Source: Acidimicrobium ferrooxidans
GTDB taxonomy: Bacteria; Actinomycetota; Geothermincolia; Fen-727; Anoxymicrobiaceae
Length of the DNA: 64,000 nucleotides
Reading direction: 5' to 3'
NCBI GenBank assembly: GCA_020723485.1
Contig: DYIU01000001.1
Location: forward strand, 434,001-498,000
Part shown: positions 1 through 64,000 of the stretch, piece after piece
Numbering within the stretch: the stretch's first letter is position 1
Layout of the letters: the number at the start of each line of letters is the position of its first letter
Notes under the pieces: generated by a model
Database searches by the model: none
Seen by the model: only the letters and a program-made list of their open reading frames with translations
Told to the model about the DNA's origin: nothing
Made by a program: the position numbers and the translations under genes

Positions 1-1159
1 TGAAGTCGAACAGCTTTACGGCAGCCAGGACCAGTATCACCCCCAGCGCTGCAATGGGCAGGTATTTGAGAATCGGCGTGAGGAACAACAGAATGAGGGC
101 TATCGTAGCCGCGCCGACAAACTGCGACACCTGCGTTTTGGCACGTAGGGAGTAGTTAAGGGCCGTACGCGAGCCGCTCACAGAGACAGGCATGCCGCCT
201 AGAACTCCGGACGCCAGGTTACCAGCGCCCAGCGAGAAAAACGCGCGGTTCGCTGATATGGTCTCCCCATTCTTAGCGGCGTAGGCTCGTTCCGGTGCAA
301 TAGTGTCTGCAAAAGCTATCACGGACATGGCGAGTGCCGTAGGGAGCAGCGCGGTGATATCCTTCCACCCCACGTGAGGAAGGGTCGGGGACGGAAGGCC
401 TTTGGGCATGCTGCCGACTACCGCAAAGCCATGGGAGCTCAGGTCCAGGAAGTATGACAGTAGCACAGCTAGCACCAGCAGCACGAGCGTGCCGGGCACC
501 TTCTCGAAGTACATGTCGATGACAAGCCCCAGCGCGAGCAAACCTATACTGAACACCATCACCCAGACGTGTGTCTGCCCCAGGCTTGTAAGGAAGCGCC
601 ACGCGCTTATGAAGAAATCGCCGCGTGGAATACTGAACCCTAACATCTTGGGTAGCTGGGCCACGATGATTACAAGAGACACGCCCATGAGATAGCCCAG
701 AAGGATGGGCCTTGACAGGAACTCCGCTATGAAGCCGAGGCGAATGAGCCCTCCAAGAATGCAAAAGACGCCCAGCATAAGTGACAGCGCTATCGCGAGT
801 TGCAGAGCCCGCTGCGGATCGCCACCCGACAGGTTGGCAACCGTTGCTCCCGTGATGGTCGCAACGGCCACCTCTGGCCCGAGTATCACCTGCCGGGAAT
901 CGCTGAAAAACGCGAAAGCCACCATTGCACCCATGGCAGCATATAATCCTATGACGGGTGACAATCCGGCCACCTGTGCGTACGCCATGGCGCTGGGAAC
1001 AGTCACTGCTCCGACAGTAATGCCAGCCACGAGGTCCGTCCGAAGAAGAGACCACCCCTCGCTTCCAAGCTGGCGGGCAAAAGGGAGGGCCTGCGTGACC
1101 TGAACCGAGAGTCGCCCGAAGATACGTTTCTTCTTTCGGCTTCCGGTAACTGCGCTCAT
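1..1159 (-). CDS. SulP-family sulfate/anion permease (3' part outside window)
   Basis: I translated the minus strand from the ATG at 1157-1159 to the window edge, about 386 residues with no stop. The protein is very hydrophobic and carries the SulP N-terminal signature region: DLVAGITVGAVTVPSAMAYA, then GLYAAMGAMV and LGPEVAVATI. Later helices include SRPILLGYLMG. SulP proteins are inner-membrane secondary transporters for sulfate, bicarbonate or related anions and usually end in a STAS domain, which would lie beyond position 1. A GAGGAGG sequence directly abuts the ATG, so an in-frame GTG at 1168 is an alternative start. It is the last visible gene of a minus-strand run behind the antiporter at 1943-3220 and the arylsulfatase at 3277-5703. 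Sulfate import next to sulfate-ester cleavage is suggestive but not proof of a shared role. Substrate not determinable. Confidence 0.9.
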   Translation of the reverse strand, partial: MSAVTGSRKKKRIFGRLSVQVTQALPFARQLGSEGWSLLRTDLVAGITVGAVTVPSAMAYAQVAGLSPVIGLYAAMGAMVAFAFFSDSRQVILGPEVAVATITGATVANLSGGDPQRALQLAIALSLMLGVFCILGGLIRLGFIAEFLSRPILLGYLMGVSLVIIVAQLPKMLGFSIPRGDFFISAWRFLTSLGQTHVWVMVFSIGLLALGLVIDMYFEKVPGTLVLLVLAVLLSYFLDLSSHGFAVVGSMPKGLPSPTLPHVGWKDITALLPTALAMSVIAFADTIAPERAYAAKNGETISANRAFFSLGAGNLASGVLGGMPVSVSGSRTALNYSLRAKTQVSQFVGAATIALILLFLTPILKYLPIAALGVILVLAAVKLFDF

Positions 1160-1240
1160 CCTCCTCACAGCTGCATTTGGTTACCTGCGGTAACGGACTA
1201 CAGCCGACAAATTGCTTCACCAGAGAAAGGGTCAAAAACC

Positions 1241-1933
1241 CTACCTAGCCTGAGTAGTATCCATTAGCTCGCGTCCCTCGCTTCGGCTCTTTAAAAGCAC
1301 ATTCACGCTGACCAGCAACGCCCAGAAGGGCATGAGCAGGTTGACATAAGGCAAGATGTCAGATGAAACAAGTAAGACCAGTGCTATCGAAAGACCCAAA
1401 AAAGCCAGCCAGCGGTTGATGAACGAGGTGCGCAGCACTATAGCGGAGGTTGATATCATGAAGACCGCTGCCATTCTTATGGCGAATGTGTTCAGCAAGG
1501 CGAAGGTCATGTGATAGCCGAGACTCCACACATCACTCTGGGTGGTCTTGGTTGGCGCTGCTTTGAACATGGCGATCAGGCCTATTGCGACCGCCGCAGC
1601 AGCGAACAGCATCGCTACGAATAGCAACCCGCTACCCAGGAATACAGTGGCGAAGAACTTGTCTTCGCGCTCGCCCATGCGGTCACGTATTACGCCTATG
1701 AACCAGATAAAGGCGATTCCCGCGAAGGGGATGAGGTTGATAGCGATAACAGCCAAAGTCCTGCGACCACCCTGGGCGAGCCAGACTCCTGCATCGGCGG
1801 GGTTCCTGGCTATCGAGAATCTGATGAGTAAGATGCTTATCGCAAGGAGTATTGCGAAAAGTATACCTGCGATAGCAGCACTGCGGGGCGTCCTCAGTCT
1901 CTTAACTATTCTGACTTCATCTGTCATCATCAT
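1241..1933 (-). CDS. Hypothetical polytopic membrane protein
   Basis: The 230-residue product has about six hydrophobic segments (roughly residues 18-40, 58-80, 95-125, 140-165, 170-190 and 192-212) and no motif I recognise. It starts MMMTDEV and ends in a short charged tail. It begins only 9 bases downstream of the antiporter stop codon, so the two are probably cotranscribed, and it precedes the SulP permease by 81 bases. Base composition looks somewhat less GC-rich than the later part of the window. No function is proposed. It could be an accessory subunit of either transporter, but nothing in the sequence shows this. Confidence 0.7.
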   Translation of the reverse strand: MMMTDEVRIVKRLRTPRSAAIAGILFAILLAISILLIRFSIARNPADAGVWLAQGGRRTLAVIAINLIPFAGIAFIWFIGVIRDRMGEREDKFFATVFLGSGLLFVAMLFAAAAVAIGLIAMFKAAPTKTTQSDVWSLGYHMTFALLNTFAIRMAAVFMISTSAIVLRTSFINRWLAFLGLSIALVLLVSSDILPYVNLLMPFWALLVSVNVLLKSRSEGRELMDTTQAR

Positions 1934-1942
1934 CTCTTGGTT

Positions 1943-3220
1943 TCAACCGTGCTTGAGATGCCTTCTCGGCACGAACGTGTTGACCGCCCTGCCCTCCGAC
2001 ATCTCTCCATGCAAGTCTGCTTGACCTTCGTACCAGCTGGCATACCTGTTAGACCCCCACCAGGCGGTAAGACCATGCAGAAGGATGCTCAAGCCCACGG
2101 TAACCGCCATTATCGTGACTATCAGTTCCGTGCCGGGGAGCTTCGCCTCCTCTATTATGATGCCGGCAAAGACTATGGACGCCAGGCCGCGAGGGCCGAA
2201 CCAGCCCATGTACAGCAACGACGGCCAACGGGTATTCGAACGGACCATCGCCAGCGCAACCGGGACCATCCGCACTATTGTAAGACTCAAGGCCGCGTAG
2301 AGGACGATCTGCCAGGTGAGCCCGCCGATGGCTGAGCTGAGGATGGCGTTTCCGAAGACGAAGAAACTTAGCACTACCAGTATCTGGCCGAGCGCGTCCG
2401 GGAATTCTTTCAAGTCAGTAACCTGCTCGCGCACAACAAGCCCGAAGACGAAGCCTGCGACCCAGGCGGAGATAAAACCACTCCCTTCGAACGGGACGGC
2501 CAGCGCGTATGCAAGTGCGGCCAGTGCCGCGACCCCTACCTGCAACCAGACGGAATCAGCCCATTTCTTCAGTTGAGCGACGGCAGCGAGCTTTCCTCCC
2601 AGCCAGCCCACCGCGATACCGATGAGTCCGGACAAGACAATCGTTTTCACGATAAACCAGATAGCCTGCCCGCCGGTCTGGCCGTGCGTGGCGACCTCGG
2701 TCCCGGCGATCAGCAGCATGACTATCGGGAACACTATTCCGTCATTCAGCCCGCTCTCCACGTTCAAGCCCTGGCGGATGCTCAGTGGTACGCGGGGATT
2801 GGAGATGACCGCCAGCCCCAGGGCGGCATCGGTGGGGGCAAGTATCGCCCCGACCAAGGCAGCCTCCCAGACATCCAGCTTGCCGAAGAGCACCAGCGCC
2901 GCGATGAATCCCAGGACTATGGTCAAGGGAAGGCCTATTCCGAGCAGCCGCTCCGGTATGTAAGCCTGCTTTCGCCATGACTTGGCGTTGACGCTCATGG
3001 CATCCGTGAACAGGACAAGCACCAGGGTGGCTTCCAGCAGAGTCTTGACGACCTCCGGGTCGGCCGAGAGCTTGACCATGTCAAGACACTTGGGCCCGAT
3101 TATCAGGCCCAGGGCGGTGAAGATGATGGGACCGGTCAGGAACGTCCTGCTCAGTCGGCCGGAGAAAACCGCGTAGATGAAGATCAGCACTGCCAGGACG
3201 GCAAACCAGTAGGCGTTCAT
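1943..3220 (-). CDS. CPA1-type Na+(K+)/H+ antiporter, NhaP-like
   Basis: This 425-residue membrane protein has about twelve hydrophobic helices over its whole length. It carries hallmark CPA1 motifs: APTDAALG around residue 127 and NVESGLNDG around residue 152, whose ND pair is the ion-binding site in NhaP/NHE exchangers. The product would exchange cytoplasmic Na+ or K+ for protons across the inner membrane, serving pH and salt homeostasis. Length is normal for NhaP proteins lacking a long regulatory tail. A GAGGTGA ribosome-binding site lies just upstream of the ATG at 3220. Downstream, 9 bases away, is a hypothetical membrane protein. Ion specificity cannot be read from sequence. Confidence 0.9.
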   Translation of the reverse strand: MNAYWFAVLAVLIFIYAVFSGRLSRTFLTGPIIFTALGLIIGPKCLDMVKLSADPEVVKTLLEATLVLVLFTDAMSVNAKSWRKQAYIPERLLGIGLPLTIVLGFIAALVLFGKLDVWEAALVGAILAPTDAALGLAVISNPRVPLSIRQGLNVESGLNDGIVFPIVMLLIAGTEVATHGQTGGQAIWFIVKTIVLSGLIGIAVGWLGGKLAAVAQLKKWADSVWLQVGVAALAALAYALAVPFEGSGFISAWVAGFVFGLVVREQVTDLKEFPDALGQILVVLSFFVFGNAILSSAIGGLTWQIVLYAALSLTIVRMVPVALAMVRSNTRWPSLLYMGWFGPRGLASIVFAGIIIEEAKLPGTELIVTIMAVTVGLSILLHGLTAWWGSNRYASWYEGQADLHGEMSEGRAVNTFVPRRHLKHG

Positions 3221-3276
3221 CCCGTCACCTCAAGTGGAGACCGCAATAAGGTCTTTATTTCCGATGACTCACAACA

Positions 3277-5703
3277 TCACTGCCGTGACATGGCAACGCG
3301 TATCAGTTCCTGCGGGTCGATCTTATGGCTCTCGTCGTCTTCGCCCGCATTTATCTGCACGAGCTCGATCTTGCCGTTGAACCTGCTCGACTCTCCGCTG
3401 TAATCGGTGCTGACAGGCATTCCGAAGTCCTCGCCGATATCCGTGGTCTCGTCGGCGGAGAAGATGATCGGGTGCGTTGCCGGGATCTTGCCCTCTCCGA
3501 CCTTCTTACCGTCGCAGTAAAGCGTCACGTCTCCTCCTTTGCCCAGGCCGCCGCCTTCATAGGCGAACTCCATGCGGACCTGGTGACTTCCTGGAGGTAT
3601 CTGTTCGGCAGCCTCGACCGGGAACTCATGCAGGCCGAGCACGTTATAGGTGAATTTCAGCTTGCCTTCCAGCGCGTAGAAGACCCAGCCTCCGAAGTGG
3701 CCTCCCTGGGCGATGATCACCCCCTGGCAGGGCTCCTCGGGAGCCACGATCTGGGCGGTGACCGACCAGGACCTGTTCTTGATGTTGATGACGCTGTTCT
3801 CGGACAGGCGCTTCATGCCTGGGAAGAAGAGCTGCGAGGTGCCTTGGACCAACTGTGGGCGCCCGGCCATATCAGGATCTATGCGCTCGACGCCGCGGTC
3901 GTCCAGCGGCAGTACGTTATACCTCACAGCTTCGATGAGGAACAGGCGCTGAAGTTCGTGGAGTTTCTCGGGCATCTCCTTGGAAAGGTCCCGCGCCTGG
4001 CTCCAGTCCTTGTTGCCGTCGTACAGCTCCCATGCGTCGTCGTCGAACTCAGGCAGCTTCGGCCCTCCCATGAGCTCCCAGGGCGTGCGGTGCTTTGTGA
4101 CCGCGCTCCAGCCCTTGAAGTAGATGCCGCGGTTGCAAAACATCTCGAAGTACTGCAGGTCGTGGCGCTCCGGCTCTTCGGCGTCGTTGAAGCTGTAGAG
4201 CATGCTCGTCCCTTCCATGGGGGACTGCTGCACTCCTTGGACGAAGGTAGGCTCGGGAATCCCCGCGGTTTCCAGGATGGTCGGAGCCACGTCGATGCAG
4301 TGCGTGAACTGGTTGCGCATGCCGCCCTTCTCTTCGATGCCTTTCGGCCAGTGGACTATCGTGCCGTTGCGCGTCCCGCCCCAGTGCGAGGCCACCTGCT
4401 TGGTCCACTGGTAAGGGGTGTCCATGGCCCACGCCCAGCCCACGGCATAGTGATTGTACGCCTCGGGTGTACCCAGCTTATCCATCACGGAGATCATGTA
4501 CTCGGGGGTTTCCAGGTGTGCCGCCCCGTTGAAGTTCGCCATCTCGTTGAAAGCACCGTTGAGGGTTCCCTCCGCGGAGGCCCCGTTGTCCCCGATGATG
4601 TAGTAGATGAGGGTATCGTCCAGTATTTCGAGTTGCTCGATGGCGTCGATGACCCGGCCTACGTGGTAGTCGGTGTGCTCCATGAAACCGGCGTACACCT
4701 CCATCTCGCGCTCCAGGACCGGTTTCAGTTCGTCAGGCATGTCGTCCCAGGCGGGTATAACATCGGGCCTCTTCGTCAGTTCCGCGTCCTCGGGGATGAC
4801 GCCCAGTTCCTTCTGCTTCTTGATGGTTATCTCGCGCTGCCTGTCCCAACCGTGCGCGAACTTGCCTTTGTACTTGTCGGCCCACTCGGGTGGCACGTGG
4901 TGCGGGGCGTGGGTCGCGCCGGGCGCGAAGTAGACGAAGAACGGCTTGTCCGGCATGAGCGCCTTCTGCGACCGGATCCAGTCGATGGCGCGGTCGGCAA
5001 GATCTTCGGTGAGGTGGTATCCCTCCTCGGGGGTCTTCTCCGGCTCGACCGGGTTGGTCCCCTCGTACAGCGCGGGGTACCACTGGTTGTTCTCGCCCCC
5101 GATGAAGCCGTAGAAGTACTCGAACCCTCCGCCGCCCGAGGGCCACATGTCGAACGGCCCCATCGGTGATGACTGCCAGACCGGCACTTCGTGGCACTTC
5201 CCGAACTGTGCTGTCGAGTACCCGTTGTACTTCAGTGTCAGGGCCAGCGGCGCCTTGGTGTTGGGCGTGAGGGAGGTCTGCCCCGGCGCCGACGTCGCGG
5301 TTTCCGTTATGTTGCCCATGGCGACGGAGTGGTGGTTACGGCCCGTCAGCAATGCCTTTCGGGTCGGTGCGCACAGTGCGGTGGTGTGGAAGCGCGTGTA
5401 TTTGAGGCCGCCTCCAGCGAGCTTCTCAGCCGCAGGAGTTTCGCATGGTCCGCCAAATGCGCTCGCTGCACCGAAGCCGGCGTCGTCCAGCAGGATCACC
5501 AGGACGTTTGGCGCACCTTCCGGCGGCATGACTGGTTCGATAGGAGGGAACTTAGTGTCGGGGTCTTTCGCATCATAAGTGATAAGACCCCAGCTGGGTT
5601 GGTCTGGGATCGGCAGGACCGAGCGCTGGATGCCTCTCGAATCACTTGGCACAGCAGTCACTTCCCTTCGAACTGAGCCGGATGATCTGCGGTCATTCCC
5701 CAT
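3277..5703 (-). CDS. Type I arylsulfatase (formylglycine-dependent)
   Basis: The 808-residue protein has an N-terminal metal-binding LLDDAG (D73-D74) and the sulfatase signature CAPTRKALLTG, where C111 is the residue converted to formylglycine in cysteine-type sulfatases. The second sulfatase motif reads GKCHE instead of the common GKWHE. A later DNGAS supplies another metal ligand. Residues from about 640 on form a beta-rich region like the C-terminal sandwich of AtsA-type enzymes. No signal peptide is evident, so it is probably cytoplasmic. It should hydrolyse a sulfate ester; the substrate is unknown. The ATG used (5703) has no clear Shine-Dalgarno, and TAGAAT directly precedes it, so translation may begin further in. 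No formylglycine-generating enzyme is visible in the window. Confidence 0.92.
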   Translation of the reverse strand: MGNDRRSSGSVRREVTAVPSDSRGIQRSVLPIPDQPSWGLITYDAKDPDTKFPPIEPVMPPEGAPNVLVILLDDAGFGAASAFGGPCETPAAEKLAGGGLKYTRFHTTALCAPTRKALLTGRNHHSVAMGNITETATSAPGQTSLTPNTKAPLALTLKYNGYSTAQFGKCHEVPVWQSSPMGPFDMWPSGGGGFEYFYGFIGGENNQWYPALYEGTNPVEPEKTPEEGYHLTEDLADRAIDWIRSQKALMPDKPFFVYFAPGATHAPHHVPPEWADKYKGKFAHGWDRQREITIKKQKELGVIPEDAELTKRPDVIPAWDDMPDELKPVLEREMEVYAGFMEHTDYHVGRVIDAIEQLEILDDTLIYYIIGDNGASAEGTLNGAFNEMANFNGAAHLETPEYMISVMDKLGTPEAYNHYAVGWAWAMDTPYQWTKQVASHWGGTRNGTIVHWPKGIEEKGGMRNQFTHCIDVAPTILETAGIPEPTFVQGVQQSPMEGTSMLYSFNDAEEPERHDLQYFEMFCNRGIYFKGWSAVTKHRTPWELMGGPKLPEFDDDAWELYDGNKDWSQARDLSKEMPEKLHELQRLFLIEAVRYNVLPLDDRGVERIDPDMAGRPQLVQGTSQLFFPGMKRLSENSVINIKNRSWSVTAQIVAPEEPCQGVIIAQGGHFGGWVFYALEGKLKFTYNVLGLHEFPVEAAEQIPPGSHQVRMEFAYEGGGLGKGGDVTLYCDGKKVGEGKIPATHPIIFSADETTDIGEDFGMPVSTDYSGESSRFNGKIELVQINAGEDDESHKIDPQELIRVAMSRQ

Positions 5704-5904
5704 ATTCTACATGCCATATTCAAAATCATCTAATAGCTGCATCTTTCCATAGGGGCAATCCCTGCAAACCAGAAAGCTCAATGACCATGTCGGAGCGCGC
5801 CATTCCATCCCCTCGTGTTCTAAGTGGATCCAACGAGGTAACCAGATGGCGGCGAGCGGTGACCCACCCCCTTACGCGCAGCTCAACGGTTCTTGATTTC
5901 TATA

Positions 5905-6516
5905 CTAAGGCTGCAGTCCGCGGAGTACCACGTGGAGATATCGCTCTCCAGCTTTCAACAGGTCGAATGATCCGTTTTGAAGGCACCAGTCGTAAACAAC
6001 TCCTCTTATGCCTTGTATGAGTATCTCCGAGATTTCCATCTCAGTCATGTCCTTACGGATTTCCCCGGTATCCTGGGCATCCTTGACCAGTCCCTCCGTT
6101 ATCCCATACAGCGCTCGCTTTGGTGAGGCGACCGGCGACCCGGTAATGCTTGGCCCTATCTGACTGTGATATGCCACCTTAATGACATCGATTCCCTGGT
6201 CGTTTATGTATTCCAAGGCGAGACTGAGAAATTCGTGCAGCTTGTCGGTGTTACTCTTCTTCTTCTTCTGAATCTTCTTGAGCGATTCTTTGTAGAAATC
6301 ATCAATTGTTAGGAACTCCTCCAATACTATCTGGTTCTTGGATTTAAAGAGGTTGTAGAAAGTGCTCTTGGCAACTCCGGCCTCTTCACATATTTCATCG
6401 ACGGTCACGCTATCGTAACCTCGATCTCGAAAGAGCTCCATGGCAACCTCAAATATGATCCGGCGGGTCTCCAGCGAAAACTGTTCCCGGCGCGTCAACC
6501 TGGTAGCCTGAGCCAT
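5905..6516 (-). CDS. TetR/AcrR-family transcriptional regulator
   Basis: The 203-residue protein has a classic N-terminal TetR helix-turn-helix: IFEVAMELFRDRGYDSVTVD, then EICEEAGVAKSTFYNLFKSK (residues about 18-60). A variable helical ligand domain follows. The gene is transcribed divergently from the thiolase operon starting at 6750. The space between them contains two copies of a GTACTA(A/T)AGTA(C/T) palindrome overlapping a possible promoter. By analogy with the family it most likely represses the divergent operon until an acyl-CoA or aromatic ligand binds. The ligand is not inferable. The 200 bases between its stop and the arylsulfatase start hold no gene I can support. Confidence 0.9.
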   Translation of the reverse strand: MAQATRLTRREQFSLETRRIIFEVAMELFRDRGYDSVTVDEICEEAGVAKSTFYNLFKSKNQIVLEEFLTIDDFYKESLKKIQKKKKSNTDKLHEFLSLALEYINDQGIDVIKVAYHSQIGPSITGSPVASPKRALYGITEGLVKDAQDTGEIRKDMTEMEISEILIQGIRGVVYDWCLQNGSFDLLKAGERYLHVVLRGLQP

Positions 6517-6589
6517 CTTCGCCTCCCTGGAAGAAAGTTCTCGACAATCATTGACCGTAAACGCTGATTGATTGTACCATGGTCCCCTA

Positions 6590-6620
6590 TTGTACTAAAG
6601 TACAAACACATACTATAGTA
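6590..6620 (+). promoter_or_regulatory. Putative promoter with two overlapping TetR operators
   Basis: Two related palindromes lie 6 bases apart: TGTACTAAAGTACA at 6591-6604 and TACTATAGTA at 6611-6620. Read on the minus strand the second begins GTACTATAGTAT, so both fit GTACTA(A/T)AGTA(C/T). A possible -35 TTGTAC (6590-6595) and -10 TATAGT (6614-6619), spacing 18, overlap both. The position between tetR and the thiolase operon fits a repressor operator. Inferred, not shown. Confidence 0.5.
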
Positions 6621-6749
6621 CGACCTAAAGCAGGTACCTTGAGCACCACACATGCTTCGGAGTCATACGCTCTCAAGTCTCGAGACGGCCGCGCGCTGTT
6701 TCGCAAGCGCTCCGCTATCCGGCTTGAGAATAGAATGGATGGGGGAAAG

Positions 6750-7994
6750 ATGAGTGATGACGTCTACATCGCGGGCATCGGGATGACCCGCTTCGCCAAG
6801 TACCCGGAGAAAAGCGTCAAGCAGCTTGCGGCTGATGCTCTCGATGCCCTCATGAAGGACCTGCCCGTGGAGAAGAAGGACATGGAGGCGGCCTGGTTCA
6901 GCAATTCCGTGTGGGGCTACTTCTTCGGCCAGGAGACCATCAGGGGCCAGGTGGCTCTCACGCCCCTCGGTATCCAGGCCATCCCGGTAACCAACGTCGA
7001 GAACGCCTGTGCGGGCGCCTCGACCGCGGTGCATCATGCCTGGATGAGCGTGAAGGCCGGGCTCTACGACGTGGTGCTCGCCATGGGCGCCGAGAAGCTC
7101 TTCCTGCCTGACGACCCTGTCAAGATGTTCAAGGCGTTCATGTCAGGGGTGGACATGGAGCAGGTAGAAGCGATGATCGCCGAGATGCAGGCCGAGGCCC
7201 GGAAGAAGGCAAAGGAATCCGGAGCGGAAGGCAAGGAGAAACAGGGCGGCCATTCGGCGTTCATGGACATCTACGGCATGATGGCGCGCGATCACATGGA
7301 CCGCTACGGCACCACCCAGCGCCAGCTCGCCGTCATCTCATCCAAGAACCACCACCATGGGGCGATGAACCCCCTGGCCCAGTACCGGAAGGACATGACC
7401 GTCGAGGAGGTCCTGGAGGACCGCGTAGTCGCCTATCCCATCACGAGGTCCATGTGCGCGCCCATCGGGGACGGAGGCACGGCGGCGATCATCTGCTCAG
7501 AAAAGGGCTTGAAGAGGTTCCCGGACGCGCGCCCTGTAAAGATCAGGGCCTCTATCCTCACAGCAGGTTCCACCCGGGACAGCGGTTTCGACCCTGTCGG
7601 GGTGCGTGCGGGCAGGCTGGCTTACGAGCGGGCAGGCCTCGGTCCGGAGGACATTGACGTTGCCGAGGTCCACGACGCCACGGCCTTCGGCGAGCTCTGG
7701 CAGTACGAGAACATGGGTTTCTGTCCCGAGGGTGAAGGAGGGCCGTTCGCCGAATCCGGGGCGACCGCGCTGGGGGGCAGACTTCCCGTCAATACCAGCG
7801 GGGGGCTGGAATGCCGGGGCCACCCGATCGGCGCCTCCGGCATCGCTCAGATGCACGAGCTCGTGATGCAGCTGCGGGGCGACGCCGGTCCCCGCCAGGT
7901 GGAGGGCGCCCGGATAGCACTGGCAGAGAACGGCGGCGGCTTCATCGAGTCGGCGGAGGCGGCCATGTGCGTACACGTCCTGGAGAGAGTCTAG
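6750..7994 (+). CDS. Thiolase-family acyl-CoA acyltransferase (SCP2/SCPx-like)
   Basis: Starting at the ATG at 6750, preceded by a purine-rich GGGGGAAAG, the product has 414 residues. It contains the thiolase nucleophile motif NACAGAS (C87) and the C-terminal GLECRGHPIGASG, whose His is catalytic in thiolases. The C-terminal second-Cys region is replaced by AENGGG, as in SCP2-type and archaeal-type thiolases. A charged insertion, rich in Lys and Glu, lies around residues 147-167. The enzyme would cleave a 3-ketoacyl-CoA with CoA, or run the reverse condensation. It is the first gene of the operon divergent from tetR and is followed after 33 bases by a CoA ligase, which fits beta-oxidation-like degradation. 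An upstream in-frame extension to 6579 exists but lacks a ribosome-binding site. Confidence 0.88.
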   Translation: MSDDVYIAGIGMTRFAKYPEKSVKQLAADALDALMKDLPVEKKDMEAAWFSNSVWGYFFGQETIRGQVALTPLGIQAIPVTNVENACAGASTAVHHAWMSVKAGLYDVVLAMGAEKLFLPDDPVKMFKAFMSGVDMEQVEAMIAEMQAEARKKAKESGAEGKEKQGGHSAFMDIYGMMARDHMDRYGTTQRQLAVISSKNHHHGAMNPLAQYRKDMTVEEVLEDRVVAYPITRSMCAPIGDGGTAAIICSEKGLKRFPDARPVKIRASILTAGSTRDSGFDPVGVRAGRLAYERAGLGPEDIDVAEVHDATAFGELWQYENMGFCPEGEGGPFAESGATALGGRLPVNTSGGLECRGHPIGASGIAQMHELVMQLRGDAGPRQVEGARIALAENGGGFIESAEAAMCVHVLERV

Positions 7995-8027
7995 CTGCGT
8001 TCTTACGGAAAGGAGGCGGGACAAGAG

Positions 8028-9389
8028 ATGGACGACAACCGGCCTTACTGGAACATGGAAGTCGAGACAAAGCTCAACACCCCGGAGATGCGGGAGCTCC
8101 AGCTGGACAAGCTGAGGGTCATGTTGAGAAGGCTCGACAACAATGCACCCTTCTATTCAAAACAGTTCAAAGAGCTCGGGGTCGACCCGGACAAGATAAG
8201 CAGCTTTGAGGAGTTCGGCAAGCGCGTCCCCGTATTCGACAAGGAGGGCCTGCGGGCCATGGTCGTGGAGTTCGGGGGAGACCTCCTGGCCGTCCTGGAC
8301 CAGATAATGCCGGTATCTGTGGACGACCTGACCATCATGGCGACCACCACGGGTACCACCGGCATCCCCACGCCTTACCCCATGACATGGCACGACATGG
8401 TGGACCTGTGGGGCGAGGCTATGGTGCGGGGCGCCTGGCGGGCGGGTATCCGTTCCAAGGACCGGATACTCTTCTGTTTCGCGCTCTCGATGGTCATCGC
8501 CGGCATCCCGACAATGATGGGCATGCACAAGCTGGGCTGCATGGCTATCCCGGTGGGTGCGGAGGCTGGCACAGACAGAGTGCTCCTGATGCAGAGCCTG
8601 TTCAAGGGAACCGTTTACTCGGGAACCCCTTCCATGGCCGATTACCTGGCCGAGAAGGTAAAGTCCCAGGGCAAGGACCCGAAGGATCTCGGTCTTCGCA
8701 TCCTGATGTGCGGCGGGGAACCCGGTGCGGGCATCCCCGAGGTACGAGAGAGGCTCGAGTCGGCCTACGGAGCGCGCCTGTTCGACGCGGGCGCCGGGTT
8801 CGGGTACTCCTGCGACCACGAGGAGTACCAGGGTATGCACTGGACCGCCGACGACCTCGCCTACTACGAGCTGGTCGACCCGGACACGAAAGAGCCCATT
8901 CCGCTCGAGGACGGGGCCGAAGGGGAGGCTCTGTTTACCATAATCGACGGGGACGGCATGGCCTGGGTGCGCACCAGTCTGGGCGACATACAGCAGGTCT
9001 TCACCTCCCCGTGTCCGTGCGGAAAGACGGGCATCCGATACAAGGTGGTCGGCCGGACGGACGACATGCTCAAGGTGAAGGGGGCCATCGTCTATCCCAC
9101 CATGGTGGAAGGAGTGGTCGGCTCCTTCGTCCCCAGGGTCACCGGCCAGTTCCGCATAGTGCTCACCGAGAAGCCGCCGCGCGTGATACCGCCTCTCAAA
9201 GTGAAGATCGAGTGCGCCGAGGACTTCCCTGAAGACAAACTCCCGCAGCTCGAAAAGGAGATGAAAGAGACATTCCACAACAAGACCAAGTGCACCCCGG
9301 AGATCATCTGGGCGGAGGCCGGCGAGCTGGAGCGCTCCACTTACAAGGGCAAGGTCTTCGAGAAGCTCTACGAGGAACAGAAAGCATAA
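8028..9389 (+). CDS. Phenylacetate-CoA ligase-like adenylate-forming enzyme
   Basis: The 453-residue product matches the PaaK branch of the adenylate-forming superfamily. It has ATTTGTTGIPT (P-loop-like ATP motif, residues about 105-115), a central CGGEPGAG, and the C-terminal hinge GRTDDMLKVKGAIVYP followed by a small lid domain. Such enzymes activate an aryl or other carboxylic acid with ATP to an acyl-AMP and then to the CoA thioester. AGGAGG-type spacing upstream (GGAGGCGGGAC) supports the ATG at 8028. It sits between the thiolase and a nitroreductase-family gene, so it probably supplies CoA esters to the pathway. The substrate could be an aromatic acid but is not determined. Confidence 0.88.
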   Translation: MDDNRPYWNMEVETKLNTPEMRELQLDKLRVMLRRLDNNAPFYSKQFKELGVDPDKISSFEEFGKRVPVFDKEGLRAMVVEFGGDLLAVLDQIMPVSVDDLTIMATTTGTTGIPTPYPMTWHDMVDLWGEAMVRGAWRAGIRSKDRILFCFALSMVIAGIPTMMGMHKLGCMAIPVGAEAGTDRVLLMQSLFKGTVYSGTPSMADYLAEKVKSQGKDPKDLGLRILMCGGEPGAGIPEVRERLESAYGARLFDAGAGFGYSCDHEEYQGMHWTADDLAYYELVDPDTKEPIPLEDGAEGEALFTIIDGDGMAWVRTSLGDIQQVFTSPCPCGKTGIRYKVVGRTDDMLKVKGAIVYPTMVEGVVGSFVPRVTGQFRIVLTEKPPRVIPPLKVKIECAEDFPEDKLPQLEKEMKETFHNKTKCTPEIIWAEAGELERSTYKGKVFEKLYEEQKA

Positions 9390-9414
9390 GAGCCGGATTG
9401 CGGGGGGGTTGCAG

Positions 9415-10161
9415 ATGACTGAATCAGAGAGACTGCTGACAAAAACCGGGCAAGACGAGTTGGTCTACCCGCAGGGCGACGATTGGAATGAGGTCGAAGG
9501 GGTGATCCTTCGCAGGAGGAGCGTCCGCAACTACCAGGACAAGCAGGTGCCGGAGAACGTGATACTCAGGCTTATCGAGATGGGAAGGTTCGCCCCGTCA
9601 GCGGGCAACTCTCAGCCCTGGAAGTTCGTCGTCATCAGGGACAGGCAGATGATCGACGAGATGAACGACTTCGCCCAGAAGATGGCCAAGATCTTCAATT
9701 TCCTTCTCAACTGGAGGACCAGCCCGATCGGGAAGAAGCTGGCCATGCTCGACTCGCAGCTGATGATCCGCCTTCAGCCGAACATCCTGGCCCCCGTTCC
9801 GTTCGGTGCGGTCGACCTGCTGGCGACAGGTAAGCTCAAGCTCTTCCATAATGCGCCGACCGTCATATTCATAATGAGCGACCGTCGTGGAGTGGGAAAG
9901 CCCCAGGTGGACGTAGGTATCGCCGGGCAGAACATAGTCCTCGCCGCCCACAGCATGGGCCTCGGCACGTGCTGGATAGGGTTCATCGAGCTCTTGAAAT
10001 ACAGCCGGAAGTGGATGAAGAAGCTCGGCGTCCAATACCCCTACAAGATGTGCGAGGCCATCGCCATCGGATACCCGGTGGGCGAACCCGACGGTCTTGT
10101 GGAAAGGGAGACCCAGGCGATCTACTGGCACGAAGACGGCCGAGAGAAGCTCCTCTACTAG
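9415..10161 (+). CDS. Nitroreductase-family FMN flavoprotein
   Basis: The product (248 residues from the ATG at 9415; a TTG two codons earlier is also possible) has the FMN-binding N-terminal RRRSVRNYQDKQV and the RFAPSAGNSQPWKFVV segment typical of nitroreductase-fold proteins. The later GIAGQNIVLAAHSMGLGTCW is also characteristic. Family members use NAD(P)H or ferredoxin to reduce nitro groups, quinones, enones or flavins. Here the next gene is a small dicluster ferredoxin, so a ferredoxin-linked reduction of a pathway intermediate is plausible. An insertion with the sequence MAKIFNFLLNWRT lies around residues 83-95. Precise reaction unknown. Confidence 0.88.
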   Translation: MTESERLLTKTGQDELVYPQGDDWNEVEGVILRRRSVRNYQDKQVPENVILRLIEMGRFAPSAGNSQPWKFVVIRDRQMIDEMNDFAQKMAKIFNFLLNWRTSPIGKKLAMLDSQLMIRLQPNILAPVPFGAVDLLATGKLKLFHNAPTVIFIMSDRRGVGKPQVDVGIAGQNIVLAAHSMGLGTCWIGFIELLKYSRKWMKKLGVQYPYKMCEAIAIGYPVGEPDGLVERETQAIYWHEDGREKLLY

Positions 10162-10227
10162 TTGAGGAAATCGAGGACGACACGACCGATCTCGGATCCA
10201 CAGATACCCTGAAGAGAGGGGGCAACG

Positions 10228-10557
10228 ATGGCATACCTGAGTCTGCGCGAGAGGTTCAAGATCCCGGTCTATGACAGAGAGGCAGAGATGTCGTGGTCTG
10301 AGGTGAGTGTAGACGACGAAACCTGCGACGGCTGCGGTATCTGCGTGAAGATCTGCCCGTCCAGCGCGCTGCGCCTGGTGGGAACGGGCAAGGAGAAGAA
10401 GCCCCGCATGATAGAGGGATATCACAACTGCATTGCGTGCAATGACTGCGCCGCTATCTGCGGGAAAGACGCAATCGCGGCAGTCGCTCCAATAGAATCC
10501 ACCTTCTACTACAAGAGATTAGACCATGGGGACCTGACGCCACCTCGCAGATATTAG
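10228..10557 (+). CDS. Small 2[4Fe-4S] ferredoxin
   Basis: The 109-residue product has two complete cluster motifs: CDGCGICVKICP and CIACNDCAAICG. Each has CxxCxxCxxxC spacing, as in bacterial dicluster ferredoxins. An N-terminal extension of about 30 residues precedes the first cluster. An AGAGGGGGC sequence precedes the ATG. It is placed between the nitroreductase-family gene and two large iron-sulfur proteins, and probably carries low-potential electrons among them. The gap to the next start codon is only 6 bases. Confidence 0.92.
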   Translation: MAYLSLRERFKIPVYDREAEMSWSEVSVDDETCDGCGICVKICPSSALRLVGTGKEKKPRMIEGYHNCIACNDCAAICGKDAIAAVAPIESTFYYKRLDHGDLTPPRRY

Positions 10558-10563
10558 CGAAAG

Positions 10564-11763
10564 GTGAATGCATTGGCGACGGACAGCGAATTTCCATGCG
10601 GCTCAGCCGGAGCCCTCACCGGCGTATCCAGAGCGCATATGGCCGTAGTCGCCAACTACGCCAATCCCGTAGTGCTCGGTCCACCCGTGTGCGGTGAGCT
10701 GGTGGCTCTGATAGAGCAGATGTACAGCGAGGAAGAAGCCGAAATAATGCAGCATATCAAACCTTACAGGGCAAGGTCGGCGCAGGGGCTCGCGAAGCAG
10801 TGCGGCAGGCCGCTTGAAGAGGTTGAGAAAATTCTGCACCGTCTAGCATATGAGAAATGCACCCTGATCACCTTCAATGTGGGCAGCAGGGACCTCTACT
10901 TGATACTGCCAATCCACCCAGGCACATTTGACCTGATCTTTATCGGAGCAGAGCCCAGGGAGATGACCGACTGGCACCGGCGCTGCGCGGAGCTCTATGA
11001 GAGCCTATTCTATACGGGATTCCTGAACGAGTACGTGGGCAATAAGCCCATAGATGCCGTCCGCGTCCTTCCTATCGGAGAGGAGATCGAGAACACCCAG
11101 ATCGCGCTTCCTTCCGACCGCCTGGAGGTCGCCCTTGATAGGTTCGAGGTGTTCGGACTGGCCACTTGCTGCTGCCGCCAGGCCAAGCGCCTCGCGGGCG
11201 GCACGTGCAAAAAAGAATTGGAGACGTGCGTCGTGATGGGTGGCCTTGCCGAGATGTTCATAAAGCAGGGGCGCTTTCGGTCGATAAGCATGAAGGACGT
11301 CATAGAGATCAAGGCTGAGGCGGAGAGCAACGGGATGGTCACCTGGTTCAAAAACCAGGAGGGTGGCAAGTTCGGAAACGTTGCCTGCTCCTGCTGCAGT
11401 TGCTGCTGCGGCATCATGCGCACGATATCGCAGTTCAATGTGCCCGGTATGGTGGCACCACCACACTTCATTCCAAAGGTTGATCCGGTGAAATGTACGC
11501 TTTGCGGCAAGTGTGTCGAGGCCTGCCCGGTGAAAGCGGTCTCCCTTATCGAAGATGGGAAGGACAAGCGGCTTGTATTCAAGCAGACACACTGTATCGG
11601 CTGCGCCCTCTGTTTGCGCGCCTGTCCCAGTAGAGCTCGGAGCTTGCAGGGGGTGCCCGGATACGATGAACCTCCCACAGGCTGGCTAGCTTATTTCCGC
11701 CGGTACTTATTCAACTACGCGAGCGATGTATTAGGAGTGAGCAGCTCCCGACGCAAAAGGTGA
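10564..11763 (+). CDS. Winged-helix, CxCCxCCC and dicluster ferredoxin iron-sulfur protein
   Basis: This 399-residue protein (GTG start) has three parts. Residues about 57-128 resemble a winged-helix fold: SAQGLAKQCGRPLEEVEKIL is a plausible helix-turn-helix, followed by a beta wing and a PIHPGTFDLIF linker. The middle part has CCC at 202-204, C215 and C222, then CSCCSCCC at 275-282. The C-terminus is a 2[4Fe-4S] ferredoxin (C311/314/317/321 and C344/347/350/354). The same architecture recurs at 22540-23613 and, without the N-terminal domain, at 11861-12685. I recognise this as a conserved arrangement but know no established function. It could be an electron carrier or a redox-sensing regulator. 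The Cys-rich centre has enough ligands for an additional cluster or metal, which is inference. Confidence 0.8.
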   Translation: MNALATDSEFPCGSAGALTGVSRAHMAVVANYANPVVLGPPVCGELVALIEQMYSEEEAEIMQHIKPYRARSAQGLAKQCGRPLEEVEKILHRLAYEKCTLITFNVGSRDLYLILPIHPGTFDLIFIGAEPREMTDWHRRCAELYESLFYTGFLNEYVGNKPIDAVRVLPIGEEIENTQIALPSDRLEVALDRFEVFGLATCCCRQAKRLAGGTCKKELETCVVMGGLAEMFIKQGRFRSISMKDVIEIKAEAESNGMVTWFKNQEGGKFGNVACSCCSCCCGIMRTISQFNVPGMVAPPHFIPKVDPVKCTLCGKCVEACPVKAVSLIEDGKDKRLVFKQTHCIGCALCLRACPSRARSLQGVPGYDEPPTGWLAYFRRYLFNYASDVLGVSSSRRKR

Positions 11764-11860
11764 GCTGAGCGGTTGTCCAGCCGGCGACAAGTGGATGCGT
11801 ACAGTGGTGTCACGGTCAAGACAGCACAGAGGCGAGACATAGCAGGGCGGTGTTTTGGGA

Positions 11861-12685
11861 ATGCAGATAAGGAAGTATATCCCCCGTCTTCTCCTGGCGC
11901 TCTATCCCCCCGTGTACAGACTGGGGTTCAGATTCGCCTGGCTGACCAGGCTCCCGGTCATCGGGAGACTGTTCGGCGATGTTGTTCTGGACACAAAAGG
12001 GTCCAACGTCAGCTATATTCCGATCCAGGAAAACCTGGAGCTTCCGGAAGGCATGGTCGCCCCGGTAAGCATCATCGAGCATTTCATCCGGGCTTCGAGC
12101 CACAGGTTCATAATGGCGTACTGCCCCTGCAGAAATGCCAACGACTGCGTTAACCATCCGCATGATATCGGTTGTATATGGGTCGGTGGGGCAACTGCCG
12201 ACTTCGATCTGCCTCCCGAGATAGGCAGACTCGCGAGCGTGGACGAAGCGATCGAACATATGCATATAGCCAGGGACGCCGGACTGATCACGGTGATAGG
12301 CAAGTTCAAGCCGGACGCCCTGGTTATGGGGGTGGGGAATGAACACAAGAGATTCATGACTGTGTGCAGTTGTTGCTCCTGTTGTTGCATGGTCAGGGTC
12401 ATGCATAACGGCAAACCGGAGTTCAAGGGGTTGATCCGCAGGCTCCATGGCTTGGCTGTGAGAGTGGACAGGGATGTATGCGTCGGTTGCGGCGAGTGCG
12501 AAGAAGCGTGCCTGTTCGGGCATATTTCACTGACAGACGGCAAGCCGTTCTTCAGCGATGAGTGCAAGGGCTGTGGTTTCTGTGCCCTGGCCTGCCCCAA
12601 TAAGGCAATAAGCATCAAGATCGAGGATCCCTCTTTCATAGAAGAGGCCATATCACGGATCAGTGGCGCAGTAGATGTCACTTGA
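11861..12685 (+). CDS. CxCCxCCC and dicluster ferredoxin iron-sulfur protein (short form)
   Basis: The product (274 residues from the ATG at 11861; an in-frame TTG lies at 11855) is a paralogue of the protein encoded just upstream. It lacks the winged-helix N-terminus and instead begins with a basic, hydrophobic stretch (residues about 1-40), possibly membrane-associated. It has CPCR at 88-91, C96 and C105, CSCCSCCC at 169-176 (identical to the neighbour), and two ferredoxin clusters near the C-terminus: CVGCGECEEAC and CKGCGFCALACP. The ribosome-binding site is weak. Its position before the SDR at 12760 keeps it in the same transcription unit. Function unknown; an electron-transfer partner of the preceding proteins is likely. 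Confidence 0.8.
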   Translation: MQIRKYIPRLLLALYPPVYRLGFRFAWLTRLPVIGRLFGDVVLDTKGSNVSYIPIQENLELPEGMVAPVSIIEHFIRASSHRFIMAYCPCRNANDCVNHPHDIGCIWVGGATADFDLPPEIGRLASVDEAIEHMHIARDAGLITVIGKFKPDALVMGVGNEHKRFMTVCSCCSCCCMVRVMHNGKPEFKGLIRRLHGLAVRVDRDVCVGCGECEEACLFGHISLTDGKPFFSDECKGCGFCALACPNKAISIKIEDPSFIEEAISRISGAVDVT

Positions 12686-12759
12686 TCTGAGGGGTGTACT
12701 CCGGGAGAAGTTTGCTGAGATGAGCAATTGGACTGATGGTCCGGGATAAGGAGGCTTCA

Positions 12760-13611
12760 ATGGGTCGGGTAGATTTTGAGAAGACTGCAGTTATCACCGG
12801 GGCGGCTTCGGGGATAGGAAGAGCATATGCTCTCGCCTGGGCGAAAAGACGCTTCAAGGTCGGGATAGCAGACATCGACATGGAGGGCGCGGAACAGACT
12901 CTCAAGCAGGTGGAGCGGGCGGGCGGCAGCGGAGAGGTATACCGCTGTGATGTGAGGAAACTGGAAGAAGTGCAGCAGATGGCGGATCACTTCTTCGAGA
13001 AGTGGGGCAAGATAAGTCTGCTGGTGAACAACGCGGGTGTGGCTGACGTGGGGATGGTCGGGGATGTCCCCATAGAGGATTGGGAGAGGCAGATCGCTAC
13101 CAACCTCTGGGGGTACATCTACGGGTGCCACTCTTTTATCCCCAGGATGAAGGAACAGCGTGCAGGCCACATCGTGAACACGGCGTCCTCGGCCGGTCTG
13201 ATCACTCTCAGGTCGATGGGACCGTACAATGTTGCAAAAGCGGGGATAATCGCCCTTTCAGAGACCCTGAAGCCCGAGCTTGCGCCTTTCAATATCGGCG
13301 TCACCGTCGTCTGCCCTTCTTTCCTGCGTACGAATCTCCTGAACACCAGTTCGTCGACTGATACGTGGATACTCGATGTCGCTGACATCTGCATGGAAGG
13401 CGCGACGGTCACAGCGGACAGCCTTGCCGAGGCAACGGTCAAAGCGGTGGATAAGAACAAGCTGTACGTCTTCCCCCAGATCTTTGCCAAGATAACCTGG
13501 ATCGACAAAAGGATGTCACCCGCGCTCTTCTACAGCGTGTTTGCTTTCCTGAACAAGAAGGGCTGGGACGAGCCCCTGCTCAAGGCGCTGGGAAAGCATG
13601 GAATGGTGTGA
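12760..13611 (+). CDS. Short-chain dehydrogenase/reductase
   Basis: The ATG at 12760 was chosen because AAGGAGG lies 5 bases upstream; the in-frame ATG at 12736 has no such site. The 283-residue product has the classical SDR cofactor motif TGAASGIG, the NNAG motif, the active-site serine region NTASSAG and YNVAK (Tyr and Lys of the YxxxK pair). A hydrophobic, basic C-terminal extension of about 35 residues follows the core. The enzyme would oxidise a hydroxyl or reduce a keto group with NAD(P). Last gene of the thiolase operon, where a 3-hydroxyacyl-CoA dehydrogenase-like role is a reasonable guess. Confidence 0.9.
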   Translation: MGRVDFEKTAVITGAASGIGRAYALAWAKRRFKVGIADIDMEGAEQTLKQVERAGGSGEVYRCDVRKLEEVQQMADHFFEKWGKISLLVNNAGVADVGMVGDVPIEDWERQIATNLWGYIYGCHSFIPRMKEQRAGHIVNTASSAGLITLRSMGPYNVAKAGIIALSETLKPELAPFNIGVTVVCPSFLRTNLLNTSSSTDTWILDVADICMEGATVTADSLAEATVKAVDKNKLYVFPQIFAKITWIDKRMSPALFYSVFAFLNKKGWDEPLLKALGKHGMV

Positions 13612-13708
13612 TTCCCAGGGAATAGAATCGGACATCCGTCTCAAATGCTCTCGAGCGGTGGGTAGCAGCCGCGTTCAATCTTAGAGAACCCTTAAGAGGA
13701 AATACCGC

Positions 13709-13800
13709 TGGCGGAGGGAGTGGGATTCGAACCCACGGAGCACCTTTCGATGCTCAACGGTTTTCAAGACCGCCGCAATCGTCCACTCTGCCATCCCTCC
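13709..13800 (-). tRNA. tRNA-Ser (anticodon TGA)
   Basis: The reverse complement folds as a class II tRNA. The acceptor stem GGAGGGA pairs with TCCCTCC. The anticodon loop in CGGTCTTGAAAACCG gives TGA. A long variable arm is typical of tRNA-Ser, and the T loop reads GTTCGAATC. The 3' CCA is genomically encoded (13709-13711). Confidence 0.96.
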
Positions 13801-13810
13801 GGGAAATATT

Positions 13811-14320
13811 CTACAGGATATTTCCTGGAGTCGGCCCCGGGGCGACGTCCTTGTCCATGAAACAGACCTCAAAGGGTAAGGTTTCAAAATGCTTGGTCTC
13901 CGTCTCCCGGAACCCCAGGCTCTCATACCAATCTTTCAACACGCGCCCTTCAGCGATGATGCCGACTGAGATGCGTTTGCCGCCGAGATGCCTTACCCGC
14001 TGCTCGACGAACTCGACCATGGCCCGGCCTCGGCCGCGGTGCCGGTGCCCGGGGAGCACGGCGAGCCTTTCCAGGTAGTAGAGGTCATCGTCGGCCTCCT
14101 CCACCGCGACAAAACCGACCTGTTCAGCATTTTCAAACAGCCCGTAGAGCTCGACTCCCCTGTCCTTCATGAGCCGCAGTCTATCCAGTGTCTGAAACGA
14201 CGGGTGAGTTGGGCAGTTGTCCCCGGTGAGACCGAACTCAAGCGCGACGCCGGCAAAGGACTCCCTTATCACCGACACGCTCTTCTCGAGTTCATCTGCC
14301 GAATCCAGGATTCGGATCAT
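13811..14320 (-). CDS. GNAT-family N-acetyltransferase
   Basis: The 169-residue product carries the acetyl-CoA-binding motif A of GNAT enzymes, LERLAVLPGHRHRGRGRAMV (residues about 83-102), and a C-terminal YESLGF, which is common in this family. The substrate could be an amino group on a small molecule, antibiotic or protein. It lies directly upstream of the tRNA-Ser gene on the same strand (10 bases from its stop to the 5' end of the tRNA) and divergent from the ATP-grasp-like gene at 14420. Specific role not inferable. Confidence 0.88.
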   Translation of the reverse strand: MIRILDSADELEKSVSVIRESFAGVALEFGLTGDNCPTHPSFQTLDRLRLMKDRGVELYGLFENAEQVGFVAVEEADDDLYYLERLAVLPGHRHRGRGRAMVEFVEQRVRHLGGKRISVGIIAEGRVLKDWYESLGFRETETKHFETLPFEVCFMDKDVAPGPTPGNIL

Positions 14321-14419
14321 CTGTTACCTCTTGCCTTGCTCTCCGCCCCGCCGGTTTCCAGCTGATATTCTATTACCGCCGGAACGACCGCTGGAACAAC
14401 ATCTTGCACAGGGGTGACG

Positions 14420-15778
14420 ATGAGCGCAGACGCATCCAAGGCCGAGCAGGCCGGCAGGCGGTGGGACGAGTTGCTGGAATCGAGCTCGGAGGCACAGGCC
14501 GTACTCAGCGAGCTCCTAATCGGCGACTTCGAGGCAGGCTTCCTCATCCCGGGTCTCGCCAAGTTCGTAGTACTCAGGCCGCTCTTCATGACAGGCGACG
14601 AGATGCTCCTGTTCAGGAGGCATTCCGAGGCCATAGTGAACGCACACAGGAAGGTCCTCGAGGCCGTACTCTCCGACAGCAAACTCAAGGACCGGCACTT
14701 CGGGAGCTTCCTAGAGTGGACCGAGCGCGTCCTGGAGCTGGACCGGCCCGGGCCGGTGCACGGCACCTGCCTGAGGCTGGACGGGTCATTCAGCGGTGGG
14801 AGGCCCGAGTTCATCGAGCTCAACGCGGATATGCCCCAGGGGATAGGTCTCTGCGACTCGTTCTCGAGGTTCCTTTCGGACATGCCCTTCTTCGAGGAGT
14901 TCCGCTCCGAGTTCGCCGCCAAGCCAGTGCTGGTCCAGGACGCGTTTCTCGACGCGCTGCTCACCGAGTGGAAGGCCTCAGGGCGCACGGACCGACCCCG
15001 CATCGGCTTCATCACCTGGGACGAGGAGCCGGTCCGCAGGCACGATATGGAGCTGAACAGGGACCACTTCGCTTCCCGGCGTTTTGAAGCGGTCGTCGCC
15101 GACCCTCGCGAGCTCGAGTTCGACGGGAACTCTCTCACCTTCCAGGGCGAGGGCATCGACCTCGCCTATCGCGTCATCTCGACCGCGGAGACCCTGGAGA
15201 GGGCGGATGACATGAAGACCCTGGTCGAGGCGGAAAAGAACGGCGCCGTGCTGATGGTCAACTCGTTCCGGAGTGAGCTGTCCGGCAACAAGATGATGTT
15301 CGCCCTGCTCCAGGACGGGTCTTTCGACGGCGTTCTCTCCCGGGAGGAGCTGAGGTCGGTGAACGAGTGCATCCCCTGGACGAAAGTCGTGAGTGACGAT
15401 TTCTGCACTGACGACTCAGGCTCGCGTGTGGAGCTCGTCCCCTGGGTCCTCGAGCACAGGGACGACATGGTCCTCAAGCCGGCCCACGACTTCGGGGGCC
15501 ACGGCGTGGTGCTCGGGTCGCAGTGCACAGACGGCAAGTGGGAGAGCGCTCTCGAGTCCGCGCTCGAGGAGGACTACATCGTACAGAAACGCATCGAGCT
15601 CGGTCGTGACTCCTACCCGGTGGCGGCGGATGATGGCGCGCAACGCGAGCTCTACGAGGACATCGACCCGTTCATCCTCTCGGGCAGGTTCTCCGGCTGC
15701 CTCACCCGGCTCAGCGAGGACCTGCTCACGAACGTCCACCTCCACGGCGCCCTCGGGGCGGTCTTCGAGATACCATAG
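14420..15778 (+). CDS. ATP-grasp-like protein, glutathionylspermidine-synthase-like fold
   Basis: The product (452 residues from the ATG at 14420, preceded by AGGGG; the in-frame GTG at 14414 is possible) shows features of ATP-grasp ligases. FIELNADMPQG near residue 135 resembles the metal-binding E-x-N. LKPAHDFGGHGVVLG near residue 355 resembles the ATP-binding lysine and glycine-rich loop. YIVQKRIEL follows. The order, with the ExN before the KP loop, suggests a circular permutation like that of glutathionylspermidine synthase-type proteins. Such enzymes make amide bonds between a carboxylate and an amine. It is monocistronic as far as visible. The substrate is unknown. Confidence 0.6.
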   Translation: MSADASKAEQAGRRWDELLESSSEAQAVLSELLIGDFEAGFLIPGLAKFVVLRPLFMTGDEMLLFRRHSEAIVNAHRKVLEAVLSDSKLKDRHFGSFLEWTERVLELDRPGPVHGTCLRLDGSFSGGRPEFIELNADMPQGIGLCDSFSRFLSDMPFFEEFRSEFAAKPVLVQDAFLDALLTEWKASGRTDRPRIGFITWDEEPVRRHDMELNRDHFASRRFEAVVADPRELEFDGNSLTFQGEGIDLAYRVISTAETLERADDMKTLVEAEKNGAVLMVNSFRSELSGNKMMFALLQDGSFDGVLSREELRSVNECIPWTKVVSDDFCTDDSGSRVELVPWVLEHRDDMVLKPAHDFGGHGVVLGSQCTDGKWESALESALEEDYIVQKRIELGRDSYPVAADDGAQRELYEDIDPFILSGRFSGCLTRLSEDLLTNVHLHGALGAVFEIP

Positions 15779-15880
15779 GGTTTCGAGCGGACTCGTTCCA
15801 CGTAACCGGCTTTCTTGGGTAGCGCGGTTCGCTCTGGTAGGATTGCCTCAAACGGCCATGGAATCCCTGGTGGTGGGAGA

Positions 15881-16417
15881 ATGGAAAGTCACGAGGAGCC
15901 CGGCGCCTCGCAGGAACACGCCGGAGGTAAGAGGACTCTCTTTCTGGTATCGCTTGTCTTGCTCGCGCTGGCGCTCGCAGCTGTAGCGATGCTGACAGTC
16001 ATGCTTGTGGGAGCCTCGAACGACAGCTACGAGTCGGGTCGTGGTCTCCTGTTAGCCATCGAGGACAACCCCGGAGAGATGCTCTACTACCTGCGCGATT
16101 CCGATAGCTCGGGAGTGCTGCTGCAGACGGCGATGACAGCCCTCAGGGACAGGGACTCCGAGGAGCTCGACAGCCTTGTCGATGGCATCTCTAAGAAGCT
16201 GATGGGCTCCGACCAGGTCGCGTTCTTCACGTCGGATGATTCGCACGGTGTTGAAAACGCCCGCATACTCGGATACTTCAACGGCTGCCTGCACATGGCC
16301 GGCGTCGACGAGCAGCCGTACCCCATGACCGCGGACGGTGAGCCGTACGACGGGGCGAGCGAGGTCCCGTACGAGCAGGAATTCAACTCGGTAGTGGGCT
16401 CCGGGTCCGGGGAATAA
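15881..16417 (+). CDS. Hypothetical single-pass membrane protein
   Basis: The ATG at 15881 follows GGTGGGAGA, a reasonable ribosome-binding site. An in-frame extension upstream to 15815 lacks one. The 178-residue product has a short polar N-terminus, one strong transmembrane segment (residues about 19-43, rich in Leu, Ala and Val) and an acidic extracytoplasmic domain of about 135 residues with a single Cys in its second half. No family is recognised. It lies between the ATP-grasp-like gene and the ThDP enzyme on the same strand, with about 100 bases on either side. Confidence 0.65.
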   Translation: MESHEEPGASQEHAGGKRTLFLVSLVLLALALAAVAMLTVMLVGASNDSYESGRGLLLAIEDNPGEMLYYLRDSDSSGVLLQTAMTALRDRDSEELDSLVDGISKKLMGSDQVAFFTSDDSHGVENARILGYFNGCLHMAGVDEQPYPMTADGEPYDGASEVPYEQEFNSVVGSGSGE

Positions 16418-16528
16418 GGCGTATCCGCCTCGGCGATGACACCAATCCCGGCCTTCCTGATATCCTATTAGTCGTGGTGCTGCGCGAGAGCCGGGATCTG
16501 TGATCCGCGAGACGGCAGGGGGTTCGTC

Positions 16529-18334
16529 ATGAGGCTTACCGGCGGGGAGATCGTCGTCGAATCGCTCATCGCGCACGGGGTGCCTTGTGCGATGGGTATT
16601 CCGGGGCACGGTTGCCTTGGGCTGGCGGACGCGTTCCTCGGGCGCGAGGACCGCATCCGGGTCATCCAGGTGATGCAGGAGATGGCCGGCGTGCACCTGG
16701 CCGACGGCTACTACCGCGCCTCGCGCAGGCCGCTCGCAGTCTTCACAAGCATCGGGCCGGGGGCGATCAACACCGCAATCGGCGCGGCGACCGCCTTCGT
16801 GGACTCGACCCCCGTACTGGTTATCACTGGCTCAGCCCACACTCACATGCGGGGCAAGGGCCTCCTGCAGGAGATAGAGCGCACCCGCGACGACAGCTTC
16901 GAGCGGGTGCTCGAGCCGGTCGTCAAGCGCTCGATGCGGGTGGATACCGTCGACCAGCTCCCTTCAATAATGAAGCGCGCCTTCAACGTGATGATGACCG
17001 GCAGGCGGGGGCCGGTTAACGTGGTGCTCCCGATGGACGTGCAGAGCGCGGCTGCCGATGTGCGCATCCCGAAGCCGGCGAAGTCCGCGCCCTCCGGGAA
17101 GGTGCTGGGCGACCCTTACGAGATAACCCGCGCGGCAAGGCTATTCGCCGGCGCGAAGAGGCCGGTCATACTGGCAGGCGGCGGCGTGATGGCCGCGGGA
17201 GCGCAGGACGCCCTGCGCAGGCTCGCCGAGCTCAAGGGCGCCGCGGTCGTCACGACCATGGCGGGCAAGTCGTGCTTCCCTGAGGACCATCCGTTCTATG
17301 CATGGCACACGGGCTCGAAGGGCACTACGGTCGGCCTTGAAATGACTTCCACCGCCGACGTCCTGCTGGCGGTGGGCTGCAGGTTCGCGGACGAAACGGC
17401 GTGCTCGTACAGGCCCGGGGTCGCTTTCAGCATCCCGCCGACGAAGCTCATCCATATCGACATAGACCCCTACGAGATAGGAAAGAACTACCCCGTGGAG
17501 GTCGGCATCGTGGGTGACGCCTCCTCCGTGCTCGAAGCACTGGTCGCTGAGCTCGAGTCCATCGCCGCGAAGAAGGACATCCAGAACCCGGCCTTCCTGC
17601 GCGAACTCGCCCGCGAGCAGAAGAAGTGGGCGCGACAGGTCGACAGGCTCGTGGCGGTCAAGAAGAAGCTCCCCACCATCTCCCAGCTGCTTCACGAGCT
17701 GCGCGTGGCCATGAGGCGGGACGCGTTCCTGGTGACCTCATCGGGCAACACGCAGGCGCAGGCCATGCAGGAATTCCCGTTCTACGTCCCCGGCACTTAC
17801 ATCACGACCGGGGGATTCTCGACGATGGGGTTCACGCTCCCTGCGGCCATCGGCGTCAAGCTCGCCGAGCCGAAGCGACAGGTTGTTGGCCTGATGGGAG
17901 ACGGGGACTTCCTTATGACGATGCAGGAGATGGCGACGGCTGCGCAGCTCGGGACCCCGGTGGTCATAGTTGTCGCAAACAACCAGGGGTGGCTGGCCAT
18001 CAAGGACCTGCAGATGGACGCCTACGGCAGGCAGCGTGGGGTGGCGGTCGATTTCACCACGCCTGCCGGGAAGCTCTACTCGCCGGACATCGCGGCGGCG
18101 GCAAAGGCGTTCGGCCTTCACTCGCAGAAGGTCACGACGCGCGCAGGGATAGCCCCCGCCGTGAAGAAGGCGCTGGCGGCGCGGAAGCCCGCGCTCGTCG
18201 AGGTCGTAGTGCACCGGGATTACCCGTACTCGGGGAGCCCCGCGGTGGGCTGGTGGGACGTGCCCGTCCCGGCGTATCTCAAGGACCGGCGTGCGGAATA
18301 CGAGAAGGCGCGCGCCGAGGAGAGGCTGTACTAG
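16529..18334 (+). CDS. Thiamine-diphosphate-dependent enzyme, acetolactate synthase-like
   Basis: The 601-residue product has the three-domain layout of ThDP decarboxylases and synthases. The N-terminal PYR domain contains the catalytic glutamate E51 (VMQEMAG), the central domain contains VILAGGGV, and the C-terminal PP domain has the ThDP/Mg motif GDGDFLMT through VANNQGW. It resembles large subunits of acetolactate synthase, but no small regulatory subunit gene is adjacent. Its neighbours are an isomerase-like protein, a cupin and an NDP-forming acyl-CoA synthetase. That context points to a catabolic 2-oxoacid decarboxylase or carboligase more than to branched-chain amino acid synthesis. 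Substrate unknown. Confidence 0.85.
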   Translation: MRLTGGEIVVESLIAHGVPCAMGIPGHGCLGLADAFLGREDRIRVIQVMQEMAGVHLADGYYRASRRPLAVFTSIGPGAINTAIGAATAFVDSTPVLVITGSAHTHMRGKGLLQEIERTRDDSFERVLEPVVKRSMRVDTVDQLPSIMKRAFNVMMTGRRGPVNVVLPMDVQSAAADVRIPKPAKSAPSGKVLGDPYEITRAARLFAGAKRPVILAGGGVMAAGAQDALRRLAELKGAAVVTTMAGKSCFPEDHPFYAWHTGSKGTTVGLEMTSTADVLLAVGCRFADETACSYRPGVAFSIPPTKLIHIDIDPYEIGKNYPVEVGIVGDASSVLEALVAELESIAAKKDIQNPAFLRELAREQKKWARQVDRLVAVKKKLPTISQLLHELRVAMRRDAFLVTSSGNTQAQAMQEFPFYVPGTYITTGGFSTMGFTLPAAIGVKLAEPKRQVVGLMGDGDFLMTMQEMATAAQLGTPVVIVVANNQGWLAIKDLQMDAYGRQRGVAVDFTTPAGKLYSPDIAAAAKAFGLHSQKVTTRAGIAPAVKKALAARKPALVEVVVHRDYPYSGSPAVGWWDVPVPAYLKDRRAEYEKARAEERLY

Positions 18335-18359
18335 AAAACCGGTCCGGCGCTTTAATCCT

Positions 18360-18411
18360 GGGGTCAGGCACCAGGAGTCAAGCTGGGGCTTGAGCCCTGG
18401 TGCCTGACCCC
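18360..18411. repeat. GGGGTC-type inverted repeat, copy 1
   Basis: A 16-bp perfect stem, GGGGTCAGGCACCAGG at 18360-18375 with its complement at 18396-18411, encloses a loop that itself contains CAAGC/GCTTG. It lies 25 bases beyond the ThDP-enzyme stop codon and 22 before the next start. Its inner stem (GCACCAGG) differs from the other copies in this window. Confidence 0.85.
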
Positions 18412-18433
18412 GGACGTCAAGAGGAGGAGTCCG

Positions 18434-19822
18434 ATGGCAAAGCTCCCGGTCGTCTCGTCAAAGCCGAAGCTCGCGGTCCAGTACATACTGGACACCGAGA
18501 AGCTGAAGACCGTCCAGGGACTGCGGGGCCTGTTGGGCCGCACGAAGAAAGCGGTGCGCTCGCTCGGCTTCGAGCTCACCGAGTTCGAGCCGGAGATAGA
18601 CGCCGACGCAATCGCGGCCAACGCGCGCTCCTGCACCGGGCCGTACGCCGGGTTCCTCGGGGTCACATTCACCGGTACCTCTGCAAGGCAGACCGCGGCC
18701 ATCGGGGCGTTCCGCGGCCCGGTGGCCGTCTGGTTCTTCCCGGAGACCGAGTGGTGGAGCATGGCCTCCGCGGCCTCGGGGCTGGGCTACCTGCGCGACG
18801 AGGCCGACGAAGACCCGGCCATGAGCGTCGCCGCTGTATGGGGCGACCCTGAGGACCCGGCCGCTCTCGAGCGCCTCGAGCGGTTCGCTCGCGCTGCCCA
18901 CACAGTCTTCGCGATGCGCCGCGAGAAGATAGGGCTAATCGGCGGCTCCTATTACGAGGTGATGCCGGCGAGCAACTGGCACCCTGACACCCTCACCAGT
19001 CGGCTCGGCCCCTCATACACCGAGATCGACATGTCGCTTCTCGTGCGCGAGCTCGATAACGTGAGCGGCGCCGAGATAACCGGCCTCGTGCGCCGCCTGA
19101 CGAACGCAGCCATGAAGCTCCCCGACGACGAGGCTTCCCTGGACGTGGTGAAGCAGTCGGCGCGGGTTGCCCTCGCGGTGGAGCACCTGCAGGAGAGGTT
19201 CGCCCTCACCGGGGTCGCCATGAACTGCTACGGCGGGCCTGACCCTGAGGGCTACACGGGGGTGCTGGGGTGCTGCGGAGCCAGCGGCTGCCTCAAGGGG
19301 CACGCCCTGGGCTCGGTAGTCATAGGCTGCGAGAGCGACGTGGTGCAGACCGCACAGCAGATGATGTTCCGCCACCTGCTGGGGGCCGTCCCCTGCATGG
19401 CCGACCCCTGGATGGTGGACAAGGGCGTGCTGCTGGCAGGAACGTGCGGCGGTCCGGCCGGGCTCGCCCCCGGGCCCGAGGCCGTCGCGATAGAGGCGGG
19501 AACACTGATGAGCCTGTACAAGGTCGGTGTTCTGGGGGTGTGCTTCCCGAAGATAGGGAAGGCCGACGCCATAGTTGCTCGCCTCAAGGGGCGGTGGCTC
19601 GACAGCATGGTGGTCTCCACCGGAGAGTTCCTGGGCTCCGACACGAAGACCATCCCCGGGAGGCTCTGCCTGAAAGTGAAGCTCGACGACCCGGAGGCGT
19701 TCCTCGCCCGCGGGACAGTCGGCAACCACTACACCTTCCTCCCGACGGAGGACCTCGCCCGCGACATGGGCAGGCTCGAGATGCTCTGCGAGCTCATGGA
19801 CATAGAGATCGAATACTGCTAG
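18434..19822 (+). CDS. L-fucose/L-arabinose isomerase-fold protein
   Basis: The 462-residue product has features of the FucI/AraI superfamily (COG2407-like). These are an N-terminal domain with a P/VAVWFF segment, REKIGLIGG (residues about 163-171) leading into the second domain, a Cys-rich GVLGCCGASGC, and GCESDV at 298-303. The last resembles the ACEGD/ACESD metal-binding segment of sugar isomerases. A C-terminal GNHYTFLPTEDL follows. Such proteins interconvert aldoses and ketoses, but many family members of this length are uncharacterised and the Cys-rich stretch is unusual. A good AGGAGG precedes the ATG. The cupin gene follows 8 bases after the stop codon. Confidence 0.68.
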   Translation: MAKLPVVSSKPKLAVQYILDTEKLKTVQGLRGLLGRTKKAVRSLGFELTEFEPEIDADAIAANARSCTGPYAGFLGVTFTGTSARQTAAIGAFRGPVAVWFFPETEWWSMASAASGLGYLRDEADEDPAMSVAAVWGDPEDPAALERLERFARAAHTVFAMRREKIGLIGGSYYEVMPASNWHPDTLTSRLGPSYTEIDMSLLVRELDNVSGAEITGLVRRLTNAAMKLPDDEASLDVVKQSARVALAVEHLQERFALTGVAMNCYGGPDPEGYTGVLGCCGASGCLKGHALGSVVIGCESDVVQTAQQMMFRHLLGAVPCMADPWMVDKGVLLAGTCGGPAGLAPGPEAVAIEAGTLMSLYKVGVLGVCFPKIGKADAIVARLKGRWLDSMVVSTGEFLGSDTKTIPGRLCLKVKLDDPEAFLARGTVGNHYTFLPTEDLARDMGRLEMLCELMDIEIEYC

Positions 19823-19830
19823 GAGGCGCC

Positions 19831-20232
19831 ATGCCTTACGTCGACGCCGGCGGCCTTCCCGCCGCAAACGTGCCCAGGCCGTTCGAGCGCGAGCTCAAGG
19901 TCGTGATGTCCCCCGAGACGCACCCGGACGTGGAGGGCTTCACCCTGCTGTTCTCGACGCTCGCCCCCGCCGGAGGCGGAACCGATACGCACTCTCACGA
20001 GGGCTCGGGGGAGCTCATGGTGGTGGTCTCGGGCCGGGGGAAGGCCTGGCTCGCCGGCGAGGAACACATCCTGAAACCGGGAGCGGCTCTCTACGCGCCT
20101 CCAGGCGTAGAGCACAGGACGCTGAACGAGGGCGGAATTCCCCTGGAGCTAGTCTGCGTCTTCATCCCACCGGCTCCCGCCGACTACATCGAGAAGATGA
20201 TGGCCCAGGCATCGGAGGGGGCCGATGGCTAG
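19831..20232 (+). CDS. Cupin-domain protein
   Basis: The ATG at 19831 is preceded by AGGAGG with 4-base spacing. The 133-residue product is a single cupin barrel with the metal-binding motif DTHSHEGSGELMVVVSG (His, His, Glu) and the second motif PPGVEH. Cupins of this size act as sugar isomerases, epimerases or oxygenases, or as metabolite sensors. Translation is coupled at both ends: 8 bases separate it from the isomerase-like gene, and its last 8 bases overlap the acyl-CoA synthetase start. A shared pathway is therefore likely. Reaction unknown. Confidence 0.88.
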   Translation: MPYVDAGGLPAANVPRPFERELKVVMSPETHPDVEGFTLLFSTLAPAGGGTDTHSHEGSGELMVVVSGRGKAWLAGEEHILKPGAALYAPPGVEHRTLNEGGIPLELVCVFIPPAPADYIEKMMAQASEGADG

Positions 20233-22345
20233 AGACCTGAGCATCGCGGAGTCGTGCAGGAGGGTGAAGGCCGAGGGGGGCACGGTCATACCGGAGCCTG
20301 TCGTGAAGGAGTGGCTCCGCGAGCGCGGGGTCCCGGTGCCCGACGGCAGGCTCGTCGAAACGGCGAGTGAAGCCGTGAGGTTCGCCAACCATCGTTTCTA
20401 CCCGGTCGTACTCAAAATGGTCTCAGACCGCCTGCTGCACAAGACCGAGGTAGGCGGGGTACTCACGGGCATCGAATCCGAGACCGCGCTCTACGAGGCG
20501 TTCGACGATATGACCGAAGCGGCGAGGCTGGCGCGGGATCCGGGCTTCCTGGGCATCCTCGTGGAGGAGCAGCTCCCGGCGGCGCCTGAGATAATCGTAG
20601 GCCTCGACAACGACCCGCACTTCGGACCTGTCCTGATGGTCGGAACGGGGGGCATCTTCACGGACCTCCTGTCCGACGTCTCGTTCCGGATGCTCCCGGT
20701 GAAGAAACGCGACGTCGTGGAGATGCTCTCCGAGCTCAAGGGCAGGCCGCTGCTCGAGGGCTTCCGTGGTTCCGCCCCGGCCGACGTTAAGGCGCTTGCG
20801 GACGTGATTTACGGCATCGCGCGATTCGCCTCCGAGATCGCTCCTTTCTTCGACTCGGCTGACTTCAACCCGGTCCTGGCCCTTCCCGACGGCGCGTGCG
20901 TGGTGGACGCAAAGGTCATGCTGGCGGACGAGGAGCGGCCGCGGCCGTTCGGTTTCGAGAAGCCCAGGGTGCATCACCTGGCCGGTTTCTTTGACCCCGC
21001 CAGCGTCGCGGTGGTCGGCGCTTCCGCGAGCCCCGGCAAGATAGGCAACGTCATAGTCGATTCGCTGGTGAACTACGAGTTCAAGGGGCGCGTTTACCCG
21101 GTCAATCCCAACCGCGAGGAGATCATGGAGGTCAGGTGCTACCCGTCGCTCTCGGAGCTCCCCGAGGCGCCGGAGCTGGCAGTGATGGTGATAGACCTCG
21201 CGGACGGTCCGGGACTCATGCGCGAGCTCGCCGCCATGGGGGTCCACAACATGCTCATCGTGTCGGGCGGGGGCAAAGAGCTAGGGGGCAGGCGTGAGGA
21301 GGTCGAGCTCGAGATGGCGCGGCTCGCCCGAGAGCTCGACATCCGGGTGGTGGGCCCGAACTGCATTGGCGCGTTCGACGGGCGGACCCGCTTCGATTCC
21401 TTCTTCCACCACCACGACCGCCTGCTCAGGCCGCCCGCGGGAAGAATGGGCTTCATCACCCAGAGCGGGACCTGGGGCTGCGGGTTCCTGGAGGCCGCGG
21501 AGGTCGCAGGCGTCAGCAAAATGGTGAGCTACGGCAACCGGGTGGACGTTGACGAGGGGGACCTCATCTCCTACCTGGCGGACGATCCCGAGACCGCCGT
21601 GATCGGGAGCTACGTGGAAGGGCTTTCGGACGGGCGCAAGTTCCTGGCGGCGGCGCGGGAGGCCGTGAAGGCCGGTAAGCCGGTGGTCGTCTTCAAGACC
21701 GGGCGCACCGAACGCTCGGCAAAAGCCGCCGTCTCGCACACGGGCGCGTATGGTGGGAGCTACCGCGTCTACGAGGGGGTGCTCCGCCAGTCGGGGATTA
21801 TAACGGTGGACACGTTCCACGAGCAGATAGCGGCGTGCAAGGCGCTGGCCCTGCAGCCAGCGGCGCACGGGCCGCGCGCCGCGATGCTCTCCAACGGGGC
21901 CGGTCCGATGGTGAACGCGCTCGACCTCTTCCCGTCGAAGGGGCTGGAGCTCGTCAAACTGAAGCGCGGCTCGGTACGCTCCATGCGAGACCACTTCAGC
22001 TTCTTCTACCTGGTGGAGAACCCCGTGGACGTCACAGGGTCGGCATCCTCCGAGGACTACGAGTTCGTGATAAGGACGCTGCTCGAGGACGACCGGGTCG
22101 ACATCATCATGCCCTACTTCGTCTTCCAGGACACGCCTCTCGACGAGGGCATAGTGGAGAGGCTCGAGAAGCTGCTGCGCGGAGCGAAGAAGCCGGTCGT
22201 GGGATGCGCGGCGGGCGGCCCCTACACGAAGAGGATGTCAGACGCGCTCGAGGCCATCGGCGTGCCGGTGCTGCCCGACGTCGCCCAGTGGGTCGCCGCG
22301 GCGGCCGCCCTGGTGCGCTGGGGCGCCATCAAGAAGAAGTCATAA
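20225..22345 (+). CDS. Fused acyl-CoA synthetase (NDP-forming), beta-alpha order
   Basis: The 706-residue product combines an N-terminal ATP-grasp domain (residues about 15-235; HKTEVGGV is a hallmark) with a CoA-binding Rossmann domain (about 250-345; VAVVGASASPGKIGN) and the succinyl-CoA-ligase-like domains that follow. The catalytic-histidine region reads SHTGAYGGS. Here beta comes before alpha, whereas many bacterial fusions have alpha first. The enzyme links an acyl-CoA plus ADP and phosphate to a free acid plus ATP, conserving energy at the end of an anaerobic degradation. It starts inside the cupin gene. Its substrate is not known but probably derives from the ThDP enzyme and isomerase upstream. 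Confidence 0.88.
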   Translation: MARDLSIAESCRRVKAEGGTVIPEPVVKEWLRERGVPVPDGRLVETASEAVRFANHRFYPVVLKMVSDRLLHKTEVGGVLTGIESETALYEAFDDMTEAARLARDPGFLGILVEEQLPAAPEIIVGLDNDPHFGPVLMVGTGGIFTDLLSDVSFRMLPVKKRDVVEMLSELKGRPLLEGFRGSAPADVKALADVIYGIARFASEIAPFFDSADFNPVLALPDGACVVDAKVMLADEERPRPFGFEKPRVHHLAGFFDPASVAVVGASASPGKIGNVIVDSLVNYEFKGRVYPVNPNREEIMEVRCYPSLSELPEAPELAVMVIDLADGPGLMRELAAMGVHNMLIVSGGGKELGGRREEVELEMARLARELDIRVVGPNCIGAFDGRTRFDSFFHHHDRLLRPPAGRMGFITQSGTWGCGFLEAAEVAGVSKMVSYGNRVDVDEGDLISYLADDPETAVIGSYVEGLSDGRKFLAAAREAVKAGKPVVVFKTGRTERSAKAAVSHTGAYGGSYRVYEGVLRQSGIITVDTFHEQIAACKALALQPAAHGPRAAMLSNGAGPMVNALDLFPSKGLELVKLKRGSVRSMRDHFSFFYLVENPVDVTGSASSEDYEFVIRTLLEDDRVDIIMPYFVFQDTPLDEGIVERLEKLLRGAKKPVVGCAAGGPYTKRMSDALEAIGVPVLPDVAQWVAAAAALVRWGAIKKKS

Positions 22346-22355
22346 AAGAGGAAAT

Positions 22356-22375
22356 GGCTCCAGTCCCCTGGAGCC
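22356..22375. other. Short perfect hairpin after the acyl-CoA synthetase gene
   Basis: GGCTCCAG pairs with CTGGAGCC across a 4-base loop, 10 bases beyond the stop codon. The plus-strand downstream sequence is AAAACCGCC without a T tract, so it may stabilise or process the transcript rather than terminate it intrinsically. Confidence 0.5.
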
Positions 22376-22539
22376 AAAACCGCCATCCAATCCCGGTTAG
22401 TCAGCCAATTTGATTATGGCTCCCTTGAGGCACTGCGTCAATGATAACAAGATGGAGCCGGAGGGAATCAAGGCCGAGCCGAGCGTCTAGTGCTATCCTT
22501 AACGCGATAAAACGACCGAGCAATTGAACGGAGGAGCGA

Positions 22540-23613
22540 ATGGACGTCTACGAGGAGCTGCGGCAGCACCTGGACAAGCACCCCAGCGGGGCGCCCGAGG
22601 GCCCCGAGATACACGAGATACTCTCGACCTTCTTCACCCAGGAGGAGGCGAAGGTCGCCTGCGGAACCCCCTTCAGGCCGAAGTCGGCCGGGTTCATCGC
22701 CGAGAAGGCCGGGGTGTCCCCCGAGGAGGCGAAAGCCTGCCTTGAGAGCCTTGCGGACAAAGGCATGGTATACGCCCGCGAGAAGAACGGCGAGTGGGGC
22801 TACTCGCTCCTGCCCATAATGCCCGGCATCTTCGAGTTCCCCTACATGAAGGGCGTCCGCGATGAGACGCTCACCCACCTGGCGGAGCTCTGGGAGTCAT
22901 ACCTGGTCAGACACGCGAGAGACATGATAGACGGAGGCACGCCCTTCGCGCGCGTCGTGCCGATCCAGGAAGAGGTCGAGAACGACCCGCGGGTGCTCAC
23001 CTACGAGATGGTGGACAAGCTCATAGACGAGGCGAAGGTGGTGGGGCTCTCGCACTGCGCGTGCCGCACCGCGTTCGCGCACTGCGACGGGCCTCTCGAG
23101 GCGTGCATGCTCTTCGACGACACATGCACATACCTGGTGGACCGCGGCTACGCCCGCTACATCACCAAGGAGGAGATGAAGAGGAAGCTCCGCGAGTTTG
23201 ACGAGATGGGGCTGGTGCACAACGTCAACAACTCCCAGGACAAGCTCCAGTTCATCTGCAACTGCTGCCCCTGCTGCTGTGGTTTCCTGAGGGTGACGAA
23301 AGAGATACGGGCGCCGCACTTCCTGGCCACGTCAGGCTTCATGGCGCGGCTCGATCCCGACCTTTGCACCGGCTGCGCCGTCTGCGAGGAGCGCTGCCCT
23401 ATGGACGCGATCGAGATAGTCGACGACCTCGCGGTGATAGACATGGACCGCTGCATAGGCTGCGCGCTCTGCGTCACCGGCTGCGACACCGGCGCGATGG
23501 ACATGAAACGCCGTGAGGAGATGCCCGAGACGCCCGCCACAATGCCCGAGCTAGCCATCGACGTCCTGCGCAAGCGCGGCAAGCTCGACGAGTTCATCGA
23601 GCTCATGCAGTAG
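22540..23613 (+). CDS. Winged-helix, CxCCxCCC and dicluster ferredoxin iron-sulfur protein, third paralogue
   Basis: GGAGGAG precedes the ATG. The 357-residue product repeats the layout of the protein at 10564-11763. It has a winged-helix-like N-terminus (residues about 25-100, SAGFIAEKAGVSPEEAKACL) and a centre with HCACR at 172-176, C182, C189 and C196. CNCCPCCC follows at 240-247. A C-terminal 2[4Fe-4S] ferredoxin has CTGCAVCEERCP and CIGCALCVTGC. In the Cys-rich octet only the second and fifth residues differ from the other two copies. It stands alone after the ThDP/NDP-forming cluster and is probably its electron carrier or redox-responsive partner; no function is established to my knowledge. 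Confidence 0.82.
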   Translation: MDVYEELRQHLDKHPSGAPEGPEIHEILSTFFTQEEAKVACGTPFRPKSAGFIAEKAGVSPEEAKACLESLADKGMVYAREKNGEWGYSLLPIMPGIFEFPYMKGVRDETLTHLAELWESYLVRHARDMIDGGTPFARVVPIQEEVENDPRVLTYEMVDKLIDEAKVVGLSHCACRTAFAHCDGPLEACMLFDDTCTYLVDRGYARYITKEEMKRKLREFDEMGLVHNVNNSQDKLQFICNCCPCCCGFLRVTKEIRAPHFLATSGFMARLDPDLCTGCAVCEERCPMDAIEIVDDLAVIDMDRCIGCALCVTGCDTGAMDMKRREEMPETPATMPELAIDVLRKRGKLDEFIELMQ

Positions 23614-23617
23614 CTGG

Positions 23618-23703
23618 ACACCGGGGTCAGGTCATTTTGTTGCGTTTCTCTTTGCTATTCGGGGAACGCCTGTTAATGCAACAAAATGACCTGACCCCGG
23701 TGT
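23618..23703. repeat. GGGGTC-type inverted repeat, copy 2
   Basis: Perfect 26-bp arms (23618-23643 and 23678-23703) flank a 34-base loop. The arm reads ACACCGGGGTCAGGTCATTT and continues TTGTTGC. It fills the gap between two convergent genes, 4 bases from each stop codon. Its loop (TTTGCTATTCGGGGAA) recurs in copy 3. Confidence 0.92.
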
Positions 23704-23707
23704 TGCG

Positions 23708-24964
23708 CTATTCGAATGTGATGTTGCCGGCCGAGTTTCTGACGGTCAGCCTTATCGTCACCGGCGAATTCCCGTAGAGATCGTTGACGTAAGCGCCGCC
23801 CGGCCCCTCCTCCAGCTCCCCGGTCGACAGGTCGCCGGCTGTGCTGGAAGCCACCGCGTAGACACCGACGTCCCGCGGCAGGCGAATGACGATTGAACCG
23901 GCGGAGTTCTCGACCGTGACCGTCACGTCCCGGAACCACCGGCCGGTGAGGTCCACCTCGATCGCGCCCGCGCTGTTCCTCACGTCGACGTCCTCCATCA
24001 CGGGATACTCTCCGTCCATGATAAGCGTGGCCTTACCTGCGCTCTGGTCTTCTTTCACCCTCTTGAGGAGCGGCATAGGCCCGGAGAGCTCGGCGCTCAG
24101 CCTGCCCGCGCTCGATGAAGCGTCGAGCGCTGAGAGCGGGGTGCCCGCAAGCTCCAGCTCCGCGTCTCCCCAGCTCTCGCTCACCGTCAGGTCTATCGGC
24201 GCGTTCCCGCCCAGCTGTATGTCCCAGTCGTTGTTCCCGAACAGCCACTGCCAGAATCGCCACCAGTTCGACGACGCCTGCCAGACCCTCAGCTCGCCCG
24301 TTCCCCGGGCGCCGGGCGGCGTGTACCTGATGACCGGGCGCCAGTCCTTGACGTTGTATTCGAAAGTACCGTTCATCAACAAGGCGCCCCCGCCTCTGAC
24401 CTTCAGGTCTCCGTTCATCATCTCGATCGACGCGTTCACCTCCGACGCTCCCGCCCCGTCGACCGTCCTGGTGACCGTACGGTCGGGGCCGACTGAATTC
24501 ACCGCGAGCGGGACGATGACCGCCGCCACCATCACCACCAGCACGAGCATCACGATACCCATCGCTATGCCCGCCGCGGCAAGTCCCTTGCCGGTCTTGG
24601 CGCCCTTGCTCTGCGAGATCTCGTGGATACCGACGAATCCGAAGATGACCGCAAGGATTGAGCCAAGCAGGAACAAGCAGGTGAAGCCCAGTATCCCCAT
24701 TATCAGCGAAGCGACCGCCCAGCCGCTCGTCCTGGGCCTCGTGCCCGGCGCGGGCGGTGGGGGTGCTGGTGCTGCGCCCTCAGGCGGCTCCTCCTCCGAC
24801 GCGGACGACTTGTATCCGGGCGGCAGGGGCGGAGGCGGCACCTCCCGCCTGGGAGGAACGGGGGGCGGTGGGGGTGGAAGGGGCGGCGTGCGACCCTGCG
24901 GCTTCCCGGGTGGTGTCGGTTGAACCGGTGGTTGAGGCGGAACCGGAGGCTGGTCGTTCTCCAT
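23708..24964 (-). CDS. Proline-rich membrane protein with DUF4190-like and beta-repeat domains
   Basis: The 418-residue product has a long proline-rich N-terminus (residues 1-75) and two transmembrane segments (about 80-108 and 125-155) separated by a GFVGIHEISQSKG loop, as in DUF4190 proteins. The remaining 250 residues are a repetitive beta-rich region with recurring NSAG and SSAG turns (VRNSAGAIEVDL, VENSAGSIVIRL, VRNSAGNITFE). This resembles the beta-solenoid 'toast-rack' or DUF4097 type of envelope domain. It starts 11 bases after the serS stop and is probably cotranscribed with it. Likely an envelope protein facing outside; function unknown. Confidence 0.75.
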   Translation of the reverse strand: MENDQPPVPPQPPVQPTPPGKPQGRTPPLPPPPPPVPPRREVPPPPLPPGYKSSASEEEPPEGAAPAPPPPAPGTRPRTSGWAVASLIMGILGFTCLFLLGSILAVIFGFVGIHEISQSKGAKTGKGLAAAGIAMGIVMLVLVVMVAAVIVPLAVNSVGPDRTVTRTVDGAGASEVNASIEMMNGDLKVRGGGALLMNGTFEYNVKDWRPVIRYTPPGARGTGELRVWQASSNWWRFWQWLFGNNDWDIQLGGNAPIDLTVSESWGDAELELAGTPLSALDASSSAGRLSAELSGPMPLLKRVKEDQSAGKATLIMDGEYPVMEDVDVRNSAGAIEVDLTGRWFRDVTVTVENSAGSIVIRLPRDVGVYAVASSTAGDLSTGELEEGPGGAYVNDLYGNSPVTIRLTVRNSAGNITFE

Positions 24965-24975
24965 CTCTATACCCC

Positions 24976-26253
24976 TTACTCGATCAATGTCATGCCGCCC
25001 ATGTAAGGCTGCAGCGCCGGCGGGACTACCACGCGGCCGTCGTCCAGTTGGTAGTTTTCGAGAACGGCCGCCATCGTCCTCCCTATGGCGAGCCCCGAGC
25101 CGTTCAGCGTATGGGCGAACCTGGGTTTGCCGCCCTGCGCCTTGAACCGGATGTTAGCCCTGCGGGCCTGGAAGTCGGTAAAGCAGGAGCACGAGGATAT
25201 CTCCTTGTATTCGCCCGCGCCCGGAAGCCACACCTCGAGGTCGTACGTCTTGGCCGAGGAGAACCCGAGGTCGCCGGTCGACAGCGTGACCACGCGGTAG
25301 TGGATGCCCAGGTTCTGCAGGACCGCCTCCGCGTCACGGGTCAGCGACTCCAGCTCGTCGAAGCTCGTGTCCGGGTGCGCGAACTTGACCAGCTCCACCT
25401 TGTTGAACTGGTGCTGCCGGATTATTCCCCTGACGTCCTTGCCGTAGGAGCCCGCCTCGCGGCGGAAGCACGGCGTGTAGGCGGCATACTTGACGGGCAG
25501 GTCGTCCTCGGCGAGCACCTCGTCGCGGTGTATGTTGGTCACCGGCACCTCCGCGGTCGGGGCCAGGCCCAGGTCGTCCGCGCGGCACCAGTACATGTCC
25601 TCTTCGAACTTGGGGAGCTGGCCGGTGCTGGTGAAGGAGTCGCGGTTCGCGAGTATGGGCGGGAACACCTCGGTGTAGCCGTGTTCGCGCGTATGCAGGT
25701 CCAGCATGAAGTTGATGAGCGCGCGCTCCAGGAGCGCCCCGGCCCCCTTGAGCAGGGTGAACCGGGATTCGGCTATCTTGGCGCCGCGCTCGAAGTCGAG
25801 GATGTCCAGCGGCTCGCCCAGGTCCCAGTGCGGCTTCGGCTTGAAGGTGAAGTCAGGCTTCTCACTCCAGCGCCGCACCTCGACGTTCGCTGTCTCGTCC
25901 GGCCCGACCGGCACGGACCCATGCGGCATGTTCGGGATGTCGAGCATCAGCTCGCGGATGGCGGCGTCAACCTCGCGCACCTCGGAGTCCATCTCCTTGA
26001 TGCGCTCCGAGATGACCTTCATCTCCGCCACAATGGCGGACGAGTCGCCGCCCTCCTTCTTGAGCGCGACGATCTCCTCTGACGCCCTGTTTCGCCGGTG
26101 CTTGAGCTCCTCGACCTCGACCAGTAGGGCCCGCCTCCGCCCGTCCGCCTCCAGCACGCCGTCGACGTCGGCGACCTCAGCGCTCATGCCCCGGTCGAGT
26201 ATCGCCTGCTTCACCCCGCCGGGGTCGTCCCTTATAACCTTGATGTCGAGCAT
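24976..26253 (-). CDS. serS: Seryl-tRNA synthetase
   Basis: The 425-residue product is a full-length bacterial SerRS. An N-terminal coiled-coil tRNA-binding arm covers residues about 25-105 ([20 protein letters not shown]). The class II catalytic core carries motif 2 ([10 protein letters not shown] followed by GIIRQHQF) and motif 3 ([18 protein letters not shown]). It charges tRNA-Ser with serine in the cytoplasm. It lies downstream of pheA with an inverted-repeat element between them and upstream of an envelope gene. No T-box-like leader is visible in the short upstream region. Confidence 0.97.
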
Positions 26254-26323
26254 GTCGCCCCCTGCACCCCCACGTCGCGCGTCTCACTATTACTTCGTCA
26301 ACGAGTCCCGTTTAACTGCACAC

Positions 26324-26400
26324 CGGGGTCAGGTCATTTTGTTGCATTTTTTTGCTATTCGGGGAACCGCCTGTTAATGCAACCAAATGACCTGACCCCG
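26324..26400. repeat. GGGGTC-type inverted repeat, copy 3
   Basis: Arms of 23 bases (26324-26346 and 26378-26400) pair with one mismatch in the T-rich part. The arm reads CGGGGTCAGGTCATTTTGTT. The loop is nearly identical to that of copy 2. It begins 8 bases beyond the pheA stop codon (minus strand) and precedes serS. Confidence 0.9.
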
Positions 26401-26408
26401 TGTTGCGT

Positions 26409-27233
26409 TCAGGCGGAGGGGTAGGAGCCGAGCAGCTTCAGCTCGCGCAGCTTGCCCACAAGCGAGCCTATCGCAGCTCCCACCTCGGGGTCGTCGACGT
26501 GACCCTGTATGTCAATGAAGAAGTAGTACTCGCCCAACACCTTCTTCGTGGGACGCGATTCTATCTTGGTGAGGTTTATCCCTCTAGAGGCGAACTCCTG
26601 CAGGATCTCGAGAAGGCTCCCGGGACGGTTCTCCCTTATGAAGCACGCTATTGAGGTCTTGTCCCTGCCGGTCCGGCCCGCCTTCTGCTTGCCGACCACC
26701 ACAAAGCGGGTTGCATTCTGGGCGTGGTCCTCGAGGTCACGGTCGAGCACCTCCAGGCCGTAGATCCCCGCGGCGAGTTCGGTGGCGATTGCGCCGGCCG
26801 GCTCTTCCGACTGCGAGACCGCGAGCGCCGCCTCGGCGGTGCTGTTCGCGGCCCTCACCGGCACGTAGCCGAACCAGCGAGCCAGGTAACCCCGGCACTG
26901 GGCCGCCGCCTGCGGGTGGGAGACTATCTCACTTATCTCCTCCCGCTTCACGCCGGGCCTGGCGAGCAGGCGGTGGCTGACAGGGTGTACGACCTCGCTC
27001 TGGATGACAAGGTCGGTCTCGAAGGCAAGGGTATCCAGCGTCACGCTGACCGCGCCCTCGATGGAGTTTTCGATGGGGACTATTCCGCTGTCCACCTCCC
27101 CCGACTGCACCGCGAGCAGCACCTCGGGGACCGTGCCGTAAGGGACCTGTGAATCGAACTGGTCCGCCAGCGCTGCCTCGAGCGCCTCCTGGGTGAAGGT
27201 CCCGCGTGGGCCGAGATACCCGATGGTAGGCAC
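26409..27233 (-). CDS. pheA: Prephenate dehydratase
   Basis: The 274-residue product starts with GTG. The N-terminal dehydratase domain begins GYLGPRGTFTQEA and contains VPIENSIEGAV and the catalytic NATRFVVVG (the TRF motif). A C-terminal ACT domain (residues about 190-270) has GSLLEIL and LTKIESRPTK, which form the phenylalanine-binding site. It converts prephenate to phenylpyruvate for phenylalanine synthesis and is normally feedback-inhibited by Phe through the ACT domain. No chorismate mutase domain is fused. The start codon lies one base after the stop of the DUF4446 gene, so the two are translationally linked. Confidence 0.96.
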   Translation of the reverse strand: MPTIGYLGPRGTFTQEALEAALADQFDSQVPYGTVPEVLLAVQSGEVDSGIVPIENSIEGAVSVTLDTLAFETDLVIQSEVVHPVSHRLLARPGVKREEISEIVSHPQAAAQCRGYLARWFGYVPVRAANSTAEAALAVSQSEEPAGAIATELAAGIYGLEVLDRDLEDHAQNATRFVVVGKQKAGRTGRDKTSIACFIRENRPGSLLEILQEFASRGINLTKIESRPTKKVLGEYYFFIDIQGHVDDPEVGAAIGSLVGKLRELKLLGSYPSA

Positions 27234-27234
27234 T

Positions 27235-28323
27235 TTACTCTCCCCCCGGCTCCCTCTTGGGCTCCCTGCCCCTCAGCCTCTCGACAGGCGTGTTGAGCCC
27301 GCGGGGCCGAGACGGCGCCGGGCGCTCCGGTCCCTGGCCCTCCGGTTTCCCGCCCGCGGCCTGACGCTCGCGCTGGGACCGCTCGCCCCGGGCGGGCTCG
27401 GTCCGCGCGGGCGGCACCTTGTCTATCTCGAGCTCGGCCACGAGGTCGACCGGGCGGCCGCTCTTCTCCTCGGCCGGCTCCGGTTCGCGCTCCTGCTGCT
27501 GCTCCGGGGTCGGCTGCCGGGGAGGCCTCTCATCTGGCGGCCCGACGTGTCTTACCCTTCCAGTGCTCCTCTTCGCGCCGGGAGGCCGCTTCTGCTGATC
27601 CCTCACGCGGACCTGGCGCGGCGCCGGCTCGGCGGGCTGCTCCTCGCGTCGCGCCTCCTGGCTCTCGGGTGGCCGCCTCGGGGGCCGGCGCTCCTCCTCG
27701 GGGGGAGGCCTGCGTCCGACGTCGGCCCTGCCCTCCACGTTGTTGGAGCGCTGGAGGTACTCCCGGTCGTGGAACAGGCGGAGGTTCGCCATCCTCTCTT
27801 CATGCTCGCGGTCCCTGGCCTCGACGGGCAGGGCGCCGAGCTCTTTGCTCTGCATTGCGAGCCGGATGGCCTCCCTCTCCTCCGGGGAAAGCTCGTAAGA
27901 GGAGCTCCTCTCGACGACCGGCTTGGCGTAAGTCCTCGACTCCGACCTGCCGTAGATGGAGCTGAACACGAGCCCGTTGCCCCTGTCGTCGAGCAGCGCA
28001 ACGGCGAAACTGAGTAGGCCCCCGAGGTCGCGGAAGGCGTCGAAGCGCACTACTCCGACGTGCTGTACGGCCCCTGCGACCCTCCTCAGGACCTGGGCGT
28101 ACTGCTCGCTGAGCCGGCCGACCTCGTGCAGCAGGACGTCCACCTGCTCAATGTTGTCACTGACAATCTGGACGAAGTTGTGGCCCTCGGTGTCGCGGAT
28201 GAGCAGCTCGTAGTCGCTCTCTATGCGCCTGGTCCGCCAGTAGAGGTAGACGATGAGCGCGATGGCCGCTGCCAGCAGCACGGAGATCACGATGACTATC
28301 GGCGTTATGTTGGTCTCGACCAT
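27235..28323 (-). CDS. DUF4446 protein with long charged, proline-rich tail
   Basis: The 362-residue product has an N-terminal transmembrane helix (residues about 8-28) and a DUF4446 domain to about residue 165. The domain is recognisable by VGVVRFDAFRDLGG, FAVALLDDRGNG and the SIYGRSESRTYAKP run. The last 180 residues are low-complexity, rich in Pro, Arg and Glu, and are unlike the short DUF4446 proteins I know. DUF4446 proteins are uncharacterised inner-membrane proteins. Position directly before pheA and divergent from larE. The tail is probably disordered and may bind nucleic acid or membrane, which is only a guess. Confidence 0.82.
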   Translation of the reverse strand: MVETNITPIVIVISVLLAAAIALIVYLYWRTRRIESDYELLIRDTEGHNFVQIVSDNIEQVDVLLHEVGRLSEQYAQVLRRVAGAVQHVGVVRFDAFRDLGGLLSFAVALLDDRGNGLVFSSIYGRSESRTYAKPVVERSSSYELSPEEREAIRLAMQSKELGALPVEARDREHEERMANLRLFHDREYLQRSNNVEGRADVGRRPPPEEERRPPRRPPESQEARREEQPAEPAPRQVRVRDQQKRPPGAKRSTGRVRHVGPPDERPPRQPTPEQQQEREPEPAEEKSGRPVDLVAELEIDKVPPARTEPARGERSQRERQAAGGKPEGQGPERPAPSRPRGLNTPVERLRGREPKREPGGE

Positions 28324-28508
28324 GTATGAAGCCTTTTCCCACTATCCGTACGCGCGCCCCACCGGCGCGCAGGTTGAGATTATACCATTCACGCCTAAAC
28401 TGGGGTCGGGCCTGGATCAAAGCCCCGGGTCCGCGTATCGAGCCCCGGCGGGTGCGCCGGCCCCTGCCTTTAACTGGGTTCCACATAAAAGGTAAGATAT
28501 GAAACAAG

Positions 28509-29330
28509 ATGGACCCTGTTCTCGATGAGAAGTACTACAAGCTCAGAAAGCACCTCGAGGGGCTGGGCACCGCCCTGGTCGCGTACTCCGGGGGCGTGGA
28601 CAGCACGCTGCTGCTGGCCGTGGGCAGGGAAGCCCTCGGCGACGACATCGTGGCCGTGACCGTGAGCTCCCCGCTGCACCCGAGGTCTCTCCTGGAGAAC
28701 GCCGGGCGCATGGCGGCGAGGCTCAGGGTGAACCACGTCATCATTGAGAACGACGAGCTCGCCAGCGGTGATTTCGTCTCGAACCCCCCGGAGCGCTGTT
28801 ACCTGTGCAAACGCGAGCGGTTCGGCAAGCTCGTGGAGCTTGCTGCGAGGGAGGGCACCGCGGAGGTCATCGAGGGCTCCCAGCTGGACGACGCCTCCGA
28901 CTACCGCCCGGGCGCTGAAGCCGCCCGCGAGCTGTCGGTGAGCAGCCCCCTGGTCGATGTGGGTTTCTACAAGTACGAGGTCCGCGCGCTCTCGCGCGAG
29001 CTCGGACTCTCCACCTGGAACATGCGGGCAAGCTCCTGCCTCGCCACGCGGATACCGTACGGTGAGAAGGTGACCCGCGACAAGCTGTCGGTGATCGATG
29101 AGGCGGAGCAGTACCTGGTGGGCCTGGGCCTGGGGCAGGTGCGGGTCCGGTACATCGAGGAAAGGACGGCGCGGATAGAGGTAAGCCAGGCTTCCGTTCC
29201 GCTGCTCGCCTCGGACGGCATACGCGAAAGGGTCGTAGCCAGGATGAAGGAGCTGGGCTTCATCTACGTGTCGGCAGACCTGGCCGGTTACCGCACCGGC
29301 GCCCTGAACGAGGCGCTGCCCGGCGCCTGA
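28509..29330 (+). CDS. larE: LarE-type sacrificial sulfur transferase
   Basis: The 273-residue product has the PP-loop ATP-pyrophosphatase motif SGGVDST (residues 27-33), CYLCKRERF (C97 and C100) and SSCLATRIPYG with C177. By motif, C177 corresponds to the cysteine that donates its sulfur in Lactobacillus LarE. LarE adenylates the dicarboxylated pyridinium mononucleotide made by LarB and thiolates it on the way to the nickel-pincer nucleotide of lactate racemase. The adjacent larB and larC confirm the pathway. The upstream ribosome-binding site is weak. With additional cysteines at 97 and 100, an iron-sulfur-dependent LarE mechanism is also possible. Confidence 0.93.
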   Translation: MDPVLDEKYYKLRKHLEGLGTALVAYSGGVDSTLLLAVGREALGDDIVAVTVSSPLHPRSLLENAGRMAARLRVNHVIIENDELASGDFVSNPPERCYLCKRERFGKLVELAAREGTAEVIEGSQLDDASDYRPGAEAARELSVSSPLVDVGFYKYEVRALSRELGLSTWNMRASSCLATRIPYGEKVTRDKLSVIDEAEQYLVGLGLGQVRVRYIEERTARIEVSQASVPLLASDGIRERVVARMKELGFIYVSADLAGYRTGALNEALPGA

Positions 29331-29356
29331 GAGCGGCCCTGGCGACTGGAGCACGG

Positions 29357-30115
29357 ATGTCATACGAGGACGAGTTACTGAAGCTGCTCTCCGGGGTGCG
29401 CTCCGGCGAGGTCAGCCCCGCCGCGGCGCTCGAGAGCCTCCGCTCCCTCCCTTTCTCGGACCTGGGCTTCGCGAGGGTCGACCACCACAGGGAGCTCAGG
29501 CAGGGGCTCTCAGAGGTCGTCCTCTGCGAAAGCAAGACACCCGACCAGGCACGCGAGATAACCCGCGCTCTTCTCGAAAGGAACACCGGGAACGTCCTGC
29601 TCACCCGCGCGGGCCCGGAGTTCTACGACGCGGTGCGTGACCTGGACGAGCGCGCCGCCTACCATCCCGCGGCGCGGACGATAACCATCATCCGCGAGGA
29701 GGCCGAACCGCTGGGCCAAGTCTGCGTGGTCTCCGCCGGGACGTCGGACCAGCCCGTCGCGGAGGAAGCGCGGGTCACCGCCCAGGTCATGGGAAGCAGG
29801 GTCGAGCACTTCTACGACGTCGGAGTGGCGGGCGCGCACCGCCTCTTCGCTTACAGGGAGACGCTCGAGCGCTCGAGCGCCATCGTCGTCGTCGCCGGCA
29901 TGGAAGGAGCGCTGGCGAGCCTCGTGGGGGGGATGGTCTCGTGCCCCGTAATCGCGGTGCCGACGAGTGTGGGGTACGGGGCCAGCTTCGGCGGGCTTGC
30001 GGCCCTCCTCGCGATGATGAACTCCTGCGCCGCCGGGGTGGCGGTGGTGAACATCGACAACGGTTTCGGCGCCGGGTACATGGCCGGCCTTATAAACAGG
30101 ATGGCTAACCGATGA
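29357..30115 (+). CDS. larB: Nickel-pincer cofactor biosynthesis protein LarB
   Basis: The 252-residue product matches LarB. The C-terminal half is PurE-like, with SAGTSDQPVAEEA, GAHRL and VVVAGMEGALASLVGGM. LarB carboxylates nicotinic acid adenine dinucleotide and hydrolyses it to the dicarboxylated mononucleotide used by LarE. The ATG is preceded by GGAG. Its end overlaps the larC start by 4 bases (ATGA), indicating translational coupling. Confidence 0.94.
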   Translation: MSYEDELLKLLSGVRSGEVSPAAALESLRSLPFSDLGFARVDHHRELRQGLSEVVLCESKTPDQAREITRALLERNTGNVLLTRAGPEFYDAVRDLDERAAYHPAARTITIIREEAEPLGQVCVVSAGTSDQPVAEEARVTAQVMGSRVEHFYDVGVAGAHRLFAYRETLERSSAIVVVAGMEGALASLVGGMVSCPVIAVPTSVGYGASFGGLAALLAMMNSCAAGVAVVNIDNGFGAGYMAGLINRMANR

Positions 30116-31287
30116 GCTACGCCTACTTCGACTGCTTCAGCGGCATTAGCGGCGACATGGTGCTAGGCGCGCTGGTCGACCTGGGGCTCGGCATCGAGGA
30201 GCTGTCGAGGGAGCTATCGACGCTCGACCTCGAGCCTTTCCGGATTGAAGCCAGCGAGGTGCAGAGCTACGGCCTGCGGGCGACCAAGGTCGACGTGGTA
30301 GTGCCCGACAGCGTCCTGGTGCGCACGTTCGCGAACATCCGTGACCTCATCGGGTCGAGCGGTCTCCCCGAACCGGTAAAGGCTATGAGCCTCGAGATAT
30401 TCATGCGCCTGGCGAAGGCCGAGGCGGTCATCCACAGCAAACCGGTCGACCAGGTCCACTTTCACGAGGTGGGGGCCGTCGACTCCATAGTGGACATCGT
30501 CGGGGCGGCGTACGGTGTCCATGCTCTCGGCATCTCCGAGGTGTTCTCCTCCCCCCTGCCGATGGGCCACGGGATGATAAAGACCGCGCACGGCTCCCTC
30601 CCGGTTCCCGCCCCGGCGGTGCTCGAGATCCTGGAAGACACGCCGACCTACGGGCGCGGGATCCCCACGGAGATAGTCACCCCGACAGGCGCTGCCGTTC
30701 TCAAGACGCTTGCCACCGGCTTCGGTAACGCGCCCGCGATGCGGATCGAGAAGACCGGTTACGGCGCGGGCACAAAGGACATCGGCGTACCGAACCTCCT
30801 GCGCGTGATACTGGGCGAGGCCCTCGACTTCCCCGCCGAGGCAGAGGAGCTCGCGTGCATCATATCTACGAACATCGACGACATGAACCCCGAGTTCTAC
30901 GACTACGTGATGGAGAGGCTCTTCGCTGTCGGGGCGCAGGACGTCTGGCTCACGCCCATACAGATGAAGAAGACCAGGCCCGGGACCATCGTCAACGTTC
31001 TGTGCTCCCCGAAGGACGCCGGCGCGCTCAAGCGGGTCCTGCTCGAGGAGACGAGCACTTTCGGCCTCAGGACGATGAACGTCATGAAGAAGGCGATCGA
31101 GCGGGAGCTCATCGAGGTCGAGACACCATGGGGCTCGGTCAGCGTCAAGGTAGGGCGTGAGAGCAACCACGTGACGAGCATCTCTCCGGAGTTCAGCGAC
31201 TGCGCGAGGATAGCCGGCGAGTTCGGGATCCCCATCAAGGAAGTTTTCATGCGGGCGCAGGCGCTCGCCCGCGACAAGCTCGAGTAA
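30112..31287 (+). CDS. larC: Nickel-pincer cofactor biosynthesis protein LarC
   Basis: The 391-residue product is a continuous LarC. It opens with YFDCFSGISGDM and contains VHFHEVGAVDSIVDIVG, the EIVTPTGAAVLKTL region and a C-terminal half with INTIDDMNPE-like sequence (TNIDDMNPEFYDYVMERLF). LarC inserts nickel, with CTP, into the organic cofactor. In Lactobacillus plantarum the two halves need a programmed frameshift; here they are one uninterrupted frame. An inverted repeat starts at the very next base after its stop. No larA racemase lies in the window, so the client enzyme must be elsewhere. Confidence 0.94.
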   Translation: MSYAYFDCFSGISGDMVLGALVDLGLGIEELSRELSTLDLEPFRIEASEVQSYGLRATKVDVVVPDSVLVRTFANIRDLIGSSGLPEPVKAMSLEIFMRLAKAEAVIHSKPVDQVHFHEVGAVDSIVDIVGAAYGVHALGISEVFSSPLPMGHGMIKTAHGSLPVPAPAVLEILEDTPTYGRGIPTEIVTPTGAAVLKTLATGFGNAPAMRIEKTGYGAGTKDIGVPNLLRVILGEALDFPAEAEELACIISTNIDDMNPEFYDYVMERLFAVGAQDVWLTPIQMKKTRPGTIVNVLCSPKDAGALKRVLLEETSTFGLRTMNVMKKAIERELIEVETPWGSVSVKVGRESNHVTSISPEFSDCARIAGEFGIPIKEVFMRAQALARDKLE

Positions 31288-31384
31288 GCGCAACATCGGG
31301 GTCAGGTCACTTTGTTGCATTTTCGATGGTTTTAGAAATAGCGCGCCATAAATGCAACAAAGTGACCTGACCCCGATGTTGCGC
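31288..31384. repeat. GGGGTC-type inverted repeat, copy 4 (35-bp perfect arms)
   Basis: The longest copy. Arms 31288-31322 and 31350-31384 are perfectly complementary over 35 bases, beginning GCGCAACATCGGGGTCAGGT, and flank a 27-base loop. It starts immediately after the larC stop codon and ends on the first base of the opposite gene's stop codon, filling the convergent gap exactly. Confidence 0.95.
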
Positions 31385-32502
31385 TAGGCCCCCTCGGCGC
31401 GCATGATGAATTCCATCTGCATCTCGTTGTTGTCGGTCATCTTCTCGTTGGGAACGGGACCTGCGTTCACAGTGAGCGTGTTGACCGTGTCGGAGCCCGT
31501 GGCCGGCGTCAGCCCCTCGAAGACCAGCGTCGAGGTCTCACCGGCCTTCATCCTGGTTATCTTCTGGGTCTTCTTCTGAGGGCTCCCGCCCGAGTCGCTC
31601 TCCAGCGTCACAACCACCGGGACGTCGTCCTCGGTCTGGTTCCCCTGGTTCTGCACGCTGACCTTCACGGTAAAGGTCTTGGAGTTCGGCAGAATGGCCT
31701 CGCCGGACTCGGTCTGGTCGACCCGCGCCGGTGACACCGAGAGGCCCACCACCGCCACGCCGTGGAGCTCGTCGCCGGTCTCCTCGCCCGTCAGCTCCCC
31801 GACGTACTCGCTCACCGCGGACTCGAGAGCCTGCTCCGTCTTGGGCATGTAGACCGAGTCGGCCACCTTCTCGAAGCTCAGCTTCGCCTGCTTCAGCTTT
31901 GTATCGAGGTTGCCCCTGAAGCGCTGAAGCACCGCGTCGCTCACCACCAGGTCCATGTAACCCTGGGACATGGTGGCCGTGGCACTGTCCACGTTCTTGT
32001 TGTCGAGGACGTCAAGAACCGCTGCGCGGTACTTGTCCACCCCGGTCGTGCGCAGGTCCATGGAGAGCTGGAGAAGAGGCTGCAGCTCCTCCCCCTTGGA
32101 CGGGACCTGGACCTTGGAGGCGTCCGCTGCGATCTCCTTGTTCGTCACTATCATCTGGTCGAGCTTGCCCGCCACGTCATCGCGTGAGAGGTCCTGAACG
32201 CCGTTGCGCAGGGTCTCGAACTGTGACCCCACGGCGGCGGAGCGGGTGATGAGCTTGTTCACGTCAGAGGTGTACTGCCTGAGCTTCTCGTTCTCCTGGG
32301 CTTCCTGGTTTCCCCCGCAGCCGCGGCCGAATATCCAGCAGAAGATGAGCGCGACAATAACCGCCGCGATTATGAGGATTGGCGCGGGGCCCCTGCGCCT
32401 CGCCGGGGTGGGGCCGACCGGCCCGGTCCGCCTCCTGGCCGAAGTCCGCCTCCGCTTCCCCGTAGAGTAGCGGGGTTGTCTGGGTTGCGAGAGTCTCGCC
32501 AT
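31384..32502 (-). CDS. Membrane-anchored protein with CARDB-like C-terminal domain
   Basis: The 372-residue product has an Arg/Pro-rich cytoplasmic N-terminus (residues 1-40), one transmembrane segment (about 41-58) ending at a CGG, then a helical region (about 65-245). The C-terminal beta domain has FTVKVSVQNQGNQTEDDVPVVV, which resembles CARDB or adhesion-type beta-sandwich repeats. Topology suggests an extracytoplasmic envelope protein. It is convergent with larC and shares one base with the inverted repeat. Upstream on the same strand is tRNA-Leu. No enzymatic motif seen. Confidence 0.72.
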   Translation of the reverse strand: MARLSQPRQPRYSTGKRRRTSARRRTGPVGPTPARRRGPAPILIIAAVIVALIFCWIFGRGCGGNQEAQENEKLRQYTSDVNKLITRSAAVGSQFETLRNGVQDLSRDDVAGKLDQMIVTNKEIAADASKVQVPSKGEELQPLLQLSMDLRTTGVDKYRAAVLDVLDNKNVDSATATMSQGYMDLVVSDAVLQRFRGNLDTKLKQAKLSFEKVADSVYMPKTEQALESAVSEYVGELTGEETGDELHGVAVVGLSVSPARVDQTESGEAILPNSKTFTVKVSVQNQGNQTEDDVPVVVTLESDSGGSPQKKTQKITRMKAGETSTLVFEGLTPATGSDTVNTLTVNAGPVPNEKMTDNNEMQMEFIMRAEGA

Positions 32503-32529
32503 ACGCTATCTCAGGTCGTCATAAAAAAA

Positions 32530-32616
32530 TGGTGGGCGAGGAGGGACTCGAACCCTCATGCCCTTGCGAGCACAGGACCCTGAACCCTGCGTGTCTACCA
32601 ATTCCACCACTCGCCC
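32530..32616 (-). tRNA. tRNA-Leu (anticodon CAG)
   Basis: The reverse complement folds as a class II tRNA. The acceptor stem GGGCGAG pairs with CTCGCCC, followed by GGTGGAATTGGTAGAC in the D arm. The anticodon stem-loop CAGGG-TTCAGGG-TCCTG gives CAG. It has a long variable arm and GTTCGAGTC in the T loop. CCA is encoded. Confidence 0.96.
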
Positions 32617-32660
32617 GCCGGACTGCGCGCCTCCCGTAACGGAAAACGCCCTATACTATT

Positions 32661-33149
32661 TTAACTGTCTTTGGCCCCTTCCGCGGAGAGGACCAGGTCA
32701 ACGGTCTCCCCGCCGGTGGCCCGAACAAGGTCGTAAGACCTTATCTTGAGGATCGCGGTCGGCTCACCGCTGCAAGTATATACCACATCCTCCTTGAGCG
32801 TGTAATAGTCGATGTAGGCCTGCATCTCCACCTTGTGCGCGACCGGCGGCAGCGAACCGGCGAGGTACCCGGTGAGTGACGGTATCTCCTCGTTCGGCAC
32901 CCTGGAGAAGCTGTCAGCCCCCGAGACAGCCATCAGCTTCGACTCGTCGACCTCCCGGTCGCCCGGCAGTATCACCATCACCAGCTCGGAGTCCAGCCTG
33001 AAGAGCTCCACCTTCGCCGTCTGCCCGGGCTCGAGGCCCAGGCCGGCGGCGGCGCTCTCCAGGCTGCCCGCCTGGCCCGACAGCTTGAACAGCTCGTGCG
33101 GCACGTCGAGTTCCTGCAGGCGGTTATGGACGTTGAGGCTTGAATACAT
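32661..33149 (-). CDS. YbaK/EbsC-type aminoacyl-tRNA deacylase domain protein
   Basis: The 162-residue product matches the single-domain YbaK/ProX fold. It shows LGLEPGQTAKVELFR with a conserved lysine, VMVILPGDREVDESKL, and the C-terminal IDYYTLKEDVVYTCSG and ILKIRSYDLVRA. Proteins of this family hydrolyse mischarged Cys-, Ala- or other aminoacyl-tRNAs in trans. The fold assignment is stronger than the substrate. It sits just upstream of tRNA-Leu on the same strand, 44 bases away, and downstream of the KGG gene. Confidence 0.8.
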   Translation of the reverse strand: MYSSLNVHNRLQELDVPHELFKLSGQAGSLESAAAGLGLEPGQTAKVELFRLDSELVMVILPGDREVDESKLMAVSGADSFSRVPNEEIPSLTGYLAGSLPPVAHKVEMQAYIDYYTLKEDVVYTCSGEPTAILKIRSYDLVRATGGETVDLVLSAEGAKDS

Positions 33150-33217
33150 AGCAGTACTTTCGGCCCCGCGGAAGCGGGTGAGATGTCGGTCTTTATGTCA
33201 GGGCGCAGCCGGGAAGG

Positions 33218-33406
33218 CTATTTCATACCGCCCTTGCGGCCGATCTTCTGGTAGAACTCGGTCCCGTACCTCTTCTTGGTGGTCTGGCCGCCCTTCTTGC
33301 CCCCGACGCTGCCGATCTTCGAGTAGAAGTCGGAGCCGTACTTCTTCTTGGTGGTCTGCCCACCTTTGCGGCCGGCCTCGGCTCTGGTCATCTTCGCCTT
33401 CGCCAC
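33218..33406 (-). CDS. KGG-repeat small basic protein
   Basis: The 62-residue product (GTG start, preceded by a G-rich GGGGGGCGATT) contains two tandem copies of GGQTTKK(K/R)YG(S/T)(D/E)FY, each followed by KIG and another KGG or KGGMK. This is the KGG or GsiB-type stress-protein motif, related to LEA group 1 hydrophilins. Such proteins are induced by osmotic, starvation or general stress and are highly soluble. The window offers no direct regulatory evidence beyond a monocistronic position divergent from the phasin-like pair. Confidence 0.9.
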   Translation of the reverse strand: MAKAKMTRAEAGRKGGQTTKKKYGSDFYSKIGSVGGKKGGQTTKKRYGTEFYQKIGRKGGMK

Positions 33407-33570
33407 AGCAATCGCCCCCCAAACTTCGTCAAGGCGGCAACCGGCTCAAACATGGTGCCGATTGAAGTTGTCCGCCTCGCTAATTATTGCACTGCTCGAC
33501 GCTTTTTTCTAGTTGGTTGCTTACCTGTCGTCGCAACCTATTCGGCATTACAAGCTCGTTCCCTCTTAAC

Positions 33571-33598
33571 TTGACTGGAACTCCTGCCGAAATATAAT
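33571..33598 (+). promoter_or_regulatory. Sigma-70-type promoter for the phasin-like genes
   Basis: TTGACT (33571-33576) and TATAAT (33593-33598) are separated by 16 bases in an AT-richer intergenic region. This is the clearest housekeeping-type promoter in the window. The start codon of the first phasin-like gene follows about 70 bases downstream. Confidence 0.8.
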
Positions 33599-33605
33599 TG
33601 CATTT

Positions 33606-33632
33606 GCTTCCCGGACCCACCTTTCGGGAAGC
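33606..33632 (+). other. 5'-leader hairpin of the phasin-like transcript
   Basis: GCTTCCCG (33606-33613) pairs with CGGGAAGC (33625-33632) over an 11-base loop. It begins about 8 bases after the -10 box, so it would sit at the extreme 5' end of the mRNA, where hairpins protect transcripts from decay. Confidence 0.6.
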
Positions 33633-33666
33633 GCCGCACTCGGATGAGCGGGAAGGGGGTGGAACC

Positions 33667-33975
33667 GTGGAGCCAAAGGACGTCCCTTATCTTCTCCTCG
33701 GCGCGATGAGCACCGTCAGGGAGGAGATGAAGAAGACCGTCGAGGAGCTGGTCGAAAAAGGCAAGTCCGGCTCAGGAAAGGGTGCCAAGGGTATTACCCA
33801 GGCTGACAAGACGGTCCGTGACCTGGTCGACAAGGGCAGGAAGGAACGGGAAGACCTCCTCAGCGCGATCGGCAAGGAAGTCACAAGGATTCTCGACAAC
33901 ATGGGTGCTATCACCAAGAACGACATCAGGGCGCTCGAGAAGAAGCTCGCCAACATCGAGAAGAAGGTCAAGTAG
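33667..33975 (+). CDS. Phasin-like helical protein, first of a pair
   Basis: The product (102 residues, GTG start preceded by AAGGGGGTGG) begins EPKDVPYLLLGAMSTVREEM and continues as an amphipathic, Lys/Glu-rich helix ending in a heptad-like ALEKKLANIEKKVK. This is the layout of small phasin or polyhydroxyalkanoate granule-associated proteins, which coat storage granules or regulate coiled-coil partners. The opening (PxDxPxLLLGA) is shared with the gene 50 bases downstream, so the two arose by duplication. No PHA synthase is in the window, so the granule role is uncertain. Confidence 0.7.
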   Translation: MEPKDVPYLLLGAMSTVREEMKKTVEELVEKGKSGSGKGAKGITQADKTVRDLVDKGRKEREDLLSAIGKEVTRILDNMGAITKNDIRALEKKLANIEKKVK

Positions 33976-34025
33976 GATTACGGCTTCCGGCGGGCCCCGG
34001 CCCGCGCGAAGAAACGAGGTGTCTG

Positions 34026-34427
34026 ATGGAACTCAACGACATGCCTTTTCTCCTGCTCGGGGCGCTCGCCTCGGTGAGAGATGACAAGATCAAGACCGTC
34101 GACGACATGATAGCCAGGGGCAAGGACCTCGCCGAGGGCACCAAGTCCAAGGCCAAGTCGTCGGTCCAGGACAAGAAGCTGGACGCGACGGTCAGGGAGC
34201 TCGTCAAGAAAGGAAAGCAGGAGAGTGCAGAGCTCGTGGACGCCGTCGGCAAGGTGGTCAAGGAGACGCTGGACTCGCTGGGCGTCGTGACCAAGTCCGA
34301 CATCAAGGCGGTCGAGAAGAGGCTCGACGCGCTGGAGAAGAAGCTTTCCGCCGCGCCCGCCAAGAAGGCGGCGAAGAAGAAGGCTGCGAAGAAGCCCGCC
34401 GCAAAGAAGGCCGCAAAGAAAGCCTAG
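34026..34427 (+). CDS. Phasin-like protein with histone H1-like Lys/Ala tail
   Basis: The 133-residue product begins MELNDMPFLLLGALASVRDD and has the same helical core as its neighbour through LDALEKKLSAAP. It then ends in a 25-residue tail of KKAAKK-type repeats like those of PhaF and bacterial histone H1-like proteins. In PhaF the tail binds DNA and couples granules to the nucleoid, so a DNA- or polyanion-binding role is a fair inference. Same promoter as the upstream gene; an intrinsic terminator follows 25 bases after the stop. Confidence 0.72.
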   Translation: MELNDMPFLLLGALASVRDDKIKTVDDMIARGKDLAEGTKSKAKSSVQDKKLDATVRELVKKGKQESAELVDAVGKVVKETLDSLGVVTKSDIKAVEKRLDALEKKLSAAPAKKAAKKKAAKKPAAKKAAKKA

Positions 34428-34452
34428 CACCGGGACTTCAACGAACAGACAG

Positions 34453-34482
34453 AACCCGTGGCGGCGACGCCACGGGTTTTCC
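34453..34482 (+). terminator. Intrinsic terminator after the phasin-like pair
   Basis: An 11-bp stem, AACCCGTGGCG and CGCCACGGGTT, closes a GCGA tetraloop (34453-34478). TTTTCCTTTCT follows on the plus strand. Confidence 0.88.
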
Positions 34483-34485
34483 TTT

Positions 34486-36180
34486 CTACTCGGGCGGGGG
34501 CGCCAGGTCCCTGAAGGCCTCGAGGGCGACCTCGTCGTCGCGCCTGACCTCTCCCGACTCCTCTTGACCCACCCCGAGCCCCTGGCCGCCGGCCACTGCC
34601 TCCTCCGGCTGCTGGAGGTCGACGAACGGCGGGACCCTCTGTCTCGACCTCCTTGAGATTATGCCGCCTATGACGCCGACGAGCAGCAGCAGCGCTCCCA
34701 GGGCCAGGGCCGCGTCGAAGAAGACCACCCCGAGTGAGCCCATGCTCCTGAACGCCTGGTAGGCCGCGCTCTTGTAAAGTCCGCCGGTGCCCGTCTTCCA
34801 GATGAACTCGCCCCCGAACCGTATAGCCAGGGAAGCGGGCAGTGACGCCGAGATGACCACGACCGCGAGGCCCACGACCCTTCCCCAGCCCCTGCAGAAG
34901 ACCACGAACAGGACGGCGAAGGCGAGCGTGAGCACGCCGGCGATTATGAGCACCCACAGCAGGCTCTCGTGGTTCTGCTTGTTGATCTCAGCGATGAGAG
35001 TGGCGGAAACAGCTTTTGCCCTCTCTTCCCCGGTGCCGCGGGCCGCTTCCATCGGCAGCCCGGAGTATCCATCCGAGTAGACCTGGCGCTCGACCTCGAG
35101 CACGACCACGTCGGCCAGCTCCTCCGAGCTCATGCTGTTTACCTGAGAGGCCTTGACCGAGACCGACACGTCTATGTCGGGTATGACCACGCTGCCGTTC
35201 TTGATCCTCCGGGCCCTGGACCTCAGCTGCTGGTAGTTGTCCTTCACTGCCTGCTCTACCTCGGTCGCGTTCTCGATGAGAGGGGCCAGGACGTCCTTCG
35301 CCGCGCCGGGGTTCGTAGCCCTGTACGCGCCGGCGGCGGCGAGCGTCAGGAAGAGCATCAGGGTGGTCAATATGCCGAATATCCACTTGAGGTCTCCCCG
35401 CCAGTGGCTCGGCTCCGGTCTCGAGAGCTCGGCGAACTCCCCACCCTCGAGTGACTGCAGTTGAGCGGGCGGGAACTGGGCCGGCGGATAGCCGGGGACC
35501 GGCGGGGGCATACCGGCGGCGGGCTGCACCGGCGGCACGCCCGGCGGGGCCATCATCGGAAGTTGTCCCGTCTGGTCCGGCGGCATCCCCGGCGCAGGCA
35601 TCGCGGGGTACGGTCCGGCAGGCTGGTACGGCATGCCCATACCGGGGGGCACGTAAGGCATCGGATACCACGGCGGCGGCGGGTAAAGGAACCCCGGAGG
35701 CTGCATCGGAGGCGGTGGCGCCGCCGGCTGAGCCTGCTGCGGCCACGCGGCGACCCCGGGCTCCGGCTCCCGCCTTTCCGGGGCCTCGGCCTCCTGAGGC
35801 ACCTCCGGCGGTACGACCTCCTGCTCCAGGGCGGCGGGAGGCTGCCCGGGTGGTGGTTGCGGCGGGACCACCGTAGGCGGCTCGTGAAGCTCAGGGGGAG
35901 CAGGGGCCGGGGGTGCGGTCTTCAACTCTTCGGGAGGGGGCGGGGCCGGAGGGGCTGGCGGCCCCTCGGCCGGTCGAGACACCTCCATTCCGGGCGGCTC
36001 GGATGCGGCGTCGGCCGTTGGCGGCGGCCATCCCTGTTCGGGCGGTGGCTGCCCGGGCGCGGGAGGGTATACCTGGCGACCCACTTCCTCGGGGGAACTG
36101 CCTACTACCGGTATCCCCTCGTCGGGCTCAGGTCTCCGCTTCTTCCTGGATCTATGCTTTCCCTCTCCGCGCTCGCGCAC
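34486..36180 (-). CDS. Proline-rich multi-pass membrane protein
   Basis: The 564-residue product has a basic start (RSRKKRR), about 250 residues extremely rich in Pro with Gly, Met and Tyr (residues about 25-265), then a transmembrane segment around 275-300. An extracytoplasmic domain with a predicted helical ENATEVEQAVKDNYQQLRSR region follows, then three more hydrophobic segments (about 405-425, 430-450, 490-512) and a charged tail. No known enzymatic motif is seen. The low-complexity N-terminus is probably cytoplasmic and disordered. It is convergent with the phasin-like genes, with only the terminator between. Function unknown. Confidence 0.7.
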   Translation of the reverse strand: MRERGEGKHRSRKKRRPEPDEGIPVVGSSPEEVGRQVYPPAPGQPPPEQGWPPPTADAASEPPGMEVSRPAEGPPAPPAPPPPEELKTAPPAPAPPELHEPPTVVPPQPPPGQPPAALEQEVVPPEVPQEAEAPERREPEPGVAAWPQQAQPAAPPPPMQPPGFLYPPPPWYPMPYVPPGMGMPYQPAGPYPAMPAPGMPPDQTGQLPMMAPPGVPPVQPAAGMPPPVPGYPPAQFPPAQLQSLEGGEFAELSRPEPSHWRGDLKWIFGILTTLMLFLTLAAAGAYRATNPGAAKDVLAPLIENATEVEQAVKDNYQQLRSRARRIKNGSVVIPDIDVSVSVKASQVNSMSSEELADVVVLEVERQVYSDGYSGLPMEAARGTGEERAKAVSATLIAEINKQNHESLLWVLIIAGVLTLAFAVLFVVFCRGWGRVVGLAVVVISASLPASLAIRFGGEFIWKTGTGGLYKSAAYQAFRSMGSLGVVFFDAALALGALLLLVGVIGGIISRRSRQRVPPFVDLQQPEEAVAGGQGLGVGQEESGEVRRDDEVALEAFRDLAPPPE

Positions 36181-36362
36181 TCGACGTCTCCTCGCTGGGT
36201 GCGGGCAGGCCGCATCACCCGGGTTCCATACTTATATATTCACGAGACGGGGGCGCTATTCCTTACTGCCGCGTTTGCCCGGCCCGTGAGCCGAATGACA
36301 TAATATCGGGGATCGCGGTTCCCTCCGCGCGACGGACATCCTCGAACACAGGAAGGCACGGC

Positions 36363-38476
36363 ATGCGTTGTTCACGGAAGGCCGCCAGGCTTATCCCATG
36401 GCTCCTCGGGTTAATGCTGCTCGGCCCCGCGGCCCTCTTTGCGGCCTTCATGCTGCTTGTGCGTACCCTGCGGGAAGCGCCCCCGCAGCCGGTCGCACAG
36501 CCCCTCCGCTCGGGAGGAGTGGATGTCTCACCGGCCTCCGTGACCGCCGGAGGAAGCCCCGTCCCGGTGACTGTCACTTATACGGTAGGCCCGGGAGGCA
36601 TCGCCCGGGGTGGAGGTGTGCGGCTCCGCCCGGGCAAAGTCATGCGTTTCGGCGACGAAGGCTGGAGGCTCTGCATGCAGTGGGCGAACGGCTGGGGACA
36701 CCTGCAGCGCAGGCACCCCGGCAGGCCCGACTTCCTGGACGTCACGACCTCGCGCGGGGGCGTCGAGCTCCGGGTCTCGCTCATGGAGCGCGCCTCCGAC
36801 CGCACCCAGCTGATGTGGTTCAAGCGCAAGCTCCTTCAGAAGCTGGGGGTCAAACTGGATCCCATCGACCCCAGGGACGGCTTCCTGGAGAACGAGAAGG
36901 TGACGGTCGCCGTAGACGGTGAGGCCCTGTCAGAGGGCGACACGATAGAGTTCACACTCGGCAGGGGCGGCGGTCTCACCCCACCTCACAGCTCCATGCA
37001 GACGGATATCGCACTCGAGATCGACAGGGAGGGGAACGGGGAGTTCCTGCTCGAGGAGGCCGTCCCGTCCCTCAGCGCGACGGGGGGGGAGCCCGCCCGG
37101 TTCGAGGTGGTCGCGCCGACGATCGCGGTCCCAGGAGGCCGGGTAAAGGTACTCGTGCGCTGCCTGGACGAGCGCGGGCTGCTCGCGCCCGGGTTCTCCG
37201 GAAGGCTGCTGGTCTCCGCGGACCGGGCCCTGGAAGTGCCTCCGACCGTGGTCATGCCGGAGGGCAACGACGGGACCGCCTGGTTCATGGCGCGGGTTTC
37301 CGGCCCCGGGACCGCGCGCCTCGCGGTCCGGGACGGGGGCGGCCTGCTGGAGGGCCTCAGCAATCCCGTGGCATGCATGAAGAGCCCTTTCCTTTTGCTC
37401 TGGGGCGACATGCACACGCACTCACTCGTCTCGGACGGCACCCAGGAGCCTTGGTTCCTGTACCACCGCGCGCGCGACCTCATGGGATGGGACTTCACCG
37501 CTGTCAGCGACCACGACACGTGGAGCCTCGGAGAGGAGCGGGACAGGTCCCCGCTCGAGTTCGGCTTCATGATGAGGGAGGCCGACAGGCACTACAGTCC
37601 CGGCGGGTTCGTGACGCTCCGCAGCTTCGAGTGGACACACCACGTACTGGGGCACAGAACGGTCCTGTTCGGGCCGGCCGCGGAGCCGGTGTTCCTGCCG
37701 CACGACGACGACCGCTATTCCACACCGGAGCTGCTCTTCGATGCGCTCCAGGGGCGCGACGTGCTGGTGGTGCCCCACCACCCCGCCTGGAAGACCCACG
37801 CCGGGGAGATGCGCTTCGATTTCGGCAGCCCCGACAACGGCTTCCAGCGCCTTGCCGAGGTGTACTCCCGGCACGGTAACTCCGAGTTCTACGGGTGCCC
37901 AAGGCCGATGTCGCACGTCGGGAAGATGGAGGGAACGAGAGGCCGTGTCGTGCGCGCCGTGCTGGGCCGCGCTCGGGGAGCTACGTGCGCGACGCGCTGG
38001 CGGCGGGCCACAGGATGGGCCTCATCGCCGGAAGCGACGAGCACCTCGTGGGCGTGGACCCGCGCCGCGCTCCCAGGTACAGATACGGGGGCGGCCTGAC
38101 GGGGGTATTCGCCCCCTCCCGGACCCGGGAGGCGGTCTGGGAAGCGCTCAAGGCCCGCAGGGTATGCGGGACCACCGGCGCGAGGATTCTGATGGAGTTC
38201 AGGGTGGACGGCGTGCCGCACGGGGTCGAGGTCACGTGCAGTTCCGCCCCCAGGATAACCGGCCACGTCCTGGGCGACGGTGAGCTCGAGTCTGTCGAGC
38301 TTGTCAAGTACGACTCCCACGGATACACCACCCCCTGGGTCTCAGGCGGGGGAACCGAAGCGTTCATCGATTTCACGGACAGGTCGTTCAGGGAAGACTC
38401 CTTCTACTACCTCCGCGTCACCCAGGCGGACGGCAACCTGGGATGGGCCGGCCCCACCTGGGTCGACAAGACCTGA
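36363..38476 (+). pseudogene. DUF3604/PHP-type metallohydrolase gene, frameshifted near 37966-37972
   Basis: Frame one starts at the ATG at 36363: a transmembrane or signal segment (residues about 12-35), a beta-rich N-terminal region, then a PHP-like catalytic part with GDMHTHS, SDGTQEPW and TAVSDHDTW. After AEVYSRHGNSEF and AVLG it runs into unrelated sequence. The continuation RSGSYVRDALAAGHRMG, with IAGSDEH soon after, lies in the frame shifted by +2 and ends at 38476. This equals one missing base in GGGCCGCGCTCGG. Joined, the protein would be about 705 residues and complete. Either the gene is broken or the assembly lost a base in a GC run. Its natural stop codon lies inside a GACCTGACCCC half repeat. 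Substrate unknown. Confidence 0.8.
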
Positions 38477-38480
38477 CCCC
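38470..38480. repeat. GGGGTC-type repeat, half copy supplying a stop codon
   Basis: GACCTGACCCC, the right end of the inverted-repeat family, without a recognisable left arm nearby. The TGA within it is the stop codon of the DUF3604 frame (38474-38476). Short, so chance cannot be excluded. Confidence 0.5.
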
Positions 38481-38510
38481 ATCTTGACATCTTGAGTCGA
38501 CGCGAAAAGA

Positions 38511-38529
38511 GCGGGCCGCGATGGCCCGC
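38511..38529. terminator. Bidirectional terminator between convergent genes
   Basis: GCGGGCC pairs with GGCCCGC over a 5-base loop. Plus-strand sequence continues CCTTTCTGTTCT and the minus strand continues TCTTTTCG, so it can serve both the DUF3604 gene and the lipoprotein gene. Confidence 0.7.
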
Positions 38530-38559
38530 CCTTTCTGTTCTGGCGCCTGGCCCTGGCTT

Positions 38560-39507
38560 CTACTGCGCCGGCTTGAGGTCCGCGGGCAGCCCCTGGACGT
38601 TGTACACGTCGGGGCCCGAGCCGTAGCTCTTCACTACCCACTGGCCGCTCTCCTGGTGCAGGATGAAAGTCAGGTCGGCCTGCTGCTTCTCCACCGGGAA
38701 GTCCACGTAGAAGACCTCCCAGGTCGGGTCGGTCTGGCTCTGCTTGTACATGTTTATGCTCGCGCCCGTGGTGTCGATGCCCTTGGAGGTCATGTAATCC
38801 ATGATGACCTGCTGCTGGGTCTTGGGAGTCGGGGGCGTCGGCGGTGCCGGGGGCGGCAGCGTTATCTGCAGGTCCGCCGGCGCGCCCTTGCCCTTTATCT
38901 GGTCCGGGGTCATCGACGTGCCGTAGTCGACCACGTTCCAGCTGTTCTTGACCTGGTGCAGCAGGAAGTAGAGCGTCTTCTGTCCCGACTTCACGGCCTC
39001 GTCTATCTTCCAGGTCGGGTCGGTCGCACTGGTCTTAACGACGCTGAAGGTCCAGCCGGTGGTGTTGATGTTGTTCTTCTTCATGAAGTCGAGCATCGCG
39101 GAGACAGGAGTCGGGTGCTCGACCTCACCCGGGCTTGGCGCCGGGGGGTTCGGCTTGCTCTCGGAGGTGACCTCGAAATCGACCTCGTTGCTCTCGCCCT
39201 CAGGGGTGAGGGCCGTGACTCCCTGCGGCGCGTTGGCAAGCCCGGAGGGTATCCGGATGGTGACGAGCGTGTCGGACCAGGCAAGCACCTCTGCGACCTC
39301 CGAGCCGACGTGTATCACTGATGTCCCCTGCGCGGTGCCGAGGTTGGCCCCTATCACGCTCACGATTGAGCCCACTGGTCCCTGGTTTGGATCGAGCATG
39401 GATAGTTCGGGAGCGTTTTCGCTCTTGCCGCAGCCAGGCGCCAGGGCGAGCGCCAGAACCGCGAGGACGCAGAGCGCCACGGCTGCTGTCCATCTCCTGC
39501 CTCTCAT
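38560..39507 (-). CDS. Lipoprotein with TIG domain and duplicated C-terminal module
   Basis: The 315-residue product has a signal peptide ending in a lipobox-like LALAPGC (Cys at residue 26). An IPT/TIG beta-sandwich follows (residues about 33-115; LDPNQGPVGSIVSVIGANLG). After a proline-rich linker come two copies of a module of about 80 residues: AMLDFMKKNNINTTGW...DPTWKI...LLHQ and VIMDYMTSKGIDTTGA...DPTWEV...ILHQ. Each copy ends in GxPADL. It is probably anchored on the outside of the cytoplasmic membrane. The duplicated module is not one I can name. Just downstream on the same strand is the shared terminator. Confidence 0.8.
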   Translation of the reverse strand: MRGRRWTAAVALCVLAVLALALAPGCGKSENAPELSMLDPNQGPVGSIVSVIGANLGTAQGTSVIHVGSEVAEVLAWSDTLVTIRIPSGLANAPQGVTALTPEGESNEVDFEVTSESKPNPPAPSPGEVEHPTPVSAMLDFMKKNNINTTGWTFSVVKTSATDPTWKIDEAVKSGQKTLYFLLHQVKNSWNVVDYGTSMTPDQIKGKGAPADLQITLPPPAPPTPPTPKTQQQVIMDYMTSKGIDTTGASINMYKQSQTDPTWEVFYVDFPVEKQQADLTFILHQESGQWVVKSYGSGPDVYNVQGLPADLKPAQ

Positions 39508-39676
39508 GGTGACCTCCTTGAGCGGTTGAGCCGTCCGCGAATAATTTCTTGACGGCTTGAACTGACACCTTTGTTTCGGCAGGTCCGCCCACGAACGTTA
39601 GGGATGCGGCCGCAATGGGGATGCTTCCGCGTGATTCGAGCGGTCGGTGTGGGTACAGGAGCGTTCGCAGAGCTCA

Positions 39677-39705
39677 GATGCAACAGGGGACCTGACCCCG
39701 TTGTG
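39677..39705. repeat. GGGGTC-type inverted repeat, right half only
   Basis: ATGCAACAGGGGACCTGACC followed by CCG and TTG matches the right arm of copies 2-4 with an altered inner part. It lies 2 bases beyond the stop of the SpoIID-repeat gene. About 90 bases to the left, ACACCTTTGTTTCGGCAGGT weakly resembles the left half and loop of copy 8, so this may be a decayed or interrupted full copy. Confidence 0.7.
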
Positions 39706-39707
39706 CA

Positions 39708-41690
39708 TCAGTAGCCCATCGACACGTGCCCCCCGGTCCACCCCCTGAAATCGAAGTACATGGGACGCTCGGCCACCACCCCCACCCCGTTGGTCGACTC
39801 CACCTTGACGGCGAAGTCGTGGGCGCTGTCCGGGGCTCTGCCCAGAACGTCGGCGGGGCTTACGGTCGTTCGAGAAAGCGGTTCGACGAATGCTCCTTGC
39901 TCGGTAACGGCCCCGTCCCCCCTGAGATAGGTGATCTTGAGCTGGGCGCCCTTCTCCGTCGGGTTCGACACGCAGAGGTAAGTGGTGAAACCAGGCCGCG
40001 ACGTCCCCTCGGCAAAGTACCAGGACGGTCTCGGGAAGCTGGTGCCCATAGTGTCGCTGCCCCCATCGAGAGCACCGCCGTAGAGGAAGTACATGGGCCT
40101 CTCGGCGATGACGCCCACCCCGTTCGTCGAGTTGACCCGGACCGAGAAGTCCCTGCCGCCCCCGATGTCGTCCGACGCGAGTATGGTCTTCCTCGAAAGC
40201 GGCTCGACCGTGTAGCTCGCCTCGACGTCTCCCGTGCCCGCGACCAGGTAGCTGACGCGGAGCTCCGCGGCCTGCTCGGTCGGGTTGGAGATGCAGAGGT
40301 ACGTATGGAACCCCGGGCGGGTGCTGCCCTCCGCGAAGTACCAGGCGGGCCTGGCCGAGAGGGAGCCGAGCGTATCGTGCCCGCCCGTCCACGTGCCGTA
40401 CTTGAAATACATCGGCCTCTCCACCACCAGGCCCACGCCGCCCGGGCAGTGCACCCGGCAGGAGAAGTCCTTCCCGGCCCCGATGTCCGCGGCGACGTTC
40501 ACTGTCCGGCGCGTCCTCGGCCCGACCCGGTGCTCGGCGTCGGCCGTCCCGCCCCCTTCGATGAAGTAGGTCACTATGACCTGCGCCTCAGTGTCGGAGG
40601 GGTTCCCGATGCAGAGGTAGGTATCGAAGCCCTGCCTCGTCGTCCCCTCCGCGAAGTACCACGTAGGCCTGAGGTACGCGCTACCCAGCGTGTCGTGGCC
40701 CCCTGTCAGCGAACCCTTGTAGTTGAAGTACACCGGCCTCTCGGTGACGACCGGGACGCCGTTTGTCGAGAGCACCTCGCAGGAGAAGTCCTTCCCGGCG
40801 CCTATGTCCGAAGCCGCGTCAACAGTCAGTCTGGAGTGAGGCTGCACGGCGTAGGAGACGTCCCTGTTGCCTCCACCGTCCACGATGTAGCGAACGTTGA
40901 CCTGGGCCGGCGACTCCGAAGGGTTGCCGATGCAGAAGTAGGTCACGAATCCCGCGTGGGTGGTGCCCTCCGCGAAGTACCAGTTGAGAGCCGCCGGCTC
41001 AGTGCTCCTGACCTCCGTCCCGGTGTAATAGTGCTTCAGGATGTCCCTGTAGTCCCAGCCGGCCTGTGCGAGCGTCCTCGCGCCCTCCTGGCACATGCCC
41101 ACGCCGTGACCCCACAGGGTCGTGTTCCCGCACGGGCAGGAGACGCTGCGGCAGTACGGCAGGTACGAGCCCCAGACGTCCTCGGAGTTCCGTGTGTGCC
41201 CGTCACAGTGGCCGAAGAAGAAGGCCGATATCACCTGGCCCCCGTAGAGCGCGGCCACCTTGTGGGTGGAATCGACGGCGAGGTCCGTCCTCGGGTCGCG
41301 GGCTTCCTTCCATACCTGGCAGTGGGTAGTGGTGCAGACATCGGCCCCCTGGGCCGGGTGCCGGTCCGCGGTCGCCGCGTAGCACCTGGCGGCCACCGCC
41401 TGCGCACAGAGCGAGTCGTACGGCCATGACGCGGAGACCTCCGCGGGAACGACCCCCTTGAGGTAGTCATCCATGTACATCGTGCGGACCGAGCCGTCCG
41501 GCATCAGTACCGTTACGGTCTCGGGGACGGCGGTAACGCCCGTTCCGGTAATGCCTGAGCCGGGAGGAGGTCCCTGTTCCGCCGCGCGCGCATGCCCGCC
41601 TGAGGCGGCCGGGAGCGAAGCGACGAGCAGTACGGAGAGGGCGCAGGCTGCCAGGAATGCAGCCGTTCTTGACCTTCTTCTCGAGCTCAT
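39708..41690 (-). CDS. Secreted SpoIID/LytB-domain protein with four tandem WYFAEG modules
   Basis: The ATG at 41690 gives 660 residues with a normal signal peptide ([20 protein letters not shown]). The longer start at 41720 lies in a terminator hairpin loop and is rejected. Residues about 60-230 are a SpoIID domain ([35 protein letters not shown]), a fold that includes peptidoglycan lytic transglycosylases of sporulation and amidase enhancers. Four repeats of about 105 residues follow. Each opens with WYFAEG(T/S)(T/S)R-like sequence, continues GF.TY.C..NP and ends with ERP(M/V)YF and GG. I associate these repeats with surface proteins of deep-branching Actinomycetota. Likely a cell-wall or surface protein. 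Confidence 0.88.
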
Positions 41691-41700
41691 AGCGTTCTTT

Positions 41701-41728
41701 CCAAACAAAGAAGCCCTCATGGGAGGGC
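41701..41728 (-). terminator. Intrinsic terminator of the small repeat-protein gene
   Basis: On the minus strand GCCCTC pairs with GAGGGC over a 4-base loop (41713-41728), followed by TTCTTTGTTTGG. It lies 45 bases beyond the stop of the gene at 41773-42174 and before the SpoIID gene. Confidence 0.68.
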
Positions 41729-41772
41729 CCCTGTTGATTGATTATACGCCTGTCCTGCTCAGGGTCGGACCT

Positions 41773-42174
41773 CTACTCGAGCGATTCCCCCTCGCTGGAG
41801 CCGCCGAACATCGGAGGCCTGTATGTGGCGAAGCGCAGCTTGGTGACCGCGGCGCCGGCGCTCCTGGTGAACACGTTGGGGTTAATGCACTCTACGTAAC
41901 GGGGCAGAAGCCTCTCGTTCTTGTTTATCACGTCGGCGACCTTCTGCGGGTCCATGTACTTCATGACCTCGCCCGCGAACTCGAGGCCTTCGCCCATGGA
42001 GTCGGCTATCGCCTTGGGGTCGAGGTTCGCCATTATCTTGCCCATGAAGTCCGAGTTCTCGTTGATGGCCTCTGCCACCGCCCGGGGGTCCATGCCCTCT
42101 ATCATTCCGGAGATGAGCTCTTTATTGCTGCCCAGCTTACCGCTGAGCCGGCCCAGGGTCCTCATTAGTGACAA
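41773..42174 (-). CDS. Small protein with about three 27-residue DP-type repeats
   Basis: The 133-residue product contains three consecutive similar units: MDPRAVAEAINENSDFMGKI, LDPKAIADSMGEGLEFAGEV and MDPQKVADVINKNERLLPRY. A partial fourth begins INPNVFTRS. Spacing is about 27 residues, suggesting a helical repeat solenoid. The C-terminus is Ser/Glu-rich. There is no signal peptide or transmembrane segment. I do not recognise the family. The promoter region upstream (42175-42286) shows nothing certain. Confidence 0.72.
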   Translation of the reverse strand: MSLMRTLGRLSGKLGSNKELISGMIEGMDPRAVAEAINENSDFMGKIMANLDPKAIADSMGEGLEFAGEVMKYMDPQKVADVINKNERLLPRYVECINPNVFTRSAGAAVTKLRFATYRPPMFGGSSEGESLE

Positions 42175-42286
42175 CTCAACTACCCCCTTCCGGCGGGGAC
42201 TGCGGCCGTCGCCCCGCTGTAGACCTCTGCGGCGATAAACTATAACTTATCAGAACTGGCCGGTCAATTCTTTGTATCCGTTTTGT

Positions 42287-42380
42287 CATAAGTTGGGGTC
42301 GCGTCTCATTCTATTACCTGATCTTACCGTTCAGTCGCCCGACGATAAATGAATAGGATGAGACGTGACCCCGACTTACG
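42287..42380. repeat. GGGGTC-type inverted repeat, copy 6 (divergent stem)
   Basis: Arms 42287-42315 and 42352-42380 pair over 29 positions with four imperfect pairs, three of them G-T type. The stem reads GGGGTCGCGTCTCATTC, different from copies 2-4. The right arm contains the histidine kinase stop codon (TTA, 42376-42378). Confidence 0.85.
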
Positions 42381-43530
42381 AACGTGCGGGTATCGTGAAG
42401 TAGATGGTGGTCCCGCGGCCCGGCTCGCTCTCGGCGCGGACCGACCCCCCGTGCGCCTCGACGAGGCTCCGGGCGACGGTGAGACCTATCCCGGCACCGC
42501 CGGTGGCGCGCTCCCGCGCTCGCTCGGCCCGGTAAAAGCGCTCAAAGATGAACTGAAGGTCTTCCGGGGCTATCCCCGTTCCCGTGTCTGAGATGCTGAA
42601 CTCCACCATCGAGCCGGCGAGGCTCGCCCCCGCCTTTATAGTCCCGCCCGGCGGGGTGTGCGTGATGGCGTTCTTTACCAGGTTGCCCAGCACCTGCGAC
42701 AGCCTGACCGGGTCGGCGTCCACCGGGGGGAGGCCTGCATCCACCTCGGTCCTGAACTCGATATCCGCAGCCTCCAGCTCGCGGGCGAACTTGACCCCCG
42801 CACCGGCCACTGCTTCCGCCGCCTCCACCGGAATGCGTTCCAGCTCCATCTGCCCGGATTCGACCATCGACAGCTGGTGAAGGTCATCGACCAGCCTTGC
42901 CAGGACTTCCACGTCCTCGGCGAGTGAAGCGACCGTGTCACTGTCGGCGCCTATGACCCCGTCCTGTACCGCCTCGAGCTGGGCCTTTATCGAAGCGAGC
43001 GGGTTGCGGAGCTCGTGCGCGATGTCAGCCACCATGTTTCGCCTCAGCTGCTCGTTCGTCTGCAGGCTCTCCGCGAGTGAGTTGAAGGCGTGCGTAAGCT
43101 CGTCGATCTCCGCACCGCCCCGCACCTCGACCCGCCTGGAATAGTCCCCGCCCTCGATGCCCTCAGCAGCCGAAGTGAGCTGAAGAAGCGGGCGTGAGAG
43201 GCTCCTCGCGATGAAGTAGCTCATCGCCAGACCGAGCACGAGCGCCAGCAGGGTGGCGATGAGGAAGCCCTGGTTGATGGCATTGAGAGTGCCCTGGCTC
43301 GTGGGGCCCCCGCCCCCGCCTCCGCCCATGTGTCCGCCCTGGCACTGCCTGAAATAGCTCTTGACCCTTGACTGCGCTATGAGGTTCGCGGTCAGCGCTC
43401 CGGCAACAATGCAGACCAGCGCCACGGCAACGAGCGCCAGCGTCAGTATCAACCTGAGGCTAGGCTTTCTTCTCCCTGGCGTTGAACCTGTAACCGACCC
43501 CGTGGACCGTTTCGATGAAATCCCAGTCAC
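42376..43530 (-). CDS. Two-component sensor histidine kinase
   Basis: The 384-residue product (GTG start inside the regulator gene, 71-base overlap) has two transmembrane helices (about 26-50 and 87-106). The extracytoplasmic loop is only about 35 residues and contains CQGGHM followed by seven glycines (C63, H67, M68). A HAMP segment follows, then the phosphoacceptor box DIAHELRNP (H172) and an ATPase domain with NLVKNAITHT, SDTGTGIAPE and GGAGIGLTVA. Such a short Cys/His/Met/Gly loop could sense a metal or redox signal (inference). It is translationally coupled to its response regulator, and the adjacent upstream gene encodes a Cys-rich membrane protein. Confidence 0.93.
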   Translation of the reverse strand: MTGISSKRSTGSVTGSTPGRRKPSLRLILTLALVAVALVCIVAGALTANLIAQSRVKSYFRQCQGGHMGGGGGGGPTSQGTLNAINQGFLIATLLALVLGLAMSYFIARSLSRPLLQLTSAAEGIEGGDYSRRVEVRGGAEIDELTHAFNSLAESLQTNEQLRRNMVADIAHELRNPLASIKAQLEAVQDGVIGADSDTVASLAEDVEVLARLVDDLHQLSMVESGQMELERIPVEAAEAVAGAGVKFARELEAADIEFRTEVDAGLPPVDADPVRLSQVLGNLVKNAITHTPPGGTIKAGASLAGSMVEFSISDTGTGIAPEDLQFIFERFYRAERARERATGGAGIGLTVARSLVEAHGGSVRAESEPGRGTTIYFTIPARS

Positions 43531-44164
43531 CGGCTTTTTCCTTCAGCTTCTTCCTGATGTTCTTGACATGAGTGTCGACCGTGCGCTCGTAGCCTTCGAA
43601 GTAGTCACCCTGCGACATCGCCAGCAGCTGGCTCCTGCTGAAGACCTGGCCTGGTCGCTCCGCCATCCCCGCGAGCATGCTGAACTCGGTCGCGGTCAGG
43701 GGCACCTCCTCCCCGGAGGCCTCCACCGCGTGCCTGCCCCTGTCGATAAGAAGCGGGCCCCGCTGGACGGGAGGCGAGGCGCCCTGCTCCTCGAGCCTGC
43801 TGCGCCTCAGGACCGCCCGTACTCTCGCGACGAGCTCGCGGGGGCTGAACGGCTTGGTCACGTAGTCGTCCGCCCCCACCTCGAGGCCGACGACGCGGTC
43901 GACCTCGTCAGCCCGCGCGGAGAGCATGATGATGGGAGCCCGGGAATCTCTACGCACCTGCCTGCAGAACTCCAGGCCGTCGAGGCCGGGGAGCATTATG
44001 TCCAGCACGACGAGGTCGGGTGATCTGTCCCGGAAGAGGTCGAGCGCGGTCTCACCGTCGTAGGCGGTCAGGACCTCGAAGCCCTCCCTCTCGAGGTAGG
44101 CCTTCACCAGCCCGACGAGCTTCTTCTCGTCGTCGACGACCAGTATCCTGCCGCCTTCTATCAC
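43460..44164 (-). CDS. OmpR-family response regulator
   Basis: From the GTG at 44164 (another in-frame GTG at 44173 follows AGGAGG too closely) the product has 234 residues. The receiver domain begins ILVVDDE, with phosphoacceptor D55 in VVLDIMLPG and the KPFSPREL lysine region. The C-terminal winged-helix domain ends ERTVDTHVKNIRKKLKEK and ETVHGVGYRF, typical of OmpR/PhoB regulators that bind tandem direct repeats. A GTGAAG pair with 11-bp period lies upstream of the operon and is a candidate target. The longer open frame upstream of 44164 reads as low-complexity and is not supported. Confidence 0.92.
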   Translation of the reverse strand: MIEGGRILVVDDEKKLVGLVKAYLEREGFEVLTAYDGETALDLFRDRSPDLVVLDIMLPGLDGLEFCRQVRRDSRAPIIMLSARADEVDRVVGLEVGADDYVTKPFSPRELVARVRAVLRRSRLEEQGASPPVQRGPLLIDRGRHAVEASGEEVPLTATEFSMLAGMAERPGQVFSRSQLLAMSQGDYFEGYERTVDTHVKNIRKKLKEKAGDWDFIETVHGVGYRFNAREKKA

Positions 44165-44246
44165 CTTCTCCACCGCCTCCTGCAGCGGTAAGGCAGCGGG
44201 AATGCCCGCTGCCCTCGCTGAACTCCTCGAACGCCTGCCGGGCGGT

Positions 44247-44669
44247 TTACCTGCCCGGGCAGCAGCCGCCCTGCCCCTGGCCGGTGCCGGGAGCGCTCTG
44301 CCCCGCCATCGGGCAGGTCCCATCGGTGCAGCCGCCGGTCCCGCCGGAAGCGCAGTCGCCATCGCAGGCGCCGCCCTCTACGCAGGTCCCGCCCGGGGTG
44401 CAGTCGCCGTCGCAGGTACCGCGGCCCTGCCCGCGCATTCCGCAGTTCCCCTGGCCGGCGCCGGCACCGCCACAGGCTCCTATCGCTGCCTTCCCGGCCG
44501 GGACGGGCGCTGCGTTATCATCCCTGCCGACCCCCGTGACGGCCAGCGCGATGCCTGCCGCTATCGCCAGGATCGCGACGCATGACACGGCAATGAGCAC
44601 GTAAGTACGCCAGTCACGCCTCCGGTCCGGCTTCTGGGCCTCTTCCATCTCCACCTGGTTTTCCTCCAT
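44247..44669 (-). CDS. Cys/Gly-rich single-pass membrane protein
   Basis: The 140-residue product has an acidic cytoplasmic start (MEENQVEMEEAQKP), one transmembrane segment (residues about 24-46) and an exported tail of about 90 residues with eleven cysteines among glycines: GNCGMRGQ, GTCDGDC, GGTC, GGACDGDC, TDGTC and a terminal GGCCPGR. A strong GAGAGGAGGACGATTC precedes the ATG. It is the first gene of the operon with the response regulator and kinase (83 bases to the regulator). The cysteines could bind metal or form disulfides. The sensor kinase loop is also Cys/Met/Gly-bearing, so a common metal or redox theme is plausible. No family recognised. Confidence 0.72.
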   Translation of the reverse strand: MEENQVEMEEAQKPDRRRDWRTYVLIAVSCVAILAIAAGIALAVTGVGRDDNAAPVPAGKAAIGACGGAGAGQGNCGMRGQGRGTCDGDCTPGGTCVEGGACDGDCASGGTGGCTDGTCPMAGQSAPGTGQGQGGCCPGR

Positions 44670-44751
44670 CGAATCGTCCTCCTCTCGATCCTTCCTTCAA
44701 CTATGACGGGTTCAATCCTCCAGTCCGTTCTTCAAATGCTAAATCCGCCAT

Positions 44752-44792
44752 GTGAAGAAATAGTGAAGAGCGCATGTTCCTTGAATTAAAAT
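44752..44792. promoter_or_regulatory. GTGAAG direct repeat with -10 box in divergent control region
   Basis: GTGAAG occurs at 44752-44757 and 44763-44768, an 11-bp period like OmpR/PhoB-type sites. TAAAAT at 44787-44792 lies 18 bases further toward the glycosidase gene, so the repeat would occupy the -35 position. It is also 83 bases upstream of the Cys-rich gene on the other strand. Candidate binding site only. Confidence 0.4.
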
Positions 44793-44799
44793 CTAGGCG

Positions 44800-44825
44800 G
44801 GGGCCGTTCACTCCGGGACGGCCCC
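44800..44825 (+). other. 5'-leader hairpin upstream of the glycosidase gene
   Basis: GGGGCCGT (44800-44807) pairs with ACGGCCCC (44818-44825), 31 bases before the start codon and just after a possible -10 box. Possibly an mRNA-protecting leader structure. Confidence 0.45.
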
Positions 44826-44856
44826 TGACCGGCAACTCCCTCGAGAAGGAGTCGAT

Positions 44857-45768
44857 ATGAGCGACACCGACGATTACTTGCGGCACTGGACAGACCACCC
44901 GGACAATCCGCTCATCGAGCCGCCCGGGCTGGAGATACTGCTGGGAGACCCCGCCGTGGTGCTGCCGGCGGACGCGCCGGACGGGCGCTGGCACCTGTTC
45001 GCTAACACCATGCTCGGCATCCACCACTTCACCTCGGCAAACGGCACCAGGTGGATACACAGCGGCAAGGTGGGGCCGGGATGGCGCGCCTTCGTGTTCA
45101 AGGAGGACGGCCGCTTCTACATGTTCTCCGAGCAGTTCACCATCCCCCAGATCAGGTCCCACATAGAGCTGCGGGAGTCGGACGACCTCTGGGACTGGAG
45201 CGAACCCGTGCGCCTGGTGGAGCCCAGCCTCCCGTGGGAGGGCCGCTTCAACCACAATACCGGCAACCCGTGCGTGTTGAAGGTGGACGGGCGGTACCGG
45301 CTGTACTTCAGCGCCGGGGTGGTGTTCCTGCGGGACCTCGGGTTCTGCGAGCCGCGTCATATCGGCGTGGCACACGCGGACAGGGTGACGGGACCGTACG
45401 TCAAGGAGTCCGAGCCCATTATCTCCCCGTCGGACGACGACCCGTACCTCAACAGGGGCGCCGGGGCTATCAAGGTGATATTCGACGAGGGCCGCGGCCT
45501 CTTCTACGGGTTCAACAACGGCATATACCGCGGGTCGGAAGGGCGCACAAGTTCAGCCATCCTCCTGCTGTCCTCGCCCGACGGGCTCGTCTGGGAGCGT
45601 GTATACCCCGACCCGATAATAAGCCCGGGCGGTGAAGGCTGGAAGAAGGCCCTCGTCTACCAGCTGGATGTCAAGCGCGTCGGTGATGAGATGTGGCTTT
45701 ACTACAACGCGCGCAGCGGCTGGAGGTTCGGGATAGAGCGGATAGGCCTCGCGACCTGCTCCCTTTGA
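44857..45768 (+). CDS. Five-bladed beta-propeller glycosidase-like protein (GH43/GH32/GH130 type)
   Basis: AAGGAG precedes the ATG by 6 bases. The 303-residue product has recurring blade-like strands (GRFYMFSEQ, GRYRLYFSAG, GLFYGFNNGIYRGS, EMWLYYNARS) and opens with HWTDHPDNPLIEPPG, as glycoside hydrolases of the propeller clans do. The acidic residue in LLGDPAVV and the ESD near residue 107 are candidates for catalytic roles, but I cannot assign the family exactly. No signal peptide, so probably cytoplasmic. It neighbours a GH94 phosphorylase and a two-domain glycosyltransferase, which suggests metabolism of an oligosaccharide or storage glycan. Its 3' end overlaps the convergent zinc-ribbon gene by 98 bases. 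Confidence 0.72.
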   Translation: MSDTDDYLRHWTDHPDNPLIEPPGLEILLGDPAVVLPADAPDGRWHLFANTMLGIHHFTSANGTRWIHSGKVGPGWRAFVFKEDGRFYMFSEQFTIPQIRSHIELRESDDLWDWSEPVRLVEPSLPWEGRFNHNTGNPCVLKVDGRYRLYFSAGVVFLRDLGFCEPRHIGVAHADRVTGPYVKESEPIISPSDDDPYLNRGAGAIKVIFDEGRGLFYGFNNGIYRGSEGRTSSAILLLSSPDGLVWERVYPDPIISPGGEGWKKALVYQLDVKRVGDEMWLYYNARSGWRFGIERIGLATCSL

Positions 45769-46153
45769 GGCCCAGGCTGCCCTCGACACTGCAGAGGAAT
45801 GCCGCCGCGGCCAGGGCGGCGGGAGCCAACTCAGCGGTCTTTCCCCTCGTGACCAGCAGCAGCACGAGGATGAAAGCGAATATCAATCCCAGTATGAGGG
45901 CCATGACTATCACGGTCTTCAGGGTGAAGACCTTCTGCTGCTCCGGCAGGCTCCGCGGGGGCTGCTTGGGACCCTCGTCGTACGGGATGGGCTCCGGCAC
46001 GCGCATCCACGAGATGTCCTTGTTGCATGTCGAGCAGACGTCTGCGTCCGGCTGGTTCCTGGTGCCGCAGTTGGGGCAGAACTTGTGGGGCACCCTGGTC
46101 TTGCGGTACAGCTGCTTCTGTTCCTCGGTGAGGTCGTCATCGCCGTCCGGCAT
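45671..46153 (-). CDS. Zinc-ribbon membrane protein overlapping a convergent gene
   Basis: GAGGAG lies upstream of the ATG. The 160-residue product has a zinc ribbon (FCPNCG, about ten residues, then CSTCNKDI; residues about 26-48), a proline-rich linker and one transmembrane segment (about 77-100). The last 50 residues are Ser/Arg-rich and read antisense through the end of the glycosidase gene. That tail may be real or may result from loss of an original stop or a frameshift near 45830. Zinc-ribbon plus helix proteins are common and mostly uncharacterised. Confidence 0.72.
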   Translation of the reverse strand: MPDGDDDLTEEQKQLYRKTRVPHKFCPNCGTRNQPDADVCSTCNKDISWMRVPEPIPYDEGPKQPPRSLPEQQKVFTLKTVIVMALILGLIFAFILVLLLVTRGKTAELAPAALAAAAFLCSVEGSLGLKGSRSRGLSALSRTSSRCARCSKATSHHRRA

Positions 46154-46220
46154 ATGGTACTCCTCGCTCCTCTCGCTCCGACTTTAGGGGACAGGTTACA
46201 GCAATTCCCCAGAAAAGTTA

Positions 46221-46315
46221 ACGATTGGGGTCAGACCATTTTCGTTGCAACTGCAACATGTTCAACATGTTAATCAGCGTGGCGTATGCAACGAAAATGG
46301 TCTGACCCCAATCGT
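46221..46315. repeat. GGGGTC-type inverted repeat, copy 7
   Basis: Perfect 29-bp arms (46221-46249 and 46287-46315), with ACGATTGGGGTCAGACCATT continuing TTCGTTGCA. The 37-base loop contains AACATGTT twice in tandem. The right arm overlaps the GH94 stop codon by one base. Confidence 0.94.
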
Positions 46316-48687
46316 CACATCTCGACGCGCACGCGGTGCACCCGGCCGTCGCCATGGGGCTTGACGATGTTGCCCTCGATGGGCTCGCCGTCCACCACGA
46401 CCCTGCTGACGCCGGTGCACTTGCCCCTGGGCTTGTCGATCTCGATCTCGTACACCGCGTCCTGGTAGGACCGGCGGACGGTTATCGCTTCCCACTCGGA
46501 AGGCAGGCACGGGTCCAGGAGCAGGCCCTCATACGTGGGCCTTATGCCCAGGATGTAACCCCAGAACACGTGCCACTGCCACGCGGCACCGCCCGTGAAC
46601 CATGAGTGCGAGCCCTCGCCGAAGTACTCGGACTCCGGCCCTATTATGTATTCCGCGTAGACGTAAGGCTCCGACATGTACAGGTCGCCGTCCTCGTGCC
46701 AGCGCACGTTCGGCAGGACCGACCGGTATGATTTCAGCGCGTTGTCCCCGTCCCCGAGCAGGGCCCACGCCATCGTCGCCCAGGCCGTGGCGTGCAGGAA
46801 TATCGCCGCGTTCTCCTTGGTGCCGACCGCGAAGCGTGTGATGATGCCGATGTCGGGGTCGGGCTCGCGCCAGCCGGGAAGGAAGAGGGCACAGCCCTTG
46901 TCCGTGAGAAGCCTCTCGGCCGCGGCCCCCATCGCCTTCTCCGTCCTCTCGCGGTCGAGTCCCGCGATGACCGCCCAGCTCTGTGAGTTCACGAATATCT
47001 CCGCCACCGGGCTGCCCCTGCCGCCGAGTACCTCTCCCTCGTCGTTGGTCCCGCGCATGTACCACTCGCCGTCCCACGCGTGCTCCTCGAGGGCCTTGCG
47101 CAGAGACCTGGCCACGTTGCCCACCGCTTTCACGCCCGGCATGCCCTTGACCTTCGAGGCCAGCTCCAGGTACTCCTTGCAGGTGTACAGCAGCTGCTGG
47201 CTCGCCATCACCGACTCCCCACGCCCCTCCCTGCCCGCGTAGTTGATGGCGTCGTTCCAGTCGCCCTTCTCCATCAGTACCAGGTTGCGCCTGCTCCGGC
47301 GCCGCCAGACGTTCTCGATAATGCGGTAGACGAGCTCGGCGAGCATCATCTCGACGCCTTCGTACGTCGTTACCATGTCGTCCAGAAGGTCGAGCTTGCC
47401 TGTCTCCTTGAGGAAGAAGAAGATCGAGATGGGCAGCCACAGCGCGACGTCGATGTTACCCGGGATGCCCGATGGGAGGCCGAGGTCGCGTATGTAACCC
47501 TGGTCGACACTGCCGTCCGAATGCACGAGGCGTATGTGCATGAGGATGCGCTCCCAGGCGTCTTCGGCGAACCTGGGGAGTGCCCCGAGAATGCACTGGG
47601 CGGAGTCCCTGAAGCCCCAGTTCTCGTTGCCGCTGCAGATGAAGTACGAGCCGTCAGAGCGGTACCACCAGAAGCAGACACGGGACTGGTACTTGTTCCA
47701 GATGTTGGCGAAATGGTTGATCCGGTGGTCCGGGGTGACCACCGTGTCGCCGTAGGCGATGTCGAGCCAGTAGTCGTTGCACGCCTGGAAGCGCTGCTCG
47801 TAGACCTCGGGCCGTATGTGGTAGGAGACCATGTCGAAATCCTCGTCGCGCTGGGTGATACCCATTGCGATGATTATCCGTTCCTCCGCGCCCGGCTCGA
47901 GCTCGATCGAGTACTTGTGCGCGAAAACCGCCGGCCTCCCGTCGTTCTCCCTGCTGCTGAGCGTCCCCTCCACCACCGCCCTCGGCCTGGCGGTGCCCTG
48001 CCCCGCCCCGATGAACTCGTCGCGCAGGGTCTCGTAGGAGTCCGGCTCGCGGGTGCCCGCGAAGAAGACTTTCAGCGGCCACGGGCGGTTCGGTGCGTAC
48101 GCCTCGCGGTTCCAGTAGGTCTTCTCGGCCACCAGCATGCCGTCGGACTCATAAACGCGGTTGAAGAGTATGTTCGAGTAGTAGGAGATTATGTTCGGCA
48201 TGTGCTGGCCCAGCAGGAGCTCGACGAACGGGTACGCCTCGAACTTGCGGGCGCGGTCGGACTCGTTGATGAAGTGGACGATCCAGTACTCGATGTCGGC
48301 GTCGAGCGGCACCAGGAAGGAGAGCCACGCGCAGAGGCCGTCCTTCCGTGCCTCGAGCCTCTGGTACCCGAGGCCCACCCTGCAAAGCCAGGAGTCGAGC
48401 TCGGTCCTGGTCGGAAGCCAGTTGGGCGTCCATATCTCGTCGCCCTCCTTCACGTACACGAAACGGCCGGGCCCGTTGTCGAGCGCCGGGGCCCACAGGT
48501 TGATGCCGTACGCCGGCGCCTGCTTCCAGAACGAGTACCCCCCGCCAGTGTGCGTGATGAAGGAACAGTATCGACCGTTGGTGAGGTAGTTTATGTAAGG
48601 GTACCGGAGCTTCGGGTCCGTGATTATGTACTCGAGCCCGTCCTCGCTGAAATACCCGCTCTTCTTTCTCCTGTCTTCCGGGGCCAA
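46315..48687 (-). CDS. GH94-family glycoside phosphorylase
   Basis: The 790-residue product matches GH94 (formerly glycosyltransferase family 36) enzymes such as cellobiose or chitobiose phosphorylase. An N-terminal beta-sandwich (HTGGGYSFWKQA) and a helical linker precede an (alpha/alpha)6 barrel with the catalytic acid in MEKGDWNDAIN (D479). A C-terminal ITVRRSYQDAVYEIEI jelly roll follows. GH94 enzymes split a beta-glucosidic disaccharide or oligosaccharide with phosphate, giving a sugar 1-phosphate, usually in the cytoplasm. Length is normal. Neighbours (two-domain GT4 upstream on the same strand, propeller glycosidase) suggest an intracellular oligosaccharide cycle. Sugar specificity cannot be read from sequence. 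Confidence 0.9.
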   Translation of the reverse strand: MAPEDRRKKSGYFSEDGLEYIITDPKLRYPYINYLTNGRYCSFITHTGGGYSFWKQAPAYGINLWAPALDNGPGRFVYVKEGDEIWTPNWLPTRTELDSWLCRVGLGYQRLEARKDGLCAWLSFLVPLDADIEYWIVHFINESDRARKFEAYPFVELLLGQHMPNIISYYSNILFNRVYESDGMLVAEKTYWNREAYAPNRPWPLKVFFAGTREPDSYETLRDEFIGAGQGTARPRAVVEGTLSSRENDGRPAVFAHKYSIELEPGAEERIIIAMGITQRDEDFDMVSYHIRPEVYEQRFQACNDYWLDIAYGDTVVTPDHRINHFANIWNKYQSRVCFWWYRSDGSYFICSGNENWGFRDSAQCILGALPRFAEDAWERILMHIRLVHSDGSVDQGYIRDLGLPSGIPGNIDVALWLPISIFFFLKETGKLDLLDDMVTTYEGVEMMLAELVYRIIENVWRRRSRRNLVLMEKGDWNDAINYAGREGRGESVMASQQLLYTCKEYLELASKVKGMPGVKAVGNVARSLRKALEEHAWDGEWYMRGTNDEGEVLGGRGSPVAEIFVNSQSWAVIAGLDRERTEKAMGAAAERLLTDKGCALFLPGWREPDPDIGIITRFAVGTKENAAIFLHATAWATMAWALLGDGDNALKSYRSVLPNVRWHEDGDLYMSEPYVYAEYIIGPESEYFGEGSHSWFTGGAAWQWHVFWGYILGIRPTYEGLLLDPCLPSEWEAITVRRSYQDAVYEIEIDKPRGKCTGVSRVVVDGEPIEGNIVKPHGDGRVHRVRVEM

Positions 48688-48712
48688 GCCGCCTCACCCT
48701 CCCGTGCACATC

Positions 48713-48780
48713 GGGGTCAGGTCACTTTGTTGCGTTTTTTGCAGGTCCGCCCGTGTAATGCAACAAAGTGACCTGACCCC
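48713..48780. repeat. GGGGTC-type inverted repeat, copy 8
   Basis: Perfect 21-bp arms (48713-48733 and 48760-48780), GGGGTCAGGTCACTTTGTTG plus C, with a 26-base loop (GTTTTTTGCAGGTCCGCCCG and so on). Its stem matches copy 4 but its loop does not. It lies 40 bases beyond the stop of the GT4 gene and 25 before the GH94 start. Confidence 0.93.
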
Positions 48781-48820
48781 ACTGTTGCGCTTTTATCTTT
48801 CTTTGCCCTCCCGGGGAGGT

Positions 48821-51115
48821 TCACCTGCCCGCGAGCGCACCTTCACCGGTTCCGGCGGGCTCGAGGTGCAGCGCGGTCTGGATGCGCAGGAGCGCCAGCA
48901 TCCAGTGGACGATGGCCTCGGCGCTCCTGTTCGGGTCCACCTCGTTGAACAGCAGGCCGTCCGAGCAGCTGAAGGATGCGAAGTCGTAGAGGGGCATGTT
49001 CAGCACGTTCCTCCCGAGGAACCACTCGAACGCGGCGCGCGCCAGCTCGAGGTACCTCTCCTCCCTCTCTATCAGGTAGGCGTCCACACAGGCCGAGGTC
49101 ATCGACGCCGCCTCGATGGGCAGCTGCGCGAACTTGGCCCGCTCGGCCCCACGGCGGTACCACCCCTGGTCCCCGACAAGGTCGAATGTCCCCTCCCCGT
49201 AGCTCACCCGCACGAGGAATTCCAGGCTCTCCAGGCCGGCGGCCCTGTACGCTTCGATGCCGGTCTCCCTGTAGGCCAGCAGGAGCGCCCGCGGCATTAT
49301 GCCGTTCGCGTAATACAACCCGTCCTCGAACCACTCCCAGCCGGGGGCCGTGGTGCCGCGGTAAGCCTCCAGCAGCTTGCCCGCCTCACGTTCCAGGACG
49401 GAGATTATTATGCTCGCCCCGGGGAGCCGCGTCAGGTAGTGGTAGCACCCGCTGACCGTATACGCCATCGCGCGGAGGGATGTGAGCTCTACGGCGCCCG
49501 CCGCGTCGTCGAACATCGACTTCGCGAATGACGCCAGGCCCTCGTCCGACTCAAGGGCGACTGTGATCCCCAGGCCCTCCAGGGCCTTGCCCTGGCACTC
49601 CTCGCTGCCCAGCTTGTCGCCGAACGTCTTATCGTAGTTGAGGACGTTGTGGAACGGCCCCTCGGGGCGCTGCATGTACCGCAGGAACCCTATGTACGTG
49701 CGCGCGAGCTCCAGGCTCACCGGATCGTCGGCCTGCAGGTGGGCCAGCACGGCGGCGGCAAGCGCGAGTGCGTTGTCCTCGGTCGTATAGCCGCTCGCCC
49801 GGTCGGGGATGTCGAAGTGAGACAGGTGCACTATCCCGGTCCTGTCGGTCAACCGCTCCAGGTAGTCGAGCCTCGGCCTCGGCAGGTCACGCAGCTGGAC
49901 CGGCTGACGCTTCGGCGCGGGTGCGGGGGCGACCTTCCGGCCCGCGAGCACCCTCGCGAACAGGCCCGCGTATTCCCCGGCCACCTCCGTCCAGGTCATC
50001 TGCCTGCCGAACGCGTACGCGCGTTCGCGCATCCCGGCCATCCGCTCCGGGTCCGAAAGCAGCTCGAGCGCAGCCTCGGACATCGCCCGAGTGTCCCCCG
50101 GCGGGACCAGCACGCCCCGGTCGTCCTCCAGCAGTTCCACCGCGTAGAAATAAGGTGTCGAGATGACCGGCTTGCCGAGTCCTACCGCGTACGCCAGGGT
50201 GCCGGAGACTATCTGGTTCAGGTCCAGGTAGGGGGTGACGTATATGTCGCAGGCGGCCAGGAACGAAGTGAGCTCTTCGAGCGACACAAACCGGTCATAG
50301 AAGAGGACGTTGTCTTCAACCCCCAGCTCGCGCGCCCGTCTCTTGAGGAAGAACCGGTACTTTTCGCCCTCTTTGAGCTTCAGGGGGGGGTGCGTCGCGC
50401 CCAGCACAACGTAGACGGCGTCCGGGAACCTCTCCACGATAGCGGGCATCGCCTCGATCATGTGCTCGATGCCCTTCCGGGTATGGAGGAGGCCGAAGGT
50501 CAGCAGGACCGTCCTCCCAACGAGCCCCCACCTCCGCTTGTATCCCGTGGAGTCCTCGAGCGGCATGTCCGGCACGCCGTGATGGATGAGGTGCACCTTC
50601 TCCCGGGGCACCCCGTAGTACTCCTCCAGGAAGTCGATGGACTTGCGGCTCATCACGACCACCGCGTCCGAAAGCGCGCACGTCTGGACCATCGCGGCCA
50701 GCCGGTCCGGCTCCGGGTCGGGGAGGACGGTGTGCGCTGTGGTGACGACCGGCTTGCGCAGGTCGCTCAACATGTCCGTGATGTAGATGCCCCGGGGGCC
50801 CCCGAAAATCCCGAACTCGTGCTGTAGACTGACCACGTCAACCCCGGACAGGTTTATGTAATCGGCGGCCCGGGGATAGTCCCGCGGATTTCCGGCGAGC
50901 ACCTCGAAGCGCACCATCGCGGGGTAGTCGTACCCCTCTTTGCGGTCGTTCATGGCCACCACGAACACGTCGGATTCGGGCCCGAGAGCCCGTGCGACCC
51001 ACGTGGCGACGTCCGTTGTGAAAGTGGCCAGTCCGCACTGCCTCGGGACGTAGTTGCCGACGACAGCCACGTTCATCGGGCCCGAGTGCGGGCGGTTCTG
51101 GGGGTTTCCGTCCAT
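48821..51115 (-). CDS. Two-domain protein: GT4 glycosyltransferase plus C-terminal alpha/alpha barrel
   Basis: The ATG at 51115 is chosen (AAAGGAT 6 bases upstream) over the GTG at 51145, giving 764 residues. Residues about 10-390 are a GT-B fold GT4 transferase (NYVPRQCGLATFT, LLTFGLLHTRKGIEHMIEA, SGTLAYAVGLGKPVIST). Residues about 420-755 form a helical domain with repeated hydrophobic helices (RASGYTTEDNALALAA, IEAASMTSACVDAYL) like alpha/alpha-toroid glycosidase domains. GT4 enzymes use NDP-sugars; the second domain may bind or process the product. With GH94 directly downstream, synthesis and phosphorolysis of the same glycan could be paired. Substrates unknown. Confidence 0.87.
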   Translation of the reverse strand: MDGNPQNRPHSGPMNVAVVGNYVPRQCGLATFTTDVATWVARALGPESDVFVVAMNDRKEGYDYPAMVRFEVLAGNPRDYPRAADYINLSGVDVVSLQHEFGIFGGPRGIYITDMLSDLRKPVVTTAHTVLPDPEPDRLAAMVQTCALSDAVVVMSRKSIDFLEEYYGVPREKVHLIHHGVPDMPLEDSTGYKRRWGLVGRTVLLTFGLLHTRKGIEHMIEAMPAIVERFPDAVYVVLGATHPPLKLKEGEKYRFFLKRRARELGVEDNVLFYDRFVSLEELTSFLAACDIYVTPYLDLNQIVSGTLAYAVGLGKPVISTPYFYAVELLEDDRGVLVPPGDTRAMSEAALELLSDPERMAGMRERAYAFGRQMTWTEVAGEYAGLFARVLAGRKVAPAPAPKRQPVQLRDLPRPRLDYLERLTDRTGIVHLSHFDIPDRASGYTTEDNALALAAAVLAHLQADDPVSLELARTYIGFLRYMQRPEGPFHNVLNYDKTFGDKLGSEECQGKALEGLGITVALESDEGLASFAKSMFDDAAGAVELTSLRAMAYTVSGCYHYLTRLPGASIIISVLEREAGKLLEAYRGTTAPGWEWFEDGLYYANGIMPRALLLAYRETGIEAYRAAGLESLEFLVRVSYGEGTFDLVGDQGWYRRGAERAKFAQLPIEAASMTSACVDAYLIEREERYLELARAAFEWFLGRNVLNMPLYDFASFSCSDGLLFNEVDPNRSAEAIVHWMLALLRIQTALHLEPAGTGEGALAGR

Positions 51116-51220
51116 GACGACATCCTTTACTTGCGGTCCGGACACTTTCTACGAACCGGAGGTCGGCATGCGGACACTGCCTGACGACCGCCGTCGCGCC
51201 CGGTGTATAGCCGCTCAAAC

Positions 51221-51247
51221 GCAACAAACGACCTGACCCCGTGTTGC
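51221..51247. repeat. GGGGTC-type inverted repeat, right half only
   Basis: GCAACAAACGACCTGACCCC then GTGTTGC matches the right arm of the family with small changes. No left arm is found within 100 bases. It lies 62 bases beyond the stop of the HATPase-like gene. Confidence 0.75.
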
Positions 51248-51309
51248 GGGACCGGGGACATAACCTTCTCCGGACGGGCGGTCATTCCTGCGGCGGCCCG
51301 TAGCGGATT

Positions 51310-51789
51310 CTAGGAGAGTGGAGGCCTGGCGGCGGACGTCCGGTGGGCCGAGGGGACGGTGAAGAAAGCGGTACAGCCCGGACCATAGCGACTGTCCGTC
51401 CAGAAGCGCCCACCGTTGCGCTCCACTATTGCCCTGGCGACGTCGAGCTCCTCTGACCACACACCCGCGAAAGCCGCGCCGTCCGAGGAGCTGACGGAGA
51501 AGAGGGGGACTCGCGGGTCCCCGTTGCACCCCACGACGGCCATCGGGCTCTCGCCCCGCGGACACGCCGAGAGCGCCGCTCCTATGAGCGCCTCCATGAG
51601 GCGCCAGAAATCGGCGGGAGGGTAGCTGAGTGGGGGCAGGGCCGACGCCAGACGGACCTCCGCCGTGTCGGGCCACAGCCTTTCCACCCACATCTGCCCG
51701 ATCTCCCGGACAGCCTGCGAGCTGTTGACGAGGTTGCAGACCGGTTCGACCAGGGCCGCCTGCCCGGCTGCTTCCTTCCTCCTGAACAT
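51310..51789 (-). CDS. Stand-alone degenerate histidine-kinase-type ATPase domain
   Basis: GGAGGTGA lies 5 bases before the ATG at 51789, a near-ideal ribosome-binding site, giving 159 residues. The C-terminal half resembles the end of HATPase domains: SSSDGAAFAGVW in the place of the D-x-G-x-G loop, ARAIVERNGGRFWTDSRYGP, and GCTAFFTVP like GT.F...LP. The helix that should carry the N-box reads LIGAALSACP and lacks the asparagine. No phosphoacceptor histidine domain is present. It may be a non-catalytic adaptor, an anti-sigma-like regulator or a remnant. An upstream extension in this frame is antisense to the methyltransferase gene and is rejected. Confidence 0.65.
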   Translation of the reverse strand: MFRRKEAAGQAALVEPVCNLVNSSQAVREIGQMWVERLWPDTAEVRLASALPPLSYPPADFWRLMEALIGAALSACPRGESPMAVVGCNGDPRVPLFSVSSSDGAAFAGVWSEELDVARAIVERNGGRFWTDSRYGPGCTAFFTVPSAHRTSAARPPLS

Positions 51790-51924
51790 CCTCCTCACCT
51801 CCAGTTGTCCTCTCTTACCGGGTACGTCGTCCAGGGCCGTTAACGTGGCGTTGCCGGCGTGTAAAAAGAACGTTAAGTTGTGGTAACATCTTGCGGGCGT
51901 ACGCTGGAAAGGGGACCGTGACCG

Positions 51925-52677
51925 GTGACCACGATAAGGCTCAAGAGGCCCATAAGGATTGAGAACGGGGACGGGCCGCCGCGCTATCCCGTCAAGGAGG
52001 CGCTGGCGAAGGTCCGCGACCGAGTATACCGCGGCGACCGCTACGAGTGCTCGTGCTGCGGTCGCACGTACAAGCTCTTCCTGTACAGCCCGTTCATGGC
52101 CGCCCTGTGCCCCTACTGCCTGTCCTTCGAGCGTTACCGGCTGCTCTGCCGCTACCTGCGGGACCGGACCGACTTCGGCGCGAAGAAGACGAGGATGCTG
52201 GACATCGCCCCCATATGGTGCTTCCAGGAGTTCTGCCGCTCCTTCGAGAACGTCGAGTACGTCTCCATCGACATCGAGTCGCCAATGGCGATGCAGCACA
52301 TGGACATACGGTCGCTCGACTTCAGGGACGAGCTGTTCGATTTCCTGGTCTGCTATCACGTCCTGGAGCACATCGACGACGACGCCGGGGCGTTGGGCGA
52401 GCTGTACCGCGTGCTCAAGCCGGGAGGGTGGGCGATAATCCAGGTCCCCATCTTCACCGAGAGGACCATCGAGCGCGGGGAGCTCAGCGACGAGGAGGCG
52501 GATGACCTACTAAAGTACGACTGCCACCTGCGCTCATACGGCATGGATTTCGAAGAGAAGCTGGAGGCGGCTGGCTTCGACGTGGAAGTGGTGGACTTCG
52601 TGAAGGAGTTCAGCACCAGGGAGATTGAGCGCTACGGCCTGGACTGCTCCGAGATAATGCATGTCTGCCGCAAGTGA
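51925..52677 (+). CDS. SAM-dependent methyltransferase with N-terminal zinc ribbon
   Basis: The 250-residue product (GTG start preceded by GGAAAGGGGACC) begins with a CSCCG...CPYC zinc-ribbon-like segment (residues about 42-66). A class I methyltransferase fold follows: MLDIAP at the SAM-binding motif I position, VSIDIE at motif II, LVCYHVLEHIDDD and LYRVLKPGGWAIIQVP. Methyltransferases of this type act on small molecules or sugars near polysaccharide loci. It is convergent with the sulfatase-like gene at 52707 and divergent from the HATPase-like gene. Confidence 0.82.
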   Translation: MTTIRLKRPIRIENGDGPPRYPVKEALAKVRDRVYRGDRYECSCCGRTYKLFLYSPFMAALCPYCLSFERYRLLCRYLRDRTDFGAKKTRMLDIAPIWCFQEFCRSFENVEYVSIDIESPMAMQHMDIRSLDFRDELFDFLVCYHVLEHIDDDAGALGELYRVLKPGGWAIIQVPIFTERTIERGELSDEEADDLLKYDCHLRSYGMDFEEKLEAAGFDVEVVDFVKEFSTREIERYGLDCSEIMHVCRK

Positions 52678-52706
52678 GAGCGGCTCGCCGCCACGCCCAG
52701 GAGGCT

Positions 52707-54479
52707 CTATTTGACGTATGGCATGCTTCTCATTTCGTCAAAAACATAAGGAGCATCCAGTGTGGACACGTAGGTCCTGTCCTGGAGAAGGCTGAATTCC
52801 ATACCGAAGATGCTGTTTAGTATTACCCTGAAAGAGTTAACGGGCGTCATGGACCGGTAGAGGCCGTCTGCGCCATTCGGGACGAGCAGGGCGTTTAAGT
52901 TTTCCGTCTGATAGTAGAACGGGTTTTCCTTATCGAGGGGTGGCCCATGGTCGCCCTGAATCACGATGACCGGCGGTCGGTCGCTGGAGGAGACTATTTC
53001 ATCGACCATCCTGATGATCTTCTTGTTTATGAACATCACCTGTTCCAGGTACATGGCCTTCGGATCGTCACCAGGCTCAACGGGCCTCCCATTCCTGTCG
53101 AAGAGATACGGCGCGTGGGGGCTTGGCACGTGTGCAAACAGAAACAGCGGTCCCTCGACCTTCTCACGTGTGAGCGGGATGTCGGCTAACGTGCAGAGAA
53201 CCGACTCTCTTGTAGCGAAAGCCGGCCGGAGGCATCGGAGTACGGTGGTGTTGAGCAGGGTCAACATGAACTCGCTCCTCGTCCAGTTCGCCACGTTTGA
53301 AACGTCGGCATAGCGGTTGGACGAGGTTGCCGAATAGCTGGTGCCGAAGAAGGAGAACCTGTATCCCCTGGACGTGAGAAAGCGCATGAGTGAGTTATCC
53401 TCAATCATCCGCCGCAACGGCGTCATGACACGGGAGTGTTCCCCGACTTCCGCGGAAACGTAGTTGATATAAGTCATGTTCAGCGACGATGCCAGTGACA
53501 GGTATGTCTGGTTGTAGTTGCTTCGGCCGTCGGTTACGAAGAAGCCGCGGTCTTCGAGCGAACGTATGAACCTGCTGTTGTCATACCCGTACTGATCGCG
53601 AAGCAGTCTCTCGCTACCATATGCGTCGAGTATTATGTAGTAGATATCCGGCAGGTCTTCAGGGTCCCGAACCGCCCCATCCTTGTCCGCGGCGGCTCTC
53701 CTGACCTCGTCTGTCCTGATGGTCACATACCCGTGAGTGCCGCTCGTGTAGAGGTTTATGAGAACAAGGACCACCAGTACCGCTGTTACCACGTTCAGGA
53801 TGCGTGTGGGGTTTCGCAGCTTGTCCCTGAACTTGACAACAAGGAAAACGCCCACAGCCAGCATGACGCAGACGGCGGAGAAGAGTAGATACATCGGGGA
53901 ACCCGCTGCCAGAAAAGCAAATGAGAGCCACCAGGCAAGTCCCGCAAGAAAGAGAGTCGCCACGACCAGCTGAGTCCTTCGTGTGAGTTTCCGCAGTCGG
54001 TTCCCGTATCTGACCAGAATGAATACGCACACAGCCAGGATTACGCATACGGCGGAGAAGAGCACATATCGAAGGATCGCGGGCGAGAAATTCTTGAGGA
54101 AATCTACCAGGTGCCCCGGCAAGAAGAACAGCGCAAGGAATAGAGAGACGATAAGACCGGCCGTATACGAGTTCTTGAGCACGAGGCGCAGGACCACGAA
54201 AGCCACGAGCGCAACGGCAAGGCTTATGAGAATCGGTACAAGCGCATCGCTGAAGCGCGCCTGCCCCGGATTGCTGGCCAGTATGTGCAGGATTGGTATG
54301 AGGGCGATGAGGAACGGGTGGATCACCGGAATACTGCGCGACCCTCCCCCCGGAGACATCCCGTCCTGTTCGAGGACTTCCTCTCCATTCTGTCCAGGAG
54401 CTTTGATCCACCGCCGGATTACCGTCAAGACAATTCTCTCTTCCCCATGAGATACACTGTCCTGCCTGAGCCGGTGCAC
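52707..54479 (-). CDS. Membrane sulfatase/LTA-synthase-like phosphotransferase or hydrolase
   Basis: The 590-residue product has about six transmembrane helices in residues 50-245, then a soluble alkaline-phosphatase-superfamily domain. Motifs are DIYYIILDAYGSE (metal Asp), SNYNQTYLSLASSLN (probable Thr/Ser nucleophile region), FAHVPSPHAPY and VIVIQGDHGP (metal Asp-His). This layout matches LTA-synthase-like and phosphoethanolamine or phosphoglycerol transferases acting on surface polymers outside the membrane. The start is uncertain: the GTG at 54479 lacks a ribosome-binding site, and a TTG 17 codons in or an ATG at codon 40 are alternatives. By eye it is less GC-rich than the genes around it, so transfer from another lineage is possible. 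Confidence 0.82.
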   Translation of the reverse strand: MHRLRQDSVSHGEERIVLTVIRRWIKAPGQNGEEVLEQDGMSPGGGSRSIPVIHPFLIALIPILHILASNPGQARFSDALVPILISLAVALVAFVVLRLVLKNSYTAGLIVSLFLALFFLPGHLVDFLKNFSPAILRYVLFSAVCVILAVCVFILVRYGNRLRKLTRRTQLVVATLFLAGLAWWLSFAFLAAGSPMYLLFSAVCVMLAVGVFLVVKFRDKLRNPTRILNVVTAVLVVLVLINLYTSGTHGYVTIRTDEVRRAAADKDGAVRDPEDLPDIYYIILDAYGSERLLRDQYGYDNSRFIRSLEDRGFFVTDGRSNYNQTYLSLASSLNMTYINYVSAEVGEHSRVMTPLRRMIEDNSLMRFLTSRGYRFSFFGTSYSATSSNRYADVSNVANWTRSEFMLTLLNTTVLRCLRPAFATRESVLCTLADIPLTREKVEGPLFLFAHVPSPHAPYLFDRNGRPVEPGDDPKAMYLEQVMFINKKIIRMVDEIVSSSDRPPVIVIQGDHGPPLDKENPFYYQTENLNALLVPNGADGLYRSMTPVNSFRVILNSIFGMEFSLLQDRTYVSTLDAPYVFDEMRSMPYVK

Positions 54480-54690
54480 CTTCGAGTCAGACTACGGCGC
54501 AACTCTATCGCCCGTAACACGACAGGCGCTGAGTTTTCCAGGTTGTGTTTGTTGCCACCCCAAGCCCCTGCATTATCTGACCCGACTCAGATGTGGGTCA
54601 AGCAATACAAGAATTCATCACGTGTGCCGGTGGGTATGGAGACAAGTCCGGCCGTGTTCAACCCGGCCACGACCATGTTCGAGCCGGTCT

Positions 54691-55008
54691 TCAGCCGTCT
54701 GAGCGACAGAATAACAAGTTCTGCTCCTGACCGTGACTCTGTTGTTCCGCCTCTACAAGCTGGAATCCATTCTCAGCCATGTATGCCAGCATTTCGTCTT
54801 TCGTGCCCGCCCCCTCGTAGACCGGAAGATCCGTGACCTGCACTTCCATGCGGACCTTCTTGATGTCCTTGATCCTGTCTCCCGCGGACCTGACTACGGA
54901 CAGGTCATTACCCTGCGCATCGACCTTGAGGTAATCGACGGACTGTATGTTCATGAAGTGCATGAAGGTATCCAGTCTCACGGTGGGAAAGATGGCTCCG
55001 CCCACCAC
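54691..55008 (-). pseudogene. FkbM-family methyltransferase, C-terminal fragment
   Basis: About 105 residues remain. VRLDTFMHFMNIQSVDYLKV leads into DAQGNDLSVVRSAGDRI, and ENGFQLVEAEQQ plus QNLLFCR follow, as in the C-terminal half of FkbM methyltransferases. The N-terminal half with the SAM-binding motif I is missing. Upstream, the frame runs directly into the end of the GT39 gene, 5 bases from its stop codon. An initiating GTG at 55008 has no ribosome-binding site. It looks like a deletion remnant. The 210 bases downstream (54480-54690) hold only a small TGACCC/GGGTCA hairpin at 54578-54600 and no gene I can support. Confidence 0.7.
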
Positions 55009-55012
55009 CCGG

Positions 55013-56881
55013 TCAGAACTGGACCGGGTCCACCTCGTACTTGTCGGTCGTCCTGTAGCGGGCGAGCCCGCTCTTGTCGTCGATGAGCTCGTCCGGCCCT
55101 TTGAAACCGCTGCAGGCGAAGACATAGAACACGCGGCTCTTGCCGCGCTCTCGCCCGACCACCACATTGGGCTCGCCCAGGCTCTCGAAGTACGGCTCGA
55201 GCTTCTCGGACCAGTACGACTCCGGGAGTTCAAAACCGTCCGGCGTCTTCTGTTCCACGACGAAGACCATGTTCTTGCCGGCTATGGACTCCAGCGGGGT
55301 CCAGGGGCTGTACTTGCTGGTCTTCCCTGCCGCAAGGGCTTTGTGCTCGAAGACCTGGAAGGCAAGGGTGTAGCCCGCGGGCCTCTGCTTCTGGTAGTAA
55401 TAGACGATGCTCGGCAGGAAGTAGTCGGAGGAGGCTACGTATGTCTCCTCGACCGGCATATCTCCCAGTACGCGGTCGACCTCCCCGGCCAGCTTCATCG
55501 AATCGGCCTTGCCGCCGTCTCCGACGATCGCCAGCGTCCCTGCCGTGAACAGCAGGGCCAGGAGCGCGGAGAGGCTCGCGATCGATTTCGGGGAGAGGCC
55601 CTCGAGCCGCTTCCACCTGGTCCTCGACAGTATCTCCGGCAGGGCGCCCATCGCGGCAATCAGGGACACCATGTGACCCGGCACCGCCCAGTACGCGCTG
55701 CCGCCGGTCACGGTGAAGAAAGCGACCATGGGCGCTGAGGTCCAGAAGAGGAATCTGAACCTTTCGTCACCGTTTCGCTTCAAGCTCTGATAACCGCCGT
55801 AAGTAATGCCTAGAGCGCTCAATGCGTAGCCTGCCGGCGAGAGCACTATCTTCTCCTTGATGACGTGTACCAGCACGAAACGCAGGTACCCGGGGAGGTC
55901 GTACTGCATGAAACCCGGGCGGTTCCGAAGCTGGTAGAGAATCGGCTCGAAACGGTGCCTGGCGTACCAGATCAGTGTCGGGATGAACATCGCGACCGTT
56001 ATCGCGAAGCCCTGGTACGGCTCTTTTCTGGCAAGCCAGTGCCTGTCCCTGGCGGAGGTCAGGAGATAGGCGAATATCCCGACAGGCAAAACGCTCGACC
56101 GGAGGTTACACAGGCGCATGAAACCTGCGGTAATGCCTGCCAGGTACCAGTAGCCGGGACGCTCCTTGGAAATGGCCTCGAGGACGAGGTACATGGTCAT
56201 CAGCCAGAAGGTCATCATCGGGGGGTCCTGCTGCCCGAGGGTCAGCCAGTAGTTGGTGATGGGAAGCGCCGCCACGACCAGCGTGGCCATAGCCGCCCCC
56301 ACTGGATCGCCGAATATCTTCATTGATATCGCGTGTACCAGTATCAGGGAAACCGTCGTGAAGGCCAGTGAGCCGGACCGGAGCGCGAACGGACTGGTGC
56401 CGAGCAGCTTTTTTATCGCGAACAGCTCGTAGACGAGAAACGGTGGATGGAAGAAGTATCCGGCCTGGAGGTGCTCTGTCTGCATCAGCCAGTTGGCCTC
56501 GTCGAGGTGAACGCCCGTCCACCAGTCGCGGATGGCGGTGACCACTACGAACGCCAGGACGATCGCTGCGAGGTATATCAGGTTCCTGGTGTCGCTGGAG
56601 CTCGCTGCCAGCCAATCGGCGGAGCTCGGAACGCCGGGATCTTCTCCCCCGGAAGGCTTACCGGCCGTGCGGGCCGAGCGGGGCAGAAGGCGCTTGCGCA
56701 GGCGCCGCCTCACCGAACGGTTGATACTGAGCCCGCTCTGCTGGACCAGCTCGAATGCGCATTCCCTGACGATTTCGCCCGCCCTCTTCCCGTACGGGCC
56801 GGCCGGGCCGGAGCTGGGCTGCGCGAGCAGCCCGCCGGAAGTCTCCCCCGCGGTATCGCGGGGTCTTGAAAATAGCTTCAT
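55013..56881 (-). CDS. GT39/ArnT-like polyprenyl-phosphate sugar glycosyltransferase
   Basis: AAGGGG precedes the ATG at 56881. The 622-residue product has a cytoplasmic N-terminus of about 95 polar residues, then about ten transmembrane helices. The first luminal loop reads VHLDEANWLMQTEHLQAG, containing the acidic pair used as catalytic base in the GT39/GT83 family, and FFHPPF follows. The last 170 residues form a soluble extracytoplasmic domain. These enzymes move a sugar from a polyprenyl phosphate to a polymer or protein on the outer face of the membrane. Probably uses the lipid-linked sugar made by the GT2 gene upstream, 39 bases away. Confidence 0.85.
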   Translation of the reverse strand: MKLFSRPRDTAGETSGGLLAQPSSGPAGPYGKRAGEIVRECAFELVQQSGLSINRSVRRRLRKRLLPRSARTAGKPSGGEDPGVPSSADWLAASSSDTRNLIYLAAIVLAFVVVTAIRDWWTGVHLDEANWLMQTEHLQAGYFFHPPFLVYELFAIKKLLGTSPFALRSGSLAFTTVSLILVHAISMKIFGDPVGAAMATLVVAALPITNYWLTLGQQDPPMMTFWLMTMYLVLEAISKERPGYWYLAGITAGFMRLCNLRSSVLPVGIFAYLLTSARDRHWLARKEPYQGFAITVAMFIPTLIWYARHRFEPILYQLRNRPGFMQYDLPGYLRFVLVHVIKEKIVLSPAGYALSALGITYGGYQSLKRNGDERFRFLFWTSAPMVAFFTVTGGSAYWAVPGHMVSLIAAMGALPEILSRTRWKRLEGLSPKSIASLSALLALLFTAGTLAIVGDGGKADSMKLAGEVDRVLGDMPVEETYVASSDYFLPSIVYYYQKQRPAGYTLAFQVFEHKALAAGKTSKYSPWTPLESIAGKNMVFVVEQKTPDGFELPESYWSEKLEPYFESLGEPNVVVGRERGKSRVFYVFACSGFKGPDELIDDKSGLARYRTTDKYEVDPVQF

Positions 56882-56920
56882 GGCATCCCCTTGAACACAT
56901 CTTGCCGCAAATGCGAACGG

Positions 56921-57610
56921 TCAACCTGAGAAGCGGAAGCGCACGAGGGCCCAGACAGCTTCGAGCCCGTCCCGCGCTCTTATCTTCTTCCCGGACGCGA
57001 CGCTGCGTCCACTGTAGCTTATCGGTATTTCGACCAGCCTGAATCCCCGTTTGAGTGTCTTCGCGGTCACTTCCGGGCAGAATTCGAAGCGCTTGCACTC
57101 GAGGTCGAACGAGCGGAGCACGTCGCTGCGGAACATCTTGTAGCAAGTCGCTTCGTCCGTTATCCTCTTCCCGAACAGGATGGTGGCCACGAAAGCGAGT
57201 ATCTTGTTCGCCACCAGGTTAGGGAAGGCCATGCCCTCGACGCTCCCCCGGAAACGGCTCCCGTAGACCACGTCGGCCCTGCCGTCGAGGATAGGCTCCG
57301 CCAGCCGCGGATAGTCCGCCGGGTCGTACTCGAGATCCGCGTCCTGGATGATGACCAGGTCGCCGCTCACCTTCTCGATGCCCGTGCGTATCGCCGAACC
57401 CTTGCCCCGGTTCGTATCGTGACGGAGGATGACGAGGTCCGGGTCGTCGGCGTATCTCAGGAGCTTGTCGCGCGTTCCGTCAGTTGAAGCGTCGTCTACG
57501 ACGATGATCTCGAGGGAGGCCCCCCCGAGGTCAACGGACTTCACGCGCTCGATGATGTCATCGATCGTGTCCTCTTCGTTGAAAGCCGGGATTATCACCG
57601 ACAGCCGCAT
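56921..57610 (-). CDS. GT2 glycosyltransferase, polyprenyl-phosphate mannose/glucose synthase-like
   Basis: The ATG at 57610 is preceded by GGAG with suitable spacing, giving 229 residues; starts further up add a low-complexity leader. The GT2 core is clear: LSVIIPAFNEEDTIDDII, IIVVDDASTDGT, NRGKGSAIRTG and IIQDADLEYDP, the last holding the metal-binding DxD-like acid pair. ATCYKMF and the FEFCPEVTAK segment resemble dolichol-phosphate mannose synthase-type enzymes without a membrane domain. It would load a sugar from an NDP-sugar onto polyprenyl phosphate for the GT39 enzyme encoded next. Confidence 0.9.
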   Translation of the reverse strand: MRLSVIIPAFNEEDTIDDIIERVKSVDLGGASLEIIVVDDASTDGTRDKLLRYADDPDLVILRHDTNRGKGSAIRTGIEKVSGDLVIIQDADLEYDPADYPRLAEPILDGRADVVYGSRFRGSVEGMAFPNLVANKILAFVATILFGKRITDEATCYKMFRSDVLRSFDLECKRFEFCPEVTAKTLKRGFRLVEIPISYSGRSVASGKKIRARDGLEAVWALVRFRFSG

Positions 57611-57701
57611 CGCGTTCTCCATCCCGCGTCCCCGGACCCTGCCCTCAGGTCCGGAGTCCTGCGGGATCAATCTCATATCCCTCTGCCCCCCGGGCACGGT
57701 C

Positions 57702-57813
57702 ATTATATACCAGCCCGGTGCGTGGGCACCTCAGGCGCCCGCATCGGGCGGCCCTCCGGCGAAGTGGATGGTGTATAATCTTATCTCTAAATGAGCCCGA
57801 TAATGGTATCGGG
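57702..57813. promoter_or_regulatory. Divergent control region of the polysaccharide locus
   Basis: TATAAT lies on the minus strand at 57702-57707 (toward the GT2 gene) and on the plus strand at 57774-57779 (toward the Wzz-like gene). No good -35 is seen for either. A 7-bp inverted repeat CCCGATA-ATGG-TATCGGG at 57796-57813 follows the plus-strand box and could be an operator or a 5'-leader hairpin. Confidence 0.45.
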
Positions 57814-57891
57814 ACGTCTAATATCGAGGAGCGCCCCTTTTTAATATTGGCGCGCGTTAAACAGTGAGTCCCCTGTCTCGAAGGCGGGTCG

Positions 57892-59193
57892 ATGAAACCA
57901 CAGGACATCGTAACGGCAATAAAGAAGCGCTGGTGGGTGATATTGGTCCTGACCCTGATCGCCGCGCTGACCGGCACCCTGATAGCACGCTTCAAGTCGC
58001 CCGTCTACAAGGTCGAGGTGCAGATGGCGGCGACCGCTCCCCAGAGCATGGCCACGGGCAACGTGGACCCGACAGTCCAGCTCTCCATGTCACTCGTGAT
58101 GCCCACCATCGCGACCGCAGTCGAGAGCATCAAGATCGCCGAGGCCACGCACCAGAGGCTCCTCAAGTCCGGCATCGACATCCCAGCCGAGACCCTGCTC
58201 GACAAGGTGTCGGCGAGCGCCGTACCCAACTCGAACGGGCTGAAGATATCTTTTACGGACGCAAGCCCCACCCGGGTCGCGGAGATCGCCAACGCCTGGG
58301 CCGCGGAGTCATCGGCAATCCTGGGCAAGGACCCCATTCTTCTCGGTGGGAAACTCGAGGTGACGAACGCGGCGGTCCCACCGAAGAAGCCCACGCAGCC
58401 CAAGCCCCTGGTGTACCTGGGCCTGGGCGTCTTCCTCGGGCTGGTCGTAGGCTTCACCATCGTCATCGGGTGGGAGTACTTCGACCCCCACTTCCGGAGC
58501 GAGGAGGAGACCGAAGAGATGCTGGGCGTTCCGGTCCTGGGGACGATTCCCAAGAAGCAGCAGAGCGAGGCGGTGAACGCCGAGATATACTCCGGGCTCA
58601 AAGCCAGCCTGCTCTTCTCGCTTGACGGCAAGAGCGCCACATCCGTCACCGTGGCCGAGGCCATCCCCCATGGTTCCGGGTATACGACCGCCATCAACCT
58701 GGCGAAGAGCGTGGCCAACATGGGGGGGCGCACCCTCCTCGTGGACTGCGACCTGCGAAAGCGCAATGTCTCGGCGCTGATGGGGGCCGCTAAGCTCTCC
58801 GGCGTCGCGGAGATACTGGAGAAGGGCGAAGCCCTCAAGGACAAGGTAACGGCTACCAGCATGCCGAACCTGCTCCTGCTGCCGGCTGGGCGCGCGTCCG
58901 GCAGCCCTTCGGACATACTCGCCACCCAGAAGTTCGCCGAGCTCGTGCCGCTCCTGGAAGTGAGCTTCGAATGGGTCGTGATAAGCGTTCCCCCGCTGAA
59001 TGCCGCGGTCGACGCGGCCCTCGTCGCGACCAGGACAAGGGCCACGCTGGTCGTCATCGATGCCCAGACCTGCACGCGCAACACCGCCCTGAAAGCGCTC
59101 CAGGCTCTCAGGCGACTCCAGCTGGAGCCGTCGGGAGTCGTCCTGACCAATGTGAAGACAAGGAAGCAGGGGCGCAGTTACGAGCACGCTTGA
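57892..59193 (+). CDS. Wzz/BY-kinase-like polysaccharide chain regulator with inactive ATPase domain
   Basis: The 433-residue product has a Wzz-type layout: a transmembrane helix at about 15-33, an extracytoplasmic helical region, and a second helix at about 174-194. A C-terminal CpsD/Wzc-like ATPase domain starts near 230. The Walker A region (257-266) reads AIPHGSGYTT, without the essential GKS/GKT lysine. Walker A-prime (LLVDCDLRKRN, D285 and D287) is kept, but the Walker B position reads WVVISVPP, without its aspartate. The C-terminus has one tyrosine instead of a Tyr cluster. It is therefore probably not a kinase and may control chain length or assembly by binding alone. First gene of the plus-strand polysaccharide operon. 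Confidence 0.85.
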   Translation: MKPQDIVTAIKKRWWVILVLTLIAALTGTLIARFKSPVYKVEVQMAATAPQSMATGNVDPTVQLSMSLVMPTIATAVESIKIAEATHQRLLKSGIDIPAETLLDKVSASAVPNSNGLKISFTDASPTRVAEIANAWAAESSAILGKDPILLGGKLEVTNAAVPPKKPTQPKPLVYLGLGVFLGLVVGFTIVIGWEYFDPHFRSEEETEEMLGVPVLGTIPKKQQSEAVNAEIYSGLKASLLFSLDGKSATSVTVAEAIPHGSGYTTAINLAKSVANMGGRTLLVDCDLRKRNVSALMGAAKLSGVAEILEKGEALKDKVTATSMPNLLLLPAGRASGSPSDILATQKFAELVPLLEVSFEWVVISVPPLNAAVDAALVATRTRATLVVIDAQTCTRNTALKALQALRRLQLEPSGVVLTNVKTRKQGRSYEHA

Positions 59194-59287
59194 TGGCAGG
59201 GTCGCGGACGGACGCTGAGCAGGCAACTCCTTTCGAGGACGGTCTCCGACGCGCCCGCACGGATACTGGTGCAGGTGGTACTTCCTG

Positions 59288-61003
59288 ATGGAGAGAGTCG
59301 GAAAAATCACCAAGAACGCCTCGGCGCTCATCGTGGCGAAGCTTGTCACGTCAGTGCTGTTCTTCGTGCTGGCGATAGTGGTCAACCGCACCCTGGGGCC
59401 GCAGAAGGCGGGCATCTACGTCTACGCCATGACCCTGTACATGATCTTCCAGGTCATCCCCGACTTCGGGCTCGGCAACATCTCGATCCGTGACGTATCA
59501 CCGAGCCCCTGGAAGATTCGGAAGTACTTCAAGAACGTAGTCACGATGCGCGCCCTGCTGGGAATGGTCTCCTTCGTCCTTCTCATGCTCACCGACATAG
59601 TGACCACGCTCCTGCAGGGCTCCGATCCGCTTGCCGGCCAGAGGTTCTGGGCTGTCTTCGTTATCGCATTCTGCCTCCTCCTGGAGCAACCCCTCTCGAA
59701 TTCGCTTTCCGAGGCGTTCATCTCACTGGAGAGGCAGACGCTGGTCGCCCTGGTCTACACCATAGCGGGATTCATCCGTGTCGGGCTCTCCTTGTACGTG
59801 ATGCTCTCTGGAGCGGCGCACGCAATAGTCCTGCTGGTCGGCATCTACATATTCACCATCCTTTACACGGTGGTCCACTTCTACATCGTCTACGTCAGGA
59901 CTATCAGGCGGATGGGGCTGACGGACGCAGGTGGCCCGGGCGGCCTGGAAACAGCCCCGCCTGAAGCGGGCCGGATCGACATCGCCGTTCCGGTCGAGGT
60001 CGGTGTCGGTGAACTGGGCATGGCCATCGGACCCGAGGCCGGCGCCGGCGCCGGGCCCGAGCTGGTCGGCGCGGCGGAAGCCAGTGGGGAACCGAGCGCC
60101 AGAGGGGCGGAGGCGGGCCTTGGAGAGCCCAGGATCGATCTCGACCTCTGGAAATACCTCCTTCGCGCCGCCTGGCCGCTGGCTGTCGCTTCAGCCGGCA
60201 TCGTGCTGTACGCCGGCATGGACGTCCCCCTCATATCGTGGATCAAGGGAGACCGGGCGGTGGGGCTGTACAGCGCGGGTGCCATGTACGCGAAAGCCTT
60301 CGCCTTCCTCACCATCGCCGTCAACATGGCCATCCTCCCCGCTGTGTCGATAGTGGGCAACAAGCGCCGAGGGGAGCTGGGAGAGATCTGGGAGCGCCTG
60401 CTGAAATACGCGCTGCTGCTGGTGGTGCCCGTGACCGTGCTCGTCCCGGTGCTAGCGCGGCCGGTGCTCCTGATCCAGAAGCACGGCTACGTCCAGGCCT
60501 GGGGGGTGGTCTGGATCTCGATGGCCGCCATGAATCTCACCCTTCTCACATCGATAAGCTACCCTTTCCTGGTGGTCGCGGATAAACAGGCGGCGCTGGC
60601 CAAGGTGGTCGGCCTCGGCCTGGTGTTCAAGATCGCCCTCGGCACCCTCCTGATCTCTCTCTGGAGTTACAACGGGGCCGCCATCACCAATCTGGTGTCC
60701 GAGACACTGGCGTTCCTTATCATCTACTACATCCTTTCAAGGGCGATGTCCCACAGGATATCCCCGTTCAAGTTCGCGGGTGTCCCGGCTCTGATACTCG
60801 CGCTCCTGTACGGCGAGGCGTTCGTTCTGCACGAGCTGCTCGTCTCCGGCAAGACATTCAAGCACCAGGCCCTGGACACCATCCCGTACGCGATACTAAT
60901 CTCAGTTATCGTCGTTATTACTTACGCGGCCCTCGTCTTCGTGACGAGGTCGATCACGAGGCGGGGTCTGAACGAACTCAACGACCTCCTTAAGGTGGAG
61001 TGA
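59288..61003 (+). CDS. Wzx-type polysaccharide flippase with acidic Gly/Ala insertion
   Basis: The 571-residue product has about 14 hydrophobic helices of the oligosaccharide flippase (MOP/MATE-like) type: NASALIVAKLVTSVLFFVLA at the start, GPQKAGIYVYA and FGLGNISIRD. Such proteins move lipid-linked oligosaccharides across the inner membrane. Between helices 6 and 7 lies a low-complexity insertion of about 75 residues (about 214-288) rich in Gly, Ala, Glu and Pro, which most flippases lack. It is probably a cytoplasmic loop. The stop codon shares one base with the next gene's start (TGATG). Confidence 0.88.
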   Translation: MERVGKITKNASALIVAKLVTSVLFFVLAIVVNRTLGPQKAGIYVYAMTLYMIFQVIPDFGLGNISIRDVSPSPWKIRKYFKNVVTMRALLGMVSFVLLMLTDIVTTLLQGSDPLAGQRFWAVFVIAFCLLLEQPLSNSLSEAFISLERQTLVALVYTIAGFIRVGLSLYVMLSGAAHAIVLLVGIYIFTILYTVVHFYIVYVRTIRRMGLTDAGGPGGLETAPPEAGRIDIAVPVEVGVGELGMAIGPEAGAGAGPELVGAAEASGEPSARGAEAGLGEPRIDLDLWKYLLRAAWPLAVASAGIVLYAGMDVPLISWIKGDRAVGLYSAGAMYAKAFAFLTIAVNMAILPAVSIVGNKRRGELGEIWERLLKYALLLVVPVTVLVPVLARPVLLIQKHGYVQAWGVVWISMAAMNLTLLTSISYPFLVVADKQAALAKVVGLGLVFKIALGTLLISLWSYNGAAITNLVSETLAFLIIYYILSRAMSHRISPFKFAGVPALILALLYGEAFVLHELLVSGKTFKHQALDTIPYAILISVIVVITYAALVFVTRSITRRGLNELNDLLKVE

Positions 61004-62094
61004 TGTTGTTTCACGGAAGAGCCGAGGACGACCGCGGGTCTCGCCGGACGACTGTCCGGGTGGCGTTCCTGTCCGCGTGCCTTCTCATACTGTTCCTGCT
61101 CGTGCTGACGGCCGCCGGCGGGTGTTTCATCAAGGAGACCATCGACAAGGCACTCGTTACAAAGAAGGGCCTCGACGTGGCTAACGCGATCTCCGCAAAG
61201 GCCCGGGACGGCTACGACGTCCGGCCCGCACGGGCGAAATGGCTCGAGGCGCTCCAGGCCTACACGGCAGACGACTTCACAAAGACCAACGCCCTGCTCG
61301 AGGAGACCCTCGCCGTCCTCGACGACTGCGACGACAAGGTGGCCGAACGTATCTACTACGAGAGTACCGATGGGACAAAGGTCTCCGGCCTGCTGTTCAG
61401 ACCGGAGGGCGCGGGTCCGTGGCCGCTCATCGTGGTCTGCCACGCGGGCTTCGGCGAGGGGGCGGATTTCAGCGAGGTCGCCCTGATGGTGAGGGACAAG
61501 GGCTACGTGGTCTTCAATCCCGACTTCAGGGGGAGCGGCAAGTCCGAAGGGGAGCACGAGGGCGCGAAGGGCGAGGTTGAAGACGTCATCTCCGGCATAA
61601 AGTACCTGAAGTCCGAAGGGCTGGTGGACGACAACCGGATCGGCATCTACGGGCAGAGCCACGGCGCCGCGGTCGCGCTGCTCGCCGCCTCGCGGTACCC
61701 CGCCATCAAGGCGGTCGTCGAAGAGGCCGGTTTCACCGACGCGGTGGACCTCTACAACAACGGGACCGGCGCCACGGACCCTCAGATCGTTCAGTTGAGG
61801 GATGAGCTCGTATCGATGGTCGGCGGCACGCCTGACGAGGTCCCCTCCGAGTACGCGGTCCGCTCCGCCATCAATTACGCCGACAAGATAGACGCGCCGG
61901 TGCTTCTCATCCACGGCGCGAAAGACCCGCTCATCCCGGTAAACGAGGCGCAGCGGATGTACGACGCGCTCAAGGCCGCCGGAAAGAACGCAGAGTTGAA
62001 GATCTACCCTGAGGAAGCACACTGCGTAAACGATCCCGCCGGGCGCGCCGAGGTTTGGGAGATGATGTTCAACTGGTTCCAGACTCACGTCTAA
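61003..62094 (+). CDS. Lipoprotein alpha/beta-hydrolase (dienelactone hydrolase/peptidase type)
   Basis: The ATG at 61003 follows AAGGTGGAG; a GTG one codon earlier is also in frame. The 363-residue product has an N-terminal hydrophobic segment ending in a lipobox-like LTAAGGC, then a helical part and an alpha/beta-hydrolase core from about residue 115. Motifs are HAGFGEG, the nucleophile elbow GQSHGAA, the aspartate in LIHGAKDPLIPV and the histidine in EEAHCV. It would be anchored outside the cytoplasmic membrane and cleave an ester or peptide, possibly an acyl group on the polysaccharide. Position inside the polysaccharide operon supports that role but does not prove it. Confidence 0.82.
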   Translation: MLFHGRAEDDRGSRRTTVRVAFLSACLLILFLLVLTAAGGCFIKETIDKALVTKKGLDVANAISAKARDGYDVRPARAKWLEALQAYTADDFTKTNALLEETLAVLDDCDDKVAERIYYESTDGTKVSGLLFRPEGAGPWPLIVVCHAGFGEGADFSEVALMVRDKGYVVFNPDFRGSGKSEGEHEGAKGEVEDVISGIKYLKSEGLVDDNRIGIYGQSHGAAVALLAASRYPAIKAVVEEAGFTDAVDLYNNGTGATDPQIVQLRDELVSMVGGTPDEVPSEYAVRSAINYADKIDAPVLLIHGAKDPLIPVNEAQRMYDALKAAGKNAELKIYPEEAHCVNDPAGRAEVWEMMFNWFQTHV

Positions 62095-62663
62095 GCTCCA
62101 ATGAGGGGCCCCGCGCCGAGCTCGGTCGCGAGCCCTGGCTGCGGACGGGTATCCTGCTCGAACTGCTGGATCCCGCCCCCGGCTCCGCGGTCCTCCTGGC
62201 AGGAGAGCGCGAGGGCGTTCTCGCGGCGAGGCTCGCCGCCGAGAGGGCGGCGAACGCGACATGGCTGACGGACCCGGGCTCCGTGGTCCCTTTTGACGAT
62301 GGAGAGTTCGACGCGGTGGCCTCTCAATTCGCCCTCGAGCACCTCGATGACCCGGGGGCGACACTGAGAGAGTGGGCCAGGGTACTCAAGGATGGAGGCG
62401 CCCTCGCGCTGGTTACCAGGAACGCACTGTTCAGGGGGCCGGAGCTCCGACCGGGCGCGAGGGCGCTCCGGACATACGCGCCGTCACAGCTGAGGGAGCT
62501 AGTGTCGGGCGCGGGGCTCCGGGTGCGGGTGGTCCGCACTCTTATCCCCGATCTCAAGCTGCCGCGCCTGTACAGGGGAGACCTGTCATTCTGCACCCGG
62601 CTGGAGAAGCTGCCCTACTTCAGGGAGAGGGGAATGCTCCTGTTCCTGGGGGCCGTGAAGTGA
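62055..62663 (+). CDS. SAM-dependent methyltransferase, class I (short)
   Basis: The frame opens at a TTG (62055) that overlaps the end of the hydrolase gene by 40 bases. There is no ATG or GTG before the conserved part, so the start is uncertain. The 202-residue product has a weak motif I (VLLAGEREGVLAARL), then VPFDDGEFDAVASQFALEHL and the EWARVLKDGGALALVT strand typical of Methyltransf_11 proteins. The C-terminal part ends FRERGMLLFLGAVK. The degenerate glycine loop (GEREG instead of GCGTG-like) may mean altered SAM binding. Likely modifies a sugar of the polymer. Confidence 0.7.
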   Translation: MGDDVQLVPDSRLSSNEGPRAELGREPWLRTGILLELLDPAPGSAVLLAGEREGVLAARLAAERAANATWLTDPGSVVPFDDGEFDAVASQFALEHLDDPGATLREWARVLKDGGALALVTRNALFRGPELRPGARALRTYAPSQLRELVSGAGLRVRVVRTLIPDLKLPRLYRGDLSFCTRLEKLPYFRERGMLLFLGAVK

Positions 62664-62672
62664 GGAGGTCTG

Positions 62673-63824
62673 TTGGCTGACAGGGTCGGCGTTGACTGCC
62701 GCGCTCTAGGCAACATAAACAGGAACCGGGGGATCGGTCGCTATACCGCCAACGTGGTGAACGGGCTCGTCGCTTCGGCCGAAGGGTTCGAACCCGTCCT
62801 CTTCGGGTACGGCGACGGCCCCGCGCCCGGGCTGCTCGACGCGGCGGTCTTTGACAGGTTCGAGTGGCGGAGACTTCCCGGCGCCGACGACGGCTCGATA
62901 TACCGCGGCCCGCGTGGACACCTCGAGCTGGCCAGGGCCGTGAACACTTCCGGCGTGGACCTCTTCCACGGCATCGACCACAACATGACGCCCCTGCTCA
63001 GGTGCCCCAGCATAATCACCGTACACGACCTCATCCCGCTGGTGCTCCGGGGTCCGTACCTCGGGCCGAAGTCCTTGCTCTGGATGCTGTCGCACCGGGC
63101 AGCCTGCATGAGGGCGAATCGTGTAATAGCGGTATCGGAGTGTACCAGGGACGATATCGTGCGCATCTGGAAGATCCCCGGTGACAGGATAGTGGTGGTG
63201 CCGGAGGGCGTGAGCCCCGGATATCAGCCGGTGGAGGGTCCCCTGCTCGAGAAGGGCCTCGAACGCTACGGGATAAAGCGTCCCTACTTCCTGTACCTCG
63301 GGGGGTTCGACCCCCGAAAGAACATAGGCAACATGCTGCTCGCCTTCAAGCGCTTCCTGCCCTCGGACGGGGAGGTCACCCTGGTCCTGTGCGGAGACAC
63401 GGGCGGATACGAGGAGTACCTGGCCGACGAGATCGAGGAGCTCGGCCTCGAGGACAGCGTCCTGCTGCCGGGCTTCATCGACGATGACGACCTGCCCGCG
63501 CTGTACTCCGGCGCCCTCGCTCTGGTGTTCGTCTCGGTTTACGAAGGGTTCGGGCTGCCGCTGCTGGAGGCGATGGCCTGCGGAACACCCGTTCTCGCGT
63601 CGGACGTCTCGTCGATACCCGGGGTCGCGGGTGACGCCGCGCTGCTGGTCGACCCTCTCGACCCCGCCGCGATAGCGCTCGGTCTTTCCGTTCTCGCCGG
63701 CAACCCGGACGCCAGGGCGCGCCTGGTGGAGAAAGGGTTCGAGAGGTCCTCCGGGTTCACTTGGGAGAAGGCAGTCACGAGCATATGCGGGCTGTACCGG
63801 GATGTTCTCGGGGGGGCGACATGA
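62673..63824 (+). CDS. GT4 family glycosyltransferase
   Basis: TTG start at 62673 with GAGGAGGT 5 bases upstream; 383 residues. It is a GT-B enzyme: N-terminal domain GVDCRALG and GIGRYTANVVNGL, IITVHDLIPLV, and C-terminal donor-binding domain YFLYLGGFDPRKNI. VSVYEGFGLPLLEAMACGTP contains the E-x7-E motif of GT4. It transfers a sugar from an NDP-sugar to the growing lipid-linked unit in the cytoplasm. The next gene starts at its stop codon (ATGA overlap). Confidence 0.92.
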   Translation: MADRVGVDCRALGNINRNRGIGRYTANVVNGLVASAEGFEPVLFGYGDGPAPGLLDAAVFDRFEWRRLPGADDGSIYRGPRGHLELARAVNTSGVDLFHGIDHNMTPLLRCPSIITVHDLIPLVLRGPYLGPKSLLWMLSHRAACMRANRVIAVSECTRDDIVRIWKIPGDRIVVVPEGVSPGYQPVEGPLLEKGLERYGIKRPYFLYLGGFDPRKNIGNMLLAFKRFLPSDGEVTLVLCGDTGGYEEYLADEIEELGLEDSVLLPGFIDDDDLPALYSGALALVFVSVYEGFGLPLLEAMACGTPVLASDVSSIPGVAGDAALLVDPLDPAAIALGLSVLAGNPDARARLVEKGFERSSGFTWEKAVTSICGLYRDVLGGAT

Positions 63825-64000
63825 GCGACGGCAAGACGGTCGGGGAGCGCTGGCCGCTGCCCGGCACCGCGGCCCAGAAGGCGATGTTCATCGCCGTGCT
63901 GGTCGTCCTCGGACTCATCGCCGGTCTCGCCCCGATAGGGCTGCCGGTCAAGATAATACTCGGGCTCGTCGCGGGCATCGGCCTTTTTGTTCTCATATAC
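63821..64000 (+). CDS. Start of a membrane protein in the polysaccharide operon (partial)
   Basis: From the ATG at 63821, overlapping the GT4 stop by 4 bases, 60 residues are visible. A hydrophilic start (SDGKTVGERWPLPG) is followed by two hydrophobic segments (MFIAVLVVLGLIAGL and KIILGLVAGIGLFVLIY). The place in the operon and the topology would suit an O-antigen ligase or polymerase, but the fragment is too short for assignment. Confidence 0.6.
   Translation, partial: MSDGKTVGERWPLPGTAAQKAMFIAVLVVLGLIAGLAPIGLPVKIILGLVAGIGLFVLIY

Follow-up and report, generated by a model that had tools for sequence, protein, structure and literature searches.

Cysteine-rich ferredoxin proteins as putative redox partners of CoA-ester enzymes in anaerobes

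Three genes in the window (the whole 64,000-nucleotide stretch of DNA that was analysed; Table 1) are, on balance, probably members of an undescribed modular iron-sulfur redox family whose proteins would act as partners for CoA-ester enzymes in anaerobes. Each of the three products joins a central domain of ten cysteines to a C-terminal 2[4Fe-4S] ferredoxin, and it is because of gene fusions and conserved operons that we assign them a redox role in CoA-ester chemistry. In some Actinomycetota, Desulfobacterota and Asgard archaeal genomes the family reaches 20-30 copies; it is unnamed, its main domain is not modelled in Pfam, and it lacks structural relatives. If its members are true redox partners of CoA-ester enzymes, they would fill a gap in low-potential electron transfer during the anaerobic breakdown of lipids and hydrocarbons.

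Table 1. The three family genes and other features of the window, in order of position (aa, amino acids)
Feature	Position	Strand	Details
Sulfatase-like gene	3277-5703	-	precedes the first cluster; named by sequence appearance
TetR-like gene	5905-6516	-	precedes the first cluster; named by sequence appearance
Thiolase-like protein, lipid-transfer/SCP-x type	6717..7994	+	PF22691, E=3.9e-43
PaaK-like AMP-forming CoA ligase	8028..9389	+	Pfam and NCBIfam matches; homologues adjoin Desulfatibacillum family genes (L220, L223)
Nitroreductase-family flavoenzyme	9409..10161	+	same operon as member 1; PF00881, E=1.3e-34
Small 2[4Fe-4S] ferredoxin	10228..10557	+	directly upstream of member 1; Fer4_9, E=2.3e-09
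Family member 1	10564..11763	+	399 aa, long form (winged helix, ten-Cys domain, 2[4Fe-4S] ferredoxin); CCCR, CSCCSCCC; core at about 11386-11409
Family member 2	11855/11861-12685	+	274-276 aa, short form without winged helix, 2[4Fe-4S] ferredoxin; CPCR, CSCCSCCC; core at about 12365
Short-chain dehydrogenase (SDR)	12736..13611	+	just downstream of member 2; PF00106, E=1e-49
462-aa protein	18434-19822	+	member 3 locus; weak NCBIfam similarity to sulfoquinovose isomerase, no Pfam match
Cupin-like protein	about 19822-20232	+	legible towards the end of mechanical ORF 19270-20232
ADP-forming acyl-CoA synthetase, 3-hydroxypropionate-CoA ligase type	20225..22345	+	upstream of member 3; NF045492, E=5.7e-249, 828 bits, below the cut-off of 1300
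Family member 3	22540..23613	+	357 aa, long form (winged helix, ten-Cys domain, 2[4Fe-4S] ferredoxin); CACR, CNCCPCCC

The ten-cysteine domain and its distribution

In a six-frame translation of the window the pattern C.CC.CCC occurs exactly three times, once per gene, and a Pfam search places two Fer4 motifs in each of the three proteins. Open reading frames, motifs and Fer4 matches thus bear out the original prediction of three genes that combine a CxCR or CCCR element, CxCCxCCC and a 2[4Fe-4S] ferredoxin, with one amendment: the core that it took to be identical, CSCCSCCC, is so in members 1 and 2 only, member 3 having CNCCPCCC, such that CxCCxCCC is the common pattern. Each CxCR element is then followed by two further conserved cysteines that the first reading had missed, and the central cysteines therefore number ten per domain, not six to eight. 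The domain as a whole (C-x-C-R ... C ... C ... C-x-C-C-x-C-C-C) extends over about 110 residues.

Across 155 aligned members, eight of the central cysteines are nearly invariant (C173, C175, C182, C189, C240, C242, C243 and C247, in the numbering of the protein encoded at 22540); the variable positions are C245, which is Asp in 10 members, and C246, which is His in 10. Eight fixed cysteines would suit two [4Fe-4S] clusters, in which case the Cys/Asp and Cys/His positions may provide extra ligands or catalytic residues; the replacements, being mainly to Asp and His, residues also able to bind metal, are counted here in favour of a metal centre. The C-terminal ferredoxin, whose Fer4 matches lie over the cut-offs, keeps all eight of its cysteines (two CxxCxxCxxxC motifs) in nearly all of the 155 members, and this retention, together with the near-invariance of the eight central cysteines, favours the redox-partner reading. 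Bacterial-type 2[4Fe-4S] ferredoxins and the ferredoxin domains of PorD, RnfB, HdrA and FwdF match the C-terminal ~55 residues of the family in both sequence and fold; however, they have neither the central domain nor the winged helix, and the match covers the ferredoxin part only.

The long form (member 3) is modelled as a confident fold (pLDDT 91.5, pTM 0.88), and the central domain modelled alone reaches a pLDDT of 83. PDB matches of the long-form model fall on ferredoxin-like or winged-helix targets only, the remainder being loose alignments of the whole chain. The central domain alone has no match among solved folds (best Foldseek E=0.63, TM about 0.3 or less), none among PDB sequences at E<=10 (hmmsearch) and neither a recurrent nor a significant one in Pfam (60 central domains searched), while NCBIfam matches of the whole proteins all fall within the ferredoxin part, with none for the ten-cysteine region. 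Literature searches for the motif, and broader ones, returned no relevant paper and no description of the family. The suggestion that these proteins form a redox family not described before and bear a metal site in addition to the ferredoxin clusters is accordingly strengthened, in that profile searching gave no characterised family; the size of the family, its Cys/Asp and Cys/His positions and its linkage to hypA-hypB (below) go beyond what had been expected of it.

Searched with a profile of the three proteins, the 3.36-Mb Actinomycetota genome that contains the window (G000) gives about 28 matches extending past the ferredoxin; its paralogues number about 27 in all (23 with the core motif and at least four variants). 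A chance origin of the motif is excluded by these 23 core-bearing paralogues and by the conservation of the ten central cysteines in the 155 members, which come from many phyla. Searches with only the central domain detected the family in all 17 genomes sampled from the window's class (2 to at least 21 copies) and in 18 of 181 genomes of other Actinomycetota (one or two members each). Members are present in 33 of 59 genomes from the phylum of Desulfatibacillum (up to 34 copies) and in 44 of 59 from the phylum of a Helarchaeote (up to 30 copies), and a DNA pattern scan (80 loci, about 17 of them chance matches or truncated) added confirmed representatives in Chloroflexi, Spirochaetes, Clostridia, Bacteroidota, Methanobrevibacter and further taxa. 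Members are frequent among Desulfobacterota, Asgard archaea and additional groups, anaerobes for the most part.

Gene fusions and shared operons

Several members are fused to enzymes. In an 868-aa protein (L249) an entire long-form member comes after an acyl-CoA ligase; in two Schaedlerella proteins (902 and 941 aa, L246 and L247) the family domain precedes a GltD/PRK12771-like NADPH:FAD oxidoreductase; and SDR-family fusions of 611 and 620 aa occur in two Desulfobacterota genomes (L223 and L236), both parts being separate neighbours in L220. GltD/NfnB-like NAD(P)H:FAD oxidoreductases of the PRK12771 type are known without any such domain as part of GltD itself, and the family domain in Schaedlerella is an added N-terminal module. 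Two further long open reading frames (L024, 701 aa; L114, 610 aa) were considered as fusions and dropped, as neither has a second Pfam domain.

Gene order points to the same chemistry. A thiolase of SCP-x type and an acyl-CoA ligase adjoin the family gene in the window and in L220, L223 and L236, the ligase being PaaK-like in all of these except L236, which has another AMP-binding ligase. Family genes are clustered with the BcrAD ATPase and HGD-D proteins of a 2-hydroxyacyl-CoA dehydratase system in L226 and L248, and in a Helarchaeote (L189) they accompany a BcrAD ATPase and an HGD-D homologue. At L262 (5193-15056), at least seven tandem members follow LuxE- and LuxC-like genes and precede a gene resembling those of aldo/keto reductases. 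The proposed link to CoA-ester or acid-activating chemistry thereby stood up, through the acyl-CoA ligase and SDR fusions and through thiolase/PaaK-like operons that the window has in common with Desulfobacterota; fusion to, or a conserved operon with, CoA-ester enzymes is found across phyla.

Among operonic neighbours, FAD oxidoreductases (5 of 99, against 0 of 100 in the control) and AMP ligases (4 against 0) are in excess, each enrichment being individually weak (P about 0.03-0.08, uncorrected). The fusions to ligase, SDR and oxidoreductase, the shared operons, this neighbour excess and the confident fold all favour a redox partner of CoA-ester enzymes. The same reading is weakened by the varied neighbourhoods, by the many solitary copies, by the weakness of the enrichments and by host genomes that are rich in acyl-CoA genes, such that a control with far genes also gave shared acyl-CoA genes.

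In the mechanism that we propose, the ten-cysteine domain would hold one or two metal-sulfur centres, and the C-terminal ferredoxin would relay low-potential electrons between this central centre and a partner flavoenzyme or ferredoxin. Separate copies would serve separate CoA-ester enzymes, namely ligases, thiolases, SDRs, enzymes of the 2-hydroxyacyl-CoA dehydratase type and Mo- or FAD-oxidoreductases. The order of the domains, their conservation, the lack of known relatives of the central domain, the fusions and the conserved operons are observed directly; that the cysteines bind clusters, which way electrons pass and what reaction takes place are, like every functional statement made here, inferred from sequence and genome context.

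Other neighbours recur. A protein verified to combine HEAT repeats with a double 4Fe-4S domain directly adjoins a family gene in one Desulfobacterota genome (L215, 6037-7158), and its homologue does so in a second (L228, 9599-10738). Homologous neighbour genes also lie beside family genes in Desulfatibacillum (L208) and a Helarchaeote (L192), and DUF169 is matched by 2 of 99 operonic neighbours.

Linkage to hypA and hypB

HypB has a known role in the maturation of [NiFe]-hydrogenase with nickel, and Ni-Fe-S enzymes are matured with chaperones, [NiFe]-hydrogenase by HypAB and CODH by CooC (PMC9164220). Genes for HypA and HypB are found beside or near family genes at ten listed loci (L055, L098, L104, L124, L212, L247/L284, L287, L288, L289 and L290), and the linked loci, at least nine, come from Desulfobacterota, Longimicrobiales, Lachnospiraceae and Actinomycetota. 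The HypB proteins of the linked pairs score over the curated cut-off, and HypA has Pfam support in nine of the ten pairs, that of L124 being recognised on sequence features only. Linked members are spread over at least six branches of the family tree, in which the nearest sampled relatives of member 3 include those of L124 and L098. In L287 the gene for an HMA-type P-type metal ATPase (1182-4160) opens the operon, ending about 180 bases before the family gene, which is followed by hypA and then hypB.

The proximity exceeds expectation. In 20 family-bearing genomes, hypB was within 4 kb of a family gene in 7 of 21 cases (expected 0.37), and in 4 of 18 (expected 0.35, P=5e-4) once the two genomes chosen with this neighbour already known were set aside; related genomes in the sample are not independent in either count. 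Four of the five genomes concerned (G039, G042, G048 and G052) are without HypD, [NiFe]-hydrogenase and urease, and urease is absent from all five, in a check of possible clients that covered [NiFe]-hydrogenase and urease. Among Actinomycetota without HypD, hypB is present in 5 of 6 family-bearing genomes against 4 of 84 others, three of the five belonging to one class.

That hypA-hypB stand beside family genes, in several cases where the genome lacks HypD, [NiFe]-hydrogenase and urease, suggests that some members carry nickel. We offer tentatively, as a refinement of the redox-partner reading and not in opposition to it, that these members possess a Ni-Fe-S or Ni-thiolate site loaded by HypA/HypB, to which the ferredoxin supplies electrons. 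Somewhat more doubtful is the fuller proposal of a new Ni-Fe-S centre that HypA-HypB would load in a way unconnected with hydrogenase and urease, that would be fed by its own ferredoxin and that would catalyse redox or acyl-transfer reactions of CoA esters in a wide range of anaerobes. What brings the family close to such chaperone-matured Ni-Fe-S enzymes is that its genes adjoin hypA-hypB in several lineages; no similarity to any of these enzymes was found. Against nickel, most family copies have no hypAB nearby, the linked fusion L247 has lost several core cysteines (CNCAPGVC), a Mo-oxidoreductase gene separates the family gene from hypAB in L124, and the counts draw partly on related genomes. 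Were the nickel link real, it would account for hypA-hypB genes where hydrogenase and urease are both missing, and a further class would join the known nickel enzymes.

The genome of the window itself has a hypA-hypB pair (L271; G000:C11:262626-263264) and is without HypD or urease; its matches to PF00374 are weak and partial.

Other roles for the cysteines and the winged helix

Ferredoxin:thioredoxin reductase (FTR) and HdrB, the latter with noncubane clusters in CCG domains, are cysteine-dense redox centres fed by ferredoxin. An enzyme working in their manner, with an extra cysteine pair adjoining a cluster to reduce a disulfide or bind an acyl group, would account for a number of cysteines above the need of two [4Fe-4S] clusters, for the ferredoxin as electron source and for the CoA-ester contexts. 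We consider it unlikely: the two spare cysteines are Asp or His in about 20 of the 155 members, the family motifs differ from those of FTR and HdrB, and neither protein was matched in Pfam, PDB-sequence or fold searches. The CCG domain in particular (Cx31-39CCx35-36CxxC) is missing from the Pfam matches of 60 members at E<=1.

Less probable again is an ordinary ferredoxin attached to a cysteine-rich domain that has a structural (zinc) or metal-trafficking role and no chemistry of its own. The generic annotation would fit (plasmid relatives are labelled '4Fe-4S binding protein' and nothing more), as would some metal-handling neighbours, but eight cysteines have stayed nearly invariant across phyla despite divergent sequences, and the copies have been multiplied and fused to distinct enzymes.

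The winged-helix-like N-terminus anticipated for two of the three proteins is present in members 1 and 3, on the evidence of weak profile matches (TrmB, DUF7342 or HVO_A0114, all under Pfam cut-offs; TrmB 18.1 bits against 25.6) and of the predicted fold, a helix-helix-helix-strand-strand unit with winged-helix structure matches. TrmB/ArsR winged-helix domains resemble this N-terminal fold of the long forms; the family, in contrast, scores below their curated cut-offs, has a mostly acidic recognition helix (mean net charge -0.7; positive in 27%) and includes short forms without the domain. The winged helix is missing from about 50 of the 155 aligned sequences, some of them truncated, and shows lower conservation than the central domain and the ferredoxin.

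A family of redox-sensing transcription regulators, in which the winged helix binds DNA and the cysteine centre senses redox state or metals, had also been put forward and could draw on this fold and on the frequency of TetR genes as neighbours (7 of 99 against 2 of 100 in the control), but it is the least probable of the readings because the winged helix is optional, less conserved and acidic in its recognition helix and because members are fused to an acyl-CoA ligase, SDRs and NADPH:FAD oxidoreductases; moreover, a sensor needs no 2[4Fe-4S] ferredoxin, and the TetR neighbours are themselves dedicated regulators. Individual long forms could still bind DNA.
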